A stretch of DNA of 59,721 nt, taken from the IMG/VR virus record IMGVR_UViG_3300037459_000161, positions 1-59,721 of that record; one strand, 5' to 3'. This document shows positions 1-59,721 of the stretch, one piece after another. How positions within the stretch are numbered: the first letter of the stretch is position 1; every line of letters starts with the position of its first letter. Source of the DNA: a virus. The translations under genes and the position numbers were made by a program. Under the pieces are notes generated by a model that was given only the letters and a program-made list of their open reading frames with translations, was not told where the DNA came from and ran no database searches.

Positions 1-127
1 AATATCAACTTCACCATTTTCTACAGCGACACTAAAATCGTCCGCCCTATCTTCCTTATCTCCTGTCGGTCTGTCTAGCTCCACTCGCCTATTCACTAAC
101 CTTCTTTGTGTACCTTCTGCGCTTTCT
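1..127. repeat. terminal overlap, left copy
   Basis: These 127 bases are identical to 59595-59721. The length is typical of a k-mer overlap left by a short-read assembler on a circular or circularly permuted molecule, and the terminase ORF reads straight across the join. I therefore treat it as an assembly overlap, not as proven terminal repeats. Confidence 0.95.
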
Positions 128-1335
128 TTACCACCGCTGCCCGGTTCTTGTTCTACTACTATCCATACCTTCTTACCATCTGCGTTACTTGTTTGCATTA
201 TGACTTGTTCACGCTTCCCACTACTCCATTGCCCTCTCCTAATATCGTCTATGAAATACTTCGACTTTCTCTCTTTACCGTTCTCGTCGAAAGTGCCATT
301 TTTCCTCGGTACTCTGTATCTTCCCATCCTTAACCCGACGGTATATGCCCCTCCACCCGCTGTACCTGCTTTGTCCCAAGATCGCCATCTCTTCTTTACA
401 TTCATTTCTCTAATTTCGTTTACATAGTTAATTTCATCTATCTTGAACATATTTCCTTCGCGCGCGCTAGGCTCTTGTTGCATTTGCCCCGCGTAGCCAT
501 AAGAGCCTAATGCGTGCTTCATATCTTGATTTGCTGTTTTTCCAACTCTATTCTTCCACAGTAATTCATCTTCCTTTGTTCTAGGATCTTCAAAACCGAT
601 CTCTGTAAAACACTTCTTTTTAACTCGAAATTCTAATGGTAATTTTAAATGTGTGTAATTGCCTTTTTCAATTACATGCCCACTTAAATCATATTGGTGA
701 CTACGCTGCATAATGATAACTTTGCCACCCGTCTCTGGATCGTTTAAACGAGTTGACATAGCTTCATCCCACCAAAGAATTGCATTTTTACGAACTACTT
801 CAGATTCAATTTCTACAATGTTGTGTGGATCATCTACGGTAATAATGTGGCCTCCCTCTCCCGTCACAGCCCCGCCAACCGACGTAGCAAGCCGATATCC
901 ACCGTCGGTGTTGTAGTAGCTCGACTTGACGTTTTGATCGCTGCTGAGAGCAATGTGGGGCCAGCGCTGTTTAAACCAAGTTGAATTAATTATCCTTCGT
1001 GATTTAACTGCGTCTCTAATTGCTAATTGATGGGCATATGAACTTGTTAACCATTGCATTCCTGGATTCTGTATCCAACTCCAAACAGGCCAAAACACAG
1101 AAATGATTAAAGACTTCATAAAACGCGGAGGTATATTTACAAGTAAGTTTCTAATTTCTCCGCTTTGTACTGCTTCGCAATGTTCGGCAATTGCTCCTAT
1201 ATGCCAGTTGTTTTTAAATTCTGTTTGTGGTTCTACTACATGCCAAGCTTGTTCAATAAAATTCACAAGATGCCGAGTTGCTAATTCCGTATCTATAGCA
1301 TCAGGCTGTTCTAGTAATTCCTCTACGGAGAGCAA
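1..1335 (-). CDS. terL: terminase large subunit, N-terminal 445 codons (continues at 59594)
   Basis: ATPase-nuclease motor that packages DNA into proheads. Reading leftward and across the join the protein is 489 aa. Visible motifs are an ATPase P-loop-like NIPPRFMKS (about residue 75), a Walker B-like HIITVDDPHN, and a C-terminal RNaseH-type nuclease start SWDKAGT. The likely start is a TTG at 1335, preceded by a strong GGGGAGG ribosome site and overlapping the end of the small-subunit gene by 13 nt. No ATG lies near this position. The frame is open to base 1 and continues at 59594. Family assignment is confident; the exact start is inferred from the ribosome site. Confidence 0.9.
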   Translation of the reverse strand, partial: MLSVEELLEQPDAIDTELATRHLVNFIEQAWHVVEPQTEFKNNWHIGAIAEHCEAVQSGEIRNLLVNIPPRFMKSLIISVFWPVWSWIQNPGMQWLTSSYAHQLAIRDAVKSRRIINSTWFKQRWPHIALSSDQNVKSSYYNTDGGYRLATSVGGAVTGEGGHIITVDDPHNIVEIESEVVRKNAILWWDEAMSTRLNDPETGGKVIIMQRSHQYDLSGHVIEKGNYTHLKLPLEFRVKKKCFTEIGFEDPRTKEDELLWKNRVGKTANQDMKHALGSYGYAGQMQQEPSAREGNMFKIDEINYVNEIREMNVKKRWRSWDKAGTAGGGAYTVGLRMGRYRVPRKNGTFDENGKERKSKYFIDDIRRGQWSSGKREQVIMQTSNADGKKVWIVVEQEPGSGGKESAEGTQRRLVNRRVELDRPTGDKEDRADDFSVAVENGEVDI

Positions 1336-1934
1336 GTAAAATCCTCCCCTTCAGTAAGTTCTAAAACTTCCTTCTCTGGTTCTTGTGAATTTGATTGAAT
1401 AAGTTCTAGTTGTTTACGTAGCTCTTTAATTGCTACGAGTTGTGCAGTGGGAATTTGTTTCAGTTCGAGTTTAAACGTTTCATCTTCTGTTGTATTGAGA
1501 TCAATAACAACTTTGTCACCATACCTACCTGGATTCATCTTTGACGCTAAGAACTTTCTAGCGTCAATTGACATTCGAGCAGATTCAATACTTCTTTGTT
1601 TTGCGTAAAACTCCGCGCGTTTTATTTCTGAGTAAGTTGCATCAATTGGTAAATTTTCAACTGCGCGTTCTGCTGCAAGTCTTGCAATGTCATCTACGTT
1701 ATCTGCAATCATGATGATATCATGTGCAAAAGAATCAGCTTGGTCTAATCTTGCGCGCGCGTACAAATTCGCCCAAGACCTTTCCGCCCCATTTTCACCA
1801 TTTGTCCAACGCCACACAGTTGTCGAAGTTGGCATATTTGGATCAAAACAAATTTGACGTAAAGTCTCGCCGTTTCTCAATCTTTCTAAAAGTTCATTAG
1901 CTAATGTCTTTTCAAACTGTATAGGTTTAGACAC
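1323..1934 (-). CDS. terS: terminase small subunit
   Basis: 203 aa. DNA-recognition subunit of the packaging motor. The N-terminus looks like a helix-turn-helix (RQICFDPNMPTSTTVWRW), followed by a helical oligomerisation region (AFYAKQRSIES type) and the KMNPGRYGDK motif common in Terminase_5/Sf6 gp1-like small subunits. The start is GTG with AGAGGAAAT upstream. It lies immediately upstream of and overlaps terL, the canonical order. Confidence 0.85.
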   Translation of the reverse strand: MSKPIQFEKTLANELLERLRNGETLRQICFDPNMPTSTTVWRWTNGENGAERSWANLYARARLDQADSFAHDIIMIADNVDDIARLAAERAVENLPIDATYSEIKRAEFYAKQRSIESARMSIDARKFLASKMNPGRYGDKVVIDLNTTEDETFKLELKQIPTAQLVAIKELRKQLELIQSNSQEPEKEVLELTEGEDFTCSP

Positions 1935-2005
1935 GCTATTTCCTCTTAGTTAGCTACATACAGCACGCTCTTATGTATGTCAATAATCTCAAAACATTTA
2001 CTCCT

Positions 2006-2383
2006 TTATATGTAAGTGGAAGCCCATTCTAAAAACACTTCTTTGTTTAAACGGATATACAATCCATCTACGCCTATCGTTTCAGACGAAATTAAAAATT
2101 CCCACTGTTTGTAGTTTTGTCGAAACATAACAACAGGTATATACAATTTACCCAATGCTTTAAATTTAACATGCACTGTATGAATTTGTATCCACCATGC
2201 ATTTAACGATAAAGTCTCTTGCCGTTTAAACTCCCAAATAAATGGCTTGCTAAATGCATCGGCCCCAAAGAAAGATTGATTGTGTATGCGAGCTACTTTA
2301 AATCGACTTCTATATAGATGTGTTGATAACCAATCGCAAGCTTCGTCTTCACCATCTTTACCTTTTTGTTTTCTGTTAACCAT
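2006..2383 (-). CDS. PD-(D/E)XK nuclease, Holliday-junction-resolvase-like
   Basis: 125 aa. Shows the small endonuclease layout: KGKDGEDEACDWL (N-terminal Glu helix), FFGADAF (catalytic Asp) and FIWEFKRQ (E-x-K). This pattern fits phage HJ resolvases and related structure-specific nucleases acting before or at packaging, and it sits directly upstream of the terminase genes. I chose the ATG that overlaps the upstream gene by 8 nt; a GTG at 2407 is an alternative start. Substrate is inferred from the fold only. Confidence 0.6.
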   Translation of the reverse strand: MVNRKQKGKDGEDEACDWLSTHLYRSRFKVARIHNQSFFGADAFSKPFIWEFKRQETLSLNAWWIQIHTVHVKFKALGKLYIPVVMFRQNYKQWEFLISSETIGVDGLYIRLNKEVFLEWASTYI

Positions 2384-2549
2384 TTTCACTTCTAACACAA
2401 TATTCACTACACAATATATTAAATGTATTTTTACTAGTAACAGTTACCCAACCTATGGGCATAACATCTAAAATATCTTGATATACGTCGTTAGTAATAA
2501 CAATTTCTTCTTTAACACAATTATCACATTTAAATTTTATCTCAACCAT
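2376..2549 (-). CDS. small zinc-ribbon-like protein
   Basis: 57 aa with two Cys pairs, CDNC near the N-terminus and CSEYC near the C-terminus, spaced as in a one-zinc ribbon. The ATG overlaps the stop of the upstream gene by 8 nt (translational coupling). Function unknown. Confidence 0.6.
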   Translation of the reverse strand: MVEIKFKCDNCVKEEIVITNDVYQDILDVMPIGWVTVTSKNTFNILCSEYCVRSENG

Positions 2550-2754
2550 CGTATTCAACATGCTCCAAACCCCAAAGCATTGAACCAGAATCATTTCTAC
2601 CAAGTTCTATTTTATGTCCACTGTGCATAAACTCAAATTGAATAGCACGTACCATAATATCAACTCCAGCTTCTAAAGTATGTCTTTCATCTTGATGTAT
2701 TGAATAAATAATTTTCTCTTTACAATCGTGACATACAAACATAACTTTAATCAT
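2542..2754 (-). CDS. small Cys-pair protein, MIKV family
   Basis: 70 aa beginning MIKVMFVCHDCKEK. The chosen ATG has a very strong AAGGAGGA ribosome site at 2761-2768; the frame is also open upstream to a weak GTG at 2847, so a 101 aa form cannot be excluded. The N-terminus resembles two other small genes nearby (MIKVQYF at 3638, MIKVRFL at 4110). Function unknown. Confidence 0.55.
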   Translation of the reverse strand: MIKVMFVCHDCKEKIIYSIHQDERHTLEAGVDIMVRAIQFEFMHSGHKIELGRNDSGSMLWGLEHVEYDG

Positions 2755-2836
2755 ATTTGGTCCTCCTTCAGTGTATTTAACACTATTCGGTTTACAATAA
2801 ATTACTTCCCCATTTACAATCACTTTTGTAATTGCA

Positions 2837-3022
2837 TCAGTAATCACTTTTCAACTTGCCTTTCATATAATTATGATATCCAATAACATGCGCAGCAGTC
2901 ATTTCTTTTTCAGTCGATTCTAATTCATCGAATTGCCAAGGTGGATAATAAACTTTCACTACGACATATTTTCCTTGTATCATTACGATTTTCTTCTCTT
3001 TATATACGCATTTTTCACACAT
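2837..3022 (-). CDS. hypothetical protein
   Basis: 61 aa, starts MCEKCVYKEKK with one CxxC pair. It is the first gene to the left of the inverted-iteron element, so the element forms its upstream region. No clear ribosome site. No family recognised. Confidence 0.45.
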   Translation of the reverse strand: MCEKCVYKEKKIVMIQGKYVVVKVYYPPWQFDELESTEKEMTAAHVIGYHNYMKGKLKSDY

Positions 3023-3078
3023 GATAACTTTTCCATATAATCATGAGAGTTTGATTAACATGCATAGTTTAACTACGC

Positions 3079-3131
3079 TTACTACGTCCTTACTACCATT
3101 TTACTACCACTTTACTACCTTACTTACTACC
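3079..3131 (+). repeat. left iteron array (TTACTACC)
   Basis: TTACTACG at 3079 followed by TTACTACC at 3090, 3101, 3112 and 3124. The spacing is 11, 11, 11 and 12 bp, that is, about one helical turn, so a bound protein would sit on one DNA face. Confidence 0.9.
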
Positions 3132-3334
3132 TATAACTATATAATATATATACATAATCTTGATTATTCACTCTGTTTTAGGCTTGACCCCGACCCCTCA
3201 AACTCACCCACTCTTTACCTACCCGACACCTACTCTTTACCTGCCCATTTGGCGATCGCCTCCGCACGCAGGCGGGGGTCTTTTCAAGATGCATTTCAAA
3301 TGCTCTATTTACAATTTAAAATCAAATACTTACG

Positions 3335-3398
3335 GGTAGTAAGAAACGTAGTAAAATGGTAGTAAATGGGTAGTAAACGGGTAGTAAATAGGTAGTAT
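3335..3398 (-). repeat. right iteron array (GGTAGTAA, inverted)
   Basis: GGTAGTAA at 3335, CGTAGTAA at 3347, GGTAGTAA at 3358, 3369 and 3380, and GGTAGTAT at 3391. The spacing is 12, 11, 11, 11 and 11 bp. This is the reverse complement of the left array. The single 12-bp step and a C-for-G variant occur in both arms, though not at mirrored positions. Confidence 0.9.
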
Positions 3399-3407
3399 TT
3401 TAAGTTA

Positions 3408-3638
3408 TCAAATGATGTTTATGAACCTTTTAGCAAAATTATATTCAACTTCAATTGTCTTAATTTCGCCAACTGAAGAGTGAAATTTTCCTATAATACC
3501 GCCAACCCATCTACCTTTTCCTCTAAATCTAAAATAAATACTAAGATGATTAGCATAGTTAAATGAAATCCAAACCTTTTGATTTTCGTTAAATCTATGT
3601 GTTTTTCTAGTTGATTTGAAATATTGTACTTTAATCAT
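3408..3638 (-). CDS. hypothetical protein, MIKV family
   Basis: 76 aa, begins MIKVQYFKSTRKTH, basic and beta-rich by eye. The ATG lies one base after the stop of the upstream gene. It lies directly upstream of the iteron element. Function unknown. Confidence 0.5.
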   Translation of the reverse strand: MIKVQYFKSTRKTHRFNENQKVWISFNYANHLSIYFRFRGKGRWVGGIIGKFHSSVGEIKTIEVEYNFAKRFINII

Positions 3639-3639
3639 T

Positions 3640-3903
3640 TCAAGCATCTATCTTTTTCCATCCTTCATCATTTATTTGGTAATGCATACCATAACCAGGA
3701 CAACTAAATAATTCTCTATCCCAGTTAATTGTTGAATTCCAATTTAATGCGCTAAAATATTTTCCAGTTATCTTAATACGTCTACATTTACATAAAAATC
3801 CATTATGTTTATTCATGCAAAAAATTCCAAGTAGTAAACCATCACGATTTAGCACTTTGCGGTGTAAATTGGTTTCATGGTGGCACGTTGTACAGTCACT
3901 CAT
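3640..3903 (-). CDS. Cys-rich small protein
   Basis: 87 aa with CTTCHHE at the N-terminus and FCMNKHNGFLCKC in the middle, a pattern able to bind one zinc. It sits in a run of leftward small genes with 1-8 nt gaps or overlaps. No family recognised. Confidence 0.55.
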   Translation of the reverse strand: MSDCTTCHHETNLHRKVLNRDGLLLGIFCMNKHNGFLCKCRRIKITGKYFSALNWNSTINWDRELFSCPGYGMHYQINDEGWKKIDA

Positions 3904-3906
3904 TAT

Positions 3907-4110
3907 TTAAATATATATGTATAAGTATTCAAAACTAGCGTCATTAAATTGACCTTCTATACCAGCCAATTTGATTTTTGTACGCCAACTATGTTGTTCA
4001 ATATTTACCACTTCATAAACTTCTCCTACTCTACATTCTTTGCTAGGGTCGTCATTGTTACCCCAACTTGTTTGGTTTGAATCTGCTCCTAGAAATCTTA
4101 CTTTAATCAT
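3907..4110 (-). CDS. hypothetical protein, MIKV family
   Basis: 67 aa, begins MIKVRFLGADSN. The start ATG overlaps the upstream stop by 4 nt (ATGA), which decides it over the upstream in-frame codon at 4119. The middle part (RVGEVYEVVN) resembles a small beta-barrel. Function unknown. Confidence 0.5.
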   Translation of the reverse strand: MIKVRFLGADSNQTSWGNNDDPSKECRVGEVYEVVNIEQHSWRTKIKLAGIEGQFNDASFEYLYIYI

Positions 4111-4319
4111 TCTATACAACTCACTTTCAAGTTTCTAACTCCCTGTTTTAATTCTAAACGCAAACCTTGCAATAAATGGGTCAAATTACAGGACGCCGCT
4201 GTTTCTCTACCCTGTTTAGTAAAATTTAAATCTTCAATATGTTGTGGTAATTGTATTTCAAGTATTTCTGCTAGCCATCCAGAGAAAAAATCATTTCTAG
4301 TCTCAATAATTATTTTCAT
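4107..4319 (-). CDS. hypothetical protein
   Basis: 70 aa, mixed helical, with no recognised motif. ATGA overlaps at both ends show it is part of the translationally coupled small-gene cassette. Confidence 0.5.
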   Translation of the reverse strand: MKIIIETRNDFFSGWLAEILEIQLPQHIEDLNFTKQGRETAASCNLTHLLQGLRLELKQGVRNLKVSCIE

Positions 4320-4447
4320 CTTTTTCTCTTTTCCAATTTTTCTACCTTACCTTTCAAAAACACCATATCTGTTTTCAACAGTGTTACATCGTGTTGTAAT
4401 TGTTGCTCTGGCGTTCTACCTTCGTGAGTAACTTTAAAATAACACAT
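4316..4447 (-). CDS. small protein, possibly longer at N-terminus
   Basis: 43 aa from the only ATG (MCYFKVTHEGR), with a basic coiled-coil C-terminus. The same frame is open further upstream to about 4540 and encodes a convincing Cys-rich segment (IFCKNKF, FCNFYICGMCYF) with no standard start codon. The true gene may begin at a rare start or by frameshift from the 28-codon ORF upstream. The stop overlaps the next ATG. Confidence 0.4.
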   Translation of the reverse strand: MCYFKVTHEGRTPEQQLQHDVTLLKTDMVFLKGKVEKLEKRKR

Positions 4448-4490
4448 ACCGCAAATATAGAAATTACAAAATTCTAAACGTTGATGGAAT

Positions 4491-4577
4491 TTATTCTTGC
4501 AAAAAATCGCAGGGTTCTTTTTTATTTGATGATATTTCCATTATTCCACCTATGTTAACGGGTTCTTTATTCACCAT
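4491..4577 (-). CDS. 28-codon ORF, uncertain
   Basis: Short ORF whose start overlaps the stop of a membrane peptide ORF. It contains an A-rich run before its end, where a +1 shift would enter the open Cys-rich frame of the next ORF. May be the 5' part of that gene. Confidence 0.3.
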   Translation of the reverse strand: MVNKEPVNIGGIMEISSNKKEPCDFLQE

Positions 4578-4636
4578 TTTATAAACACCAAACCAATTAT
4601 TCCAATTAAAAGTAGTGTTATACCAATTTCAATCAT
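4571..4636 (-). CDS. 21-aa membrane peptide
   Basis: Encodes MIEIGITLLLIGIIGLVFIKW, almost entirely one hydrophobic helix, with an ATGA overlap to the upstream stop. Small membrane peptides of this kind are common in phage cassettes; function unknown. Confidence 0.4.
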   Translation of the reverse strand: MIEIGITLLLIGIIGLVFIKW

Positions 4637-4965
4637 AGCCAAATATCCTTTGCTTGTTCTGCTTCTATTTCTTTGTGCTCTTTCCATCCGTCGTAAATTG
4701 ATTTAATAACTACCTTCATATTAATAAACCATATAGTATTCCTACGAGTAAAATAGTCAAAATCATCATGATCTTTTACAAAACCAACTCTTGATATTGG
4801 GAAGCACAATGGATCATCTTTTAATGAAATTTCACATTGATAAAATTCTGTATATTCATCACAGACTAATTTATATGTAGTATTTTTAAATTCAAAGTTT
4901 GTTTTAAAACTAACTTCCCCATCAAGTATTTCGTGAATCATTTGTGCTGAATTTCTTTCACTCAT
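4633..4965 (-). CDS. hypothetical protein
   Basis: 110 aa. The ATG at 4965 overlaps the upstream stop by 8 nt and is preferred to an upstream in-frame codon at 5010. Mixed alpha/beta composition, no recognised domain. Confidence 0.5.
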   Translation of the reverse strand: MSERNSAQMIHEILDGEVSFKTNFEFKNTTYKLVCDEYTEFYQCEISLKDDPLCFPISRVGFVKDHDDFDYFTRRNTIWFINMKVVIKSIYDGWKEHKEIEAEQAKDIWL

Positions 4966-5332
4966 GCCAATCTGGATTCCTTTCTTTTGCAATTTTTGCG
5001 TATTTTTCAATCATTTCAAGTCCATCTTTTATATCTTCACTAATTAGTGTCAATTGATTTTCTTCATACCAAGCAACCATATTCCACGGTTCGTCATTTT
5101 CGTTAATAAGCATTAAATTGTAACTTTTTATATTATTGCCGCCAAATTTCTGTGCATAGGTATATGAAATTATTGCATCTGTATTACATTCAAAATGGCT
5201 CATACAACTCGGCATTACTTTATCAATTCTTACTCTTTGTCCTCTTAGGAATTTTTGTCCAGGTTGATCCTCTTGAATTGGCATTTGATGCATTACTTGT
5301 GCGTCTGCTAGCCTTACTGCGTATTCTTTCAT
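4958..5332 (-). CDS. hypothetical protein
   Basis: 124 aa. The N-terminal segment FLRGQRVRIDKV and the later NDAWYEE-like part suggest a small beta-barrel, then a charged helix (EMIEKYAKIAKERN). ATGA overlap with the upstream gene. Function unknown. Confidence 0.55.
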   Translation of the reverse strand: MKEYAVRLADAQVMHQMPIQEDQPGQKFLRGQRVRIDKVMPSCMSHFECNTDAIISYTYAQKFGGNNIKSYNLMLINENDEPWNMVAWYEENQLTLISEDIKDGLEMIEKYAKIAKERNPDWHE

Positions 5333-5514
5333 TTAGATTCCTCTTCTGCTTCTATATTTTTAAGTTTTTGTGTAATAACATTTGCACATAAAACAACACT
5401 TTGTTGTAAATGTTTAAAATCTTCTTCATCTAATTCAAAACTAACCATTTTAACAAAAATCTCTGCCGCCAATTCTCGGCGGAATGCTTTTAGTGAATTG
5501 CTTCCGTTAGCCAT
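5329..5514 (-). CDS. small helical protein
   Basis: 61 aa, predicted mostly helical and acidic at the C-terminus. Coupled to the next gene through an ATGA overlap. No family recognised. Confidence 0.5.
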   Translation of the reverse strand: MANGSNSLKAFRRELAAEIFVKMVSFELDEEDFKHLQQSVVLCANVITQKLKNIEAEEESK

Positions 5515-5522
5515 TTTTAATC

Positions 5523-5774
5523 CTATATAAAATCTTTTTCTTGTGGTAGCCTACCAAATTTTTCAACCCACATATCTCCAAAAGTGCAGGCTGCCGAATG
5601 TCTAAACATAAATAAAATTTCATCATTCAGTATTTTATCAACAGATAGACAATCTGAATATGACATTTCTGGGTCTGTATTTGATTTAAAATTAACTTCG
5701 TAATGTTTTGGTTTTCCTGTTGATAATTCATAATGAACATGAATTCCTGTTATAGTAGCTTTCAAAGTTTTCAT
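5523..5774 (-). CDS. hypothetical protein
   Basis: 83 aa from ATG; the frame extends to a TTG at 5795 that would overlap the upstream gene. Mixed beta-rich sequence. Function unknown. Confidence 0.5.
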   Translation of the reverse strand: MKTLKATITGIHVHYELSTGKPKHYEVNFKSNTDPEMSYSDCLSVDKILNDEILFMFRHSAACTFGDMWVEKFGRLPQEKDFI

Positions 5775-5776
5775 AT

Positions 5777-5959
5777 TTAAAAATACATTCTCCAATTAAT
5801 TAAAATCAACCATAATCTGTGACAAAATTTACAAGTTATAGGGCCTATAAATAACAATACAACAAACCACCAATTTAAACATTCAAATAAATCAAATGCT
5901 TTACCCAAGCAAATACCAAATATTAAAACTTCTATAAAAACAAGACTATAGTTACGCAT
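5777..5959 (-). CDS. two-helix membrane protein
   Basis: 60 aa with two hydrophobic stretches (LVFIEVLIFGICLG and WWFVVLLFIGPITC). An inner-membrane location is likely. The start overlaps the upstream gene by 8 nt. No specific family. Confidence 0.5.
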   Translation of the reverse strand: MRNYSLVFIEVLIFGICLGKAFDLFECLNWWFVVLLFIGPITCKFCHRLWLILINWRMYF

Positions 5960-6143
5960 GTTTAAACGTAATTCCCATATTCACCGTAAACAATACGGTG
6001 TGCCCAATCCAACATAGTTTCTCCTGCATTTCTAGGTATCTTTTTATAGATTTAAATGTAATTTCAGATCTTTTTTCTCGTTTCATCATTTCTCTTAATT
6101 GTTTTCGTTGCATTTTTGCTCGTTCTCGTTCATGGCTATACAT
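5952..6143 (-). CDS. small basic protein
   Basis: 63 aa, strongly charged N-terminal half (RERAKMQRKQLREMMKREKR). The start may instead be the ATG at 6113, which would shorten the overlap with the upstream gene from 49 to 19 nt. Confidence 0.45.
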   Translation of the reverse strand: MYSHERERAKMQRKQLREMMKREKRSEITFKSIKRYLEMQEKLCWIGHTVLFTVNMGITFKHA

Positions 6144-6328
6144 TTCTTCTCAGCCTTTCTCATTATGAATTTGCGTTCTTTTAACAACCATAAATAACCA
6201 GCTAATCCTTCATTAACTGGACGTTTTGCTCCTTCGATAAATACCTGCCTTGATTTTGGATGAAACACATAAACAACTCTTTGTAATAATGGTATATCTA
6301 CAATTAATCTACGCCTATCTATTTTCAT
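6095..6328 (-). CDS. hypothetical protein
   Basis: 77 aa, basic N-terminus, Lys/Glu/Asn-rich tail. Leftmost-reading member of the 2-6.3 kb small-gene cassette. Function unknown. Confidence 0.45.
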   Translation of the reverse strand: MKIDRRRLIVDIPLLQRVVYVFHPKSRQVFIEGAKRPVNEGLAGYLWLLKERKFIMRKAEKKCIAMNENEQKCNENN

Positions 6329-6413
6329 TTATCACTTATTTTTACTCCGACGGGATTTTGATATTTACTATTCCTCACAAACAACCATTATTTCAACCCG
6401 ACCATCTAATTCT

Positions 6414-6827
6414 CTAATTCTCGTTGTTAATGAGAATCCCGAGTATTGGTTGGCCGGGCATTCCAAGAGGGATAGGTGTAGGTGTGGGCGTAGGAGTAGG
6501 ATCAGGATCTACAATAACAGAGAAATAAACTTTTTCAGATCGTGGTGACATTGGGCCTTGATTATTCATATCATCGAGAGCAGCAACTTGAACTTCAATA
6601 CGTTCACCATCAACACCAGTAATTGTTGCAGAGTTAATATCAACAATTTGTTCTGATTTCCAAGGTGGGGTATTATTTCGCAAAATTTGAACTACATAAT
6701 TTACAACTGGTCCAGTTGCTGGCGTCCAAATAAATGTTGCTTCTGTACCTATAACTGTGTTGCTGTCATCTTGCGCAAAAGCTGGAGTAGCCAGAAGCAG
6801 AAAAATAACTAGAATTATTCGTTTCAT
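6414..6827 (-). CDS. secreted Fn3-like protein with Pro-Thr linker
   Basis: 137 aa. A clear Sec signal peptide (KR, then IILVIFLLLATPAFA, cleavage before QDD) is followed by one fibronectin-III-like beta domain (ATFIWTPATGPVVNYVVQI ... VQVAALDD) and a PTPTPTP linker, ending with a short hydrophobic tail. Export to the periplasm or surface is expected. Such exported phage proteins may act in lysis, superinfection exclusion or adhesion; which one cannot be read from sequence. Confidence 0.7.
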   Translation of the reverse strand: MKRIILVIFLLLATPAFAQDDSNTVIGTEATFIWTPATGPVVNYVVQILRNNTPPWKSEQIVDINSATITGVDGERIEVQVAALDDMNNQGPMSPRSEKVYFSVIVDPDPTPTPTPTPIPLGMPGQPILGILINNEN

Positions 6828-6946
6828 GATCTCTCCTTTATTTCTAAACCTACAATTGGTAAATCAACTTCAAATTCCTTACCACATATTTCATCTTCTT
6901 TTACTAACACAATTATGTAACCTTCTTTCTTTTTCTTACCATCCAC
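6824..6946 (-). CDS. small protein, GTG start
   Basis: 40 aa, GTG start inside the end of the RHH gene, stop overlapping the ATG of the exported-protein gene (TCATGA). Basic N-terminus then beta-like segment. Called because both overlaps look coupled; moderate confidence. Confidence 0.4.
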   Translation of the reverse strand: MDGKKKKEGYIIVLVKEDEICGKEFEVDLPIVGLEIKERS

Positions 6947-7077
6947 TCATACAAACGAATAGCTGTTCTAATGACATTAGCAATTGAAGTTTCGCTTAAT
7001 CTATGTTTAAACGCCTCCAATTCTTTAAAAGCCATTTCTCCTAAATCAAATTGTACTCTCTTTAATTCCTGTTTCAT
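6913..7077 (-). CDS. ribbon-helix-helix DNA-binding protein
   Basis: 54 aa. An N-terminal strand (LKRVQFDLGEMAF) followed by two helices (KELEAFKHRLS, SIANVIRTAIRLYEWM) is the Arc/MetJ ribbon-helix-helix layout. Dimeric transcriptional regulators of this size are common in phages. ATGA overlap with the upstream gene. Target operators unknown. Confidence 0.6.
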   Translation of the reverse strand: MKQELKRVQFDLGEMAFKELEAFKHRLSETSIANVIRTAIRLYEWMVRKRKKVT

Positions 7078-7268
7078 TCTAACAACCTTTTGATATCTTG
7101 CTTTGCTAGTGGTTCGTCATCGTCGATCATTTGAATTACAGTTTGAATCTTTTTTAATTGTGTAATTGATTGTCTAATCATTTGTTTGTGTGCGCCTATT
7201 CTATACGAGACCATTTCAGTTTCTACCATATAGTTTAAACCATCAATAAGTTCGTCTAATTCAATCAT
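7074..7268 (-). CDS. small helical protein
   Basis: 64 aa, largely helical, overlapping its neighbours by 4 and 8 nt. No family recognised. Confidence 0.5.
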   Translation of the reverse strand: MIELDELIDGLNYMVETEMVSYRIGAHKQMIRQSITQLKKIQTVIQMIDDDEPLAKQDIKRLLE

Positions 7269-7923
7269 TTATTTTTCTCTCTTTGAAATTATTACAAGCT
7301 GGTAAATAATTTGGTCCGTGTGGCGGATTAAGATGCTCAAAGTGTAATGCATAAGTGTAACCGCATTCACCGCAAATTGTTCCAATAGGAATTACAACTT
7401 CTGGTTGTATTTCTTTCTCTTTAAACTCACTACAAACTTGAAGTGCCACCCTTTTAGCTGGATAACTATCTACGTGATTTGAATATGTGTTACCACAAGT
7501 ATCGCAAATTGTTTCTGATTTTGGTGCTATTATGAAATTTATACTAATTTTTTCTCCAGGTTCAATATCCCCAATAGGAATTTTAAAACTTGAATCAAAA
7601 CAACTTGATTTTTCTGAATTACAGATACTGCAATTTGCAGCTACATTAGTATGTTCACACAATTCTGGTTCTTTTAATCTACTACGAAAATGTAAATCAG
7701 ATTTTGGTCTACCTACATATCCATTTTCATCAGCAGAAATTTCTTCTTCATTCATTTGTTCGACAATTTCTTTTACTACGTCATAGAATTCTGAAAATGG
7801 CATCCCTTTCGGTGGTTTAAGCCTAACTGTATAAAATTTAATTGGTGACAACAATTTAACAGTCATATTAACGACTATTTTGCCTTCTTCATAATTGCAT
7901 TCTACTTTGATTTCATTTGACAA
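7261..7923 (-). CDS. multi-zinc-ribbon protein
   Basis: 220 aa, TTG start with GAGGG upstream. A beta-rich N-terminal half is followed by three Cys/His modules: CEHTNVAANCSIC, CDTCGNTYSNH with a later Cys, and CGECGYTYALH with a later Cys. The last two look like internal repeats. Likely a nucleic-acid or protein-binding scaffold; no specific function claimed. Confidence 0.6.
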   Translation of the reverse strand: MSNEIKVECNYEEGKIVVNMTVKLLSPIKFYTVRLKPPKGMPFSEFYDVVKEIVEQMNEEEISADENGYVGRPKSDLHFRSRLKEPELCEHTNVAANCSICNSEKSSCFDSSFKIPIGDIEPGEKISINFIIAPKSETICDTCGNTYSNHVDSYPAKRVALQVCSEFKEKEIQPEVVIPIGTICGECGYTYALHFEHLNPPHGPNYLPACNNFKERKIND

Positions 7924-8035
7924 GATGATCTACCCTCAGTTTCTTTTCCATTTTCATTTTTGCTCTTATAACTAATGCAACACTAGATAAACCAAATGCA
8001 ACACCAGCTAAGAAAGTCAATACATACCAAATCAT
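7913..8035 (-). CDS. 40-aa membrane protein
   Basis: Single hydrophobic helix (WYVLTFLAGVAFGLSSVALVI) followed by a basic tail; N-out/C-in topology expected. ATGA overlap with the upstream gene supports it. Confidence 0.5.
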   Translation of the reverse strand: MIWYVLTFLAGVAFGLSSVALVIRAKMKMEKKLRVDHLVK

Positions 8036-8274
8036 GTTAATTCTCTAACTTTTTCTTCAAAATCACAGTTACATTTTGATCTACTATCTGATCTAACAGC
8101 ACAATGTAATGTGTGTTTCCCAAAACGCAAAAATGCGTCACGTAGGTTTAAACGGTGTTCATGCTCTGAAATTAGATCGCGTGCTATTTGTGTGATTTCT
8201 TTAGCTTCAAAAAGATCGCCAGCTATAAAATGTGAAACATCCTTAACTCTTTCTATTTTACTAATCACTATCAC
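8032..8274 (-). CDS. hypothetical protein
   Basis: 80 aa with a C-terminal His/Cys cluster (HTLHCAVRSDSRSKCNC) that may bind zinc. A GTTTAAAC site falls in the RLN codons at 8146. Function unknown. Confidence 0.5.
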   Translation of the reverse strand: MIVISKIERVKDVSHFIAGDLFEAKEITQIARDLISEHEHRLNLRDAFLRFGKHTLHCAVRSDSRSKCNCDFEEKVRELT

Positions 8275-8536
8275 TCTCCAAATACTGTTTTAGTTTAATT
8301 AATGATAACCAAGTAAGCTCTATATCATTACGACGGTAAAGACCTTCACTAGTCAATTGTGAATCAACATCCCATTCTTTAATTATACTTTTGCATAGTC
8401 TTTCAAAATCTTTTATTTTCTTTTCAAGATCATTAAGACGTTTTACTGCTATATCTTCTGATATTACTTCATTTTCTTCATTATCATACATATAACCAAC
8501 TGAGGTTTCTCTATTGTATTCATATCTATTCGCCAT
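8261..8536 (-). CDS. coiled-coil small protein
   Basis: 91 aa; a heptad-like segment AVKRLNDLEKKIKDFERL suggests a short coiled coil. Overlaps neighbours by 11-14 nt. Function unknown. Confidence 0.5.
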   Translation of the reverse strand: MANRYEYNRETSVGYMYDNEENEVISEDIAVKRLNDLEKKIKDFERLCKSIIKEWDVDSQLTSEGLYRRNDIELTWLSLIKLKQYLESDSD

Positions 8537-8768
8537 TATCTCTCTCTAATTTACGCGCCGCGTCTCTAAGCATATTAGCAATTTTCATTTTTGGCCCCCA
8601 AAAAGTTACTGCACTTCTATCGTCATCTTCTGGTGTATCATGTAGTTTTTCAGATGAATCAAGATAAATTCTAATCCCAAAAAATACTTCACCTTCTTCA
8701 GTTTTCGTTCTTACTACTTCAAATGGTCTATCGTCGGCCAATTCTTCGGCATAAACATTAACTCTCAT
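8526..8768 (-). CDS. hypothetical protein
   Basis: 80 aa, beta-rich N-terminal part then a helical basic tail (NMLRDAARKLERDNGE). No recognised domain. Confidence 0.5.
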   Translation of the reverse strand: MRVNVYAEELADDRPFEVVRTKTEEGEVFFGIRIYLDSSEKLHDTPEDDDRSAVTFWGPKMKIANMLRDAARKLERDNGE

Positions 8769-9003
8769 TATAACTATATCCCTTGATTATCCCTGCTCTA
8801 ACTGCAAACAAGGTTAGTTCTGATGATTTGTGTACATCAAGTCTATGTATCAAATTATTTCTATGTGAATCAATTGTTTTTGTAGTTGTACCGAGTATCA
8901 CACTTATTTCTTTACTTGATTTACCAATTGCAATAAAACCTAAAACCTGTTGTTGCCTAATTGATAATTTATCATATTTTTCCTTATCGTTTAAATTGCC
9001 CAT
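8758..9003 (-). CDS. orphan LuxR/GerE-type HTH regulator
   Basis: 81 aa consisting almost only of a LuxR-family HTH: LSIRQQQVLGFIAIGKSSKEIS, then TTTKTIDSHRNNL and a final helix. No sensor or receiver domain is present, so it is a stand-alone DNA-binding module, comparable to GerE-like solo regulators. It probably controls phage or host promoters. TAATG coupling with the upstream gene. Confidence 0.8.
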   Translation of the reverse strand: MGNLNDKEKYDKLSIRQQQVLGFIAIGKSSKEISVILGTTTKTIDSHRNNLIHRLDVHKSSELTLFAVRAGIIKGYSYNES

Positions 9004-9266
9004 TAATTTATTAACTCCAATTTTGTAACCTTCTCTTCTTTTATCATACCAACTTTAATCAAAGTTTGTATAACAAAAATAACAGCTTGGCTTGATGCTT
9101 TTTCTGATTTAGAGACTTTTGAAAGTTTACCTTGCAATTCTTTTATTTCTTGTTTCATTTTTTCATTTTCTGCAAATAAGATTGTATATTTTAAAATAAC
9201 CCAATCAAGTCTTTCATTCGGTGACCGTTTTTTTAGATAGATTATTTCTTGAGGGTCAATCGGCAT
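9003..9266 (-). CDS. hypothetical protein with coiled coil
   Basis: 87 aa from the ATG overlapping the upstream stop by 11 nt. The central heptads (ENEKMKQEIKELQGKLSKV) predict a coiled coil. It is encoded directly upstream of the HTH protein, so a partner role is possible but unproven. Confidence 0.5.
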   Translation of the reverse strand: MPIDPQEIIYLKKRSPNERLDWVILKYTILFAENEKMKQEIKELQGKLSKVSKSEKASSQAVIFVIQTLIKVGMIKEEKVTKLELIN

Positions 9267-9480
9267 TTTCTTTAAGTTCTCCAGGAGTAATTTCAAATTC
9301 CCTTAAAACAATTTCAAGTTTTTCTGCTCTTAATTCTGATTCATTGAAATCAGAAGTAATATCAACGCAAGCTTCGCATCCATAACAGCGAAAAGTGTAA
9401 TACGCTATTCCATGATTTTCTCTACTAGTAGCAGCAATACACATCATTGTTTTTTTACAGACGGTGCAAATTAATATCAT
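9256..9480 (-). CDS. zinc-ribbon protein
   Basis: 74 aa. ICTVCKKTMM and YGCEAC form two Cys knuckles about 30 residues apart, typical of a zinc ribbon, with an acidic helical tail. Function unknown. Confidence 0.55.
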   Translation of the reverse strand: MILICTVCKKTMMCIAATSRENHGIAYYTFRCYGCEACVDITSDFNESELRAEKLEIVLREFEITPGELKENAD

Positions 9481-9670
9481 TTTCTTCTTTTCCGTGTTGT
9501 TTTATTGCTTCAACTAAAATTTCAACCTGTTCATTTGATTCCATCAAATCTCTTTCTAATTCGTCAATAACCTTTCCTGCAAATATAAATACTACGCAAA
9601 AACCAATAACAAAACCTACAAGTACTCCTGCAATTACTATATCAAGTGCATATGTTGTATCAAGCCACAT
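9455..9670 (-). CDS. membrane-anchored coiled-coil protein
   Basis: 71 aa: one N-terminal transmembrane helix (IVIAGVLVGFVIGFCVVFIFAG) and a cytoplasmic helical tail. i-spanin-like architecture, but it sits in the early region far from the endolysin gene, so a lysis role is doubtful. Confidence 0.5.
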   Translation of the reverse strand: MWLDTTYALDIVIAGVLVGFVIGFCVVFIFAGKVIDELERDLMESNEQVEILVEAIKQHGKEENDINLHRL

Positions 9671-10544
9671 TCTTTAAATACCACGGACCAACAGTTTGTG
9701 AAAAGCCCGAAGCATTTTTGTGTCCACCACCACCATATATTTTTGCAATTTCTGAAACATCAAAATCACCTTCGCTGCGTAATGAATATTGAAATTTACT
9801 ATCTGATTTTTGAAACCATGCCATTGCGTAATCAATTCTATCAACACGTTGCAAAATTTCATGACAGGTTTCACTAGCAAAAGTAAGTGGAGCATTTACA
9901 ATTCCAAGCCGATGTTCTTTTAGAACCATAAAATCCATTTCATCGGCGAGCAATTTAACCTGTTGTTGTGTATAACGTAGAATGTGTTCACCACGTTCAA
10001 TCATTACTGCCATCGGCCAATAATGGAAATTATCCCAGTTTTCAAATGTCATTTCGTAAGATGCCATATATGCATGAAAAGCTTTTGTTCCGCCATAATT
10101 GAATTGCCAAAGATCTCTATCCTCGACACATTCAATCCAATGCGGCATTACAATATTTTCTAAATCATTTACAGTTTGTTTTTTACTGTACACAGAACTA
10201 AAATATTCCCAAGCTAAACCTGCTCCAGAATGTTCAATATCAAAATGACAGAAATCAAGACCTTCACAATCTTTTTGAGCTGAAACATGATGGTCAAGAA
10301 CTTGAAAAGTTCCACCGATTTTTAACATTTGACCAATTTTAATCATTTGTTCTCTTGGATAACTAAAATCAAGAATAAAAACTGAATCTGCTTGTTTGAT
10401 TTCTTCCCAAGGTGGATCATTACCAAATACACCAGAATAAAATGTAATATCCGATTCTGGTCCTTGTAAAAATCTATTTGCAATCCAAGCCGATGTAAAA
10501 CCATCGTAACAATTACCATGATATATAATTAGATATTTATGCAT
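9660..10544 (-). CDS. DHH/DHHA1 family phosphoesterase
   Basis: 294 aa. N-terminal DHH motifs HGNCYDGFTSAW, LDFSYPREQM and VLDHHVSA carry the metal-binding Asp and His residues. The C-terminal GGGGHKNASGF is the DHHA1 substrate-binding motif. The family includes nanoRNases/pAp phosphatases (NrnA) and RecJ-like nucleases; the size and DHHA1 fit a nanoRNase-like enzyme recycling short oligonucleotides or degrading a signal nucleotide. The gene starts after GAAGGGGT. Confidence 0.75.
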   Translation of the reverse strand: MHKYLIIYHGNCYDGFTSAWIANRFLQGPESDITFYSGVFGNDPPWEEIKQADSVFILDFSYPREQMIKIGQMLKIGGTFQVLDHHVSAQKDCEGLDFCHFDIEHSGAGLAWEYFSSVYSKKQTVNDLENIVMPHWIECVEDRDLWQFNYGGTKAFHAYMASYEMTFENWDNFHYWPMAVMIERGEHILRYTQQQVKLLADEMDFMVLKEHRLGIVNAPLTFASETCHEILQRVDRIDYAMAWFQKSDSKFQYSLRSEGDFDVSEIAKIYGGGGHKNASGFSQTVGPWYLKNVA

Positions 10545-10562
10545 TATTTTACCCCTTCTTAT

Positions 10563-10703
10563 TCAAACTACTTTTTCGCCGCCACATTCTGGACAAACTC
10601 CAGAACCACCGCAATCTTCACATTCATCGTCGAATGTTTCTACGCATTTTAAACAATTTCCTGTCGCCTTACATGCTTCACAAGGAACTTCTTTCTTCGG
10701 CAT
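10563..10703 (-). CDS. 46-aa Cys-rich zinc-finger protein
   Basis: Four CxxC pairs (CEAC, CLKC, CEDCGGSGVCPEC) in the style of a DnaJ zinc centre. Its start overlaps the upstream gene by 26 nt. Possible chaperone-interaction or RNA-binding role; unproven. Confidence 0.55.
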   Translation of the reverse strand: MPKKEVPCEACKATGNCLKCVETFDDECEDCGGSGVCPECGGEKVV

Positions 10704-11034
10704 TTATTTGTTCCTTTAATTTTTCTGCGTCATTTGGAGAACATATAATTGTGTTTCCATTCATTATATATGGTCCCATCGGTATAAATTTGTAATTCTC
10801 TTTTCGCTTTCTCCACTTCTTTCTAATTCTCTTTGTCTTTGATTTTGGGAAACGAAATTGAATTGATTTTTGCAAGTAATTACTAACGATTACTTTCATT
10901 CCACCAAAATTAACAAGAGAGTCAATAATACTAGGTTTGTAAGATGGGAAATTAATCGGTAACCCATTTCCAGTTGTAAATGTATTCATTTTTCCATAGG
11001 CGTCTAGAATAGTTTGTTTTGTACATACACTCAT
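10678..11034 (-). CDS. hypothetical basic protein
   Basis: 118 aa with a very basic segment (SKTKRIRKKWRKRKENYK) that should bind nucleic acid. ATG overlaps the primase-helicase stop by one base, so the two are co-translated. Confidence 0.5.
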   Translation of the reverse strand: MSVCTKQTILDAYGKMNTFTTGNGLPINFPSYKPSIIDSLVNFGGMKVIVSNYLQKSIQFRFPKSKTKRIRKKWRKRKENYKFIPMGPYIMNGNTIICSPNDAEKLKEQINAEERSSL

Positions 11035-13307
11035 TATTCTTCCATCAGCAATACAAAATCGTCGGTGACCTTGTAAGCTACTTTCGTTCTAACACCCATT
11101 ATTCTTAGCTTATCTTCATGCACAACTACAATCAAGCCGTTCCGCATCATGTAGTATAACATTTTTTCAACGCCAGATCTAGGATTTTGTCTTTCTGGGT
11201 CGTCGTTCATTCTTCTCAACACTTCGTTGTTTCGTAAACATTGAGATAAATTAGTTGACGTAAAAATTCCCTTACCTTTTAATCCTTTTGGTACAGATTT
11301 CTTTCGATCATTATAACCATTATTCAAGATTTTAGACACAACAGGAGCAATTAAATTTTTTACAATTATCATCATATCATCAGAAGCCCCATAAGATAAA
11401 GCCTCTTCGATAGTTTTGATTTCACCTTCAATAGCTTCTCCTGCCCATTTGTATTCTTGTTGGCCGATACCGTTTAAACCATTCATGATCGACGTTATTG
11501 ATGCAATCTTGATTATCTTTATAAACGATCTTGACGCCATAGCTCGACGTAATTGATCGCCTTCTCTTTTGTATTTATTTTCTATATTAGTCCAGTAATC
11601 AGAATCGACTTGAATATTTATGTTAGACGTATCAACATTAATTATTTTACTAGAATTTTCATTTTGTTGTGGTAAACATTTGCGTATTAGATCCTTAATC
11701 CTAACTAAAATTTTGGGATCAAATTCTTTCCGTCGGTGAGTATTTAATTTTTTCTTGTCACGCATTGAGCGCATAACCCAAATTCGAGCAATGTCCCCCG
11801 AAACAGTTGCATCTTTAGCTTTCAATGCGCGCAAATATGAAAGTGGTGTAGAAACATGCGCGATAGTCAATGCTGGAGAGGGAATAGCTGGAATTGTATT
11901 TTCTGAATTTGAATAACTTTCACCACCAGCATATTCACCAGCTCCAGACGAACTAAAAATATCGAGCATTACACGGGTTAATCCTTTTTGATCCCCCGCT
12001 GTTGATTCACTCATTAAACCCGATTCTTCTAACACGCAAACTCTTGAAAGACCACCAGCCATCATATCAAATAAAGCTTTTGGGCCAGTAAACCTAGAAG
12101 CACCTTTAAAAGATGGGCCACCTTCTAATACGCATTTTTTTAATAGAATTGTGTTGATAGTGTTTTTCAAAACAGCTTTACCAATTCCTGTATCTGCTAA
12201 TAGGGCAACATACAAATTAAGTCCAGTGCCCAACACGTTATAACTACGACCAATAATGCCAGCCACAAGAGCAAACGAAGCCATAAGAGAAACCTCTTCG
12301 TTAGCGTGAGGTGCTGTTTCAAAAATGTTCTCACAAAGAATTCCCATTAATCCGGGTGGGTATCCAGTGTTTAATTGATATTCAACTATTTCAATTTTGG
12401 GAATTTCGATATCTGAGACGAGAGGATTGTCTTTTACGAAACGAATTGCATCGGTAATATTTGCAGAGAGATATTCAGGACGAATTCTTGCTTCCCATCG
12501 TTCGTCTTGAACTTTTGAACGATCCATTATATCATTAATTAATGCAAGTAATTCATCAGGGTTTTTGATACCGCAATTAACCCAGTGATTGAGTAACCAC
12601 AGGATTGAACCGTGAAAATTTGTACCTTCAACGATTGCTTCGCGCGCATCATTGAACGACGCAAATTTTAAATTGACAGCGCCGTTTAAACGCTTTTCTC
12701 TAACACTCTTTGATTTAATGGTATTATCGGGAGGGAAAGAATTTACAATTGTAAGCCAGCTATAAGGCTTTTCGTTAAACACATAAAACGTTGATTCGTA
12801 AGGTTCTTTCTTGTTGTGTTTAAACCCTGGAATACGGAGAACCCGAACTAAATCTTTTGCATTACCGTCAGTGTTGAATTTATTAGCTATGCCATTCATG
12901 ACATAACCCCATTCTTCTATTTCGTCGGTAGTTGTAAGCCAATAATAATGAAATTTCCCTTTGCTTGTTTCAACAACGATGTTCGGTATGATCGGAAAAT
13001 CATTTCTCGGCGTTTCTCTAATTTCGTCATCATCAGCCCATATTGCTCTGATAGATTTGAGCATTGTAGAAGTTCTGTGTCGCTGAGGATCTTTCCGTCT
13101 ATCAATTTCATTGACGCAAAAGAAAATTCCATATTCATTTTCGTTTTTTATCCTTAACTTTGCAAGAATATCATCTCTACTTAATTCGTAACCTTCATGA
13201 TAATGTATTGGTAGTCGATACGGTTTGCGATCTTTGCTTTTATCGTCGATCGCGCAAAAAACGTGGTTCCCTGGGAAGGAACTTAAAAATTCTTTCGCAT
13301 CTTGCAC
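11034..13307 (-). CDS. primase-helicase fusion
   Basis: 757 aa. The N-terminal third resembles the RepB/archaeo-eukaryotic primase fold (AIWADDDE with acidic metal ligands, VVETSKGKFHYYWL, DLVRVLRIPGFKHNK). The rest resembles DUF3987-type helicases, with a P-loop-like LLADTGIGKAV and a downstream FSSSGAGEYAGGE. The P-loop has Ala where Ser/Thr normally follows Lys, so ATPase activity may be altered. This is the replication-initiation enzyme of the phage. Its mRNA has a structured leader and a GAAGGGGTT ribosome site. Domain boundaries are by eye. Confidence 0.75.
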   Translation of the reverse strand: MQDAKEFLSSFPGNHVFCAIDDKSKDRKPYRLPIHYHEGYELSRDDILAKLRIKNENEYGIFFCVNEIDRRKDPQRHRTSTMLKSIRAIWADDDEIRETPRNDFPIIPNIVVETSKGKFHYYWLTTTDEIEEWGYVMNGIANKFNTDGNAKDLVRVLRIPGFKHNKKEPYESTFYVFNEKPYSWLTIVNSFPPDNTIKSKSVREKRLNGAVNLKFASFNDAREAIVEGTNFHGSILWLLNHWVNCGIKNPDELLALINDIMDRSKVQDERWEARIRPEYLSANITDAIRFVKDNPLVSDIEIPKIEIVEYQLNTGYPPGLMGILCENIFETAPHANEEVSLMASFALVAGIIGRSYNVLGTGLNLYVALLADTGIGKAVLKNTINTILLKKCVLEGGPSFKGASRFTGPKALFDMMAGGLSRVCVLEESGLMSESTAGDQKGLTRVMLDIFSSSGAGEYAGGESYSNSENTIPAIPSPALTIAHVSTPLSYLRALKAKDATVSGDIARIWVMRSMRDKKKLNTHRRKEFDPKILVRIKDLIRKCLPQQNENSSKIINVDTSNINIQVDSDYWTNIENKYKREGDQLRRAMASRSFIKIIKIASITSIMNGLNGIGQQEYKWAGEAIEGEIKTIEEALSYGASDDMMIIVKNLIAPVVSKILNNGYNDRKKSVPKGLKGKGIFTSTNLSQCLRNNEVLRRMNDDPERQNPRSGVEKMLYYMMRNGLIVVVHEDKLRIMGVRTKVAYKVTDDFVLLMEE

Positions 13308-13355
13308 CTTAACCCCTTCTCTTGGTGCTTTGTTTCTAACCCCTAATCAAAAAGT

Positions 13356-13400
13356 GGGGCACCCTATTTAAGACTATAGAATGCCTAAACAGAGTGCCCC
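13356..13400 (-). promoter_or_regulatory. leader hairpin (attenuator candidate) of primase-helicase mRNA
   Basis: On the leftward RNA, GGGGCACUCUGUUUA pairs with UAAAUAGGGUGCCCC over 15 bp with two G-U pairs. The wobbles work only in this strand, so the fold belongs to the leftward leader. It is followed by ACTTTTTG, so it could terminate or pause transcription before the coding region. Confidence 0.6.
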
Positions 13401-13457
13401 GACAAAAGCTGGAAGGGGTTACTTACAGCAATTGCCACGCGCATCAGGCGATCTTAA

Positions 13458-13486
13458 AGTGTAGCATAAAAAATTGTTTAAAGCTA
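13458..13486 (-). promoter_or_regulatory. leftward promoter for replication operon
   Basis: TAGCTT, 17-bp spacer, TGC-TACACT extended -10. The same -35-like hexamer and spacing recur in two other promoters of this phage. Predicted start near 13451, giving a leader of about 145 nt. Confidence 0.6.
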
Positions 13487-13503
13487 ACAAGTGGGCTAGT
13501 GAT

Positions 13504-13532
13504 TAGCTTTGCACAAAAATTTGTGTTATAGT
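13504..13532 (+). promoter_or_regulatory. rightward promoter
   Basis: TAGCTT, 17-bp spacer, TATAGT with a TGT extended -10 element. Divergent from the leftward promoter; the two -35 boxes are 17 bp apart, so one regulator could control both. Confidence 0.6.
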
Positions 13533-13589
13533 CCGTCAGACCAAAAACAACGCGACACAGAAGGGGTTGATTTCATTACATTATTAATC

Positions 13590-13637
13590 ATGTATGGTTT
13601 GTGCAAACGCTCCATTCCCCTCTCACATTTAAAATAA
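13590..13637 (+). CDS. possible 15-codon leader peptide
   Basis: ATG followed by 14 sense codons and TAA just before the ribosome site of the HTH gene. A GAAGGGGTT element lies about 20 nt upstream, too far for a normal ribosome site. Reported because two other leader ORFs occur in this phage. Confidence 0.25.
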   Translation: MYGLCKRSIPLSHLK

Positions 13638-13647
13638 GGAAATCATT

Positions 13648-13962
13648 ATGGGCGCAACAGCAAGAAAAACTTCTGGTTTTGGAATCGCACATTCAGCTAA
13701 TCGAAATAGAAAAGTCAAAATAGTTGTTATGGGGACTTGGAAAGAGAAGCGTTTAAACTTCTTCAAAAGGAATGTTCGGCTTGCTGCGTCTGCAAAAGCT
13801 ACAAGAACTTCTTTAGAAGTAACACAGGAAGAAATTGCAAAGCATTATGGTGTTACTCAAGGTACAGTTTGTAATTGGGAATCTGGAAAATACAGTTGGC
13901 CCAATGGTGCAGCTGAATTGTTTGAATATTACTCTGTAATTAGAAAGATCGCTGGAGTATGA
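13648..13962 (+). CDS. HTH transcriptional regulator (XRE-like)
   Basis: 104 aa. The C-terminal part (VTQEEIAKHYGVTQGTVCNWESGKY) is a Cro/CI-type helix-turn-helix; the N-terminal 35 residues are basic. AAGGAA lies before the ATG. It is the first gene of the rightward recombination operon and is positioned to control the divergent promoters at 13.5 kb. The absence of an integrase argues against a lysogeny repressor. Confidence 0.65.
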   Translation: MGATARKTSGFGIAHSANRNRKVKIVVMGTWKEKRLNFFKRNVRLAASAKATRTSLEVTQEEIAKHYGVTQGTVCNWESGKYSWPNGAAELFEYYSVIRKIAGV

Positions 13963-14345
13963 TTAATCTAGATCCTAACCTAGTTTTTGATTGGGGAGTA
14001 CAAAAGGCTAATCTTGACAAAGCAAAAGCAGCAGAAATGAGATTGCGTAAAGAAATTTGCAATATCATTTTTGATGGTCAAGAAGGTAAGTTTTCTAAGA
14101 AATACAAAATTACTGTTGATAGTATTCCCCTTGAATTGAAAGCAGAAAGTAAAACAAAACTTAAACTTGATGAAGCTAATTTCAACACTCTAATTTTAAC
14201 TTCTGAAGAGGATGATTGTTTTACACCGACGGTAAAAATGAGTGAAGCAAAAGTAAGAAAACTTCCTAATGATTCACAAATTTGGGGAATTATTACAGAA
14301 GAACCTTCTTCACCCGCTCTTTCATTTAAGAAGGTAAATAAATGA
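13959..14345 (+). CDS. hypothetical protein upstream of Sak4
   Basis: 128 aa, starts with the stop of the HTH gene (ATGA) and overlaps the next ATG by 4 nt. Helical N-terminus, beta-rich remainder. Genes of this size often precede phage Sak4/SSB cassettes; function not established. Confidence 0.55.
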   Translation: MINLDPNLVFDWGVQKANLDKAKAAEMRLRKEICNIIFDGQEGKFSKKYKITVDSIPLELKAESKTKLKLDEANFNTLILTSEEDDCFTPTVKMSEAKVRKLPNDSQIWGIITEEPSSPALSFKKVNK

Positions 14346-15061
14346 CACAGCTACAAACAATTGACGAAGCAATCGGTGAAACAGGAATTAAAATTTGTGT
14401 TTATGGTCCCGCTGGTTCTGGTAAAACTGTTCTTAGTACAACTGCAAATGCCCCAACAATAATTCTTAGTGCTGAAGCTGGTTTACGTTCTTTGAAAAAT
14501 ATTCCTGGAACAAAAAAAGAATTGTGTAGAATTTGGCAAATTAAAAAATTGGCTGATATGCACGCTGCATTTATGTGGTTAGAACAAGAAAAACGTGCAG
14601 ACTGGTTAATGATTGATTCCATCTCTGAAATTGCAGAAGTTTTGCTAGGTATTAAGAAAGGTGAATTAGCAGATAAACGTGCAGCATATGGGAATATGGC
14701 TGATGATATGCTTGACACTATTCGCGCATTGAGAGATTTGCCATATTACAATGTAATGATGACTGCAAAACAAGATCATTGGAAAGACGATCACAGTGGT
14801 ATAACTCGTTTTGTTCCAATGCTGCCGGGGCAAATACTAACTAAATCAATTGCATATTTGTTTGATGAAATGTTTGCTCTTAGAGTAGAACCAAATCCAA
14901 ACTATGACGCGCAAACAATGACAGAAGATCAAAAAGTAATGCGTGTACTTCAAACTGGTTTAGATATTTCATATGAAGCAAAAGATAGATCTGGTTTATT
15001 GAATATGTTTGAGCCAGCAAATATTGCACATATTGCAGCAAAAATTAATGCAACTAATTAA
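14342..15061 (+). CDS. Sak4-like RecA-fold ATPase
   Basis: 239 aa. Walker A YGPAGSGKTVL near residue 26 and Walker B WLMIDSISE near residue 98 sit in a RecA-core-only protein typical of phage Sak4 annealases. Its neighbours, a DUF669 ssDNA-binding protein and a PD-(D/E)XK exonuclease, form a complete homologous-recombination and repair set. Confidence 0.8.
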   Translation: MTQLQTIDEAIGETGIKICVYGPAGSGKTVLSTTANAPTIILSAEAGLRSLKNIPGTKKELCRIWQIKKLADMHAAFMWLEQEKRADWLMIDSISEIAEVLLGIKKGELADKRAAYGNMADDMLDTIRALRDLPYYNVMMTAKQDHWKDDHSGITRFVPMLPGQILTKSIAYLFDEMFALRVEPNPNYDAQTMTEDQKVMRVLQTGLDISYEAKDRSGLLNMFEPANIAHIAAKINATN

Positions 15062-15072
15062 AAGGTAAAATA

Positions 15073-15720
15073 ATGACACAACTTCCCGCAGCATTTAATC
15101 CGTCTGCTCCTGGGCAAAAAGGAATGACAGATTTTACACCAATTCCTGTTGGCACTTATAAAATAAAAATGGTTGATTCAAATATGAGACCTAATAATGC
15201 TGGAACAGGAGAGGGTTTAAACACTAAATGGCAAGTTATCGAAGGAGAATTTGAAGGTAGATTTCTTTGGTCTTTACTTAACTTGATTAACCCAAGCGCA
15301 CAAACTGTTGAAATTGCACAAAAAGAATTGAAATCTATTTGTGATGCAGTAGGTATTGCACAAGGTTTTGAAGATACAGTAATTTTGCATAATATTCCTT
15401 GTTGGGCAAAAGTTGGTATTCAAGCTGCAACATCACAATATGCAGCAAAAAACAAAATTCAAAATTATGCACCACTAGAAGGTGCTGACGCACCAGGAGT
15501 TGCCGTCGGGGAGATGGCTGCTGCTGCTAATATCCCGCCTACACCCGCTAATCCGCAAGTAGAGGCTCTAGCACCAACACCGACGGCAAATGCTTCTGGC
15601 GGGCAACCTCCGACGCCAAATTGGGGCGGAGCAGCGTCTACTGGTGAAGAAAAGAAAGAAGAAATTTCTGTTGATGAAAGTAAACCAGCAAAGAAAAGTC
15701 CGCCTTGGGTAACTGGTTAA
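15073..15720 (+). CDS. DUF669-like single-stranded DNA-binding protein
   Basis: 215 aa. The N-terminal OB-like region (PIPVGTYKIKMVDS ... WQVIEGEFEGRFLW) matches the DUF669 phage SSB-like pattern, followed by a Pro/Ala-rich disordered linker and a short C-terminal tail. It follows Sak4 by 11 nt. It likely coats ssDNA and recruits recombination proteins. Confidence 0.7.
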   Translation: MTQLPAAFNPSAPGQKGMTDFTPIPVGTYKIKMVDSNMRPNNAGTGEGLNTKWQVIEGEFEGRFLWSLLNLINPSAQTVEIAQKELKSICDAVGIAQGFEDTVILHNIPCWAKVGIQAATSQYAAKNKIQNYAPLEGADAPGVAVGEMAAAANIPPTPANPQVEALAPTPTANASGGQPPTPNWGGAASTGEEKKEEISVDESKPAKKSPPWVTG

Positions 15721-15732
15721 TTTATGAAAACT

Positions 15733-15805
15733 CAGGAGTTAGGATAACTGGAAAATCCATTGGGTTGTGGCCCCGAAAATAAAGGTTCAAGACCTTTACT
15801 CCTGA
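15733..15805 (+). tRNA. tRNA-His (anticodon GUG)
   Basis: Full cloverleaf: acceptor CAGGAGT/ACTCCTG, D-stem GGAT/ATCC with loop AACTGGAAA, anticodon stem TTGGG/CCCGA with loop TTGTGGC (anticodon GTG, U33), 4-nt variable loop, T-stem AAAGG/CCTTT with loop TTCAAGA. The discriminator base is A and position -1 is U, so the G-1:C73 signature of most bacterial tRNA-His is absent. This matches the A73, G-1-less form known in many Alphaproteobacteria. CCA is not encoded. It is the only tRNA I found. Confidence 0.85.
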
Positions 15806-15825
15806 TTTACATACAAAGGTAATCA

Positions 15826-16644
15826 ATGGCTATAATTCCGCAAAACCCAAATGTCACATTAGCGCGTTTAAACGCATTAGAATTCCCACAAAGAAATGGG
15901 AATACTGTTGCTATGTCAACAATTGGTGATAGTTGCGATAGAAAATTATGGTTTAATTTACATTGGATTTCCGAACCTGAAATAATCAATGTTCGTATAA
16001 AAAATCTTTTTGCTACTGGTACAAGAGCAGAAGATTTTATTATTAAAGATCTTGAAAAAGTTGATATCAAAATTACAAATAGGCAAGAAGAAATTTGGGC
16101 CGCAATGGGTCATGCACACGGTTTTACCGACGGTAGAGCAAATGATGTACCAGAAGCACCAAAAACACAACATTTACTTGAAATTAAAACACATAATCTT
16201 AAATATTTCAAAAAACTTCAAAAAGAAGGTATAAGAGTAGGTTTCCCAAAACATTACGCTCAATGCCAACGTTACATGAAAGCTTTAAAATTGAAAAGAA
16301 CTTTGTATGTTGGTTACTGCAAAGATGACAGCGCATATTACACTGAAAGACTTCGTTATGATCCTGGTTACGCTGCCGATCTCGTTCGTAAAGAGGAAGG
16401 TATTGTTTTAGCTACTGTTCCACCAATAAACAAATTCCATAAAGGGTGGTTTGAATGTACATGGTGTAGACACAATCAAGTTTGTTACGAGAATAAACCA
16501 GTCGCAAAAAATTGCAGAACATGCTATAATGTTGATAAGGCCAAAGATGGGAAATGGATTTGTACCCTCAATGGTGAACATGAAATTCCGCATGAAGTTC
16601 AATTAACTGGTTGTGACTATCATAAGCCAATAAAAATAGTGTGA
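15826..16644 (+). CDS. PD-(D/E)XK exonuclease with Cys cluster
   Basis: 272 aa. GFTDGRAND and LLEIKTHN are the catalytic Asp and E-x-K of a RecB/Cas4-type nuclease. A C-terminal cluster (CTWCRHNQVC, NCRTC) could hold an Fe-S centre or zinc. Together with Sak4 and the SSB it forms an exonuclease-annealase recombination module. A GTTTAAAC lies near its start. Confidence 0.75.
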   Translation: MAIIPQNPNVTLARLNALEFPQRNGNTVAMSTIGDSCDRKLWFNLHWISEPEIINVRIKNLFATGTRAEDFIIKDLEKVDIKITNRQEEIWAAMGHAHGFTDGRANDVPEAPKTQHLLEIKTHNLKYFKKLQKEGIRVGFPKHYAQCQRYMKALKLKRTLYVGYCKDDSAYYTERLRYDPGYAADLVRKEEGIVLATVPPINKFHKGWFECTWCRHNQVCYENKPVAKNCRTCYNVDKAKDGKWICTLNGEHEIPHEVQLTGCDYHKPIKIV

Positions 16645-16868
16645 GGCAAACTAAAAAGTATAGTTTTATTGAATCTTGTATTAATTCATTTGTTGGGTAT
16701 TTAATAAGTTCAATAGTATGTTATTTTGTGTTACCTGAATTTGGATTTAAAGTAAGTTTTAATAATGCATTATCAATAACTTTTATTTTTGCTATTATAT
16801 CAATTATACGTTCATATATAATTAGAAGAATTTTTAATAATATAAAAATAACTAGGGTAAACCCATGA
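16641..16868 (+). CDS. two-helix membrane protein (DUF7220-like)
   Basis: 75 aa, GTG start overlapping the upstream stop. SFIESCINSFVGYLIS and two hydrophobic helices followed by basic residues resemble a small phage membrane family. Inner membrane; function unknown. Confidence 0.5.
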   Translation: MRQTKKYSFIESCINSFVGYLISSIVCYFVLPEFGFKVSFNNALSITFIFAIISIIRSYIIRRIFNNIKITRVNP

Positions 16869-17119
16869 AAAATAGAAAAGGTAGAGATTCTAAATATTTT
16901 AAAGATACTTCTTCTTTTTGGCAGCCAAGAGCATGGGGAAAACTTAGATTACCCGGTAAATTAGGTAAATCTACAAAGCCATCCTGGTATGGTAAGAATT
17001 ATCCTAATTCGATTGTTGCAAAAACCGTTTTAAAACCGCTACCTAAAGGTAGTAAAGCAAATTCAAGAAAGAGAAGGAAGCGCCGCTGGTATGCAAAACA
17101 CCCTATTGAATCTTCCTGA
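16865..17119 (+). CDS. small basic protein
   Basis: 84 aa, rich in Lys/Arg (SRKRRKRRW near the C-terminus), overlapping the helicase start by 29 nt. Likely nucleic-acid binding. No family recognised. Confidence 0.5.
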   Translation: MKNRKGRDSKYFKDTSSFWQPRAWGKLRLPGKLGKSTKPSWYGKNYPNSIVAKTVLKPLPKGSKANSRKRRKRRWYAKHPIESS

Positions 17120-18695
17120 ACCTCGCTGGTATCAGACAGAAGCAACAAATGCAGTAATGGATTTGTTAGCTAAAAATGATATTAACATTCATCCTGTTGT
17201 GGTCGCACCGACGGCATCCGGCAAATCTTTGATGATTTGCGATTTGATAGATCAATACATTACACAAAATATTGACGCAAAAGTTTTAGTTCTTTCTCAC
17301 GTTAAAGAAATTCTCGATCAAGATTTTGAAGCATTAAACGATTACTTTTCTGGTAGTGGTGTCGGCCTTTACAGTGCTGGTTTAGGTTTTCGCGACGTTG
17401 ACCAAATTACCGTCGCTGGTATTCAATCTGTTCATAATAAACCAGAACTATTTAAAGATGTAAAGTTAATTATCATTGATGAATGCCATTTAGTAACAAT
17501 TCGTGGAACTGGTATGTACCGAAAGTTTCTTTCTAAGATGAAAGCAAACTATGTCGGTTTTACTGCTACGCATTTTCGTTTAGGGCATGGATATATTCAT
17601 AAAGGTGAAGGTGCATTATTCACAGATATCGCTTATGATATGTCAAAGCCAGAAATTTTTAATCGGCTAGTTCATGAAGGTTATCTCTGTAAATTAATTG
17701 CGCGAGCAACAGATATGCGCTTTGATGCAGAAGGAATCAAACTAATAGCACAAGATTACTCTGTAAAAGAACTAAGTTTAGAATTTGATAGAGACGAAAT
17801 TACAGAAGTTGCTGTTAAAGAAATTGTAAAGTACGGACACAATTACAAAAAGTGGTTAGTCTTTGCAATTGATATCAAACACGCTGTACATATTACAGAG
17901 GCGTTTAAACGGTTAGGTATTAACGCTGCTTGTGTTCATTCAAAGATGAAAGATAGTGATAGAGATAGAATCATCGAAGCGTATAGAAGTGGGAAGTACA
18001 GAGCAGTTGTCAACGTCGATATTCTCACAACAGGCTTGAATGTACCTGATATAGATTTAATTGCTCTCTTACGCCCAACAAAATCGCCTGTATTCCACGT
18101 TCAGTCTATCGGGAGAGGTTTGCGCGTTTTCCTTGGGAAAAATCACACTTTAGTTTTAGATTTCGCGCAAAACATTTCTAGACTCGGGCCAATTAATGAT
18201 GTTGTCGTTAAGCAAAAAGAAAAAGGTAAGAAAGGACAACCGATAATCAAAGAATGCCCATCATGCCAAGCTTTAATCGCACCGGCAGTTAGAATTTGTC
18301 CGGTATGTGGATATGAATTCAAATTTAAAACGCATCTGACAGCAAAACCTGGAACAGATGATATCGTTAAGAAAACAGAAATAAATATTGCAAAATGGCA
18401 TGATGTTAAAAATGTGAAATATCGAATTCACAAGAGGGTTGGAAAGCCAGATATTTTGTTGGTTAAGTATACAGTAGGAATTCAAACTATATCAGAATGG
18501 ATTTGTTATGACTACGAAGGTTATCCAAAATATTCTGCTGATAATTGGGTAAGGTTCCGATCTCCAGAAGGAATGCCAAAGCCTGAAAATGTTGCACAGT
18601 TATTCGAGTGGTCGGAATGGTTGAAGCAACCGAAGAAGATTTTCACAAATATGGGAGATAAATTCCCAAAGATTACAAGTGTAGTTTTTGAATAA
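17091..18695 (+). CDS. SF2 DEAD/DEAH-box helicase
   Basis: 534 aa. Motif I APTASGKSL (about residue 40), motif II DECH, motif III FTATH, and motif VI QSIGRGLR. A zinc ribbon (CPSCQALIAPAVRICPVCG) follows and then a basic C-terminal domain. Family roles include DNA unwinding or branch migration in replication and recombination; the 3' end overlaps the convergent small gene by 23 nt. Confidence 0.85.
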   Translation: MQNTLLNLPEPRWYQTEATNAVMDLLAKNDINIHPVVVAPTASGKSLMICDLIDQYITQNIDAKVLVLSHVKEILDQDFEALNDYFSGSGVGLYSAGLGFRDVDQITVAGIQSVHNKPELFKDVKLIIIDECHLVTIRGTGMYRKFLSKMKANYVGFTATHFRLGHGYIHKGEGALFTDIAYDMSKPEIFNRLVHEGYLCKLIARATDMRFDAEGIKLIAQDYSVKELSLEFDRDEITEVAVKEIVKYGHNYKKWLVFAIDIKHAVHITEAFKRLGINAACVHSKMKDSDRDRIIEAYRSGKYRAVVNVDILTTGLNVPDIDLIALLRPTKSPVFHVQSIGRGLRVFLGKNHTLVLDFAQNISRLGPINDVVVKQKEKGKKGQPIIKECPSCQALIAPAVRICPVCGYEFKFKTHLTAKPGTDDIVKKTEINIAKWHDVKNVKYRIHKRVGKPDILLVKYTVGIQTISEWICYDYEGYPKYSADNWVRFRSPEGMPKPENVAQLFEWSEWLKQPKKIFTNMGDKFPKITSVVFE

Positions 18696-18774
18696 CCTTT
18701 TGTGCAAGATCAATCACATCTCCTTCAATTATACTTTCACAACTAGCAATTTCAGTTAATACATTTAACATCAT
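18673..18774 (-). CDS. 33-aa small protein
   Basis: Short helical ORF whose ATG overlaps the upstream stop (ATGA). It ends inside the 3' end of the convergent helicase gene. Upstream extension would overlap the coupled gene by 85 nt and is rejected. Confidence 0.4.
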   Translation of the reverse strand: MMLNVLTEIASCESIIEGDVIDLAQKVIQKLHL

Positions 18775-18944
18775 TTTAAATTCTTCATGATAGCTAATAC
18801 TTCCTGTTGTTCTTTGATCTTCAATGATAACTCTGTTTGTAATATAAATTGCCATTGAGGGTTAACAGCATCAATCCTATTAATATGAACTTTACTTTCT
18901 CCTTCTTTATCTCCATGTTGAATAGTAATTTTCAAGTCATCCAT
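18771..18944 (-). CDS. hypothetical protein
   Basis: 57 aa from the ATG overlapping the upstream stop by one base (TAATG). Beta-rich N-terminus, then a helix. Function unknown. Confidence 0.45.
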   Translation of the reverse strand: MDDLKITIQHGDKEGESKVHINRIDAVNPQWQFILQTELSLKIKEQQEVLAIMKNLK

Positions 18945-19258
18945 TATACAAAATCCTCCCATGAATTCTTTACATCATAAACATTTTTGCCAGTTGCTTT
19001 GAATCTTGCTCTACCCTCTATATTCAATTGATTTACAAGAGGATACCAAGCTTCGTCCATTGATTTATTCAATCTCATCATGTAAAGAACAGCTTTCTCG
19101 TGAAGAAATTCGCGCGTACTAGAATCTAGACGTTGAAAATGTATGCTACCAATAGTTATATTAATATCTGATTGACTACTTGTAGAAATTCTTACTCTAA
19201 TTTTCCCACTTCTAGTCCCAGTGAAATTAAAAGTAATATGCTCTCCGTTGATTCTCAT
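18944..19258 (-). CDS. hypothetical protein
   Basis: 104 aa; an N-terminal beta-rich part (ITFNFTGTRSGKIRVRISTS) and a helical C-terminus. Coupled to both neighbours. No family recognised. Confidence 0.55.
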   Translation of the reverse strand: MRINGEHITFNFTGTRSGKIRVRISTSSQSDINITIGSIHFQRLDSSTREFLHEKAVLYMMRLNKSMDEAWYPLVNQLNIEGRARFKATGKNVYDVKNSWEDFV

Positions 19259-19485
19259 GACAACCCCAACAAGCTTTTAATATTATCCAATGCATCTTGC
19301 TCTGTATCAAATTGGCCGCACCATTCATGTTTCATTTTATCACTTAACGCATTACTGTTTATACGCCAAAACCAACGTTCTTTTAAATCTGGCATGTGTC
19401 CCATACGGAATATTCGTGTTTCAATTTTTGTCTTGATTGTACCATCACCATTACATTTCGAGCATAGAATGTTATACGTTTTCAT
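19255..19485 (-). CDS. Cys-pair protein
   Basis: 76 aa with CSKCNGDGT at the N-terminus, half of a DnaJ-like zinc site. ATGA overlaps at both ends. Function unknown. Confidence 0.5.
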   Translation of the reverse strand: MKTYNILCSKCNGDGTIKTKIETRIFRMGHMPDLKERWFWRINSNALSDKMKHEWCGQFDTEQDALDNIKSLLGLS

Positions 19486-19709
19486 TTTACCTCCGTTCGT
19501 TTATTACGCAAAGCAACTAAAGAATTAACACATTTATTAATTGTCTTATTAGGACATACTGCTAGTTGTCTGCGAAGTTTATCAAGTTCACGTATGTATG
19601 CTAAAATCTGTTTATGATTTTTACATAAGCGCCAAGGTTTGAAATTTATATAAATACAATCTTTACATTTTTTTGTTACTGGCCTAAGTTGTTCACGAGT
19701 TAATATCAT
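19482..19709 (-). CDS. Cys-rich helical protein
   Basis: 75 aa; KCKDC and two further Cys precede a charged helix. It overlaps the coiled-coil gene upstream by 17 nt. Function unknown. Confidence 0.5.
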   Translation of the reverse strand: MILTREQLRPVTKKCKDCIYINFKPWRLCKNHKQILAYIRELDKLRRQLAVCPNKTINKCVNSLVALRNKRTEVK

Positions 19710-19872
19710 TTTTACCCACGTTTAAACGTTGTACTTCATTTTCAAGTTCTTTAACTTTCTTTTCTAACTCTTTTATTCTATCTCGATATTCTTTGCATTT
19801 CTTATCAATTTTTTCACAAGCCTTATGAAATGGATCGTTTTCTAATTTGCTGGGAACATATCCTAGTGTCAT
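19693..19872 (-). CDS. coiled-coil protein
   Basis: 59 aa. The second half (IKELEKKVKELENEVQRL) is a strong heptad repeat, so a dimeric or trimeric coiled coil is expected. A GTTTAAAC site supplies the RLN codons. Function unknown. Confidence 0.5.
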   Translation of the reverse strand: MTLGYVPSKLENDPFHKACEKIDKKCKEYRDRIKELEKKVKELENEVQRLNVGKNDINS

Positions 19873-19873
19873 G

Positions 19874-20323
19874 TTAATTTATCCCTCCAATCCAGTAACC
19901 ATACACACATCTATTACCATCTCTTTGCGGGTTGTGATTGTCGTGAATTACACCATTGACCACAGCGGTAAAATGTCTACTCACCCTTACCACAAGTCTA
20001 CCTTTCGGTAATTCATGCTCTCTCAAGTGAACCTCGACACCCTTACCCACAAATTTAGTCGGCATCCACGTAAAACCGACAGATTCTAAATACCGATTTA
20101 GCAGAATTCGAGTTACACCAGTTCTAGAATTCGACCGACGTTTGTTTTTGCTTTTCCCTCGAAGAATTTGCTCTCTGGCAAACTTATTGATGCCAGTGTA
20201 AACATCTTTATAAGGTATGCCAGTTGCAATCGAAACTGATCGTACAGCACAGTCATTAGTTTCACCAACGAAGCCAGCGTTTAAACGACCACCATCGTCA
20301 TATATAAATTTCATAGTTTCCAT
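19874..20323 (-). CDS. putative papain-like cysteine peptidase
   Basis: 149 aa. NDCAVRSVSIATGIPY places a Cys at the start of a helix, and RHFTAVVNGVIHDNHNP supplies His and Asp/Asn in the order of a papain-fold catalytic triad. Phages carry uncharacterised proteins of this shape; substrate unknown. The fold assignment is inference from these motifs. An alternative start at 20314 has the better-placed GGAAACT ribosome site. Confidence 0.45.
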   Translation of the reverse strand: METMKFIYDDGGRLNAGFVGETNDCAVRSVSIATGIPYKDVYTGINKFAREQILRGKSKNKRRSNSRTGVTRILLNRYLESVGFTWMPTKFVGKGVEVHLREHELPKGRLVVRVSRHFTAVVNGVIHDNHNPQRDGNRCVYGYWIGGIN

Positions 20324-20516
20324 TCTTTTTTAAATTTTCATTGTGCATTCTTACTATGTATGCAGCTAATTCAAAACAACTACACTCAATAATAACTTCA
20401 TTTGCTAAACCGTCAATTATTACAGCATAGTCAATATGATCGTGACCGCGATTATTTCCTCCAACCGCCCAGCGTTTAATTTTTGCTGATTCAAAATCAA
20501 CTATGTTTGTCGGCAT
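20298..20516 (-). CDS. hypothetical protein
   Basis: 72 aa from the ATG at 20516; a GTG at 20525 is also possible. Contains a Cys pair (IIECSCFEL). A further 32-codon TTG-start ORF may lie just upstream. Function unknown. Confidence 0.45.
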   Translation of the reverse strand: MPTNIVDFESAKIKRWAVGGNNRGHDHIDYAVIIDGLANEVIIECSCFELAAYIVRMHNENLKKNGNYEIYI

Positions 20517-20601
20517 TAGATTCACTCTGCTTTAAAATCAACTTACGAAGTTTATTTGCTTCTTTACAATGTCCATTTCCATTAAAAACCAAACGGGCTA
20601 A

Positions 20602-20688
20602 CTATTGCTTATCTGTTCTATTTGCTCTCAATTCATTTCGAGAATTAACTTCATTGCGTCGTCTTTCTCGCTCTGCTCTACCTTTCAT
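20602..20688 (-). CDS. 28-aa basic peptide
   Basis: Very basic ORF (MKGRAERERRRNE) with a strong TAGGAGA ribosome site 9 nt upstream. Possible RNA-binding peptide. Confidence 0.4.
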   Translation of the reverse strand: MKGRAERERRRNEVNSRNELRANRTDKQ

Positions 20689-20707
20689 CTTGATTCTCCT
20701 ATTAACT

Positions 20708-20929
20708 CTATTCAAATTCACATTTGCGCGATAGCTTTCTCGGCTTATGCGCTTTATTCCAAGCTTTACAGTAAGCGATAGCTTCTCCTACTGTCTTGAA
20801 TTCAGGATGTCCAGTATATCGACGTTTACCCATTTCAGGTTCTAGACCATTGGGCCAACCTGGATTTACTCTCCACCAAGTTCTAGTGAAACAGCGATAC
20901 ACGCTACCTCTAGAAAACATATCTTTCAT
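20708..20929 (-). CDS. hypothetical protein
   Basis: 73 aa, Trp/Arg-rich N-terminus (CFTRTWWRVNPGWPNG), then a helical segment (TVGEAIAYCKAWNKAH). First gene after its own promoter and a GAAGGGGTT ribosome site. Function unknown. Confidence 0.55.
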   Translation of the reverse strand: MKDMFSRGSVYRCFTRTWWRVNPGWPNGLEPEMGKRRYTGHPEFKTVGEAIAYCKAWNKAHKPRKLSRKCEFE

Positions 20930-20956
20930 GAATTAACCCCTTCACTCACGTTATTT

Positions 20957-20984
20957 AGTGTAGCACAAATTAAAAAGTTTTCAA
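20957..20984 (-). promoter_or_regulatory. leftward sigma70-like promoter
   Basis: TTGAAA, 16-bp spacer, TACACT preceded by TGC (extended -10). It drives 20929 leftward through the 18.7-20.7 kb small genes. Confidence 0.65.
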
Positions 20985-20987
20985 TAG

Positions 20988-21131
20988 TTAATTTTGCCAA
21001 GCATTATCTCTCCATGCATCAGGGCAGTTGATTTCATGGCAAAGAACACCATTCACCATACAAGGGTTGCAACCGTCGCAACCGCAATGTTTTAACCCAA
21101 TCTCATCTCCATTTTCGTAATGTGTTCTCAT
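20988..21131 (-). CDS. 47-aa Cys-rich protein
   Basis: Pattern HCGCDGCNPCMVNGVLCHEINCPDAW, a dense Cys/His set seen in small phage and bacterial proteins. Probably binds one or two zinc ions. ATGA overlap with the upstream gene supports translation. Confidence 0.6.
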   Translation of the reverse strand: MRTHYENGDEIGLKHCGCDGCNPCMVNGVLCHEINCPDAWRDNAWQN

Positions 21132-21418
21132 GTTTGAATACCTTTTAATTCTTTTGCTTTATCAAGCCACTTACGAACATTATCACAATGCTCTTTACTC
21201 ATGCCTTGTGCCATAAGCATAAAACAAAAACTTGAACCAGCATATCCAGTAGTTAGGAACCACGGATAAAATTCATCATTTGTAATATCAGGTATATCAA
21301 CTTCAAATCTACCTTCTCTCAAGCCAAATGTTCCATCTGCATCTTTAAAAGATGCTTTTGGAAATTTTGTTTTAATAATTTCCCTAGCCTCTGGATCATA
21401 TATTAAATCTGTGAACAT
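21128..21418 (-). CDS. hypothetical protein
   Basis: 96 aa, alpha/beta composition, with FCFMLMAQGMSKEHCDNVRKWL toward the C-terminus. No family recognised. Confidence 0.5.
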   Translation of the reverse strand: MFTDLIYDPEAREIIKTKFPKASFKDADGTFGLREGRFEVDIPDITNDEFYPWFLTTGYAGSSFCFMLMAQGMSKEHCDNVRKWLDKAKELKGIQT

Positions 21419-21419
21419 T

Positions 21420-21719
21420 TTAATCTCCTTTATTTTCTACTGGAGCAGCCAAATTTTCTTGTGTCCAACCCTTTGACCAAGCTGAAAGAATTTCAATAGT
21501 AGAAGCTTCACCGTCGGGAATTTCAACACTAAAATTTCTACCCTCAATCATTTTCATGATTTCATTGTCATAAATAGGAGCGCATTTTCTCCCATCATGG
21601 AACGCCTTGATTCCAAGGTTCTTAGCCTTTTCAAGTTGTACATCTCGTTGTGTGATTACTCTTCTAACATGCTTCGCATTTTTGCAAACTTCATCTGCTA
21701 TTTTTCCCCATTCACTCAT
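21420..21719 (-). CDS. hypothetical protein
   Basis: 99 aa from the ATG just after the upstream stop; the long in-frame extension upstream overlaps a better gene and is rejected. Function unknown. Confidence 0.5.
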   Translation of the reverse strand: MSEWGKIADEVCKNAKHVRRVITQRDVQLEKAKNLGIKAFHDGRKCAPIYDNEIMKMIEGRNFSVEIPDGEASTIEILSAWSKGWTQENLAAPVENKGD

Positions 21720-21720
21720 T

Positions 21721-21939
21721 TTAAATTTCTCCAATCGTATTCTGATAAACCTTACGATGATTAGTCGAAAATACAAATCCTTCTGATTTATCCTTTTTTC
21801 TATAACGCGGACAGAAATAATTTGCACGAAGAATTTTTTCGCCTTCAGGTAATGCTTCGTGAGCAGCCAACATATCTAACCATTTCTTTTCGATTTCCGT
21901 GGTCCAACCTTCAGTTGTGTTATTGATCCATTTTTCCAT
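21721..21939 (-). CDS. hypothetical protein
   Basis: 72 aa from the ATG adjacent to the upstream stop. Acidic, helical, Trp-rich N-terminus. No family recognised. Confidence 0.5.
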   Translation of the reverse strand: MEKWINNTTEGWTTEIEKKWLDMLAAHEALPEGEKILRANYFCPRYRKKDKSEGFVFSTNHRKVYQNTIGEI

Positions 21940-21940
21940 T

Positions 21941-22174
21941 TCAATCTCCCAACACATAAACTTTTCCACCACTAGAATTCCCAGCGTTAGACCAATTTCC
22001 CAAATCGCAGGATTTATGGATTTTGTACCAGTCAATTCCTTGTAAATCTTCACATTTCAAAAACAAACAAGCAACATTAAAAACTGAATGTGGAATTCTC
22101 CAATTGATAGCAAAACGCATTTTTATTTGATCGTCTTGAATCTTCAACCATTTGTGAAATTCTTCTGTTGTCAT
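21941..22174 (-). CDS. hypothetical protein
   Basis: 77 aa; the ATG shares one base with the stop of the DUF2958 gene (TGATG), with an in-frame GTG one codon earlier. Function unknown. Confidence 0.5.
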   Translation of the reverse strand: MTTEEFHKWLKIQDDQIKMRFAINWRIPHSVFNVACLFLKCEDLQGIDWYKIHKSCDLGNWSNAGNSSGGKVYVLGD

Positions 22175-22467
22175 CACATCACATCCTTTAGTGTTTTGTT
22201 ATGGAAACCTCTGTCTCGTTCAATACCAATTCCAAGTGGCCCCTTATAACTCTTTAACTCACTAAGGCTGAAGTAACCAAGTTCCTTGCAATGCCCATCA
22301 ACCAAGCCAAAGAAAATATCTTCACCGTCGAATTCTGTTGCGTACCCACTCCAACTTCCGCAAGGATTGAAAAATTTAACAATGATTGGAGTCTCTTCTG
22401 GTTTTTTCTTTTCGGTTGAATATAGAGGCGGAAGATCTTTTCTATTTTGTTTTGTTAGCAACATCAT
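22174..22467 (-). CDS. DUF2958 family protein
   Basis: 97 aa. LLTKQNRKDLPPLYST, PIIVKFFNPCGSWSGYATEFDG, ELGYFSLSEL and GIERDRGF match the DUF2958 signature found on plasmids and phages. Molecular role unknown. AAAGGAA lies before the ATG. Confidence 0.7.
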   Translation of the reverse strand: MMLLTKQNRKDLPPLYSTEKKKPEETPIIVKFFNPCGSWSGYATEFDGEDIFFGLVDGHCKELGYFSLSELKSYKGPLGIGIERDRGFHNKTLKDVM

Positions 22468-22480
22468 TTTCAATTTCCTT

Positions 22481-23059
22481 TCAAAGATCTGTAATCATTG
22501 GCTCGTCACAACTTCCACAAGTCAAACCATAATTATCGAAAGTACTTAGTGCCTGTCGAGCAACATTCGGGCATGATTCACAAACAATCTTAATCAATCG
22601 GCTTCCCTTAGAACCTCTCGTAACAGGCGTAAGCTTCGCGTGAGGATACTTACCCAAAACTTCGCTAATACCCTCAAGAATCTTAACCAAAACTTCACCA
22701 GAGTTAGTTTCTGTCATCTTACCAACAAGACCAACTGAAGTAGCAAGGTGTTTAAACGGTGCTTTGTGCCCTGCTTTAGTTCCAACAATTGCGTGTACCA
22801 TTTCGTGAGTAAGAACACCTAGAACTTCAATCGGATCGACTAGAACGGGTGAAATAAAAATCTCAAAGAATCCACCTTCCGACGAAGCATCAGACCAACA
22901 CTGGCCGATTGCTTTGTTTTTCTTTCCGCGTTTCCCGAGTGGAAAACCAACAGAAACTTTAATCATTTTTGCTTCTACTCCCTGAGGAATAAAAAGCTGC
23001 TTGTTTAATTGTCTTACTGCTTTATTCAACCATTGTTCGCGCGTAATCGGACTAGGCAT
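22481..23059 (-). CDS. SprT-like zinc metallopeptidase
   Basis: 192 aa. THEMVHAIVG carries the HExxH zinc-binding motif, with a downstream His (GHKAPF). A C-terminal zinc ribbon (CESC ... CGSC) matches SprT/Spartan-type proteins, which cleave DNA-protein crosslinks in eukaryotes. A role in clearing proteins from phage or host DNA is inferred. Confidence 0.75.
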   Translation of the reverse strand: MPSPITREQWLNKAVRQLNKQLFIPQGVEAKMIKVSVGFPLGKRGKKNKAIGQCWSDASSEGGFFEIFISPVLVDPIEVLGVLTHEMVHAIVGTKAGHKAPFKHLATSVGLVGKMTETNSGEVLVKILEGISEVLGKYPHAKLTPVTRGSKGSRLIKIVCESCPNVARQALSTFDNYGLTCGSCDEPMITDL

Positions 23060-23061
23060 TT

Positions 23062-23253
23062 TTACTCCTTTTCTGCTTCGTTCAAAAGATTTTCAAATTC
23101 AACAAGAGTTAATTTTTCTGCTCCGTTATTAATTCGAATAAGATTAACAGAATTAAAAGCATTTTCGTAATTTCCTCCAAGAGAGCGAGTAAATTTAACA
23201 GACTCAAGTATCGCTCTAGCTTGTCCCAAAGTGACAGCCTTTCCCAAAATCAT
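23062..23253 (-). CDS. hypothetical protein
   Basis: 63 aa from an ATG with an AAAGGAGAG ribosome site, preferred to a codon at 23277. Helical, no family recognised. Confidence 0.5.
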   Translation of the reverse strand: MILGKAVTLGQARAILESVKFTRSLGGNYENAFNSVNLIRINNGAEKLTLVEFENLLNEAEKE

Positions 23254-23315
23254 TTTCTCTCCTTTTCCATTAACCAATAAAACAATTATAGCAACGTTTA
23301 AATAACTTGCAACTA

Positions 23316-23492
23316 TTAAGCGAAAAATAAAAAAGTATATTTCTCAATATCACCATCTTTTTTAGAGGTATCATTGATATAAGCAATATTTCCTGTATTG
23401 GAAAAATATTCTTTCATCTTTTTAGATGCGTCTTTAAAATTCTCAAATGATTGAATTAGTGTTTGATCTTCATCTTTTATTACTTTAAACAT
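23316..23492 (-). CDS. small protein, first gene of leftward unit
   Basis: 58 aa with an AAAAGGAAAAG ribosome site, about 40 nt downstream of a good promoter. Acidic/Lys-rich, no recognised domain. First gene of the 23.5-to-21 kb transcription unit. Confidence 0.55.
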   Translation of the reverse strand: MFKVIKDEDQTLIQSFENFKDASKKMKEYFSNTGNIAYINDTSKKDGDIEKYTFLFFA

Positions 23493-23529
23493 TTTCTTTT
23501 CCTTTTAAACTCAATCAACCAACTTCTCT

Positions 23530-23557
23530 ATTCTAATCTTTGATCGGAATTTGTCAA
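23530..23557 (-). promoter_or_regulatory. leftward sigma70-like promoter
   Basis: TTGACA, 16-bp spacer, TAGAAT. Near-consensus and correctly placed for the gene at 23492. Confidence 0.7.
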
Positions 23558-23922
23558 TGGATATTTAGCATTTTATTGAAAATAATTGAAAATAATTACT
23601 TTTTTACTTTTTCTCTTTAAAAACGCATATTTAGCAGGTTTCCATATTGATTGGGTTTTCACCCGAAAACAGGCTTGCGAGGATGGTCCCTAATGGTAGG
23701 AACTATTTTTAGCTATCCGATCATAGACACCAATTTTTTAAGGCACCTTAGAAATGATTCTAGAAGCTGCTCTAAAACCCTTTTAAAATCAACTACTTAG
23801 AGATTGATTTTGTACTAAAAACGTGTTCTTTTTGTCAAGTTTGAAAATTAAAAATGCTCTAACTCGTTTTAATAGCGTTTCAGCTATTAGCTAGCAAAAG
23901 TGAAAAATTGTAAAAATAGATA
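23558..23922. other. non-coding control region
   Basis: About 365 bp between divergent near-consensus promoters. No ORF of note on either strand. AT-rich, with a locally GC-richer block near 23660-23710 and a TTTTAAAATC run. It may hold operators or an RNA; I cannot fold it convincingly by eye. Confidence 0.4.
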
Positions 23923-23950
23923 TTGACATTTGTTTAAATGTAATTATAAT
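23923..23950 (+). promoter_or_regulatory. rightward consensus sigma70 promoter
   Basis: TTGACA, 16-bp spacer, TATAAT: the best promoter match in the genome, so probably the strong early promoter of the 24-28 kb unit. The spacer contains GTTTAAAT, one base off the repeated GTTTAAAC. Confidence 0.8.
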
Positions 23951-23979
23951 GAAGTTGTTCGTTTTTGGAGAAAAGAGAA

Positions 23980-24021
23980 ATGACGATTTATGACAAAAAT
24001 GATCTTAACAAGTACGTTTAA
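23980..24021 (+). CDS. 13-codon leader peptide
   Basis: ATG with a strong GGAGAAAAGAG ribosome site; encodes MTIYDKNDLNKYV and stops at a TAA inside a GTTTAAAC site at 24016. It lies 30 nt downstream of the consensus promoter, so it can couple leader translation to the downstream gene. Confidence 0.45.
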   Translation: MTIYDKNDLNKYV

Positions 24022-24033
24022 ACGAGGGGTAAA

Positions 24034-24348
24034 ATGGGTTTATATATGAATGGGTTTGCTGAGAACAATCATAAGGCTGCTGTTTTGGCAACCTTAGATG
24101 GTGTTACTGAGTTTATTGATATTGTTCCTGTATTTCTTAAAGTTAAAAGTGGGAATATGCTCATCGCTGTTGTAGAAAATGGGCCTTTTGATGCTGCTGC
24201 TGTTGCATTTAATAAAGATGAATTTAAAGAGTTTACTCGCACAAATGATTTTCGGGCAATACGATATTTTTCTGTTCCTGTAGAAGTAATTAAAGAATTT
24301 GCTCCTGATTTTGAAAAATATGTAAAAGGAGATAATCAAAATGGTTAA
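24034..24348 (+). CDS. hypothetical early protein
   Basis: 104 aa behind the consensus promoter and a GAGGGG ribosome site. Alpha/beta, acidic C-terminus. The first position behind a strong promoter suggests a host-takeover role, but this is inference only. Confidence 0.55.
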   Translation: MGLYMNGFAENNHKAAVLATLDGVTEFIDIVPVFLKVKSGNMLIAVVENGPFDAAAVAFNKDEFKEFTRTNDFRAIRYFSVPVEVIKEFAPDFEKYVKGDNQNG

Positions 24349-24751
24349 GCGAAAATTTGATCGTGCAAAGTGGTTTCCGTATGAATTAATGGTTAAGCGC
24401 CATAAACCATCTGGTGTTCTTTTTGATACAAGTACAGGAAGAAGTTGTTGTTTGGGTTTGGAATTGTTAGCTCGCGGAGTTATTTCTGATAATCTTATTG
24501 GAAAAACAATGCCAGATGAAATTAACCCAAAAGATTCTCCAGGATTTATGGTGAATGATGGAATTGATCTTGATAGAGGTTCTTCACTTTTTTCAAAAGA
24601 AGCTGCAAAAATAAATGATAGTAATGATTCTGTTACTTATCCAACTATCGAAAAGAAAGAAGAAGCAATTATTGAATTGTTTGCAACTGTAGATATTGAA
24701 GTTGAATTTTTTGGTGAGTTGGGAGATGTTGAAGATTTGAGGCTTAATTAG
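24341..24751 (+). CDS. hypothetical early protein
   Basis: 136 aa, overlapping the previous gene by 8 nt. KWFPYELMVKRHKPSG and RSCCLGL near the N-terminus, acidic C-terminus. No family recognised. Confidence 0.55.
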   Translation: MVKRKFDRAKWFPYELMVKRHKPSGVLFDTSTGRSCCLGLELLARGVISDNLIGKTMPDEINPKDSPGFMVNDGIDLDRGSSLFSKEAAKINDSNDSVTYPTIEKKEEAIIELFATVDIEVEFFGELGDVEDLRLN

Positions 24752-24765
24752 ACAAAAGAAAAAAT

Positions 24766-24987
24766 ATGGGAAAGAAAAAGAAAAATCTATATGCATGGGA
24801 ATGGAACACTAACGGGTGGTCTGATGCTTGGGCTTTTACCGAGGCTGAAGCATTAAAAATCGCAAAAAACAACGGTGGTGAACTATACAGTACACTCAGA
24901 AATTTTCGATTGGTTGGTATTGAAGGTTCTGAAGAAGTAACAGCGTATCATATTGCCAATGAAGATTCCTGGATGTGTTACGGATAA
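24766..24987 (+). CDS. hypothetical early protein
   Basis: 73 aa, Trp-rich (AWEWNTNGWSDAWAF), followed by a promoter. Function unknown. Confidence 0.5.
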   Translation: MGKKKKNLYAWEWNTNGWSDAWAFTEAEALKIAKNNGGELYSTLRNFRLVGIEGSEEVTAYHIANEDSWMCYG

Positions 24988-24988
24988 A

Positions 24989-25017
24989 TTGGCACTTTTT
25001 GAAAAATCTGCTATACT
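24989..25017 (+). promoter_or_regulatory. rightward sigma70-like promoter
   Basis: TTGGCA, 17-bp spacer, TATACT with an upstream TGC extension. About 55 nt before the ATG of the 199-aa gene. Confidence 0.7.
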
Positions 25018-25071
25018 TCTTTCGAAGCACAATCGAGTTTTAACATTATTGTGTTATAAAAAGGAAACGTT

Positions 25072-25671
25072 ATGAGTGAAAGTTCAACAGCAACAGAAGA
25101 AAAAGTTCCTACTCAAGCTGAAATTGATTACGAACGAGCAAAGGGAATCATCTCACCACTAGCAAAAGCTGGGAAAGATGAAAATGAAATTGGTAAAGCT
25201 TTAGTTCTTGCAGATTTTACTATCAGTAAGGCTAAGCGATATCGTCAATTGGTTCTTGAAGATCTTGGTATCATTCTTTCAAGTAAGAATCGTTTTGAGC
25301 TAGCTTCCGCACTTTTGGTTAAGGGGGATTTCAAACCTCAAACCTGGGAAGAGGTTGAAAAAGCTTGTGAGTATTTGGCGCAGGAACTTGATGCCACTAC
25401 AGAAAATCAAGCTTTTAAGTCCATCAAGCGATTTTGTAAAGCCAATAGTATCGAGATACCCGATAAGCCGAAGGGTGTTCGTGGGCGAAGTCCTACGTCG
25501 TTTCGTGCTATTTCACTGACTTGGATGACAGAAAATTGCGACAAGTCAATGGATGAATTTGTCGCATACATGAAAGAAGCTGGTAAAGATAGCGAGAGCA
25601 ATCGTCGATACTATGGTCGAATCTTTGAAGCAATTCAAAGTTCTTACAATCAGGGTTTCAATGCTGCTTAA
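25072..25671 (+). CDS. hypothetical protein, possible HTH
   Basis: 199 aa, helical. The segment GKDENEIGKALVLADFTISKAKRYRQLVL could form an HTH, followed by a basic middle (KPKGVRGRSPTSF). It has its own promoter and AAGGAAA ribosome site, so probably abundant early. Histone-like or regulator role is speculative. Confidence 0.55.
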   Translation: MSESSTATEEKVPTQAEIDYERAKGIISPLAKAGKDENEIGKALVLADFTISKAKRYRQLVLEDLGIILSSKNRFELASALLVKGDFKPQTWEEVEKACEYLAQELDATTENQAFKSIKRFCKANSIEIPDKPKGVRGRSPTSFRAISLTWMTENCDKSMDEFVAYMKEAGKDSESNRRYYGRIFEAIQSSYNQGFNAA

Positions 25672-25739
25672 TTAAAATGTCCACCCTCGAAAGGGGGTGG
25701 GCAATTTATTTTGACGTTCTATCAACGAAGGGGTTAATT

Positions 25740-25961
25740 ATGGAATTACAAGATTTAGTTACAGATGAATCTTTAGAGATTGGTAAAAAAGCAATTGAAA
25801 ATGCTTTGGTTGATTATCGTGATAGTAAAATATTTACCATACGTAGAAATGGATTAGTAATTGCTGAAAAAGATGGTACTCCATCTAAAATAATTCGTTT
25901 TGGCTCAGAGGTTGCTTTAAGAATTGGTATAAATGCAATTTTCAAAAACAAGAGTGTTTAA
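25740..25961 (+). CDS. hypothetical protein
   Basis: 73 aa from the ATG following GAAGGGGTT, not the upstream in-frame codon at 25677. The stop TAA lies inside a GTTTAAAC at 25957. Function unknown. Confidence 0.5.
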   Translation: MELQDLVTDESLEIGKKAIENALVDYRDSKIFTIRRNGLVIAEKDGTPSKIIRFGSEVALRIGINAIFKNKSV

Positions 25962-25989
25962 ACGCATATTAATTATTTGATTCAATGAC

Positions 25990-26018
25990 TAGCTTTTTAT
26001 TAAAGAGTGTGCTATACT
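25990..26018 (+). promoter_or_regulatory. rightward promoter of structured leader
   Basis: TAGCTT, 17-bp spacer, TATACT with a TGC extension, the same layout as the two 13.5 kb promoters. Transcription from about 26025 covers the structured RNA at 26123-26225. Confidence 0.6.
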
Positions 26019-26104
26019 CTTAAAGATCATTGCAATAAATTTGCAGTATGTAAAAATAATAATTAATATTAATTTTAATAAATATATTTGGATAGGGGTT
26101 TATT

Positions 26105-26116
26105 ATGATTCTTTAA
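26105..26116 (+). CDS. three-codon mini-ORF (Met-Ile-Leu)
   Basis: ATG-ATT-CTT-TAA directly after GATAGGGGTTT. It begins the structured leader; a minimal translated ORF could place a ribosome at the start of the RNA stem. Reported as a regulatory element rather than a protein gene. Confidence 0.3.
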   Translation: MIL

Positions 26117-26122
26117 CGAATT

Positions 26123-26225
26123 AAATCATGCATATCAGCATTCTAGTAGTTCTTTGAACGGCGTTCTTGAACTATGTCCAAACTCTCACCCCATCATCAC
26201 ACACAAATGCTGGTATGTATGATTT
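26123..26225 (+). ncRNA. structured RNA (20-bp closing stem)
   Basis: Arms 26123-26142 and 26206-26225 pair over 20 bp with two G-U wobbles that are valid only in the + RNA. Inside, TAGTTC/GAACTA closes a second hairpin containing GAAC-GGC-GTTC. A U-rich tract (TTATTTTTTCTT) follows the stem, so a short RNA could be released by termination. It may be a free small RNA or a leader riboregulator of the zinc-finger/ligase operon. Confidence 0.6.
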
Positions 26226-26270
26226 AGTTATTTTTTCTTGCCCGTTCTGGGCTACTGAAGGGGTTGTAAG

Positions 26271-26462
26271 ATGATAGCAAGATGTTCGAAATGCAAACAA
26301 ATTTCAAGTAGTTTTGAACCTTGTACTTTGTGCGGTGCGTTAATGAAATCAATTGATGAAGATTTTGATGATGATGAAACTATTCCAGTTAATTATTCAA
26401 GAGATAGACAATTTGATTTAACATCTTTATTTCCATTTTTGCCACTTAGAACACAAAAATGA
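26271..26462 (+). CDS. small zinc-ribbon protein
   Basis: 63 aa; ARCSKCKQISSSFEPCTLCG is a compact four-Cys zinc ribbon, followed by an acidic tail. GAAGGGGTT ribosome site. Overlaps the ligase gene by 4 nt. Confidence 0.6.
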   Translation: MIARCSKCKQISSSFEPCTLCGALMKSIDEDFDDDETIPVNYSRDRQFDLTSLFPFLPLRTQK

Positions 26463-27580
26463 GAATAGCTGTAGACGCTACATACCTGTATAAAATGGGT
26501 TCTAATGACAAACTTCAACAATGGACTATTTCAACTGAAGGTGATTTAATCAAAATTGAGTGGGGAGAATTTCAAGGACGCAAACAATACAAAGAAGAAA
26601 TTGTAGAGTTTGGTCTTGCTGGAAGATCTCATGAGGAGCAATTACTTTTAAGAGTACAATCAAGAGTTAATCGCAAACTTGATATTGGTTATGTTTTCAA
26701 TATGAAAGAAGCGCAAAGTAAACTAAAAACAAATCGGCTAGGTTTAAAAATGCCGATGCTCGCAAAAATATGGAGTAAAGTAAAAGAAATAGATTATGAA
26801 AATGCTGTAATTCAACCAAAATTAGATGGACACAGATGTTTGATTTATTTCGACGGTGAAGATTACATAGCTTATTCAAGAAATGGAAAACAAATCACTT
26901 CTATTACAAATATTTTAGCTGACGTTAGTAAATGTGGTATGCAACCTGGAACTACACTTGATGGTGAATTATACCATCATGGAACTGCATTACAAACAAT
27001 TGGTTCTTGGGTTAGGAGAGAACAACCAAACACTGATAAACTTTGTTACACAATTTACGATATGATTCCTGCAATTGATAGTGTTGTTCATGATTGTGAT
27101 TTTAAAACTAGACTTGAAATGCTGCGATCATTGCGTTTAAACAATAATCTTGGGTTACTTGGTTGCATAGAGAATATAACAGAGAATCAAATACCTGAAT
27201 TTTTAAAAAGTGTAAGATCAATGAAATACGAAGGTTTGATAATTCGCCAAGCTGGTTTTGGTTATCAAGATGGAAAGCGGAATAATGCTTTAATCAAAGT
27301 AAAACAATTTCTAGATGACGAATTTGAAGTGATAGATATTCAAGCTTCTAAAGATAGTTTTTGTATTTTACATTGTAGAACACATAATATACTTAGCACT
27401 ATATATGAAACTGTAACTAAAGTCACAGCACCAGGGACATTCGATGAAAAAGACTTTGTATTGGCTAATCGAAAAGATTATATAGGTAGATACGTTACAG
27501 TTGAATTCGCAGATTGGACATTGGAAGGAAAACTTTTCCATCCGATAGCAAAATGCTGGCGAGAAAAAAATGAAGAATAA
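26459..27580 (+). CDS. ATP-dependent DNA ligase
   Basis: 373 aa. The first 75 residues form a small beta domain resembling a WGR domain. The nucleotidyltransferase domain follows: motif I QPKLDGHRC with the adenylated Lys, motif III DGELYHH, motif IV EGLIIRQ, motif V LIKVKQF, then an OB-fold. It seals nicks during phage replication and recombination, next to the phage polymerase. Confidence 0.85.
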   Translation: MRIAVDATYLYKMGSNDKLQQWTISTEGDLIKIEWGEFQGRKQYKEEIVEFGLAGRSHEEQLLLRVQSRVNRKLDIGYVFNMKEAQSKLKTNRLGLKMPMLAKIWSKVKEIDYENAVIQPKLDGHRCLIYFDGEDYIAYSRNGKQITSITNILADVSKCGMQPGTTLDGELYHHGTALQTIGSWVRREQPNTDKLCYTIYDMIPAIDSVVHDCDFKTRLEMLRSLRLNNNLGLLGCIENITENQIPEFLKSVRSMKYEGLIIRQAGFGYQDGKRNNALIKVKQFLDDEFEVIDIQASKDSFCILHCRTHNILSTIYETVTKVTAPGTFDEKDFVLANRKDYIGRYVTVEFADWTLEGKLFHPIAKCWREKNEE

Positions 27581-28022
27581 TGGATTTTATTGCATTGCTT
27601 TAGATAATCCAAAAAGCGGAGAAAACGTTGGTGGTTCAATGCGTGCCGCTCAAATTTATGGTGCTTCATTAATTGTTTTAGGTGGTAAACGTCCAGAAAA
27701 ATTAATCAAACACCCAACAGATACAATGAAAGCGTTTAAACATATACCATCTGTTTTAGTTGAAGATATATTTGAAGCTTTACCTTTTGATTGCATTCCT
27801 GTCGCTGTAGATTTGATTAATGGTGCAATGCCACTACCAAATTATTGCCACCCAAAGAGAGCATTTTATATTTTTGGCGCTGAAGATGCAACATTAGGAA
27901 AACGGATTACTGATCGGTGTAGGGATATTGTCTTTATTCCAACGCGGAGTTGCATGAATTTAGCTGCCACAGTTAATGTAGTTCTTTATGACAGATTATC
28001 AAAATTAGGGGTTGCAATTTAA
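27570..28022 (+). CDS. SpoU-family RNA 2'-O-methyltransferase
   Basis: 150 aa. SPOUT-fold motifs: N-terminal PKSGENVGGSMRAA, motif 2 FYIFGAEDATLGKR, motif 3 RSCMNLAATVNVVLYDR. These proteins use a knotted SAM site to methylate ribose in tRNA or rRNA (TrmH/TrmL group). It overlaps the ligase by 11 nt and ends immediately before the Y-RNA-like array and Ro60 gene, so the phage RNAs or their tRNA-like parts are candidate substrates (inference). Confidence 0.8.
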   Translation: MKNNGFYCIALDNPKSGENVGGSMRAAQIYGASLIVLGGKRPEKLIKHPTDTMKAFKHIPSVLVEDIFEALPFDCIPVAVDLINGAMPLPNYCHPKRAFYIFGAEDATLGKRITDRCRDIVFIPTRSCMNLAATVNVVLYDRLSKLGVAI

Positions 28023-28039
28023 AATGAATCACCTATAAT
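28012..28039 (+). promoter_or_regulatory. promoter of Y-RNA-like array
   Basis: TTGCAA, 16-bp spacer, TATAAT. The expected start, 7-8 nt after the -10 box, falls at 28046-28047, exactly the 5' end of the first RNA stem. The promoter overlaps the end of the methylase gene. Confidence 0.7.
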
Positions 28040-28046
28040 CCTGATT

Positions 28047-28114
28047 GCTCGAATGGCGTATATAACGGTTACTTCATTATAGATAAGATACTGTTATTGC
28101 TTGTTCCTTCGAGC
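28047..28114 (+). ncRNA. Y-RNA-like RNA, unit 1
   Basis: Terminal stem GCTCGAA/TTCGAGC, conserved GGCGTA opposite TGTTCC (an internal-loop helix), then stem ATAACGG/CTGTTAT and the conserved TTACTTC at the 5' side of the loop. 68 nt. Closing helix, conserved distorted helix and variable loop match the Ro60-binding half of Y RNAs. Confidence 0.75.
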
Positions 28115-28126
28115 GTTTGATTTGAT

Positions 28127-28223
28127 GTTACAATGGCGTAGAATACAGTTACTTCTTTACTGAAACAAAGATAGTCTACCGAAAGGGGACTAACAATTTC
28201 TGTATTCGTTTGTTCCTTGTAGC
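28127..28223 (+). ncRNA. Y-RNA-like RNA, unit 2
   Basis: Terminal stem GTTACAA/TTGTAGC, GGCGTA opposite TGTTCC, stem GAATACAG/CTGTATTC. The loop carries two further hairpins (TCTTT/AAAGA and TAGTC/GACTA with a GAAA apex). Stem sequences differ from unit 1 but remain paired. Confidence 0.75.
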
Positions 28224-28230
28224 TTGATTT

Positions 28231-28346
28231 TGTGATGGCGTAGTTAACAGTTACTTCCTCTGCTAAAGGAGAAACCTAGTTAAGAATTTGGCTATCAAGT
28301 CAAATCTAAACCAAGGACTTTGTACTGTAAACGTTTGTTCCTCACA
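28231..28346 (+). ncRNA. Y-RNA-like RNA, unit 3
   Basis: Terminal stem TGTGA/TCACA, GGCGTA opposite TGTTCC, stem GTTAACAG/CTGTAAAC (one mismatch). Longest insert (about 70 nt) of the four. Linker TTGATTT follows, as after units 1 and 2. Confidence 0.75.
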
Positions 28347-28358
28347 CTTGATTTACTT

Positions 28359-28439
28359 TGTAGTGGCGTAGATAGCAGATACTTCAGTTCGATCCTGTTA
28401 AGCCTTGGATGGCAAGCCTGTTATCGTATGTTCCCTACA
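28359..28439 (+). ncRNA. Y-RNA-like RNA, unit 4
   Basis: Terminal stem TGTAG/CTACA, GGCGTA opposite TGTTCC, stem GATAGCAG/CTGTTATC. The insert contains CAG-TTCGATC-CTG, a 7-nt loop matching the tRNA T-loop consensus, reminiscent of the tRNA-like module of bacterial YrlA RNAs. It ends 22 nt before the Ro60 start codon. Confidence 0.75.
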
Positions 28440-28461
28440 CTCACAGAAGGGGTTTTCTAAA

Positions 28462-29817
28462 ATGCGTACTAATTTACTTCCTGAATCAATGCGAACACAT
28501 GAAGGTGCAAAAGCTTACACACTAACAACAGAACTTGAATTACGTCGTTCTGTACTTTCATGTTTTCTGTGGGAAGATTCTTTTTACGAAAATGGAGTTT
28601 CTATTGCAGAGCGAATTTCAACGCTTTGTGATTCAGTTGAACCTGAAAAAATTGCAAAAATTGCAATTGAAGCAAGAGAAGTAAATCATCTTCGTCATGC
28701 GCCTCTATGGTTGATTTGCGGTTTAGCAAGAAATCATAGTGGTGATTCACTTGTTTCTGATACTGTAGAACGAGTTATTCAACGAGTTGATGAAATTCCT
28801 GAATTGCTATCTCTGTATTCTCTTAGTGTTGTAGGTGTTAAAACAAAAAATGGTAGAACAAAGAAACTTGGAAAACTTTCCAATGGTATCAAAAATGGAA
28901 TTGCGCGAGCATTTACAAAGTTCACACCCTATCAACTTGCAAAGTATAACCGCAAAGGTGCAATCACTTTGAAAGATGCTTTGTTTGTTTCTCACGCTAA
29001 ACCTATTACGGAAGCACAAGGTAAAGCCTGGAAAGATTTGATTAATGGTGAACTTGCTACGCCCGACACTTGGGAAGTTGCTTTGTCTGGTGGAGCGGAT
29101 AAGAAAGAAACATTTATTCGTTTGATTGCAGAAAAGAAATTGGGAGCACTTGCTTTGCTTCGTAATTTGCGGAATATGGATGAATCTGGTGTACCTATTG
29201 ACGTAATAAAGGGAGCATTGGCGGAAGCTAACGTTTCTAGAGTTTTGCCTTTTCGGTTTATTGCAGCGGCGCAATTTGTTCCCCAATTGGAAGAAGATCT
29301 AGAAAAGTGTATGTTGAGAAGCATTCAAGAACAACCTAAAATTCCTGGTTCAACCGCAATGCTTATTGACCATTCTGGTTCTATGCCTGGGTATCAAATT
29401 TCTGAAAAATCCAAACTTGATCGTTTCGACGCTGCTACTGCGCTTGCAATGATTGCACGAGAAACTTTTGAAAATATTCGTACTTTTGCTTTTTCTGAAC
29501 AAACTGTAGAAGTTCCTTCTCGTCATGGTTTTGCTTTGCGAGATGCAATCGGAAATTGTATGGGTTTTGGTATGACTAGGCTTGGAGCAGCAATTGAGCA
29601 TGTTGGTAAAGTTTATAATTACGATAGAATTATTGTTATTACCGACGAGCAAAGTCACGATCGGGTTGGGCCTCCCAAGGCTGGTTCAAATGGATATATG
29701 ATTAACGTTGCAACCTATAAGAATGGTGTAGGTTATGGTCCCTGGACACATATTGACGGGTGGTCTGAATCTGTACTTAAATTCATTGCCGAACTTGAAA
29801 ACTTCGGCAATTCATGA
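28462..29817 (+). CDS. rsr: Ro60/TROVE-domain RNA-binding protein
   Basis: 451 aa. HEGAKAYTLTTELELRRSVLSCFLWEDSFYE near the N-terminus opens a TROVE HEAT-repeat ring. The C-terminal vWA domain shows an intact MIDAS: LIDHSGSM. Ro60 rings bind Y RNAs on the outside and misfolded RNA ends through the cavity; in bacteria they work with exonucleases. The start ATG is set by GAAGGGGTT upstream. The gene directly follows the four Y-RNA-like units. Confidence 0.9.
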   Translation: MRTNLLPESMRTHEGAKAYTLTTELELRRSVLSCFLWEDSFYENGVSIAERISTLCDSVEPEKIAKIAIEAREVNHLRHAPLWLICGLARNHSGDSLVSDTVERVIQRVDEIPELLSLYSLSVVGVKTKNGRTKKLGKLSNGIKNGIARAFTKFTPYQLAKYNRKGAITLKDALFVSHAKPITEAQGKAWKDLINGELATPDTWEVALSGGADKKETFIRLIAEKKLGALALLRNLRNMDESGVPIDVIKGALAEANVSRVLPFRFIAAAQFVPQLEEDLEKCMLRSIQEQPKIPGSTAMLIDHSGSMPGYQISEKSKLDRFDAATALAMIARETFENIRTFAFSEQTVEVPSRHGFALRDAIGNCMGFGMTRLGAAIEHVGKVYNYDRIIVITDEQSHDRVGPPKAGSNGYMINVATYKNGVGYGPWTHIDGWSESVLKFIAELENFGNS

Positions 29818-30350
29818 TCGTCTTTGATACCGAAACAACAGGTTTAATCAAACCTGAAGATTGTTCGATTCACTTGCAACCACATATTACAGAATTTTCT
29901 GGGTTGCAAGTGGATGACAATTTTTTCATACAAAATCAAGTTGATACTTTCGTAAAACCTCCAATACCAATTCCAGATTTTTGCACTCGTTTAAATGGCA
30001 TAAGCGACGAAACTGTTGCTGATGCTCCAGATTTTTTAGATATTTATCCACAATTAGTTGCTTTGTTTTTAGGCGAAACAACTGTAGTAGGACATAATGT
30101 AACTTTTGATTTAGGTGTTCTGTATTTCGAGTTAAAAAGACACGATTTAGAATTTAAATTTCCTTGGCCTCAAAAATGGATTTGCACCGTCGAGAAATCT
30201 ATGCCGATAGAAGGCCATAGATTGACACTGAGCAGACTTTATCAAATTGCCACTGGCAATACCCACGAAGGCGCCCATCGTGCAAAGCAAGACGTTAGAG
30301 CAACGCTAACATGCTATCAATTTCTTCTTAGAAAAGGTTTGATTACTTGA
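29814..30350 (+). CDS. DnaQ-like 3'-5' exonuclease (DEDDh)
   Basis: 178 aa. ExoI FDTETTG, ExoII GHNVTFDLG, ExoIII HRAKQD with His and Asp near residues 155-160. Coupled to the polymerase gene (4-nt overlap), so it is the likely proofreading subunit for the phage DnaE-like polymerase. It could also act as an RNA exonuclease with Ro60 (speculative). Confidence 0.85.
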   Translation: MIVFDTETTGLIKPEDCSIHLQPHITEFSGLQVDDNFFIQNQVDTFVKPPIPIPDFCTRLNGISDETVADAPDFLDIYPQLVALFLGETTVVGHNVTFDLGVLYFELKRHDLEFKFPWPQKWICTVEKSMPIEGHRLTLSRLYQIATGNTHEGAHRAKQDVRATLTCYQFLLRKGLIT

Positions 30351-33193
30351 TTCATCTAGCTCTTAGAACTGAATTTAGTTTTAAGAGTTGTTATGGATTT
30401 CTTGATAAACTAACAGAGTTTGCCGACGAAAATTCTGCTTTAGGAATTGCCGATAATAACAGTACGTTCGGCCATATTAAACATCATAAGAATTGCAGAG
30501 AAAAAGGAATCAAACCTATTCTCGGCGTTCGATTAATGGTATGCAATGAATTCATTGAGAAAAAGAAAACTTGGGGACCAATTTACATTTTTATTGCTAG
30601 AAATAGCATCGGGCTTTCTGAGTTGTATGGTTTGGTTACTAAAGCTTATAGCCAATTTTATTACCACCCACGAATCTGTCAAGAGGATCTTAAAAAAGTT
30701 TCGTCTAATATAATTGTTATTGCAAACACATTCAACACATCAAATAGAGTTGATTTTGTTGGTATAGACCAAACAACACCAGATGTTATTGCAACCTGGG
30801 AAGGAATTAGAAAAGTTGCAATCTGTTTAAACTGGTATCCAAAATTCGACGATAGAGGCGTTTACGAATTATTTGTTGGCGACAAATTAATGGAAGCGCA
30901 AACTTACCCACAATTCATCATGAATGAAAGACAATGGATTCATAATTGTGGTGTTGGTAATAAAACATTAATCGCAATTTCTAACACTGAATTAATTGCT
31001 AGTATGTGTGAAAATTATGATTTGCCACAAGCAACGTTAATCAAATACACTGGCAAAGTAAACAGTCTAAGAGAGCTTTGCTACATCGGCGCGCGTGAAA
31101 GGGGAATGAGTTTAAACGGTGCTTATAAAGGAAGATTAGATAGAGAATTAAGCATAATCAACTCGAAAGGGTTTGCAGATTATTTTCTAGTTGTTTCTCA
31201 AATGGTTTCAGAAGCAAAAAAGAAAATGCTAGTTGGTCCGTCTCGCGGATCTTCAGCAGGCTCTTTAGTTTGTTATCTAATCGGAATCACAGAAGTAGAT
31301 CCAATCAAGTTTGATTTATTGTTTGAACGTTTTGTTGATTTAAATCGTTCTGATTTACCAGATATCGACGTAGATTTTCCAGACACAAAAAGAAAGAAAG
31401 TCATTGACGAACTTATAAAACAATATGGTGAAGATCATGTTTCACACATTGCAACTGTATCAACAAAGAAACCTAGATCAGCAATTGCAGATTTTGCTTC
31501 TGGTTTAGGAATTGCACAGTATGAAACAGAAGAAGTTAAAGATGCTGTTTTGACTGGCTTTGCTGGTGATATTCGAGAAAACAGACGGATAGAAGATACT
31601 TTTGAAACGACAATTGTAGGACGAGAGTTTTTAGAAAAGTATCCTGAAATGGAACTTGTTACACGCATTGAAGGCCATTCAAGTCACGCAGGGGTACACG
31701 CAGCGGGAGTAATTGTGTGTAATGAACCTGTATCTACCTATGGTTCAATTAATGCGCGTGTAGGCGCGTTACAGATGGATCATAAAGACACAGCAAATGT
31801 TGGTCTGTTAAAAATAGATTGCTTAGGATTAAAAACTCTTTCTATTCTTGAAGAAGTTGCAACACAAATCAAGATGCCATTTAAAGATTTTTATTCGTTA
31901 CCTCTCAACGATAAAAAAACATTAGACATTTTCAATGCAATGCGTCTATCTGGAATTTTCCAATTTCAAGGACCAGCATTACAATTTATTACTAGAAAAA
32001 TGGGAGTTAGATCTTTTGATGATATTTGTGCAATTACTGCTTTAGGTCGTCCTGGTCCAATGAAAAGTGGTGGCACAAATTTATTTATTGACAGAGTAAC
32101 TGGAGCAAAAACAGTTGAATATTTGTCAGATCATCCTGCTATTAAAAAATATACTGAAGCAACATTTGGTGTAATTGTTTATCAAGAGCAATTAATGCAA
32201 ATTGCGCGCGAATACGCAGGAATGAGTTGGGAAAAAGTTAGTGAACTTAGACGTGCAATTAGTAAATCAAAAGGCGAAGAATTTCTTGCAGTTTTCAAAG
32301 AAGAATTTATCGACGGTGCAGTAAATAATGGTGCTGAATTACAAGAAGCAAATCATATTTGGGAAAACATAGTTACTTTTGGTGCATACGGATTTAACAA
32401 AAGTCATGCTTATGGATATGGTTTGATTTCTTATTGGACAGCCTATTGTAAAGCGCATTATCCAATGGAATTTGCAGTTGCAAACTTAAATCATGCTACC
32501 AAGGAGCAATCACTTAGACTTTTAAGAGATATGGTCAAGTTTGACAATATCGAATATACTGCTTTTGATCCAGATGAATCACTTGAAAATTGGTCTGTAG
32601 TTGATGGTAAACTTTTAGGTGGTTTATGCAGCTTGAAAGGCATTGCACACAAAAAAGCAAAAGACATTTTAGATTGTCGAGCAGGAAGAAAGAAATATAC
32701 AACTTCGATATTTAAAACTCTAGCTAATCCTGAAAGTGTTTTTCAAATTCTATTTCCTTGTTATCATTGGTGGGGTTGTTTTTTTAATGAACCAAATTCA
32801 TTTGGTTTAGAAAATGCTCCTGTAGAAATTCAAGATGTTAATGGATTAGGTCAATTTTTATTCATTGGAAAAATGACAGAACGAACTTTAAGAGATATGA
32901 ATGATGTTCAATCTATTGCTAAACGTGGTGGACAAATTGTATCAGAAAATAGTTTATTCCTAAGAATGAAAGTTGAAGATGATACTGATATAATCCCAAT
33001 CATAATTAACAGATTCAAATTCGAGAATATAGGTAGAGAAATTCTTGAAACAGGCAAAGTTGGGCATGATTGGTATTTGATTAAAGGTGAAATTATAAGT
33101 GATTGGAGATGTGTTTACGTCGAGGAAATTCTTAACTTGAATGTATGGGCAAAACCAGAAGAGTTTGGTCCAGATTACGAACCCCGAGCATAG
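30347..33193 (+). CDS. dnaE: DNA polymerase III alpha-like (DnaE family)
   Basis: 948 aa, TTG start overlapping the exonuclease stop. PHP-like N-terminus (HLALRTEFSFKSC) lacks the usual metal-binding HxH. The family C palm is intact: GPSRGSSAGSLV, PDIDVDFPD with two catalytic Asp, later GIFQFQG and ALGRPGPM. Shorter than the roughly 1160-aa host enzyme because the C-terminal clamp/tau-binding part is reduced. Phages encoding their own family C polymerase are uncommon. Confidence 0.9.
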   Translation: MIHLALRTEFSFKSCYGFLDKLTEFADENSALGIADNNSTFGHIKHHKNCREKGIKPILGVRLMVCNEFIEKKKTWGPIYIFIARNSIGLSELYGLVTKAYSQFYYHPRICQEDLKKVSSNIIVIANTFNTSNRVDFVGIDQTTPDVIATWEGIRKVAICLNWYPKFDDRGVYELFVGDKLMEAQTYPQFIMNERQWIHNCGVGNKTLIAISNTELIASMCENYDLPQATLIKYTGKVNSLRELCYIGARERGMSLNGAYKGRLDRELSIINSKGFADYFLVVSQMVSEAKKKMLVGPSRGSSAGSLVCYLIGITEVDPIKFDLLFERFVDLNRSDLPDIDVDFPDTKRKKVIDELIKQYGEDHVSHIATVSTKKPRSAIADFASGLGIAQYETEEVKDAVLTGFAGDIRENRRIEDTFETTIVGREFLEKYPEMELVTRIEGHSSHAGVHAAGVIVCNEPVSTYGSINARVGALQMDHKDTANVGLLKIDCLGLKTLSILEEVATQIKMPFKDFYSLPLNDKKTLDIFNAMRLSGIFQFQGPALQFITRKMGVRSFDDICAITALGRPGPMKSGGTNLFIDRVTGAKTVEYLSDHPAIKKYTEATFGVIVYQEQLMQIAREYAGMSWEKVSELRRAISKSKGEEFLAVFKEEFIDGAVNNGAELQEANHIWENIVTFGAYGFNKSHAYGYGLISYWTAYCKAHYPMEFAVANLNHATKEQSLRLLRDMVKFDNIEYTAFDPDESLENWSVVDGKLLGGLCSLKGIAHKKAKDILDCRAGRKKYTTSIFKTLANPESVFQILFPCYHWWGCFFNEPNSFGLENAPVEIQDVNGLGQFLFIGKMTERTLRDMNDVQSIAKRGGQIVSENSLFLRMKVEDDTDIIPIIINRFKFENIGREILETGKVGHDWYLIKGEIISDWRCVYVEEILNLNVWAKPEEFGPDYEPRA

Positions 33194-33253
33194 TTGCCCG
33201 TCTCAACTACACTCGGGGCGACTACATACACGCCCCTCAGTATGTATGCAGTC
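33182..33253. terminator. convergent hairpin pair between polymerase and lysis genes
   Basis: Hairpin 1: CCCCGAG-CA-TAGTTG loop CAACTA-CA-CTCGGGG (33182-33218), overlapping the polymerase stop codon. Hairpin 2: GACT/AGTC and ACATAC/GTATGT (33220-33253). No classic T-run, so termination strength is uncertain. Confidence 0.5.
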
Positions 33254-33259
33254 TAAAAA

Positions 33260-33691
33260 TTAATTCCTATCTGATTTTGCCCATGCTTGTTTAAACGTCT
33301 CACCTTGACGATCAATAATATGTCCTTTATCCCAAGAAATTGGAATTGCTAAATCACATGCAATTGCAATCTTTTTCAAACGTTCCCAAGGCCAATTTTC
33401 ATCCCAATTACTACGTCCAGGAAATCTTATTTGGCGTTTAAATGCAACATCAATTGCGCGTGCGCATGGATTTCCATTTTCTCTAATATTATGCCAACCT
33501 TCCTTGATTTTTGTTACAGGATCTCTATTAAGTTGTACTGTTCTACCTATCGCATACAACTTCAATTGCTTTGCAAGTGAATCATAAGTTCTAACGATGA
33601 AAAGAGGATAACCAAATTGCGCCATTGCAACTTCAACAACTTCATATCTAAATTTTGTTGCAAAATTTAAATCTTCTTTTCTTTTACTCAT
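33260..33691 (-). CDS. endolysin, M15 peptidase-like
   Basis: 143 aa. WHNIRENGNPCARAIDVAF (metal His and Asp) and SWDKGHIID (second His) match the L-Ala-D-Glu/VanY-type peptidoglycan peptidases used as phage endolysins. No signal peptide, so release depends on a holin. Last gene of the leftward late cluster next to a membrane protein. Confidence 0.8.
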   Translation of the reverse strand: MSKRKEDLNFATKFRYEVVEVAMAQFGYPLFIVRTYDSLAKQLKLYAIGRTVQLNRDPVTKIKEGWHNIRENGNPCARAIDVAFKRQIRFPGRSNWDENWPWERLKKIAIACDLAIPISWDKGHIIDRQGETFKQAWAKSDRN

Positions 33692-34041
33692 TCAACATGC
33701 TCCAATTTTGAATCTTCTACATCAGGACGCTTAATGTGTTCAGTTACTCCTGCTGCTTTTAATAATGCATTTAATTTATCTTGTGTCCAACTAGAATCAG
33801 CCTTCAATCCTCTTACTTGTTCATCCAATACAACTTGATTTCTTGCAGATATTACTTGTGCTTTCTTAATGATTGCTATCTCTTCATCATTAGCAGATAC
33901 AGTAGCAGCTAACAAAGGTATTCCAATAATTGCACCAAGAAATGATGCAATACCTAAAGCTAGAACAGTTTGTACAATCCAACCTAAATCAATTTTCTGT
34001 GTACCATCTCCATTATCTTGAATACAAGGCTTCCTAGACAT
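33688..34041 (-). CDS. membrane protein, holin or spanin candidate
   Basis: 117 aa with one long hydrophobic segment (VQTVLALGIASFLGAIIGIPLLAAT) and a helical soluble C-terminus. Directly upstream of the endolysin with a 4-nt overlap, so a lysis role is likely; holin versus inner-membrane spanin cannot be decided. Confidence 0.5.
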   Translation of the reverse strand: MSRKPCIQDNGDGTQKIDLGWIVQTVLALGIASFLGAIIGIPLLAATVSANDEEIAIIKKAQVISARNQVVLDEQVRGLKADSSWTQDKLNALLKAAGVTEHIKRPDVEDSKLEHVE

Positions 34042-34052
34042 TTTATTAATCC

Positions 34053-34502
34053 TTAACTAGAAGATCCATTTGATAAAAAGAATTTATCTGCAACAACATC
34101 AAAACGCATATATGCGTCGCGCGCAGTTGATAAAACATCAGCACTTAAAGTACTGCCAGCTTCATCAACTATAGTTTTATCACCTAAAGTATTTACATTT
34201 ACAACAGAAGCTCCAGTATTATTATTATTTGGACGCATTCTAACAATCATACCTTCCTTATAAGCAGTTGGGCCTTGAATTCCTGATACTGGTACAGCGT
34301 CGTAATCATCTGCTGATCCTGAGCATACATAAAATGTACTACAAGCAGCATACATATTAATTGCTTCGCCCAACTGATCTAAATTACCAGATGTTAGAGC
34401 TTCGCCAAAAGCAACCATTACATTTTGAATTTCTTGCGGAAGTTGATTCCATTCTGCTGCTGTAATCAAACTACCAGTTGATTTTCCAGTTAAATCTTCC
34501 AT
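34053..34502 (-). CDS. short tail-fibre-like protein, duplicate
   Basis: 149 aa, homologous over its whole length to the N-terminal 150 residues of the next protein (shared AAEWNQLPQE, NLDQLGEAI, GMIVR.RPN.NNT). Probably the attachment module of a tail fibre without the distal part, either a second structural component or a truncated copy. Confidence 0.6.
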   Translation of the reverse strand: MEDLTGKSTGSLITAAEWNQLPQEIQNVMVAFGEALTSGNLDQLGEAINMYAACSTFYVCSGSADDYDAVPVSGIQGPTAYKEGMIVRMRPNNNNTGASVVNVNTLGDKTIVDEAGSTLSADVLSTARDAYMRFDVVADKFFLSNGSSS

Positions 34503-35761
34503 TACGGCCCCTTTGGTGCGAAAGGATCAAACCACCCTGTTATTGCAACATCTAACGCTGTCCAATCAGTATTAAAATTTGAATAATAAAATGATTGTAC
34601 CCCAGGATTAAGTACTGGCAAAATTCCATTTGTATGAACTTCTGATGCAACATCATTATCATCAGCTATTAGCATGAATTGCATGTCATTAGTTCTTACA
34701 TTATTAAACCAATTAAAAGGGGTTTGTATAATATCAAGATTATCTTTTGCAGAAAAACCAACAACTGTAGTTACTCCTATTACACCCTTCCCATATACAG
34801 CTAAAGATATTTTAGTTGCAACTTCAGGAACTTTTGTTGTTACAAGTATTAAACCTGTATCTGCTGCTGTATCAATATCATGATGTAAAACATCTTCACG
34901 ATCATTTATTACATGACACCACCCATCTCCAGGCCAATAATATTCGTGTAAAAATTTATCAGATTTTAGTACATATGAACCTACACATTTCCAAGTAGTA
35001 TTTGTAGGATGATATCCAATTTTATTTCCACCATCATTAGGAGCCCAAATAATAGGACCAGTAACTGATACGTGTTTTGTTAAAACACTAGAAACATTTT
35101 CAAGATACATATAATATGGAGTATTTGCAACTGTTACACCAGTATCTAAATCAACACTTATATCAAAATCTATTGCTGCACTTTGTTTTAAAACTATTCC
35201 ATCAATATTAACTACAATATTTCCACCAATACCGGCAGAAAGTCTAATTTTATTAGCACCAGTTTCAATTAAACTTCCAATATACAAATTTGGACTACTT
35301 AAATTATCTATTGCACCAGAAGATGCTTGCGACAGTCTAAATTTTCCAAGTGAAGTATCATAACGCATTAAAGAGTCACGAGTTATATCTAAATCATCAG
35401 CAACTAAAACATCACCATTATCTCTAACAATAGTTTTTATACCCTTACCATTTACATTAATAGTTGATCCAGAAGTGTTATTTATATTTGGGCGTACACG
35501 AACAATCATTCCATCTTTATAATTTGTTGGCCCCTGCACTCCTGTAATTATGGTTGCTATATATGCATTTACTGGTCCAGTACAGGTATAAAATTGACTA
35601 ACTGCTGAATATAAAGCTATAGCTTCGCCAAGCTGATCCAAATTACCAGCAGATAAAACTTCACCAAATGTAGTAATAACATTTTGAACTTCTTGTGGTA
35701 ATTGATTCCATTCAGCAGCAGATAATGTACCACCGGGAGATTTTCCAGTTAGTAATTGCAT
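34502..35761 (-). CDS. tail fibre protein
   Basis: 419 aa, beta-rich. The conserved N-terminal attachment-like module is followed by a distal domain without recognised receptor-binding motif. Position after Mu gp48-like protein fits a tail fibre. Overlaps the short duplicate by one base. Confidence 0.65.
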   Translation of the reverse strand: MQLLTGKSPGGTLSAAEWNQLPQEVQNVITTFGEVLSAGNLDQLGEAIALYSAVSQFYTCTGPVNAYIATIITGVQGPTNYKDGMIVRVRPNINNTSGSTINVNGKGIKTIVRDNGDVLVADDLDITRDSLMRYDTSLGKFRLSQASSGAIDNLSSPNLYIGSLIETGANKIRLSAGIGGNIVVNIDGIVLKQSAAIDFDISVDLDTGVTVANTPYYMYLENVSSVLTKHVSVTGPIIWAPNDGGNKIGYHPTNTTWKCVGSYVLKSDKFLHEYYWPGDGWCHVINDREDVLHHDIDTAADTGLILVTTKVPEVATKISLAVYGKGVIGVTTVVGFSAKDNLDIIQTPFNWFNNVRTNDMQFMLIADDNDVASEVHTNGILPVLNPGVQSFYYSNFNTDWTALDVAITGWFDPFAPKGP

Positions 35762-35773
35762 TTTTTCTCCTAG

Positions 35774-36382
35774 TTAAATTGGATCTTCAAAAACTACATC
35801 AACATTCGCTGGCTTTACTTTATCAAATATACAAAGAACAATTCCTAATGTTTTTGTTCCAAATGTTAATGGAAATGTATATATAAAAGTTTCACCTATA
35901 ATTGTTAATGGCCTAACAATTATTGTAAATCTTGCAATTTTTTCGGTTGCATATATTTTAATTGGTAATTCATATGGAAATGTTCCATGTACAGCGCCAC
36001 TTTCAACAGTTACAACTAAACCAAATTTAGCTGCTAATGTAATAAAATCAGAATCAGTTTGAATACCTAATGAAGCTAATTTAACAACAATAGCTAATCT
36101 TCTTTCTATATCAGTTCCACTCCCATCAAAACAACTATCTGGTATCCCAACTGCTTTTTCCCACTCATCTATAAAGTGTTCTGTTTCATCTGGTACAATA
36201 TCAATTCTAAATTTTGAAATTAAAAAATCTGCTTGTAACAATTCATTTGCAAAAGCAAGAAGTAAATTCCTTATATTTGTTCCAGTAACTTTTGCAGCAC
36301 CAAATACTGAACCACCGGGTAAATAATTTGCAATTGTTAATGCTTGTTGCGATTTAGTTAAGACAACAGGTATTTTAATCAT
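35774..36382 (-). CDS. baseplate/tail protein, Mu gp48-like (DUF2313)
   Basis: 202 aa. Segment LLLAFANELLQAD, TEHFIDEWEKAVGIPDSCF and the YmfQ-like layout match the Mu gp48 family, which connects the baseplate with fibres. Follows gp47-like protein with an ATGA overlap. Confidence 0.7.
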   Translation of the reverse strand: MIKIPVVLTKSQQALTIANYLPGGSVFGAAKVTGTNIRNLLLAFANELLQADFLISKFRIDIVPDETEHFIDEWEKAVGIPDSCFDGSGTDIERRLAIVVKLASLGIQTDSDFITLAAKFGLVVTVESGAVHGTFPYELPIKIYATEKIARFTIIVRPLTIIGETFIYTFPLTFGTKTLGIVLCIFDKVKPANVDVVFEDPI

Positions 36383-37698
36383 GTGTAAGTTATATTCCCA
36401 AGTTTACCAATCTCTGCTGCAAGAATTGTTATATCTCCAGACGGAGAACTAAGTGTAAAACTATCAATATCAACACCATTAACATCAATTGTATTAAATA
36501 TTCCAGCGTTATAAGCCTCTTTAACAATAGTTATATCAACATCAACTCTTTCAGCATAAAATTGTTTCAAACTAGCAGCAATTGCAGTACGCATAGCTAT
36601 TGAATCTGGAGAAATTGCAGAAAAAACATAATTAGTTATAACTGCATTAGGTGCTAAAACAATTGCATCAAGTGTATCTGTATTTGCTGGCTTAATAGAA
36701 TCAACTGCTTCTTTTACAGTTGCAATTTCAGATACACTAGGGATTGGATCGTCATCATTATCTCTCATAAAATAAATTGTAACTTGACCGACACCAGGAG
36801 TAATTTCTTGTACAAAAACACGAGTAACACCACCAACACCTAAAACAATTGCTTCAATTTCAGCAACATTAAAATGTGCAATTGGATTTTGAATTCTATT
36901 TAAAAGTCTAAATCTTATACTCTCATCTACTTCTATATCTGCTCCATTACCTAATTCACCAAAATCAACACTAACTGTATTATCAACATCAGTTATCGGA
37001 CTTTCTAAATCAAGAATAGTATCAAAAAGTTGATTTTTATTTTTACCAAAATCATCTGAAGCAATTGCAATAGAAACAGAAGTAAATGCTAGTAAAATAG
37101 TTCCTGTTGCTGGTGTTGCTGGAGTACCTGTAACTGTAAATGTTAATTTTTTTGCACTAGTAACTGTGCAAGTTGCGCCTGTAACATTATATTCTGTTTC
37201 AACTGCGCCAGTAACAGTAATCTTGATATTAGATGCAATAAAATGATCGTTATCAGTTGTTAAAGTTGCAATACTCCCTGCTCTAGTAATAGATGCAACA
37301 GTTAAAGATTGTAAAACAATTACTCCATCTTCAATAGCTGAATATCTTTTACCATCACTTGAAACCCATGTTGTTAATGTCTCAGAATCTTTTGAAATTA
37401 AACCACCAGCAATACCAGAAACAGCAACATTACCAGTTGAAATTGTTGCTGCATTTTGTGTAATATTCCAAATTGCTGCCCATTGCTTTAAATTCAAAAC
37501 TGCTGTATCTGGAATTGCTTCTAAAAATGCTTGTTTTAAAGCAAAGTAAAGATCATAAACTCTATTTGCAAAAGCAGTTGCAAAAGCACCTACCCAACTG
37601 TTTTTCAAAAAAGGATTACTATCAGGTAATTCTCTTTGAATATCAACTTTAACTCTTTGAACAACTTCTGTAGAGTTTTCGGCTACATTTAATGCCAT
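36379..37698 (-). CDS. baseplate J-like wedge protein (Mu gp47)
   Basis: 439 aa. N-terminus with RVYDLYFALKQAFLEAIPDT and C-terminal VTRVFVQE are typical of the baseplate J family. An inserted Ig-like domain (SITRAGSIATL ... ATPATGTILL, about residues 135-205) is also present in the 363-aa protein at 46227. Baseplate wedge component. Confidence 0.8.
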   Translation of the reverse strand: MALNVAENSTEVVQRVKVDIQRELPDSNPFLKNSWVGAFATAFANRVYDLYFALKQAFLEAIPDTAVLNLKQWAAIWNITQNAATISTGNVAVSGIAGGLISKDSETLTTWVSSDGKRYSAIEDGVIVLQSLTVASITRAGSIATLTTDNDHFIASNIKITVTGAVETEYNVTGATCTVTSAKKLTFTVTGTPATPATGTILLAFTSVSIAIASDDFGKNKNQLFDTILDLESPITDVDNTVSVDFGELGNGADIEVDESIRFRLLNRIQNPIAHFNVAEIEAIVLGVGGVTRVFVQEITPGVGQVTIYFMRDNDDDPIPSVSEIATVKEAVDSIKPANTDTLDAIVLAPNAVITNYVFSAISPDSIAMRTAIAASLKQFYAERVDVDITIVKEAYNAGIFNTIDVNGVDIDSFTLSSPSGDITILAAEIGKLGNITYT

Positions 37699-38810
37699 TA
37701 CGCTACCGCCCCATTTATTGTTCCAGTTTGGATATACGTTATTGTGTGTCCGTTAAGTTTAATTGCATCACCTTTTACACCACCTAAACCACCACCACCC
37801 CCACCACCACCTTGACCATTTCCAAAAACTGCCCCTCCATCTCCACCAATAGCACCAGACCCACCACCACCACCACCACCACCACCACCACCAGAAATTG
37901 TGTCATAATTTATTAATGATATATCATGATCTAACTCTATTGCGTACCCACCTTTTATTCCATTTGTTGCTGCAATTTCAGAAGTTGGGCCTGAAGAATC
38001 ACCAAAAACACCTAATCCTCCAACTGTTAATGTACCAGGATTTCCATTTTTTTGATTATTAAAAGAAGTTCCACCAGAACCAAATGGAGCACCACCTCCA
38101 CCTCCACCTCCAAAACTTCCACTTGGTTGTTCTCTACCAGAACCACCAGAACCACCAGTGCCAGCTAACAAACCATGATTAACTAATGTTATCGTAGTAT
38201 CAGGATGCCAAGGACCACCAGTGTAAATTGTTCCTTTAGTTTGTGTATCATTATAAATCCATAAAATATCAAGTGGATGAGTTGGTTGATCCAAAAAATT
38301 AAATAAATTTTGCTCACCAACAATTTCAACTTTTGCATAATTTGGTAAATCAGGGCATTTAACTGCTGTATTATTCCAAAGTGTATAATGGCGTGGGTCA
38401 ACTCTTGAATTTGGTCGTCTAACTATCATTTCAAGATCTACACCATCTGCAATACTAGTAACAACTAGATTATCAATTGAAACAGCAAATTTATCATCAA
38501 CCATCCATATCAAAGATTCACGTAATGCATTTTGCAAACCATTTTTTTCTGTTTGTCTAAGTCTTGATTGTTGAAATAACCAAAGATGCGAACCAATTTC
38601 AAAATTTGGTGTCGCTTCATTACCAATCCAACCTCTACGTTGACTAGAATCAGGAATTTGAGATTTAGTTGCTCTTTTTTCAGCAAAAATACTAACTAAA
38701 ATAGCTGTATCAAAGAAATCCTGGGAAAGAAAATCTCCATTTGAATCAAATTGTATATCATACAAACCACTATCAAGTCTGTTTAAACACAAATCAATTT
38801 TTGCTGTCAT
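37698..38810 (-). CDS. baseplate wedge protein (Mu gp46) fused to glycine-rich domain
   Basis: 370 aa. The first about 125 residues match the gp46/T4 gp25-like wedge protein (LDSGLYDIQFDSNGDF, RRGWIGNE). The C-terminal about 170 residues contain poly-Gly runs up to 11 residues in a beta-repeat context, as in polyglycine-helix adhesin tips such as T4-like gp38. The coding CCA/GGT repeat near 37862-37892 may vary in length. The fusion puts a possible receptor-binding module on a baseplate protein. Confidence 0.75.
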   Translation of the reverse strand: MTAKIDLCLNRLDSGLYDIQFDSNGDFLSQDFFDTAILVSIFAEKRATKSQIPDSSQRRGWIGNEATPNFEIGSHLWLFQQSRLRQTEKNGLQNALRESLIWMVDDKFAVSIDNLVVTSIADGVDLEMIVRRPNSRVDPRHYTLWNNTAVKCPDLPNYAKVEIVGEQNLFNFLDQPTHPLDILWIYNDTQTKGTIYTGGPWHPDTTITLVNHGLLAGTGGSGGSGREQPSGSFGGGGGGGAPFGSGGTSFNNQKNGNPGTLTVGGLGVFGDSSGPTSEIAATNGIKGGYAIELDHDISLINYDTISGGGGGGGGGGGSGAIGGDGGAVFGNGQGGGGGGGGLGGVKGDAIKLNGHTITYIQTGTINGAVA

Positions 38811-38819
38811 TATCTAGCC

Positions 38820-39398
38820 TCACGTTGGCACACTAGTTTCAACTTGAGTATCAGCATTAGAGTCTGCACCTTGCGCGTGCGTGTGTAGATTCAGACTCTT
38901 ACCAGTTCCACTAACAACGTCTGCTGCTCCTGTTATTTTTCCTGTAAGATCTATAACAGTTCCATTTATATCTGTGATTCCAACTAAATTTATGTTTACA
39001 GCGGTAATATCAACATTTGCTTTTGCATTAACAGATACATCTTTTTGTGAATCAACAGCAATTGTTCCATCCTCTTTCCAATGAACAAAACTTTTTGTTA
39101 AAGGATTAAAAACCAATACCTCACCTTCTTTTAACGGTGTTGGTAGCAAAGAATCAAGTCTTTCTTCTGGGCTACCAGGAATAAAAACCCTACTTTCTGG
39201 ATTTCCACCAACTACAAACATTAATCCTAAAGCTGATTTTCCTGGGTTAGCATGAAAACCCCAAGGATACCAAGCAACACCATCTGCTGTTTTACCAAAA
39301 TAACTAATTTGGTGAATAGGATATTTTTTATCATCGTCACTTAAAGAAGTTAGAACACAATATCTAACTACATTTTTTATCATTTGAATAATATTCAT
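38820..39398 (-). CDS. baseplate spike protein (Mu gp45-like)
   Basis: 192 aa. OB-like N-terminus (GFHANPGKSALGLMF) followed by a repetitive beta-helix with D-V-N repeats (DVSVNAKANVDITAVNINL), the layout of gpV/gp45 membrane-piercing spikes. C-terminal LNLHTHAQG motif is typical for the His-rich metal tip. Confidence 0.75.
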   Translation of the reverse strand: MNIIQMIKNVVRYCVLTSLSDDDKKYPIHQISYFGKTADGVAWYPWGFHANPGKSALGLMFVVGGNPESRVFIPGSPEERLDSLLPTPLKEGEVLVFNPLTKSFVHWKEDGTIAVDSQKDVSVNAKANVDITAVNINLVGITDINGTVIDLTGKITGAADVVSGTGKSLNLHTHAQGADSNADTQVETSVPT

Positions 39399-40564
39399 AT
39401 TACAACATCTGTTTCTACAGTTTGAATACCTAAAACATTTTGAATATCTTTATCACGCTCTGTTTTTGGTTCTGCTTCTACGGTTAAACCTGCTCCAATT
39501 ACATCAGTTAAAATTGCATCTTTAGATAATTCAAGTGTGTAAGAATTTTTATTTATAAATGACAAAACAGTTGATCTACCACCTTCGATATCTAAAACAA
39601 ATTCAACAGCATTAATCAACATTCTTGAATCTATACCTGCATAATCACTATGTACACGAACTATTGTATTTGTTTTCCATATAGCGCCTGTTTGATTTCT
39701 ATATCCCTGTACTGTTGCACTGTAAACATTTCCTCTAGCATTTCTTATATTTTGTTCCCAAATAGCACGATCTCTTAAAGATGAACCAGTATTTTCAGCG
39801 ACTAAAGCTAATTGTCTACCTTTTCTAATTTCATTATCTAAAATTGAAACACTTTGGTGTACCAACTCTTCATTTTTTATATCACCAGCATTAATTATAG
39901 TATTTGGATTTTGTTGAGTTGATATTCTATATACATTATATCTTCCTGTTGAATCATAACTATATGAATAAGACTTTACATTATTTAAACCATTAATATC
40001 TCCAACTCTATGACGTATTGAAGCATCAATTTCATTACCAGAAGATCTAGTTATAACTAAATTACCAAGAGAATTACTAGAAAGTAAAACTTGTTTTTTT
40101 CTAGCTAAACTTTCTATAAAATTCCAAACAGTTTCTCCATCTTCACCAGATTCTAAATCATCAACTTTTTTAAAAGGAGTTGGAGTAAATTCCTCTATAA
40201 CTTCAATTGAACTACCAATATTTATCAAAGCTTTTTCAATTATTATTTTTAATGTAGTTGATGTTGTTACTTCTATTCCTTTTGATAATTTTGAATCTAA
40301 AATATCACCAGTTCTATCTCTACCAGTTAACTCAATATTGTGTGAAGTTGAATCACCATCTACATCTACAACTTCAATAAAGCCTGTCAATACAATTTCA
40401 CCATCAACTTCAACTTGACAATCTTCTCCACCCTTAAATGGAAGTGGTATCCCAGGTTTCTTTACAGCATTAAACGAAAAAGTGTCACTTAGAGCATCTA
40501 ATCTATTAGAAACACTTGCTGTTGACCATCCTCGATACCTTTTATTGTTTACAATGATTTTCAT
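39395..40564 (-). CDS. baseplate hub protein (Mu gpP-like)
   Basis: 389 aa. N-terminal PFKGGEDCQVEVDGEIVLTGFIE and the central insert match late control gene D/gpP hub proteins forming the trimeric hub that carries the spike. ATGA coupling with both neighbours. Confidence 0.75.
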   Translation of the reverse strand: MKIIVNNKRYRGWSTASVSNRLDALSDTFSFNAVKKPGIPLPFKGGEDCQVEVDGEIVLTGFIEVVDVDGDSTSHNIELTGRDRTGDILDSKLSKGIEVTTSTTLKIIIEKALINIGSSIEVIEEFTPTPFKKVDDLESGEDGETVWNFIESLARKKQVLLSSNSLGNLVITRSSGNEIDASIRHRVGDINGLNNVKSYSYSYDSTGRYNVYRISTQQNPNTIINAGDIKNEELVHQSVSILDNEIRKGRQLALVAENTGSSLRDRAIWEQNIRNARGNVYSATVQGYRNQTGAIWKTNTIVRVHSDYAGIDSRMLINAVEFVLDIEGGRSTVLSFINKNSYTLELSKDAILTDVIGAGLTVEAEPKTERDKDIQNVLGIQTVETDVVI

Positions 40565-41805
40565 GTTGTAAGTATATTTATTTTTCCTGTATGATATGCA
40601 TAATCATACAGATTGTTTAAACGTGCTATATCCTCTGCTGTGTCAGAAGATCCATAATAAAGATACACTAAATTTCTAACTGACATAGGATTAACATCAA
40701 CTTCAATTATTTTGCTAGCATTTAATTTCTTTTTATCAAAAAATCCCTGCGAAGCAGTTCTTAAATCAGTCAATTTTTCAATAACATCAGTTGGTGTACC
40801 AGGATCAAGTGCAATTTTTTGAAATTGAATTTCTAAATCTGAAACTGTTGTTACAATTTCATCAACAGTTAAGAAATCTATTATTGCAGCAGCTAAATAT
40901 GCATTAGCTAATGCATTAATTTGAACAGCAGCTTTAAAAACATGATTATTTTGATTTTGTCTTGACGAACTAGGCGTTGAATGATTTGAATCTGGCAATA
41001 AATCATCAAAATCAAACAATTTTTTAAAAGCTTCTAATGTTGCTTCTGCTGTTTGATGTAAAGCACCAATAGTAGAGAAAGAATCTCTAATACTATCTGC
41101 TAAATCTGTCGGTGTAAGAACTAATTGAGAAGCATCAGCAGCAAAATCATTTAAAAACTGGTTATATTTGTTGATTTCATTTGCTAGTTCTGTAACTGGT
41201 TTTACTTTTTCTCTCATTTCATCAATAAAACTATTAACCCTATCTATAGACTTTTTTAATTCACCAGAAAATGTAGGATCAACTTTAAAAAGATCACCAA
41301 AAGCATCTTCAAGGGTTTGCAATGTTAATACAACATGCAATTGCATACCAAAGAATTCATCTTTTTCAACTATTGGTGTTATATTTGTATTTGAAATAGC
41401 AAAAACAATTGTTATTCTACCAATACCAACTTCATTCAAATTTTCTGTGATATTGAATGATTTACATACAATATTTTTAATTGGCCCATACCATGGATGA
41501 ATTAATTCACCAGGACCACTACCATCTTCTAAAGCATCAAGCAATCCATCTCTTATATTTTTATATGATGTAATAATTTTACCTTTTTCAGAAAATCTTG
41601 GAGCAATGATACAATTTAATGAGTATTCTCTTTGTTTCAAACCCATATCTTCAATAAATTGCCTATCAGAATCAGCTATATCATGATGTGCTTGTTTTCT
41701 TCCACCGTCGATACCAGACGATTGAACAAAAAATGGAGCAAGTTTATATGATGCTTCTTCTAATGTTTCAAGCATCGCTAGTAAAACTTCATTTTCAGTT
41801 GACAT
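40561..41805 (-). CDS. DNA circularisation protein/hub component (Mu gpN-like)
   Basis: 414 aa. N-terminal GGRKQAHHDIADSDRQFIEDMGLKQ region matches the gpN DNA-circularisation domain, with helical C-terminal part ending NIT. In Mu, gpN is a tail component near the hub. Confidence 0.75.
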   Translation of the reverse strand: MSTENEVLLAMLETLEEASYKLAPFFVQSSGIDGGRKQAHHDIADSDRQFIEDMGLKQREYSLNCIIAPRFSEKGKIITSYKNIRDGLLDALEDGSGPGELIHPWYGPIKNIVCKSFNITENLNEVGIGRITIVFAISNTNITPIVEKDEFFGMQLHVVLTLQTLEDAFGDLFKVDPTFSGELKKSIDRVNSFIDEMREKVKPVTELANEINKYNQFLNDFAADASQLVLTPTDLADSIRDSFSTIGALHQTAEATLEAFKKLFDFDDLLPDSNHSTPSSSRQNQNNHVFKAAVQINALANAYLAAAIIDFLTVDEIVTTVSDLEIQFQKIALDPGTPTDVIEKLTDLRTASQGFFDKKKLNASKIIEVDVNPMSVRNLVYLYYGSSDTAEDIARLNNLYDYAYHTGKINILTT

Positions 41806-43364
41806 TACGGAAATCCATGAATCATATTAACACCAATATCAGCAGCGTCTGGACCACTAGTTTTAGTTCTAACATTTGCGCTTGTTCCTGGGTTTGCAGT
41901 TAATTCAACAGCAATTCTTGCTTCTGATTTTCTCATGATTTCTGCTTGTCCACTTACACTAAACTTTTTAGCTTTATCACTAAAACCAAACCAACCTTTC
42001 ACTACATTCCAAACCTTAATAACTTTATCCCAATTCATAGCTAAAAATGATCCGAGTGCAGCAACAATAGCTACAATTGCAATCGGCCAACCAACTAAAG
42101 CAGCACCTATGCCAGCAATAATAGAAACACCAGGAGTTATAAAAGCAAGAAATGCACCAATAGTCGCAAATAATGGAGCAATAACTGCTGCTAAACCTAA
42201 AATTACAGCAACAGTTTGTTTGATATAAACATTCCAACTCTTAAACCATACAACCAAAAATCTAATTGTTTTACCAATTGCTTTAATTACTGGTGCAAAA
42301 AAAGATCCAAGTTCTGCTCCAAGTAATGTAATTGCACCCCAAGTTTCTGAAACTGATTGATTAAGTGTTTCCATCTGCAATGCTACAGCTTTATCAAGTA
42401 AACCAGTTCCCATTTTACCAATTGATTTAATTATTTTCTTTACAGATGTATCAGTCAAAGCCATTGCAGCACCAGAAGCTTCAATGCTTGGTATAGCTTT
42501 TTTCAAATGATCTATATTTTTTTCACCCATAATTGCAAGATTTTGAAGTGTTTTAGTCCAACCAATTGTTCTAAGTTCTGAAGCTGTTGTTGCAATTCCA
42601 TATTTTTTCAATAGTGGAATAGCTTCTTTACTTGGCGCAGTAAGTGAATTAATTAAAGCCTTAATACCAGTCATTGATTCTTCTGTTGAAAATGACTGTG
42701 TAAGTTCGGCAGTTGTAGCTAAAAGTTCTTTATATTCAATACCAACAGCACTAGCAGTTTTTGCAACTTTACCAATATTTCTAGCAAGTTTTTCAACATC
42801 TGTTGTACCACCTAATTGTGCTACAAAAAATGCATCTGTTACATCTGTTGCATCTAACATCTGATCTTGATAAGCGTTCATAACTCTAGCAGTACCTAAA
42901 GTTGCAACTGCTAAATTTGAAGCGCCACCAATAGCTAATTCTTGTGCGGCAGTAAAAGCGTTAAATGTTGATTCACTTGCACCTAATGCAGATATAGTAT
43001 CAAATAATGCTTGATTAGCTTCGTCCATTCCAAAACCCATTAACAAGGAATTTTCAGCTAATTCTTTAACTTTCTTTCCATATTTTTTTATACCATCTCC
43101 TTCTACCAATAACGTTAAAACATTTGTAACACCCTTTTCCATATCTCCAAATGCTTTTGCAGATGCAGCAATAGCAGCAGCAGCGGCTAAAGACATATTT
43201 CTTGTAGCAGTTCCAATTGCTTTCATTCTTGATGCTGTTCTTTTCATTGTAGCGTTTACTTTTTTGAAATTCGTTTGCATCAATTTGGTTTTAGAATTAA
43301 TCTTATCAGCAATTCTACTGAATTTATCTTTTGCGTAAAATGACCACCCTACTTGATTCGCCAT
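41805..43364 (-). CDS. tail tape measure protein
   Basis: 519 aa, helical, with TP901-type N-terminal half (TRNMSLAAAAAIAASAKAFGDME) and long hydrophobic stretches around residues 370-440 (AVIAPLFATIGAFLAFITP). Using 0.15 nm per residue the tail would be about 75-80 nm, short for a myovirus. Confidence 0.85.
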   Translation of the reverse strand: MANQVGWSFYAKDKFSRIADKINSKTKLMQTNFKKVNATMKRTASRMKAIGTATRNMSLAAAAAIAASAKAFGDMEKGVTNVLTLLVEGDGIKKYGKKVKELAENSLLMGFGMDEANQALFDTISALGASESTFNAFTAAQELAIGGASNLAVATLGTARVMNAYQDQMLDATDVTDAFFVAQLGGTTDVEKLARNIGKVAKTASAVGIEYKELLATTAELTQSFSTEESMTGIKALINSLTAPSKEAIPLLKKYGIATTASELRTIGWTKTLQNLAIMGEKNIDHLKKAIPSIEASGAAMALTDTSVKKIIKSIGKMGTGLLDKAVALQMETLNQSVSETWGAITLLGAELGSFFAPVIKAIGKTIRFLVVWFKSWNVYIKQTVAVILGLAAVIAPLFATIGAFLAFITPGVSIIAGIGAALVGWPIAIVAIVAALGSFLAMNWDKVIKVWNVVKGWFGFSDKAKKFSVSGQAEIMRKSEARIAVELTANPGTSANVRTKTSGPDAADIGVNMIHGFP

Positions 43365-43481
43365 TTATTTTCTCGATCTCTCTTTAGCAATTCTTTGACA
43401 TTGTTCTTGCAAAATCATAAATTCTGGAATAGGCATATCTCTTAAAGTTTCATAACTAATTGCGCCTTCAAAGTTAACCAT
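43365..43481 (-). CDS. tail assembly protein, frameshift extension (Mu gp42-like)
   Basis: 38 aa ORF whose ATG overlaps the stop of the chaperone gene by one base. The frame is open upstream (EEEYIKGFTNV precedes the ATG) and is -1 relative to the chaperone, with GGGG at 43520-43523 as a slippery stretch. It lies between chaperone and tape measure as expected for the frameshift product. Confidence 0.6.
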   Translation of the reverse strand: MVNFEGAISYETLRDMPIPEFMILQEQCQRIAKERSRK

Positions 43482-44002
43482 TACGTTTGTGAATCCTTTG
43501 ATATATTCTTCTTCGCTTGCCCCAATGAAAACGCTAGTGTGAAATTTACAAGATATTCTCCAAGCATATTTTCAAAATCATCAACACTCATTCTATTAAT
43601 TGTTTCTTTATTCAACTTGATTTCACCATTAATCATTGCAATCCCAGTACCAGCGAATAACAACCTTGCAATATCTAAAGTATCTGCAAGATTTACATTT
43701 CTTGAAATTGCAATTAATTGCATAACATCTGGACCTTTGATATCAGTTGGATCTTTATCTTGAACATTTAATTTTGTTTCAGAGCTATCTTGTTGTTCTT
43801 GCATTGATCGAAAAAAAGCTTGCTTTAATTCGCAACACTCGCGCGCGTGCCTAGAAGTAGGAGCGTGAAGTTCAATATACTTTGCATCATCTTGTGCTGA
43901 TCCATTTGCAAATTTGAATTTAGTTGTAATATCAAAAGTAAATTTTGTCTTGATTTCAGGGACTTCTTCAATTTCATTTAATTCTTCAATTCCATTTTCC
44001 AT
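43481..44002 (-). CDS. tail assembly chaperone (Mu gp41-like)
   Basis: 173 aa, helical, acidic N-terminus. Position between tube and tape measure, and its overlap with a -1 frame ORF, match tail assembly chaperones that bind the tape measure during tail polymerisation. Confidence 0.7.
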   Translation of the reverse strand: MENGIEELNEIEEVPEIKTKFTFDITTKFKFANGSAQDDAKYIELHAPTSRHARECCELKQAFFRSMQEQQDSSETKLNVQDKDPTDIKGPDVMQLIAISRNVNLADTLDIARLLFAGTGIAMINGEIKLNKETINRMSVDDFENMLGEYLVNFTLAFSLGQAKKNISKDSQT

Positions 44003-44019
44003 GACGGGTTTCCTCTTTA

Positions 44020-44409
44020 TTAAATTGCTGAATTGCCCATAAATTCAACATTGATAACACCTTCTGTTGCAATTTCAATTTCTGGATCATTAACCATTGC
44101 CGCTGCTATTACAGTTCTAGTTAAATCACCTTCTGCTGTACTTCCAGCAATACCAACAACATTTTGATTTCCTTTTGATTTCCATCCACGAGCACTTTCT
44201 GCATTTTCTGGTGTAGTATGCAAATCAAACATTACCTTACTTAAAGCAGTTTCAACATCTCTTGAATAAACCTGTTCTGTTTTTCCATTACCAAGAGATG
44301 CAGATCTCATATTTTGTTCGCCAAAACCCTCTGTGAATTTTAGACTATTAGGAACAATTGCAAGAATAATATCATTTACCATTACCGTAGCGTCAGCTAG
44401 TTGAATCAT
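44020..44409 (-). CDS. tail tube protein (Mu gpM-like)
   Basis: 129 aa. Sequence LADATVMVNDIILAIVPNSLKFTEG and VNVEFMGNSAI are typical of the Mu-type tube protein that forms the inner tube below the sheath. Confidence 0.75.
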   Translation of the reverse strand: MIQLADATVMVNDIILAIVPNSLKFTEGFGEQNMRSASLGNGKTEQVYSRDVETALSKVMFDLHTTPENAESARGWKSKGNQNVVGIAGSTAEGDLTRTVIAAAMVNDPEIEIATEGVINVEFMGNSAI

Positions 44410-45972
44410 TTAATCCTCCAATGAGAAAGCAATTTTAATAGTTGCTTGAATAACTCTCAATTGTGTAATAATAGGAAGGAACATCGTAATTGTAACCTTG
44501 CCATTTTCTAGATCTAGAACAATTGTGATGTTCTTTTTGAAATAAACAAATGCATCCTCCCCATCTTGAACCAAAACAAAATTTACACCAGAAAGATCTT
44601 TATAAAGTTGCTCTGTATATTGTATAATAATAACTGCATTTGCCATCTCTCTACCACGAGAAACATTACCAGTTGTTAGTCGAGATTGAGCAAATCGTTT
44701 TTTATAATTATTGAAAAAATATTCTCGACAATTACTTGTTGTATCAACGTAATTCAAGAAACTAAATGTAGCATCTACATTTGAAGCAGCATCAGTTTTA
44801 TACGTTGTTACAACTTCACCAACTAGTGCATTCGTTCCAGTAATATTTCCACCCATTACTGAAATACCAGAAGCTTGTAGAGTACCAATTTGAACAGCAG
44901 TGAAACCCCTACCAGAAGCAACTACAGGAAGTTGAGGGATTATTGTGTTGAAATAAGGTAGTGACGCTAAAGCGGGTCCACCAAATTGATCCAAAGAAGC
45001 AGCACTTGTTAAATACTGTGCAATAGCAGCACCCTCTGTTAGTCGCAAAGAACGAACTGCTGCAAAGTAAGCACATTTGATATATGATGCTTCATTTTGT
45101 GATGGTCCTTCATAATTTGCTTCGCTAATAATTTTATCACCAAATAAAACCAAGCTTTCAGAATTTTCTGCATCTCCATCTGTAATCAAAGCAGAATGTG
45201 TATCAACATTCATACAAAAACCAACACCATCTTTGATATCATTTGCAATATTAAATCTAGGATCTAAAAACAAAAGCAAAGTATCAAGTTGTGTAGCACT
45301 ACCATAAGGCCAAAGAACAGTTTGATATCTTTCTGTTGCAACCGCTAACGTAGCTGTTAAAACAGGATCAACAGAACCAGCAACAGTTTCTGCAACCAAG
45401 AAACTAGTTACACCAGCAATTGTACCACTAACTTCAAAACCATGTGAATTAGCAACTGTACCATCATTATCTGCTGTAAAAGTAACTACACCAGCAACAT
45501 TTGAAGCTGTAAATGGATTATCAAGATCCAAATTAACCTTTGCAACAATTGCTGCTGCAATTACAGTTTCGCTATCTCCATCAGCAACAGCAATTTCATA
45601 ACGGTGCAACTTTTCAGAACCAGCAACAACAACTAGTGTACCAGCTTCGGTTGCTGTAGCTACAACTGTAATTGTAACTAGTCGCGGAACACCAGAACCA
45701 TCATCATCAAGTGGAATTGCATCAATTTGAACAAGTGGATTAATTTTTCTAAATGCTCTAATCGCACCAGCAAGTTGAGAGTTTACTCCAAACAAACCAT
45801 CTTCAGGAGAACCAGAACTTAGAATATTAGTTTCAAGTAAATCTACAGTAGCAGTACCAGCAGTGACTTTTTGCCCTATGATTAAAGCCTTTTGTGCTTT
45901 ATTGCTGACTTCTCTATCTGCATTCGCCAGCGTAATAGACACATCAGGTTGTTTGATTATTGTTTGTGCCAT
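44410..45972 (-). CDS. tail sheath protein (Mu gpL-like)
   Basis: 520 aa. N-terminal KQPDVSITLANADREVSNKAQKALIIG and the later VTTYKTDA, FNNYKKRF match the Mu gpL contractile sheath. Contraction drives the tube through the envelope. Adjacent to the tube gene. Confidence 0.85.
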   Translation of the reverse strand: MAQTIIKQPDVSITLANADREVSNKAQKALIIGQKVTAGTATVDLLETNILSSGSPEDGLFGVNSQLAGAIRAFRKINPLVQIDAIPLDDDGSGVPRLVTITVVATATEAGTLVVVAGSEKLHRYEIAVADGDSETVIAAAIVAKVNLDLDNPFTASNVAGVVTFTADNDGTVANSHGFEVSGTIAGVTSFLVAETVAGSVDPVLTATLAVATERYQTVLWPYGSATQLDTLLLFLDPRFNIANDIKDGVGFCMNVDTHSALITDGDAENSESLVLFGDKIISEANYEGPSQNEASYIKCAYFAAVRSLRLTEGAAIAQYLTSAASLDQFGGPALASLPYFNTIIPQLPVVASGRGFTAVQIGTLQASGISVMGGNITGTNALVGEVVTTYKTDAASNVDATFSFLNYVDTTSNCREYFFNNYKKRFAQSRLTTGNVSRGREMANAVIIIQYTEQLYKDLSGVNFVLVQDGEDAFVYFKKNITIVLDLENGKVTITMFLPIITQLRVIQATIKIAFSLED

Positions 45973-46214
45973 TATTCTTTCTCCTCATTACGACTACACC
46001 TATCAAAAGAATCAATTTGTTTTTCTCTAATAGGTTTAGTCTTTTGTTTTGGTGCTGGCGAACCAACTATTTCACAGCAACCATCAATCTTTGCATCGTT
46101 TAAACGGTCTTGCCAGAAGAAATCGACGGGTGTTCCTTTTTCATCTGTTACTACATTTACAACTTGCCCCTCAACATAGGGAGGCATTTTTCTATTTACT
46201 TTAATTTGAATCAT
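45972..46214 (-). CDS. small tail-region protein (Mu gp38-like position)
   Basis: 80 aa, beta-rich N-terminus (PPYVEGQVVNVVTDEKGTP) with a one-base overlap to the sheath. Position matches Mu gp38; homology not established. Confidence 0.5.
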   Translation of the reverse strand: MIQIKVNRKMPPYVEGQVVNVVTDEKGTPVDFFWQDRLNDAKIDGCCEIVGSPAPKQKTKPIREKQIDSFDRCSRNEEKE

Positions 46215-46226
46215 TTTTATTACTCC

Positions 46227-47318
46227 CTATAATGAGGTATCATCTAAATCAACTGTACCACTCATGAAATTAACTTGTGTTCCAAAATCAAGAAACAATT
46301 TAAAATCAATATCATTAAGCCTTACATCTAAATCATGACCAACTGTATCTTCTTCATAAATATCAGTCATTTGTTCAAACGCAAATTCATGAACATACAA
46401 AGAACCATTATAATTATATAGGCTATGACCAGTAAAACTAACTGGATTCAATTGGCTAGCATACAAACCAGTATCAAATTTAGTAAATAGTAAAGATCTA
46501 AAAAGTGGTCTAGAAATATCATGAATTACGTCTCTAGCTTTTCTAGCTGCAATTTCAGTTTCTGCCGGTACAAATATATATACAGCAAAAGTTTCTATAA
46601 CTTGTTGACGATAATTTGAATTTTTAGTTTGTATAGAAATTGCATCTGTTTCATGTGTTCTAGCAACTGAAGCAACAGTACCACCCATAACAACTACAGC
46701 CCAAAGATCATCTGTTTTTTGTTTTGTATATGCTTTCATTGCTATTTCAATTTCAATTGCTGTACTTATTCTTGGTTTTGTTCTAGCAATAATTGTTCCT
46801 TCTGGATCTCCAAGTGTTGTAACTGTATGAATAAAATTAAAACTTGAATCACTTAAAATTTCAGAAACAGGATAAGTTGAATTATAAGTATTCAAATCGC
46901 CGTGTGCATCTCTTAAAACTGGTGAACCTGTTGCATTTGTGGGGCCAGAATCTGTCATTGTAAAAGTAATTGTTTTTCTATTGTCAATGTTTAAACGAGT
47001 AAATGTTCCATTAAATTCAGCTTCCGTTGCACCAGCGATTCTAATTGTTGTAGCAATACTATTTGATAAATCATGATTAATTGCACAAATTAATGTACCT
47101 ATCGCGCCCGCGCGCGTAAGAGAATTAATTACAATCGGAACATCACTAGCAGTAAAAGCAACTGCTTCATTTATCTTTAAACCATGTTTTTCTTTGCATT
47201 GCACAGTAATAACTGTTCCACTTCTAATCATAGATTCAACATTAATATCATTAGTAAATTTATCAGTTAGTTGTGGAAGCAAAGTAAACATTTGATTTAC
47301 GATATCAGAGGCTTTCAT
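46227..47318 (-). CDS. tail protein with inserted Ig-like domain
   Basis: 363 aa. N-terminal and C-terminal parts resemble a tail-completion protein; between them sits the same Ig-like insert as in gp47-like protein (SLTRAGAIGTL ... NATGSPVL, about residues 60-130). Position upstream of the sheath fits a tail terminator or neck protein. Confidence 0.5.
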   Translation of the reverse strand: MKASDIVNQMFTLLPQLTDKFTNDINVESMIRSGTVITVQCKEKHGLKINEAVAFTASDVPIVINSLTRAGAIGTLICAINHDLSNSIATTIRIAGATEAEFNGTFTRLNIDNRKTITFTMTDSGPTNATGSPVLRDAHGDLNTYNSTYPVSEILSDSSFNFIHTVTTLGDPEGTIIARTKPRISTAIEIEIAMKAYTKQKTDDLWAVVVMGGTVASVARTHETDAISIQTKNSNYRQQVIETFAVYIFVPAETEIAARKARDVIHDISRPLFRSLLFTKFDTGLYASQLNPVSFTGHSLYNYNGSLYVHEFAFEQMTDIYEEDTVGHDLDVRLNDIDFKLFLDFGTQVNFMSGTVDLDDTSL

Positions 47319-47800
47319 TACAATCTCTTGAATTCAATTTTTAATTTTGACATAAACATAGAAGCTTCTTTTTCTTTAGTAGCTTTTATTGCATTTTCAA
47401 TACTAGGTCTTGCTGCAACTTTTCTTTTTGTACTTCCTTCTTCTACTGTCAAGCTATAATCAGGATCTTTTTTAATTGCAAAACCATAACCAAAATCCAT
47501 TCTTGACGAACCATGAACTTTGAAACTAGTTGCTGCTCTTAATCTACCAGTAAGATTTGCGTGAGTTTCGCCAGGAGCAGAAGCAATATGTTTAATAATT
47601 CTACCTCTAACGCGAATGTAATATGTTTTACCTGCTTTTGGTTTTCTTGCCATTTCTTTTCTAGCTTGAAGTTCCATTGTCTTACCAAGTAAAAACCAAG
47701 ATTGTCTAATCGCTCGTCTAGTTTTGAAACGCATTTTACTTATCTTTTTAAACTCTTTAGAATTTCTAATATCAGCTTCAAAACCAATAATTCCACTCAT
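47318..47800 (-). CDS. HK97 gp10/Mu gpG-like neck or tail-completion protein
   Basis: 160 aa, basic N-terminal half (FKKISKMRFKTRRAIRQSW, GRIIKHIASAPGE) with RVRGRIIKHI and GLRAATSFKV beta segments. Matches the gp10/G family connecting capsid and tail. Confidence 0.6.
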   Translation of the reverse strand: MSGIIGFEADIRNSKEFKKISKMRFKTRRAIRQSWFLLGKTMELQARKEMARKPKAGKTYYIRVRGRIIKHIASAPGETHANLTGRLRAATSFKVHGSSRMDFGYGFAIKKDPDYSLTVEEGSTKRKVAARPSIENAIKATKEKEASMFMSKLKIEFKRL

Positions 47801-48180
47801 ACCTGTGATGCTCCGAGATCTTTATCACCCTTATCTACGCATCTCAAAATCATGAAATTATTTTCTTCATTCCAATTTTCTACATCAACAATTTTCAAAT
47901 TTCTATTTTTTAATTCAACCCACGTTTCAGAAGTTACAGTTGATTTATATCTAATTACAATTTCGTGTGTCAAAGAAATATCACTTCCAATTCCTTTGAA
48001 AAACATTTTTCCACCAGCCGTATTCACTTGAGCCCAAATTTCTTCACCTTTAAAATCTTCTGTAAAATCAACACCATTAAATATAGGTGGTGTTAATGTT
48101 CTAACATGCAAAATAATTCTATCTTGCATATTCCCAAGTTCGGGTTCTTTTCTTATACGTTTAAACGATTCCTTAATCAC
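47797..48180 (-). CDS. head-tail adaptor protein
   Basis: 127 aa, ATGA overlap at its end. Composition and position (after connector proteins) fit a head-closure protein: EIWAQVNTAGGKMFFKG and HEIVIRYKS resemble SPP1 gp16-like adaptors. Confidence 0.55.
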   Translation of the reverse strand: MIKESFKRIRKEPELGNMQDRIILHVRTLTPPIFNGVDFTEDFKGEEIWAQVNTAGGKMFFKGIGSDISLTHEIVIRYKSTVTSETWVELKNRNLKIVDVENWNEENNFMILRCVDKGDKDLGASQV

Positions 48181-48745
48181 ACAAACTACCTTTGATTGTA
48201 TAGCAAAGAACGTCTGTTGAAATTAGACCAACACCACCATTCATAATTACTTCAACATCAATATCAAGTTCATCTCTAGATCTAACATCTAAATGTGCAG
48301 CTTGATTATTTAATAATGTTCCTTTATAACCCCAATCTCTTTTATCAATATTTGCAGTTCCAAATTCATCCATCGTAACCAAGACACCTAAAATTGCTCT
48401 TACTCTATTCCCTTTAGCAGCACTATCGGTAATTGAATCTGCAATTGTGATAGTACCTGCAACTGTGTCAACTGCATTAACATTAGAAGGTGGGTGAATT
48501 GTTCCATCGTCTAATGTTACTTCTACATCATAACCTGTAACAAACAAACCAGTATTAGTTACACTTAAAATTGTTTGTCCACTAGCTTCTAATACAGAAA
48601 TTGATTCATCAATACTTGGATCATAAACTTTAAAAGAACAACTTGCACCGGCAGCATCATTCAAGACAACTCGATTTTCAGGATCAATAGGAGAAATAGC
48701 AAAAATTGTTTCGTCAGAATTTCTCTTGATTATCATTCTATCCAT
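48173..48745 (-). CDS. structural protein, beta-rich
   Basis: 190 aa, beta-rich (DVEVTLDDGTIHPPSN, GTITIADSITD). Part of the head/neck cluster by position. No specific family. Confidence 0.45.
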   Translation of the reverse strand: MDRMIIKRNSDETIFAISPIDPENRVVLNDAAGASCSFKVYDPSIDESISVLEASGQTILSVTNTGLFVTGYDVEVTLDDGTIHPPSNVNAVDTVAGTITIADSITDSAAKGNRVRAILGVLVTMDEFGTANIDKRDWGYKGTLLNNQAAHLDVRSRDELDIDVEVIMNGGVGLISTDVLCYTIKGSLCD

Positions 48746-49521
48746 CAGTGAATCCCCGGCGAAACAATAATAGACGGTTTTGATTCAATGTCTACATCAA
48801 TAGATTTAGAACCTTCAGCACTAAATAAAATTGAAGGTGTTGATTTAATGTCTGCAAGTATTGATTTCCTACTACCAAAATCTACATAAACTGCATTTGA
48901 AGTTTTTGTTTTAAAATCAAGTGCAGTTTGCGCAGGAGGGTTACCAGGAATTACATCAACAGTAATTTCTGGAGTTTGCGTATAAAATTCTAATGGGTCA
49001 TTGCCAGTAAGATAAATTCTAAATTTCAATCTATCATCCTGAACCAAAGTAGGATCTATAATTTTAATTGAAAATTCAAGTTCAACTTCTGTTGCTAACT
49101 GAAAAGTAATATTGCCAGTAGTTGCTGGCACAGATTCCATTTGTCCAGTATTAGATGCAACATAAACTCCATCACCAAGCCTACCAAAAAAATCTGTAGT
49201 TGGATCATGATGAACTAAAACTCTATTCTCAGTTAATCTTGCAAGAGCACTCAATGCAGTAACACCAATATAACTTCCATCATTAAAAGATCGCCTAAGT
49301 GCAAAATCTTTTGTAGTACTTCCAGCACCCAACCATTGAATCAAAAATCTTAATCTAAGACCTCTAACGTCACCAATAAAACCAGGACCAGAAGCAGACC
49401 AATTAAAATTTTGATTTAAATTATTAATCCAAAAAGTGTTATTGTGTTCTGGAGCCCAAAAATATTTTGCACGCCAACGAAGTTGACGAAAATTATCTCC
49501 TGGTTGACCTACGATCATCAT
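48745..49521 (-). CDS. structural protein with C-terminal repeats
   Basis: 258 aa, beta-rich virion-like protein. The C-terminus has three imperfect repeats of the type KSI.xDI.S.PSI. Could be a head or neck fibre. No family recognised. Confidence 0.5.
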   Translation of the reverse strand: MMIVGQPGDNFRQLRWRAKYFWAPEHNNTFWINNLNQNFNWSASGPGFIGDVRGLRLRFLIQWLGAGSTTKDFALRRSFNDGSYIGVTALSALARLTENRVLVHHDPTTDFFGRLGDGVYVASNTGQMESVPATTGNITFQLATEVELEFSIKIIDPTLVQDDRLKFRIYLTGNDPLEFYTQTPEITVDVIPGNPPAQTALDFKTKTSNAVYVDFGSRKSILADIKSTPSILFSAEGSKSIDVDIESKPSIIVSPGIH

Positions 49522-50063
49522 GATATGCTACCGCTATTCAAAGATTCCCTAATTGCATTTTCTAAATCTGTAGTTCTAATATCAGTTGCAAAATTATATT
49601 GCCTTCCCATTTCAACAATTTTTTCCATTATCAATCTAAAATCACCAGTTGAAGAAGCAACTAAAATTTGTCCTCTCATTTGTTCAAAACTTACGCGTGC
49701 GCCATAAAAACGATTATCATCTCTTTGTTTATCCCAAGTAAATTGGAACCTACTGTTAGTAATCTCGCGCGCGTAGAACGCAACAAAATCCATATCAGCA
49801 TCTAAACGCTGTTGAACAGTCCGCTCAGTTGCCCCCTTGAATACTGCTGTACTAACTTCATAAACATAAATATCTTCATCAGTAAGAATGGCAGTACTAT
49901 TTGGGCCATCTGTCCAATTGATTCCTTGAACATGTAATTTTTCAAGGTTCCAAGGAAAATCATCTGTTTCCGACCATTCCCAATTTTTAATTTCATCTGC
50001 ATAATAAATTGTAAAAGGAGGCACTCTATCCATTTCTGTTTGTGTTCTTTGTCTACCCATCAT
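49518..50063 (-). CDS. structural/connector-region protein
   Basis: 181 aa, located between the head-tail connector and decoration genes. Aromatic-rich N-terminus (WEWSETDDFPWNLEKL). No specific family; coupled by 4-nt overlaps. Confidence 0.45.
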   Translation of the reverse strand: MMGRQRTQTEMDRVPPFTIYYADEIKNWEWSETDDFPWNLEKLHVQGINWTDGPNSTAILTDEDIYVYEVSTAVFKGATERTVQQRLDADMDFVAFYAREITNSRFQFTWDKQRDDNRFYGARVSFEQMRGQILVASSTGDFRLIMEKIVEMGRQYNFATDIRTTDLENAIRESLNSGSIS

Positions 50064-50626
50064 ACTCTCACAATTCTATTTTGATTATAGAAAAAAGCAG
50101 CACCAGATTTTTTCGCTGCATCTTCAGTAGTAATGTCACCACGATTTTGATAAAGATATGCAATATGTTTTAGCATAGCTAATTTATATCCATCAATTTT
50201 TTCTGGGATTTTAGTTACAAATACAATTTCAATTGTTGCTTCTTTAACTTTGTCATCACCATCAGTCGGCCAAGATTTATCATCTTTCAATAAAATTTCA
50301 CTAAATTGCGTACCTATTTTCAAGTAATAAGTTGTAGAAATAATTGTTGTTAATACAGTTGCAAGTGTATATTGAACAGTAGTAACAGAGGCTACACGAG
50401 ATTTTTTTAAACAAATTCTAGTTTCAAAAGAATCAAGAAAAAGTTTCCATGTGCGCGCGCGTAAGTCTACTCCCATGTAGCCTTCTGCATACTGTTGAAC
50501 AGCAGAAATCATAAGTTGAATTAAACCATTATCCTCATCAGGTGGATCTTTCAAATAAGGTTTAACTTCCTTTGTAAGATCCAAAGCAAGATCGCCAGTA
50601 GTTACGATTTCATACCGTGTTGACAT
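50060..50626 (-). CDS. head-tail connector (phage gp6-like)
   Basis: 188 aa. YLKDPPDEDNGLIQLMISAVQQYAEGYMGVDL followed by RTWKLFLDSFETRICLKKSRVAS matches the gp6/gp8-type connector forming a ring under the portal. Confidence 0.7.
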   Translation of the reverse strand: MSTRYEIVTTGDLALDLTKEVKPYLKDPPDEDNGLIQLMISAVQQYAEGYMGVDLRARTWKLFLDSFETRICLKKSRVASVTTVQYTLATVLTTIISTTYYLKIGTQFSEILLKDDKSWPTDGDDKVKEATIEIVFVTKIPEKIDGYKLAMLKHIAYLYQNRGDITTEDAAKKSGAAFFYNQNRIVRV

Positions 50627-50844
50627 TACGATTTTTTACTCTTCATAAAATCTACAAAACTACTACTTGATTTGTCAGATTCTTCTTCAATTTCTTCTTC
50701 ATCTACATAAACTGCATGTTTATTATGTTCAACAATTCGCGCTGCTTGATCGTCGGGCAATTCTTTTATTTCATCTTCTTTATAACTAAAATTGTAAGAA
50801 CCAAAATATTGACGACCCTTGCGATTAAATTTAATTTTTCTCAC
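50626..50844 (-). CDS. small virion-region protein
   Basis: 72 aa, strongly acidic middle (EEEIEEES), basic start. It lies directly after a strong terminator in the leftward direction. Function unknown. Confidence 0.5.
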   Translation of the reverse strand: MRKIKFNRKGRQYFGSYNFSYKEDEIKELPDDQAARIVEHNKHAVYVDEEEIEEESDKSSSSFVDFMKSKKS

Positions 50845-50868
50845 TTGAATACCTCAAATTAACGGGTT

Positions 50869-50902
50869 AAAAGTTGGGGGCGAATTAACGCCCCCAACTT
50901 TT
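50869..50902. terminator. strong bidirectional intrinsic terminator
   Basis: Perfect 14-bp stem AAAAGTTGGGGGCG/CGCCCCCAACTTTT with a 6-nt loop (AATTAA) and T-runs on both sides. It lies just after the decoration gene in the leftward transcript, so only part of the transcripts should continue into connector and tail genes. Confidence 0.85.
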
Positions 50903-50905
50903 TTC

Positions 50906-51319
50906 TTACGTGATTTGTGCGGCAACAGGCTTGATTACAGGGTTGCTAAGAATGCAAACAGCACCATGAATCATAGAAGTCCATGCAGCAGTTTCAATAT
51001 TTTGCAAACGCAAAAACCGTTTCTTGCCTTTATAACCAAATCTGAAAACTGCATCATCTTCTCCAGCAAGAACTGTCGGTGTCGATCCAATTAAATCGCC
51101 AGCAGCAACATCGTTTTCTTCTCCACCAAAAGTAATCACATCGGATTCCTCAAGTTGGAAATCAATAGTTCCAGTACCCAAGGTTCCAGAAAAGATTGCA
51201 AAAACAACCGATTCAAAACCAAGAGTATCAATTACAGAACCATCAGCAATTGCAGTAGCAGCAACCGGAGTAATTGCCATTGCAATTTTTACTTCTGAAT
51301 TTAGATCAAATTCTGCCAT
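50906..51319 (-). CDS. capsid decoration-type protein
   Basis: 137 aa, beta-rich (VFAIFSGTLGTGTIDFQLEES, AVFRFGYKGKKRFLRL), directly after the major capsid gene and just before a terminator, as expected for a highly expressed decoration or head protein. Family not established. Confidence 0.55.
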   Translation of the reverse strand: MAEFDLNSEVKIAMAITPVAATAIADGSVIDTLGFESVVFAIFSGTLGTGTIDFQLEESDVITFGGEENDVAAGDLIGSTPTVLAGEDDAVFRFGYKGKKRFLRLQNIETAAWTSMIHGAVCILSNPVIKPVAAQIT

Positions 51320-51337
51320 CTTGATTATTCCTTTTTA

Positions 51338-52606
51338 TTAAGCTGTGAGCTTCAGCAGTTTGATTGCTTCAGGCAAATTAACCAAACCTGTTACCCATCG
51401 GTTCATAGTAAACTCAATGATTGCCTTTTTCTTAAGTGTAAATTCATCTCGAATAACACTCAAACCAACTCTATCAACAATCGTATAACCACGTCGGAAA
51501 TCACCATAAGCAAGTGCAAAAGCATCTGTTCCTTCTTCTGGCATAGAAGGAGCAAGAATGTACCGACTACCAGCAAGTGTATTTGCTTTTGGTCCATTCA
51601 ACCCAGGTAACCACAAATACGAACCAGTTGTTGATTTCTTTAGTCTAATCTGTGCAAGTGTTTTTCGAGTCATAACAAACACAGGATTGTAACCAACTTT
51701 CAATTCACCTTGAATTTCAATAGGATCATCTTCATCAATTATACTAGAACCAGCACTATCCAAAGCGGCAGCTTGAAGAATTGCATCAACTGTAAATCCA
51801 GCAGGTTGTTTATGTCCAGTTCCGGCAACAAATCCATTACCTTCACCGAATGCAAAAGCTTCGCCTGCATCACTAGTAATTTCGGATTCCATATCGAATT
51901 GCGAATCCATTAGTTGATCTTTTGTAATCGGAGTTGTAAACGTTTGTCGGAACGGAGTCACCGTGATAGATTCATAACTTGAAGTTGAATCTCCACCTTC
52001 TTCCGCTTCACCTTCAAACGTTGCAATAGGAATTGTATTCCGAATTGCCATTTCCATAGATTTACCACCAATAGAACGCACACGCGCGACACCACGAATT
52101 GCGTCTATTTCAGTAATCTTTTTTACAATGATATTATCAAGTTCCGTCGGAACAAGAATTCCACCATCAACAGCAGAGTCAGAACGAAGTAAAGCTTTTG
52201 TTTCAACAGTCAATTCATTGTCAGGAGTTTTACAAAAAGTATTAATTGCTTTGTACTCTTCTGTTTCCTTAAATGCATCAGGATCAACTTGAGTCAAACG
52301 TTCATGACCACGAGCAATCTCTGTTTCAAGATCATCAATTTGAGTTTTGACTTCTTTTGCTCGTTTCTCGTCTGCTTCTTTTTCTTCTACTCGAAGAGTT
52401 TTAATATCTTTCAAGTCTTGTTCAAGATTTGCAGAAGCTTGCTCAAGAGCAGTAAACTCTGCACTCTTCTTTTCATATTCATCACATACAGCAGTAATTC
52501 GTTTTTCTTTATCCTTATCAAACTGGGGAGTGTTCCCCTTTGTTTCAAAGTCTGAGCGAAGTTCGGTAATAGCAGTCATTACCTCTTCGTTTGTAATTTC
52601 AGGCAT
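51338..52606 (-). CDS. major capsid protein (HK97 fold)
   Basis: 422 aa. The first about 115 residues are a charged coiled-coil scaffold (delta domain), followed by the typical start of mature subunit (DSAVDGGILVPTELDN) and HK97-like core (GKSMEMAIRN, LWLPGLNGPKANTLAG). It follows the prohead protease gene, with the delta domain as the expected substrate. Strong ribosome site AAGGAAAA. Confidence 0.9.
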   Translation of the reverse strand: MPEITNEEVMTAITELRSDFETKGNTPQFDKDKEKRITAVCDEYEKKSAEFTALEQASANLEQDLKDIKTLRVEEKEADEKRAKEVKTQIDDLETEIARGHERLTQVDPDAFKETEEYKAINTFCKTPDNELTVETKALLRSDSAVDGGILVPTELDNIIVKKITEIDAIRGVARVRSIGGKSMEMAIRNTIPIATFEGEAEEGGDSTSSYESITVTPFRQTFTTPITKDQLMDSQFDMESEITSDAGEAFAFGEGNGFVAGTGHKQPAGFTVDAILQAAALDSAGSSIIDEDDPIEIQGELKVGYNPVFVMTRKTLAQIRLKKSTTGSYLWLPGLNGPKANTLAGSRYILAPSMPEEGTDAFALAYGDFRRGYTIVDRVGLSVIRDEFTLKKKAIIEFTMNRWVTGLVNLPEAIKLLKLTA

Positions 52607-52689
52607 TTTATTTTCCTTATTAGTGGGTTTAAGTTTTGTATCGCTGAATCAGTATCGCACCGACCCACATAGCAGGATCACCCTGCCGT

Positions 52690-53727
52690 TTAAACATGAA
52701 TTTTTTTCAATTCATCTAAAATGTTTTCTGTACTTACATGCTCTCTTAAACCAGTACATTGACTGGTAATAAATTGAGCAGCACCTTTAGAAAATGCGCC
52801 ACAATCTTTCAATGCATTTTCAAGATCTCTTTTGTCAAATGTTTTTACTTCAATAGAATTAAAAAACGCTTTTGAATCTGATGCAAAAGGAGAAACAATT
52901 CCCATTTTTGCATAGTACCTTTCTATGTGTTGAATAACTCCAGCCCTATCTGCTTCAGGTAAACCATCACTTTTATCCAACATTGCTTTTGCAGCCTTGA
53001 AAATTGCGCGTGGATTAGCTTGTATTTTTCCATCGACAACATCAGCAATTAAAAATTTGTAACTATCAAAAGTTTCTTGCTTATCAGAGTTAAACCAAAG
53101 ATACGCATTCTTGAATTCAGTAGTTGGAACTTCATTTGAATTTGTTGTTTCTTTAATTCTAGAAGTTGCTGCACTAGGATTCCATATAGCCATTCGATCC
53201 ATTAAATCAAGATCTTGAAAAGGTACAACTGCTTTTAATTCAAATGTTGCATCTCTATGTAATGGTTCTGGTGTATAGCTACCCTCAATAATAGTTGCTT
53301 CAAAAATTTCTCTAACACCTTTTGTAATTTCATCTTTTGTAGCAATAAATCCAATTGATAAATCTGTAAGTACACCTTGTCTACCGAGAGCAAAAGCTTC
53401 TCTACCTAACTGAGTTTCAAGATTAATTTCTCCTATAACTTTCAACCCAACTAGATCTTCTACAACATGCTCAATCGGGAAACCACCAACGAGACGACCA
53501 TGATTATCATTCATTCTAATCATTCTATTGTTTCTGCTTTTATGTTCTTGAATAGAATTTTTAAATGCCCCAACATGAAATCTATCAGGAATTCCAAAAC
53601 GCCCACCTTGATCTGGTGTCCATCTCGCTAAATAACCTTCAAGAATTCCTAATTCAACTCCATCCCTATGAAGAGACTTGATTTCATCAGCAGATCCGCC
53701 GAAGTTTTTAGTTTCCATTACAGACAT
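52690..53727 (-). CDS. prohead protease (HK97 family, U35)
   Basis: 345 aa. Protease domain in the first half: RMNDNHGRLVGGFP with the catalytic His and GVLTDLSIGF with the catalytic Ser. The C-terminal half (about residues 195-345) is an extra domain of unknown role, perhaps a scaffold. The stop codon lies inside a GTTTAAAC at 52688. Confidence 0.8.
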   Translation of the reverse strand: MSVMETKNFGGSADEIKSLHRDGVELGILEGYLARWTPDQGGRFGIPDRFHVGAFKNSIQEHKSRNNRMIRMNDNHGRLVGGFPIEHVVEDLVGLKVIGEINLETQLGREAFALGRQGVLTDLSIGFIATKDEITKGVREIFEATIIEGSYTPEPLHRDATFELKAVVPFQDLDLMDRMAIWNPSAATSRIKETTNSNEVPTTEFKNAYLWFNSDKQETFDSYKFLIADVVDGKIQANPRAIFKAAKAMLDKSDGLPEADRAGVIQHIERYYAKMGIVSPFASDSKAFFNSIEVKTFDKRDLENALKDCGAFSKGAAQFITSQCTGLREHVSTENILDELKKIHV

Positions 53728-53736
53728 TTTAAATCC

Positions 53737-55683
53737 TCAATCCCACGGGATTTCGATTACTTTACCATCGCGCGCCATTTGATTTACTTCCTCTGTAATA
53801 CTCGCGCGTAAATTTTTTCTTGCATCTGATTCATCTTTAGGACCACGAACATCAAGAACAACTTCCAAATAAATATTAATTGTCTCTGCGCTAGGAACAG
53901 CACGAACTATTGCTTTAATTTCTATACCCCTTCCCTTTGCAATAAAATCATCCCACAATTGTTGATTCTTAATTACTAATTTACCTTTTACTGTTTCAGC
54001 TATTGTAATTGGCGGTTGCCCTTTACCAAAAACTAAACGGAAAGAATCAAAAACATCTCCATCTTTTAATATTTGTTCAGTTGTTCTTGAAACATTTGCA
54101 TGAATAATTTTAATAACAGATTCATCAATTTGCCTACCGATTTTTGCACCGCGAATTTTTGCGCGTACTAAAGCAGTTTCAGTTTCTACAGTTACGTAAT
54201 TTGCATTGATTACATAACCTTCATCCATAAATGATTTCAATTTATTTCTAAATTTACTTACTGAATAACCACCAGTTTGATCTAGTGTTGCATTCGCACG
54301 TAATTTTGTAGTTCTTGCAATAATTTCTTTTCCTATAAAACTTGATTCTTCATGTGCCATCCCAGCGGCATTTCGATTATTAAATACTCCAGTCTTTTTA
54401 CCTTTTACAGCACCATTTCTAAATTCAGGAAGAAAACCTTTTATTTCGTCAATATTAATTTTTACAGAACGATGTAAACGTTGTAAACCAAGGCTAGACT
54501 TACCAGAAGCACTACCACCACCAATTAACTGAAGTTCTGGAGTAACACCTTCAGCAACTGTTCTAGCGCCTCTCATAACTTCATCTATGATTTCTTTATG
54601 CAAAGCTTGCCTTTTTGCTGTCCACTCACCCCAAATTGTTTCGCCTCTTTCATCGACACCAACTTTATGACGAAACATTTCCATTGTTCCATCTCTACCA
54701 ACATCTTGAGGTTTCACTAATCGTTCTTGAATAAATGTTTGTGGATGTGCATCATCTATTAAATTTCGAGTTAATCCCTCTCTACCTGTATCAAAAATAT
54801 CTCTTTCTCTTACTGAGCGAATATCTTGTGCAGCTTCTTTGATATCGTAAGTTGCACTACATCTACATTCAGCAACATTACCAATTGAAGCACCTAAAGA
54901 AGTGTCAGCAGGAAACATTAACTTTTCACCACTAACAATAAAAGGTTCATGACTAAATACTCTCTGTTCAGCCAATAAATGATTAAACTTACTTCGTTTA
55001 TCAAGTGGTGTTCTTACATCTGAGTCACTAATGTTGTGCCACTCTTTAAAAGTTTTAGAAGTTTTGCCGCCAGTAATCGAAGGTTCTTCACCTCGCATAA
55101 TTTGAATTTGAGTAAGTTTCGCAGTTTCGGCGGTAGCATTTGTGTTTAAACGAGCTATTCCTTTCGCGCGCCCATTAACTTTAATTCGAAAAATTGTACC
55201 AGTAGCCTCAGCAATATTTAATTCTTCAACTTGAACTAATGACGTTACATCTGCACTTTCCTTTGCTAGTCTTAATGCAAGTGCTGCTTGTTTTTTAGAA
55301 GTGTTAGTAATTCGCCTAGCTTGATCTGCTGCTCTTAACCTGAAATTTCTCGCGACAACCAAAGGTACACCCTGAGTAGTCGCAGCTTTAATTTCAAGCA
55401 CACTTTTCGTTTCACCCAAATCATTAATTGCATCTTCAACCCTATTTATTGTTAATCTTGTAAAAATTTTACCAACTGTCAAAAAATGATCGTTCAACAT
55501 TCTTTCAAGTTCTGGCGACATAGCATTTAAGTTTGGAATTCTTCCATTCCTAGCTACACCACGAACAATAATAGTTGTCTGTTTTTGTTCGAACCGATTC
55601 CATCGAACAAGAAATTCTTTTTCAAGTCTAAGTTTGAATTGCCGATCTACTTTTATTTGAGTTTCTGTGCTGTAACTAGGCAT
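53737..55683 (-). CDS. Mu gpF-like head morphogenesis protein fused to zeta-toxin-like kinase
   Basis: 648 aa. N-terminal half matches MuF minor head proteins (KEWHNISDSDVRTPLDKR, about residues 213-278, ends with AECRCSA). From about residue 385 a P-loop kinase domain follows: LIGGGSASGKSSL, then INIDEIKGFLP and ATLDQTGGY as in zeta-toxin kinases that phosphorylate UDP-GlcNAc. The start ATG overlaps the portal stop. MuF-toxin fusions are known as polymorphic toxins; the packaged protein could be injected with DNA. Confidence 0.75.
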   Translation of the reverse strand: MPSYSTETQIKVDRQFKLRLEKEFLVRWNRFEQKQTTIIVRGVARNGRIPNLNAMSPELERMLNDHFLTVGKIFTRLTINRVEDAINDLGETKSVLEIKAATTQGVPLVVARNFRLRAADQARRITNTSKKQAALALRLAKESADVTSLVQVEELNIAEATGTIFRIKVNGRAKGIARLNTNATAETAKLTQIQIMRGEEPSITGGKTSKTFKEWHNISDSDVRTPLDKRSKFNHLLAEQRVFSHEPFIVSGEKLMFPADTSLGASIGNVAECRCSATYDIKEAAQDIRSVRERDIFDTGREGLTRNLIDDAHPQTFIQERLVKPQDVGRDGTMEMFRHKVGVDERGETIWGEWTAKRQALHKEIIDEVMRGARTVAEGVTPELQLIGGGSASGKSSLGLQRLHRSVKINIDEIKGFLPEFRNGAVKGKKTGVFNNRNAAGMAHEESSFIGKEIIARTTKLRANATLDQTGGYSVSKFRNKLKSFMDEGYVINANYVTVETETALVRAKIRGAKIGRQIDESVIKIIHANVSRTTEQILKDGDVFDSFRLVFGKGQPPITIAETVKGKLVIKNQQLWDDFIAKGRGIEIKAIVRAVPSAETINIYLEVVLDVRGPKDESDARKNLRASITEEVNQMARDGKVIEIPWD

Positions 55684-56962
55684 CAGGATTCTCAATAAAA
55701 TCAGGATCATTATCTTCGATTGAAACGTCTGTACCGACGGGGATCAAACTTGCTTGTTTGTAAATTTGATCTCCACCTTCATAACCTTCTCTATTAATCA
55801 AGGCTCTCAATTCATTATCAGATTCAATCGCCAAAGAAGCACGAACTTTCAATTCTTTATTCCGTCTTGAAACTAATGCAGATACTTCGTCAGGGTCAAA
55901 TGTTATACGCGCGCGTTTAGGATCAATTCCATATCGAGGTAAAAGATCCATACCAATAGCGCCGAAAATTCGTCTTGATAACGGAATAACTGCATCATCA
56001 TATAATGCTACTTTACCTTCTTGATAGTTATTCAAAGTTTGTCTTTCGTCAGTAACAAGAGGTAAAGGAACATTATATTGTAATGCTACAGCTTTGATTG
56101 CCATCTTTTGCAAGTTCGCAAAATCCATATCTCGATTATTAATACCAACTTCTTTAATTGTCAGTTCACCACCGGCAGTAACTGCAATTGTTCCTGCTTC
56201 GTCTGCGCCTGAATATTGTGACTTAACTCGATTTTTAGTGATATCAAAATCTTCTTCGTCCATATCTTGTTCATAGTGAAAAATTAACGACAACCTTCCA
56301 CCTTTTTCAAGTAACGAAACATTATGCCGCCCACCTAAAATGTGTTGCCTGATTTCTTTCGACGCTGCAAGTAATGGAGATTGACCGTTTAAACGCGCGT
56401 TACTTTTCGTCGAATACATTCTAATGTGTGCTAAGTTTCGCAATCCACCATCGGAATATCTAAGAATACCATTCTTGATATTTGGTTTATAAACGCCGGA
56501 AAGTGTATTCCCCGAAACGTTCATACTTGTAGGTATTCCTCCAGGACCTTCTATGATTGAAACGTTTTTCATACTAATCGGTTCAATTGCTAACGGTGGT
56601 CTACGAAAACCTCCCAAAGTTATATACGAACATTCTCCTGTGATTAAATATTCTTTTGCTAGAAATTCTAATAACAATTCCTTAGAAAAATAAGGCGAAG
56701 GTTTATTTATCAAGTCAATTACAGGATGATCTTTTATCACTTTGTTATCAATTAACAACATTGGTTCTAATACAGAAAATGGATTTGTAATCATCCCTAT
56801 AGGTACACTAACAGACGTAGACTGTTCAAATAAAGAAAGAGCAGAAGAAGCACTAATAGCTGTGCCACTACCAAGAGAAAAGAAAGAACCAAGTTCTATA
56901 GACTCACCTAGAACACCAGATTTTCTTTCAACTTTTTGATTTTGATATCCGAACCATCCCAT
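55676..56962 (-). CDS. portal protein
   Basis: 428 aa. Portal ring subunit. Recognised by LINKPSPYFSKELLLEFLAKEYL, GEAYIT-like YITLGG, and the C-terminal QTLNNYQEGKVALYDDAVIPL of HK97-type portals. It nucleates prohead assembly and binds TerL. Neighbours (MuF, protease, capsid) are canonical. Confidence 0.85.
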   Translation of the reverse strand: MGWFGYQNQKVERKSGVLGESIELGSFFSLGSGTAISASSALSLFEQSTSVSVPIGMITNPFSVLEPMLLIDNKVIKDHPVIDLINKPSPYFSKELLLEFLAKEYLITGECSYITLGGFRRPPLAIEPISMKNVSIIEGPGGIPTSMNVSGNTLSGVYKPNIKNGILRYSDGGLRNLAHIRMYSTKSNARLNGQSPLLAASKEIRQHILGGRHNVSLLEKGGRLSLIFHYEQDMDEEDFDITKNRVKSQYSGADEAGTIAVTAGGELTIKEVGINNRDMDFANLQKMAIKAVALQYNVPLPLVTDERQTLNNYQEGKVALYDDAVIPLSRRIFGAIGMDLLPRYGIDPKRARITFDPDEVSALVSRRNKELKVRASLAIESDNELRALINREGYEGGDQIYKQASLIPVGTDVSIEDNDPDFIENPDA

Positions 56963-57028
56963 TAAATAAACTCAATCACCTTTTTAAATCTTCGCCTCCA
57001 ACGATCTTTTAAAAATGCGTATCTTATA

Positions 57029-57048
57029 CCCGCGCGCGCGCTCGCGCG
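57029..57048. repeat. alternating CG tract
   Basis: About 20 bp of almost pure alternating C and G with one CT step, between the portal gene and a small membrane gene in a very AT-rich intergenic. Potential Z-DNA; largest of many CGCGCG clusters in this genome. Confidence 0.85.
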
Positions 57049-57058
57049 TATGTACCAT

Positions 57059-57244
57059 TTATGCGTTTTTTGCTTGGCCATTATTTTGTCCCACTACATT
57101 AACTGTATCTAGAATAAATTGAACAACTTTGTCATCGTTTTTATTTGGTGTAAACTGCGCAGCAATTGCAAATGCACCAATAAATTCAAGTACAACTAAG
57201 TAATTAGTAGATATCCAATTAAATGTACCTGTAATGAATTCCAT
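57059..57244 (-). CDS. small membrane protein
   Basis: 61 aa from the ATG after AGGGGAACAG. Hydrophobic helix YLVVLEFIGAFAIAAQF, then a polar tail. Holin-like size, but it lies among head genes, so the role is open. Confidence 0.5.
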   Translation of the reverse strand: MEFITGTFNWISTNYLVVLEFIGAFAIAAQFTPNKNDDKVVQFILDTVNVVGQNNGQAKNA

Positions 57245-57252
57245 CTGTTCCC

Positions 57253-57657
57253 CTAAATCCAACCAAAAACTACGTCGGCGGAATAAGTCATTGATTCTAC
57301 ATCTGCTACATCAAGCCAAATTCTTAATGGTGTACCAAGATAACCTCTTGCGTTCTGTCCATCTATATATCCAGCAACAGCATCAGGTTGTCCGAAAAGT
57401 ATATTTAAAGTATCTGCACCAACTGGGGTAAATGCTGATTCTGAAATTCGATTAATCCAAGCAAGATTTGGTTCAGCAGCCATTCTAGGCCCAATCCCAA
57501 CTTTATGTTCTTGGAGTCGAACAATCATTGATGGTGTACCAGCAGCAGTTACATTTAAATATAAACTAAACCAAGAAATATCTTTTGGTAAAATAAGAAA
57601 TTGTTCTGTTATTCTTGCTGCTAGAGGTAACCATGCAAAACTTTCTGTTCTAGACAT
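57253..57657 (-). CDS. structural-like protein
   Basis: 134 aa, beta-rich (ISWFSLYLNVTAAGTPSMIVRLQEH) resembling small virion or decoration proteins, located directly beyond the portal. Family not recognised. Confidence 0.5.
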   Translation of the reverse strand: MSRTESFAWLPLAARITEQFLILPKDISWFSLYLNVTAAGTPSMIVRLQEHKVGIGPRMAAEPNLAWINRISESAFTPVGADTLNILFGQPDAVAGYIDGQNARGYLGTPLRIWLDVADVESMTYSADVVFGWI

Positions 57658-57667
57658 TAAAAACTCC

Positions 57668-57862
57668 TTAGTGTAACCAAATTTCTTCGAAGTAAATCAT
57701 CTCACCATTTTCGTCATTGAATATAACTAGTCCAGTTGAAGTTGGGCCAGCATCTGCATTAGCAGAAGCACATGAAACACAAACTCGTTTACGCATAATC
57801 GAATTACATCGAATGCATAAATCTTCATAATGATCGACTACTTCGTTAATCGGGACTAGCAT
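57668..57862 (-). CDS. small zinc-binding protein
   Basis: 64 aa with CIRCNSIMRKRVCVSC, a compact four-Cys knuckle. Overlaps the upstream DUF6527 gene by 17 nt. Function unknown. Confidence 0.55.
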   Translation of the reverse strand: MLVPINEVVDHYEDLCIRCNSIMRKRVCVSCASANADAGPTSTGLVIFNDENGEMIYFEEIWLH

Positions 57863-58151
57863 TTTCTACCTGTGGAACATCTACAGTAGTTCCAGCTAAA
57901 TCATGTGTGCAATCAGAAAGAAATTGTATTTTTCCTTCTTTAACAAATGAGTGGCATCTTTGGTTATCAAATCGAACTAATAAAGATGGACTAAAAGTCC
58001 CAAGAATTAAATCACCATCCCATTTCCAAACTGGTTTATTAGGCGGTGTACATCTAGTTCTAAATGAATGTGCAAAATCACAACCAGGACAATGAAATAC
58101 AATATGATCTTCATTATCATGTTCGTGTTTTTGAAAACGCGCATCACCCAT
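57846..58151 (-). CDS. DUF6527 family protein
   Basis: 101 aa. CHSFVKEGKIQFLSDCTHDLAGTTVDVP is the hallmark of DUF6527, common in phages; two Cys/His sets suggest a zinc-binding fold. Molecular role not known. Confidence 0.7.
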   Translation of the reverse strand: MGDARFQKHEHDNEDHIVFHCPGCDFAHSFRTRCTPPNKPVWKWDGDLILGTFSPSLLVRFDNQRCHSFVKEGKIQFLSDCTHDLAGTTVDVPQVENASPD

Positions 58152-58213
58152 TATGTATTCCGATGCCTATTTAGACGAATCCAAATTGTATATTTCAATT
58201 TATCAACTGTCAT
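58151..58213 (-). CDS. 20-aa peptide
   Basis: Short basic ORF bridging two genes: its ATG follows the upstream stop directly and its stop overlaps the next start (TAATG). Possible coupling peptide. Confidence 0.35.
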   Translation of the reverse strand: MTVDKLKYTIWIRLNRHRNT

Positions 58214-58387
58214 TTATCCAAACCTAATAGCTAAAATTCCAGCAATCAAACATGCAGTTGCCCATAACCAAATTTTACCAATACTTGCACGAGTCTTGAA
58301 AATATCTGCTAACAATGCAGCATTTAATTCATCTTCTCTACCAATCCATAAATCGGGTCGATATTTACTAATGCCATTAATACTCAT
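58214..58387 (-). CDS. tail-anchored small membrane protein
   Basis: 57 aa with a C-terminal hydrophobic helix (IWLWATACLIAGILAIRF). Amphipathic N-terminal half. Might serve in lysis. No family assignment. Confidence 0.5.
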   Translation of the reverse strand: MSINGISKYRPDLWIGREDELNAALLADIFKTRASIGKIWLWATACLIAGILAIRFG

Positions 58388-58475
58388 TTTGGAAATCCTA
58401 TTCGCAAAAGAAAATTACAAAAAATATTTACGCAGCGATTCCACACACGAATGAGTTCAAACATATTAAATCTGA

Positions 58476-58655
58476 TTACATACTTACAGGACCACATACA
58501 CCACCCCAGTTGGGATAGACCCCCTTGAACCAGCACCCGAACGCCTCGGGTACTTTATCGTCAGAGATTTCGAGCACGTCGCAGTAATGATCGAAGTTGG
58601 CGAAATCCCCGGTGTGGCAACCAAGACATATAAACGGATTTGCTAAAGCACTCAT
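58476..58655 (-). CDS. Cys-rich small protein of unusual base composition
   Basis: 59 aa (MSALANPFICLGCHTGDF ...), with paired Cys and Trp residues. The DNA is clearly more GC-rich than everything around it (e.g. near 58490-58610), suggesting recent transfer. Function unknown. Confidence 0.5.
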   Translation of the reverse strand: MSALANPFICLGCHTGDFANFDHYCDVLEISDDKVPEAFGCWFKGVYPNWGGVCGPVSM

Positions 58656-58678
58656 TATACTTCCTTCATTTTATAAAA

Positions 58679-58813
58679 TTAATCACCAGTAATTAAATCA
58701 ATAGTTCTACATTTCCATGTTCTATCTTCTGCTAATTCTTTTTCACAATCCTTGATCGTACTTGCACAGCCAATGAAAAATAAAAGAAAAATTAAAATTG
58801 CAATTACTTTCAT
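58679..58813 (-). CDS. small lipoprotein, o-spanin-like
   Basis: 44 aa: hydrophobic signal (VIAILIFLLFFIGC) with a lipobox ending FIGC, then a short polar tail with two Cys. Ribosome site AAGGAATA. Rz1-like outer-membrane spanins look like this, but the gene is far from the endolysin. Confidence 0.55.
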   Translation of the reverse strand: MKVIAILIFLLFFIGCASTIKDCEKELAEDRTWKCRTIDLITGD

Positions 58814-58918
58814 TTTATATTCCTTTCTATATATCACTTTTATGATTAAAATTTTTCATTGAATTTTTTAACATTATTTTTTCCATTATAATTTAGAACG
58901 CACCAAAGACATTTAATT

Positions 58919-59254
58919 TCAAATCCTATCTATTGTCGCTCCAGTATTAGACATTAAAAAACAACATCTTGCAGGAGCAACCAATCTATGAATATAATTA
59001 TATTCATCTTTTCGTGTTATAAAAAGTACATGCCCAATTGTGTCACCTTCTACTTTTCTATCTTCGTCAGGTGCTTGAAAATCTACAACAGTAGTAATAC
59101 GAATATCCATATCTTTTACAGTTGCATTTGGTGCATCACAATCTTGAAGTGGATCATCAAAATGTTTTACAATAAAACTTTCAACCAAAATTATTTCACT
59201 TATATGAGTAATCCATTGTGTTCTATCATGAGTACATATTTTTAAAGTTGACAT
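58919..59254 (-). CDS. hypothetical protein downstream of terminase
   Basis: 111 aa, alpha/beta, three Cys. It follows terL in the leftward direction after a terminator-like hairpin. No family recognised. Confidence 0.55.
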   Translation of the reverse strand: MSTLKICTHDRTQWITHISEIILVESFIVKHFDDPLQDCDAPNATVKDMDIRITTVVDFQAPDEDRKVEGDTIGHVLFITRKDEYNYIHRLVAPARCCFLMSNTGATIDRI

Positions 59255-59354
59255 ATCTTTCTACCTCTCTATCTATTTGTCTTTGGTACGTTCTATCTAA
59301 ATTTTTTCATTAGAATTTTTTTCAAAAAATTTTAGTTCAGAATTTTCTCATAGT

Positions 59355-59383
59355 GAAAAGAGCCTGGTTCTCTGGCGCAGGCG
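59355..59383 (-). terminator. terminator-like hairpin after terL
   Basis: On the leftward RNA, GCCTG and CAGGC pair across an 11-nt loop and are followed by CTCTTTTC. It lies between terL and the gene at 58919. Next to it is CGCAGGCGGGGGT, a 13-mer also present at 3267-3279 in the iteron element. Confidence 0.45.
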
Positions 59384-59459
59384 GGGGTGGCTTGCGAATA
59401 AAAAACCCTATCTTTTTTCCAGCAAATAAACATGTTTAACTCTGCTAGCATTGTTTTAA

Positions 59460-59721
59460 TCATCCGATGTGTATCATACCCTTGACACATAATCGTTTAA
59501 ACGCCATGCTACAACAATCAACTTGATCTTTATATGTCGAAGCTGGGAAATGTTTCAACTCTTCTTTTAGTTCATGCGTCCAACTTGCCATTAAAATATC
59601 AACTTCACCATTTTCTACAGCGACACTAAAATCGTCCGCCCTATCTTCCTTATCTCCTGTCGGTCTGTCTAGCTCCACTCGCCTATTCACTAACCTTCTT
59701 TGTGTACCTTCTGCGCTTTCT
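59460..59721 (-). CDS. terL: terminase large subunit, C-terminal end (continues from base 1)
   Basis: Codons for the last part of the 489-aa terminase. The part 59595-59721 is the duplicated overlap; unique sequence 59460-59594 adds 44 residues and the stop. Includes the end AFKRLCVKGMIHIG, with a GTTTAAAC at 59495. Confidence 0.9.
   Translation of the reverse strand, partial: ESAEGTQRRLVNRRVELDRPTGDKEDRADDFSVAVENGEVDILMASWTHELKEELKHFPASTYKDQVDCCSMAFKRLCVKGMIHIG
59595..59721. repeat. terminal overlap, right copy
   Basis: Identical to bases 1-127. Removing one copy gives a circular map of about 59,594 bp. Confidence 0.95.

Follow-up and report, generated by a model that had tools for sequence, protein, structure and literature searches.

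The oriV of plasmid RSF1010 carries 20-bp direct iterons together with AT-rich and GC-rich parts, and phage P4 has an ori plus a distant crr. In P4, going by a title cited in PMC8628076, origin recognition, helicase and primase are combined in one protein, alpha. SaPIs (staphylococcal pathogenicity islands) are mobile elements with multiple short iterons and with their own primase (Pri) and helicase (Rep) (PMC7581432, PMC7145576). The Rep helicase recognises short iterons situated downstream of the gene that encodes it, and seems to bind them as two hexamers via its C-terminal domain (PMC7581432). Here we describe an element in the window, the whole 59,721-nucleotide stretch of viral DNA that was analysed, which on comparative grounds is likely to be an iteron-type replication origin of a lytic phage. 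The iterons would probably be bound by the phage primase-helicase or a partner. By analogy, the SaPI Rep model is the closest worked example. The element resembles the SaPI origin in its multiple short iterons and its own primase and helicase and, in the marine relatives L077, L078 and L029, in lying close downstream of the helicase gene. It differs in having a fused primase-helicase of the RepB/Prim-Pol plus DUF3987 type, in belonging to a lytic myovirus and in having an additional C/G-tract block in the core. Shared with P4 ori/crr are one protein with primase and helicase parts and short repeats as initiator sites, but here there is a single element with mirror-image arrays. Common to RSF1010 and the window are iterons, AT-rich and GC-rich parts and an N-terminal RepB_primase domain (PF16793), whereas the window has 8-bp words in two inverted arrays and no RepC/RepA pair was seen. 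The window origin would thus work like the SaPI and P4 origins and be a member of neither family, because the searches made gave no homology between the initiators: no SaPI Rep or P4 alpha homologue was found, the window protein matching only RepB_primase and PHROG 3022/10514 and that of L077 carrying Prim-Pol (PF09250) and DUF3987 (PF13148).

The window, an IMG/VR virus record from environmental DNA, assembles as a circle of 59,594 unique bases; positions 1-127 and 59595-59721 are exact copies of one 127-bp sequence. This repeat reflects the k-mer overlap left by the assembler in a circular graph and is not a biological terminal repeat, since the end of contig L089 and the start of L107 likewise overlap by exactly 127 bases. 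That overlap and their shared metagenome indicate that L089 and L107 are probably one genome. The window phage is of the myovirus type, with small and large terminase subunits (TerS and TerL), portal, major head, sheath, tape measure and baseplate proteins, and its gene set is that of a lytic myovirus. A single-sequence search of IMG/VR with TerS gave zero matches. For replication the genome encodes a primase-helicase, Pol III alpha, a 3'-5' exonuclease, a ligase, a Sak4-like protein, a DUF669-type ssDNA-binding protein, a Cas4-like nuclease and a DEAD-type helicase. Of these, the primase-helicase, Pol III alpha, Sak4-like protein, ssDNA-binding protein, ligase and helicase make up a complete phage set, which favours an origin in the genome. 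The C-terminal part of the primase-helicase has a P-loop and is DUF3987-like in alignment with L077; its gene ends 7.6 kb from the element, and 284 phage-collection records match the protein, mostly over part of its length. An AlphaFold model from eight sequences had a mean pLDDT of 37 and was unusable. The genome also encodes a TROVE/Ro60-like RNA-binding protein with a vWA domain (28405-29817), a SpoU-type rRNA/tRNA methylase (27570-28022) and a lone tRNA-His (GTG) at 15732-15806, between the ssDNA-binding protein and Cas4-like genes.

Table 1. Features of the element and associated genes in the window
Feature	Position	Strand	Remark
left iteron array	3079..3131	+	TTACTACG at 3079; TTACTACC at 3090, 3101, 3112, 3124
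right iteron array, inverted	3335..3398	-	GGTAGTAA at 3335, 3358, 3369, 3380; CGTAGTAA at 3347; GGTAGTAT at 3391
core between arrays	3132-3334		203 bp
AT-rich stretch, candidate DNA unwinding element	3132..3166		aligned TATATATAGTTA block common to L106 and L107
C-rich stretch	3187..3246		C-rich on + strand
22-bp direct repeat CACCCACTCTTTACCTACCC / CACCTACTCTTTACCTGCCC	3205-3246		inside C-rich stretch
GC-rich block with short inverted repeat	3251..3280		matches place of C-run/G-run hairpin in relatives
palindrome GGCGATCGCC	3251-3260		in GC-rich block of core
G-run	3274-3278		core
terminase large subunit (PHROG 38)	1..1335, continuing 59460-59594	-	crosses end of circular map
terminase small subunit (PHROG 1482)	1323..1934	-	
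RusA-like Holliday junction resolvase (PHROG 244)	2006..2407	-	
primase-helicase, candidate iteron binder	11034..13307	-	RepB_primase PF16793 N-terminal
small HTH protein	13648-13962		
DNA polymerase III alpha subunit	30347..33193	+	phage's own replicase

The element (Table 1) lies between co-directional minus-strand genes at 2837-3022 and 3408-3647. Five TTACTAC heptamers (3079-3124) form the left array in steps of 11, 11, 11 and 12 bp, and six inverted GTAGTAA/T heptamers (3336-3392) form the right array in steps of 12, 11, 11, 11 and 11 bp, which agrees in number, spacing and position with the initial annotation. The single 12-bp step is core-proximal on the left and right alike, which makes the two arrays mirror images of each other, with 79% complementarity between the arms 3079-3145 and 3321-3387. 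A core of about 200 bp with AT-rich and G-rich parts had also been described. Its length and AT-rich part hold, but the other part is C-rich rather than G-rich on the + strand, and after the G-run the core is AT-rich again up to its end. As in iteron origins, multiple helically phased copies of a short word adjoin an AT-rich candidate unwinding element, which aligns in the relatives L106 and L107. The core palindrome is an extended HIP1 word of cyanobacteria, present in a single copy, and may be due to chance. Single-strand folding of the cores was no better than that of shuffles, a point against the origin reading. We took an ORF on the + strand that spans both arrays (3021-3362) as spurious because it runs opposite to its neighbours and has a low-complexity product.

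The strong non-randomness claimed at the outset was borne out. Heptamer pairs 11 bp apart with at most one mismatch occurred 7 times against 0.03 expected, a result seen in 0 of 100 shuffles. At 10-12 bp spacing the window repeats one heptamer up to 5 times in a row, whereas the maximum was 2 in 99 and 3 in one of 100 Markov simulations. A scan of the window showed no other element of this kind, and none of 58 other phage loci (542 kb) had even a 2+2 phased inverted heptamer array. An Rfam search of window 2.0-4.7 kb and blastn of window 1-8000 against phages each gave zero matches, and blastn searches of phage and plasmid records with the element gave no useful match.

Close relatives were collected through primase- and terminase-based searches. 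The primases of L089, L090 and L106 are 64-67% identical to that of the window; in L107, L109, L169 and L170 the resolvase is 53-58%, TerS about 50% and TerL 67-69% identical. Within this set, near-identical stretches (99.95-99.98%) occur in different metagenome records, L106/L109 and L169/L170. The array, when looked for in relatives, is conserved: L106, L107 and L169 each carry a comparable element immediately upstream of their resolvase gene, and its order relative to the resolvase and terminase genes is unchanged. The element of L107 has TGACTAC at 129, 138 and 149, then a GC-rich block, TATATATAGTTAG, and GTAGTCA at 377, 388, 399 and 410, that is, four plus three 11-bp phased copies of GTAGTCA/TGACTAC. 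Relative to GTAGTAA in the window, the word is altered in every copy of both arms. L106 has a GC-rich block, TATATATATAGTTA and degenerate GTAGTAA copies, and the L169 contig begins within the element, with the AT-rich stretch followed by GTAGTAA-like copies. In an alignment of the window, L106 and L107, the AGT positions of the right arm are kept at 11-bp steps. The degeneracy of the L106 and L169 arrays counts against an origin. The strongest evidence for selection on the array, acting on it as a group of sites for a protein, comes from these three comparisons.

About 20 marine contigs, more distant relatives whose TerL shows 36-48% identity to the window protein, share a layout of forward iterons, C-run...G-run, a long A/T stretch and inverted iterons, with the same polarity towards TerS and TerL. 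Their iterons are spaced by 9, 11 and 12 bp, and the word is TTATGGCA/TTTTGGCA in L025, L032, L077, L049 and L075, TTATTGCA in L029 and ATAACGTC in L078. In L077, L078, L029 and L049 the element is found 0.3-2.6 kb downstream of the primase-helicase gene; in L036, L041 and L042 it is absent at its L077 place, which weighs against an origin. The replication origin put forward in the initial annotation therefore has comparative support in conserved place, conserved anatomy and a concerted word change in both arms, and is further backed by this nearness to the primase-helicase gene. However, the primases of L029 and L078 are 87% identical yet their iteron words differ, thus raising the possibility that the binder is not the primase, or that a second protein or a few residues set word specificity.

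The element could instead be a packaging site, a pac or cos region with its two arrays as TerS-binding sites and its core as the place of TerL cleavage. The pac site of phage P1 consists of two hexamer clusters, and in the window, too, short elements form two clusters that flank a core close to the terminase genes, 1.1 kb upstream of terS (0.4-0.5 kb in L106 and L107). A pac site should be inherited together with the TerS type, and here it is not. L016, which came from a scan for a DNA pattern rather than from protein similarity, has a half-array of TTACTACC at 7561, 7572, 7583 and 7595 (steps of 11, 11 and 12 bp) followed by AT-rich DNA, with the same core-proximal 12-bp step as the window. 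Its resolvase is 37% identical to that of the window and sits on the same side and the same strand, the RusA-like resolvase being the next conserved gene downstream of the element in the window, L106, L107, L169 and L016, but its terminase and portal belong to phrog_2 and phrog_145 as opposed to phrog_38 and phrog_12. In L075 the HTH part of TerS is 89% identical to that of L029 and 79% to that of L078 but only 51-54% to those of L077, L025 and L049, whereas the iteron word is of the L077/L025/L049 type and the primase is 85-88% identical to theirs. The word tracks primase lineage better than TerS, if imperfectly. These two independent observations uncouple the element from the terminase, which is also where the likeness to P1 pac ends. 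Moreover, the marine elements adjoin the primase and lie 2.2-3.2 kb from TerL, and a pac site is not expected to hold an AT-rich stretch. Because of the unrelated terminase of L016 and the uncoupling in L075, we rejected packaging, one of the roles first suggested for the array, as quite unlikely.

A partition site, the other role suggested, would be a centromere bound by a ribbon-helix-helix or HTH protein. Plasmid R1 parC has 11-bp repeats in two clusters, and the 11-bp spaced arrays of the window resemble it in both respects, except that they are inverted and not direct. A parC-type site would have NTPase and adaptor genes beside its repeats; among the roughly 45 window proteins scanned there was no ParM-, ParA-, TubZ- or ParR-like protein. 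Partition was rejected on this ground, and with the lytic myovirus gene set it is very improbable.

It is also conceivable, though unlikely, that the element is a regulatory region. A phage repressor or activator bound to the arrays would then form a DNA loop and govern either the resolvase-terminase-head operon downstream or the early genes upstream. The position between co-directional genes, a GC-rich block that could end transcription and a small HTH protein in the window would all fit such a role. It accounts less well for an anatomy that stays the same where the downstream genes differ and for a core that is AT-rich with a C/G-tract. A divergent promoter arrangement is absent, and a lytic operon would not usually have as many as a dozen operators.

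Cumulative GC skew had been named as an indicator of the origin, and in its raw form it is uninformative: it turns at the gene-strand switches (about 13.4 and 33.2 kb) and not at 3.2 kb. Since it mirrors gene strand, we discarded raw skew as a guide to the origin. For minus-strand genes, coding-strand GC skew at 4-fold sites has a value of 0.23 over the stretch that starts at 33.2 kb, crosses the map end and stops at the array, and of 0.05 between the array and 13.3 kb. The shift is placed best at the array, with p 0.0145 if this position is taken as given and 0.14 if any position in the genome may be chosen, and the minus-strand genes at 18.9-23.1 kb do not fit the change. This shift lends weak support to an origin at the array.

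For the iteron-type origin, the following mechanism can be proposed. An initiator, most likely the primase-helicase or a small partner protein, would bind each array on one face of the helix, given the 11-bp steps. The two opposed assemblies would strain and open the AT-rich stretch between the arrays, and helicase would be loaded onto the two strands in opposite directions. The exposed C-rich and G-rich strands could supply priming sites, primers would be extended by the phage Pol III alpha, and replication would proceed in one or both directions from about 3.2 kb.

Beyond the window, we tentatively raise the possibility, somewhat short of an even chance, that such elements form a widespread and undescribed class of phage origin. 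It would combine mirror-image phased iterons, a C/G-tract hairpin plus an AT-rich stretch, a fused RepB/Prim-Pol-type primase and DUF3987 helicase, and a word rewritten in all copies between close lineages. If so, the opposed arrays would place two helicases head to head with no need for a host initiator. DUF3987 primase-helicases are common in phages, and we found no description of an origin on which they act in the literature searched. The element would offer a defined substrate for asking how fused primase-helicases recognise and open DNA, and the rewritten words would be natural specificity pairs. It could also serve as a sequence signature for finding origins in uncultured phages, where skew reflects gene strand and so fails.

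Inverted iterons around AT-rich DNA also occur in cultured phages whose primase is of the same kind; these are leads that favour the origin reading and are backed by the copy counts given here. Six exact AGGATAAA/TTTATCCT copies occur in the 25.6 kb read of Vibrio phage VA-RY-3 (MW900438), whose DUF3987 protein is 23% identical; they all fall within 230 bp of one unannotated intergenic stretch (L105 6289-6540) and are inverted around AT-rich DNA. In Rhizobium phage RHph_X3_2, which infects Sinorhizobium americanum, the primase gene is immediately followed by a candidate element (L101 2232-2374) with a smaller inverted motif, GGTATAAAAGGCAT...ATGACATTTATACC. Cronobacter phage Ss1 is a weaker case, with TTATTCCCC/TCTATCCCC about 11 bp apart beside an AT-rich stretch at the start of the record. 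The word TTACTAC/GTAGTCA alone is no marker of the window phage group, because other triples of TTACTAC or GTAGTCA in IMG/VR are mostly in unrelated phages, and PF13148 was found in 0 of 9 records with such triples. Two unrelated phages have mixed TTACTAC/GTAGTAA clusters around AT-rich DNA (L008 3950-4150 and L012 6221-6322), and a DUF3987 protein was not found in either record. L005, L006, L007 and L015 represent another family, with phased repeats of TCTAAG / AGGTAAT and TTACTACTA in both orientations.

What the first reader, a model, noticed from the sequence alone, without database searches (positions are those of the whole stretch)
28012..29817. Phage Ro60 locus with a tandem array of four Y-RNA-like RNAs
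Four units share GGCGTA, TTACTTC and TGTTCC blocks at fixed positions, while the closing stems (CTCGAA/TTCGAG, TTACAA/TTGTAG, TGTGA/TCACA, TGTAG/CTACA) and the inner stems change together and remain paired. Inserts between conserved parts differ completely in length and sequence. A promoter with its predicted start at the first stem precedes the array and a TROVE protein follows 22 nt after it. Ro60 with one Y RNA is known in bacteria and some phages; a four-member array with different loops would let one protein use several gates or tethers.
Basis: partly seen in the sequence, partly recalled or inferred. Interest (0 to 1): 0.92.

Follow-up and report, generated by a model that had tools for sequence, protein, structure and literature searches.

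The report
Phage Ro60 with four Y RNAs
A contractile-tailed phage carries a gene for the ring-shaped RNA-binding protein Ro60 and, directly before it, four small RNAs with the same protein-docking stem but four different heads; such arrays turn out to be common in phage and bacterial relatives, so one ring could be fitted with several interchangeable RNA adaptors.

Summary
Four stem-loop RNAs (28047-28114, 28127-28223, 28229-28348, 28357-28441) stand in tandem before a TROVE/Ro60 gene (28462-29817) in a 59.7-kb contractile-tailed phage contig. A covariance model trained only on other loci finds exactly these four in the window (E 2e-13 to 6e-11). Covariation over 50 diverse units is very strong (0.816 against 0.249 shuffled). 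An RNA-only pattern scan of IMG/VR returns loci that carry the Ro60 gene in 74 of 86 cases. So these are Y RNAs by architecture and genetic linkage; binding is untested.

They are not Rfam YrlA as that family is defined: no unit matches RF02553, units 1-3 lack a tRNA-like module, unit 4 has at most a reduced one.

The claim that four is exceptional does not hold. In this Ro60 clade arrays of 2-8 are the rule, in phages (CcrColossus 8, Gurke 5, Olaya 4) and bacteria (Bradyrhizobium, Acidobacteria, Caulobacterales); Rfam-grade YrlA loci are tandem too. What varies is the head: minimal, T-arm, permuted tRNA, or long.

Best reading: one AU-spaced transcript is cut into several Y RNAs that dock on Ro60 through a shared core and give it different heads. 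New variant of a known kind.

The parts
27570..28022 (+). SpoU/TrmH-family RNA 2'-O-methyltransferase gene; its 3' end overlaps the promoter -35. Neighbour, not shown to be part of the system
   Evidence: Pfam PF00588 E 2.4e-14
28012..28039 (+). Predicted sigma-70-type promoter TTGCAA-16-TATAAT; the -10 ends 7 nt before unit 1
   Evidence: Consensus scan, 10/12; first units of arrays in relatives have better -10/-35 scores than inner units, p 7e-11
28047..28114 (+). Y RNA unit 1, 68 nt, minimal type (20-nt terminal loop); 7-bp H1, bulged U plus GG/CC, internal loop, H2
   Evidence: R1 55.8 bits, E 2.3e-13; fold
28127..28223 (+). Y RNA unit 2, 97 nt; insert with two hairpins, one capped by CGAAAG
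   Evidence: R1 53.4 bits, E 1e-12; fold z -2.4
28229..28348 (+). Y RNA unit 3, 120 nt; long branched insert
   Evidence: R1 47.3 bits, E 5.4e-11 with default filters, but only 9.9 bits for a partial stretch with filters off; descriptor score 34.8
28357..28441 (+). Y RNA unit 4, 85 nt; insert holds a perfect T-loop (CAG-TTCGATC-CTG) and a GG-containing hairpin (GCC-TTGGAT-GGC): possible reduced tRNA-like head
   Evidence: R1 47.2 bits, E 5.8e-11; the two-hairpin fold is 1.6 kcal/mol above the MFE fold
28115..28126 (+). Spacer 1, AT-rich; likely RNA processing region
   Evidence: Spacers in 248 unit pairs of this clade: GC 0.43 against 0.57 for the locus, p 5e-34, median 12.5 nt
28224..28228 (+). 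Spacer 2
   Evidence: Sequence, same class
28349..28356 (+). Spacer 3
   Evidence: Sequence, same class
28445..28452 (+). Shine-Dalgarno-like AGAAGGGG, 9 nt before the ATG
   Evidence: Sequence
28462..29817 (+). Ro60 (TROVE) gene, 451 aa, helical ring plus vWA domain with intact MIDAS (D303-S305-S307, T372, D395)
   Evidence: Pfam TROVE E 3.3e-13, vWA_Ro60 1.2e-4; PHROG 850 E 3e-38; PDB phage phiLo Ro60 E 5e-50; predicted fold Z 25.2 to 9kop and 23.3 to 1yvp

Best explanation
The locus is a phage Ro60 RNP operon. One promoter before unit 1 transcribes four Y RNAs and the Ro60 mRNA together. The AU-rich spacers are cut by host RNase(s) to free four Y RNAs. Each carries the same docking core (outer helix H1, single bulged U, two G-C pairs, an asymmetric CGUA/UUGUU loop, 7-8 bp H2, then a conserved UACUUC) that seats it on the outside of the Ro60 ring. 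Each carries a different head. A Ro60 ring binds one Y RNA at a time, so the pool is split into several RNPs, each with its own gate over the ring and its own partner or substrate (for the tRNA-like heads of relatives probably host PNPase or a tRNA enzyme). Shown here: the four RNAs as covarying structures, their linkage to Ro60, head diversity, AU-rich spacers, promoter enrichment before first units. Inferred: processing, binding to Ro60, exclusive occupancy, head-specific partners.
For: Model trained on other loci finds only the four units in the window. Covariation 0.816 against 0.249 (sd 0.020) shuffled and 0.12-0.21 slid; all 13 pairs show compensatory change. In 49 motif-only-picked units the nine strongest corrected mutual-information column pairs are predicted pairs. 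Unit descriptor hits at score 29 or more: 479 on the Ro60 sense strand against 1 on the antisense in 1.23 Mb. RNA-only pattern scan of IMG/VR: 68 of 80 loci plus 6 of 6 more carry the TROVE gene in the held DNA; in the first set every one is on the same strand. In eight bacterial and six viral genomes R1 hits fall only at the Ro60 locus. Spacers AU-rich; best promoters before first units. Human/Xenopus K170 and H187 align with K161 (invariant in 33) and H178 (at least 90%); my recollection of the Ro60-Y RNA literature is that these contact Y RNA.
Against: No expression or binding data. No window unit reaches any Rfam Y RNA family, even at E 10. With filters off, unit 3 scores only 9.9 bits for R1. 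The phage contig holds no RtcB, so the RNA repair operon setting of Salmonella is absent. PNPase binding cannot be inferred for units 1-3, which have no tRNA-like module.
Confidence: 0.72

Rival explanations
1. The array is mainly a cis-acting leader of the Ro60 mRNA: Ro60 binds its own four-site 5' UTR and represses its translation or stabilises the transcript, as ribosomal proteins do. The units never act as separate RNAs.
For: In 151 of 159 loci with units the units lie only upstream, and the last unit usually ends about 60-190 nt before the first Ro60-homologous codon. Here the gap is 20 nt to the ATG.
Against: Five loci have the units only downstream of Ro60 (L017, L027, L031, L036, L094), 22 of 154 have more than 400 nt between array and gene, and in crAss001 and cr106_1 the array follows the gene. 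Full permuted-tRNA heads in relatives are not expected of a plain operator. Autoregulation could coexist with the main explanation.
Confidence: 0.12
2. The units are decoys: tRNA-like heads, held and protected by Ro60, soak up host anticodon nucleases or tRNA-modifying enzymes during infection.
For: T-arm motifs in 252 of 494 units and in 116 of 138 multi-unit loci. A decoy role for the YrlA tRNA domain was proposed for Salmonella (PMC7790460).
Against: Units 1-3 of the window have no tRNA-like part and unit 4 only a possible one. Minimal heads are the commonest viral class (88 of 195). The permuted tRNA modules keep T, acceptor and D arms, not an anticodon loop. The same arrays sit on bacterial chromosomes.
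Confidence: 0.1
3. The array tunes RNA decay only: all heads tether the phage Ro60 to host PNPase (a RYPER machine) and differ just in strength or gate geometry.
For: RYPER is the one worked-out function of bacterial Ro60 and Y RNA (PMC8058203, PMC8394870).
Against: PNPase binding is attributed to the tRNA-like domain, which three of the four units lack. Head diversity inside single loci is larger than strength tuning needs (103 of 138 multi-unit loci mix T and non-T heads).
Confidence: 0.2
4. Not Y RNAs: a riboswitch-like or tRNA-derived repeat cluster that happens to lie next to Ro60.
For: No Rfam Y RNA hit for the window units.
Against: RNA-only searches across IMG/VR lead back to Ro60 genes and R1 hits in whole genomes lie only at the Ro60 locus.
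Confidence: 0.03

Closest known systems
YrlA and YrlB of Salmonella (rsr-yrlBA-rtcBA operon; Rfam RF02553 YrlA)
   Same: Small structured RNAs beside a Ro60 gene, in tandem; 5' and 3' ends form a basal double helix with an asymmetric loop; many relatives of the window array carry the same permuted T-arm/acceptor/D-arm head
   Different: Window units do not match RF02553. Core is TGGCGTAG/CGTTTGTTCC rather than CGGCGAATGCC-like, and R1 does not find the Rfam-grade YrlA loci. Units 1-3 lack the tRNA-like head. Array precedes Ro60, and no RtcB in the contig
Y RNA of Deinococcus radiodurans (RYPER complex with Rsr and PNPase)
   Same: Ro60 orthologue with a Y RNA (literature: PMC4726728, PMC8058203)
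Vertebrate Y RNAs (Ro60 site: about 7-bp helix, single bulged C, three-nucleotide bulge opposite; PMC4726728)
   Same: Outer helix, single bulged nucleotide, short inner pairing, asymmetric loop, second helix (RNAalifold consensus)
   Different: Bulged U not C, different sequence, no Rfam Y_RNA match; homology not shown
Ro60 of Thermus phage phiLo (PDB 9l5y; 9kop is a near-identical TROVE chain)
   Same: Closest solved structure, E 5e-50 over the full length; fold Z 22.6-25.2
   Different: Deposited as a dimer; about 27% identical; no paper held and its Y RNAs were not examined
Multi-unit arrays of Caulobacter phages CcrPW/CcrColossus (8), Brevundimonas phage Gurke (5), Xanthomonas phage Olaya (4)
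   Same: Same core, same position before a homologous Ro60 gene
   Different: Mostly T-arm or permuted-tRNA heads, where the window has mainly non-tRNA heads

Membership tests
Y RNA (Ro60-associated small RNA) | Encoded with a Ro60/TROVE gene | tested here: met
   TROVE gene 20 nt downstream; RNA-only pattern scan leads to TROVE in 74 of 86 loci
Y RNA (Ro60-associated small RNA) | Ends pair in a stem with an interrupted helix as the Ro60 site | tested here: met
   H1, bulge, GG/CC, loop, H2 with strong covariation
Y RNA (Ro60-associated small RNA) | Physical binding to Ro60 | not testable with these tools
   No binding data; K161 and H178 conserved
Y RNA (Ro60-associated small RNA) | Made as a discrete small RNA | not testable with these tools
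   Only indirect: AU-rich spacers and promoter enrichment before first units
Rfam YrlA (RF02553) | Score at or above the gathering threshold (69 bits) | tested here: not met
   No window unit matches even at E 10; best array relatives reach 54 bits
Rfam YrlA (RF02553) | tRNA-like module: T arm, acceptor-like arm, D arm | tested here: not met
   Absent in units 1-3; unit 4 has a T-loop and a GG hairpin with 3-bp stems, 1.6 kcal/mol above the best fold
Vertebrate Y_RNA (RF00019) | Match to the Rfam model | tested here: not met
   No match
Ro60/TROVE protein family | TROVE domain and vWA domain | tested here: met
   PF05731 over cut-off; PF25045 at 22.5 bits, under its 27.7 cut-off; full-length fold match to Ro60 structures
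Ro60/TROVE protein family | MIDAS motif in the vWA domain and Ro60 ring fold | tested here: met
   DxSxS, T372 and D395 invariant in 33 sequences; AlphaFold model pLDDT 84.6, aligned over 427 residues to 1yvp
RYPER (Ro60-Y RNA-PNPase) | Y RNA tethers PNPase | not testable with these tools
   Host PNPase not identified; no tRNA-like head in units 1-3

The most novel reading that the evidence does not exclude
Ro60 of this clade is an RNA-programmable ring: phages and bacteria carry cassettes of 2-8 Y RNAs with one conserved docking core and freely exchanged heads (minimal, hairpin, T-arm only, permuted tRNA, long), so one protein is retargeted by choice of RNA, and phages use it against or for host RNA metabolism during infection. 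The window is a tRNA-poor version of such a cassette.
Probability: 0.35. Interest if true: 0.82.

Novelty: new variant of a known kind. Interest (0 to 1): 0.62.

Why it matters
Ro60 and Y RNAs are studied mostly as one protein with one or two RNAs, and what phage Ro60 is for is unknown. A core that can be recognised by covariation and by a calibrated model, present in hundreds of phage and bacterial loci and missed by Rfam at its threshold, makes it possible to list the heads, find their partners, and ask whether phages use Ro60 to redirect host RNA decay or to counter tRNA-cutting defences. Cultured phages with the same arrays (CcrColossus, Olaya, Gurke) make the test feasible in laboratory strains.

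Tried and rejected
Rfam at gathering and at E 10: no Y RNA match for the window units; one chance hit to a Drosophila lncRNA model at E 0.066. Weak YrlA hits (28-42 bits) alone were not taken as evidence, because RF02553 also matches below threshold in control genomes such as E. coli and B. subtilis, probably at tandem tRNAs; only hits inside core-bearing units count. Searched for RtcB in the contig: none. Tested whether R1 finds Rfam-grade YrlA loci (L267-L272): no convincing hit, so the two cores differ; shared letters GGCG(U/A)A and UUGU..CC hint at a common origin but were not tested. The key Y RNA papers (Chen 2014, Sim and Wolin 2018, Sim 2020) are not in the library, so earlier reports of longer Y RNA arrays cannot be excluded. 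No paper on phiLo Ro60 found.

Full report
WHAT IS THERE. The window is a 59,721-base IMG/VR virus record, 34.7% GC, with a contractile tail (sheath, baseplate hub, tape measure) and its own DnaE, DNA ligase, primase and helicase. Between a SpoU/TrmH methyltransferase gene (27570-28022) and a TROVE/Ro60 gene (28462-29817) lie about 440 non-coding bases. They hold four units that share TGGCGTA, (N)TACTTC and TGTTCC. The fold of the whole stretch is four separate beads joined by open AT-rich spacers.

IS IT MORE THAN CHANCE. I wrote a descriptor (core motifs plus two helices) and scanned the Ro60-oriented loci (1.23 Mb): 479 hits with score 29 or more on the Ro60 sense strand against one on the antisense strand. 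To avoid selecting for pairing, I picked units by motif letters alone: outer helix H1 has 5.1 of 6 pairs against 2.8 with partners shuffled between units, H2 has 5.9 of 7 against 4.25, and the nine strongest corrected mutual-information pairs among all 55 columns are predicted pairs. On 50 units the pair counter gives a covariation score of 0.816 against 0.249 (sd 0.020) in shuffles and 0.12-0.21 with slid partners; each of 13 pairs shows changes on both sides. A covariance model R1 built from 25 minimal units of other loci finds in the window exactly the four units, E 2.3e-13, 1e-12, 5.4e-11 and 5.8e-11, and nothing else up to E 10. A caveat: with filters off on a short stretch, unit 3 (longest insert) scores only 9.9 bits over a partial stretch. 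The consensus fold predicted without my structure adds detail: H1, one bulged U, two invariant G-C pairs (GG with CC), an asymmetric loop, and an 8-bp H2.

IT BELONGS WITH Ro60. A pattern made from the RNA alone, GTGGCGTAGNNNNCNGNTACTTC, was run over the IMG/VR collection and hit 86 stretches. Of the first 80, 68 hold a TROVE gene in the DNA fetched; with the window that makes 69, all on the same strand, 63 with the motif upstream of the gene. The last six all hold one as well. In eight bacterial genomes and six viral records, R1 hits lie only at the Ro60 locus (the first look scores at most 150 candidates per genome). The protein itself has TROVE and Ro60-vWA matches, a full-length match to the Ro60 of Thermus phage phiLo (E 5e-50), weaker ones to human and Xenopus Ro60 and Deinococcus Rsr, an intact MIDAS, and a predicted fold that aligns over 427 residues to Xenopus Ro60 (Z 23.3). 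K170 and H187 of vertebrate Ro60, which I recall as Y RNA contacts, align with K161 (invariant) and H178 (at least 90% conserved).

ARRAYS ARE THE RULE IN THIS CLADE. Units per locus (near-duplicate contigs not removed): window 4; phages Olaya 4, Gurke 5, Bambus 5, CcrPW and CcrColossus 8; 62 of 90 viral contigs have two or more; 71 of 80 bacterial loci (Bradyrhizobium, Acidobacteria, Hyphomonadaceae, Caulobacter, Asticcacaulis) have two or more, 42 have four or more. Several loci with no descriptor hit have units by R1, so counts are lower bounds. A tree of 118 Ro60 proteins puts the window inside a mostly viral clade, with about five switches between viral and bacterial carriers. Rfam-grade YrlA loci outside this clade are tandem too (G201 has three YrlA hits and a cluster of five CGAATGCC cores; G054 two hits and four cores). 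The known Salmonella operon has two Y RNAs (PMC7790460, PMC9879122).

THE HEADS DIFFER. Insert length between the core halves falls in classes: about 20 nt (minimal), 40-60 with a T-arm, 85-110 with T-arm, acceptor-like stem and D-arm in permuted order (YrlA-like), and about 135. T-arm motifs occur in 252 of 494 units; 103 of 138 multi-unit loci mix T and non-T heads. Rfam YrlA matches the permuted-tRNA heads below threshold (up to 54 bits); weak YrlA hits alone mean little because unrelated genomes give them too. In the window, units 1-3 have no tRNA-like part. Unit 4 carries a perfect T-loop on a 3-bp stem and a GG-containing hairpin; that fold is only 1.6 kcal/mol above the best one, so a reduced tRNA-like head is possible, not shown.

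HOW IT PROBABLY WORKS. Spacers are short (median 12.5 nt) and AT-rich relative to their loci (GC 0.43 against 0.57, p 5e-34). Promoter-like sites are better before first units than before inner units (p 7e-11), and in the window the -10 ends 7 nt before unit 1. This fits one transcript cut at the spacers into several Y RNAs, most likely by a host RNase such as RNase E (inference). Each RNA docks on Ro60 by the common core; the head then covers the ring entrance or brings a partner. The gate and tether roles come from work on D. radiodurans (PMC4726728, PMC8058203, PMC8394870); that heads give different partners is my inference. A purely cis-acting leader is disfavoured because some loci have the array downstream of, or far from, the gene.

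KNOWN OR NEW. Ro60 and Y RNAs are known in bacteria and phages, and a two-member tandem is known. New here, as far as the held literature shows, are the long arrays with a distinct core outside Rfam's threshold, their spread through phages and bacteria, and the mix of head types in one locus. The primary papers and reviews could not be read, so I call it a new variant of a known kind.

Noticed in passing
L019 (crAss001, MH675552.1) 4659-4806 and 4914-5058; L020 (cr106_1, MT774378.1) 4538-4684: Downstream of the crAssphage TROVE gene lie unannotated tRNA-Y RNA chimeras of the opposite topology to YrlA: open acceptor stem (GGAGGGA/TCCCTCC, GGGGATG/CATCCCC), D and T arms, and an anticodon arm replaced by a capped Ro60-type core. 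Folds support acceptor, T arm and H2, though not better than shuffles by much (z -1.2 to -2.2); Rfam tRNA matches the first across 144 nt at 46.6 bits.
   Followed up: partly
L019 about 4488-4567 and 4577-4653; L020 4451-4526: crAss-like phages also have ordinary units of a variant core (TAGTGTA...TTACTTC...GTTCT) after the Ro60 gene; R1 E 0.0024 for the L020 one.
   Followed up: partly
L018 (Rhizobium phage RHph_TM39) 1733-2695: At least four units with a variant core (TTGCGA...TACTTC...ATCT) precede the more distant Ro60 gene of Rhizobium phages.
   Followed up: partly
L016 2131-2198; L013 2769-2843: Array units are annotated in public records as tRNA-Gln (CcrColossus) and tRNA-Ser (Gurke); they overlap Y RNA units with tRNA-like heads.
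   Followed up: partly
L268 1600-2080 (G201) and L267 1358-1942 (G054): Rfam-grade YrlA loci beside a different Ro60 lineage contain four or five clustered copies of a CGAATGCC core, more than the two or three YrlA hits, so they may also carry Y RNAs without a full tRNA module.
   Followed up: partly
window 27570-28022: A SpoU/TrmH RNA methyltransferase gene directly before the array; whether it modifies Y RNAs or tRNA is open.
   Followed up: no
window 15732-15806: Single tRNA-His gene in the phage.
   Followed up: no
window 9660-10544: DHH phosphoesterase gene (PHROG 4771, E 2e-69), a candidate RNA/oligonucleotide hydrolase.
   Followed up: no
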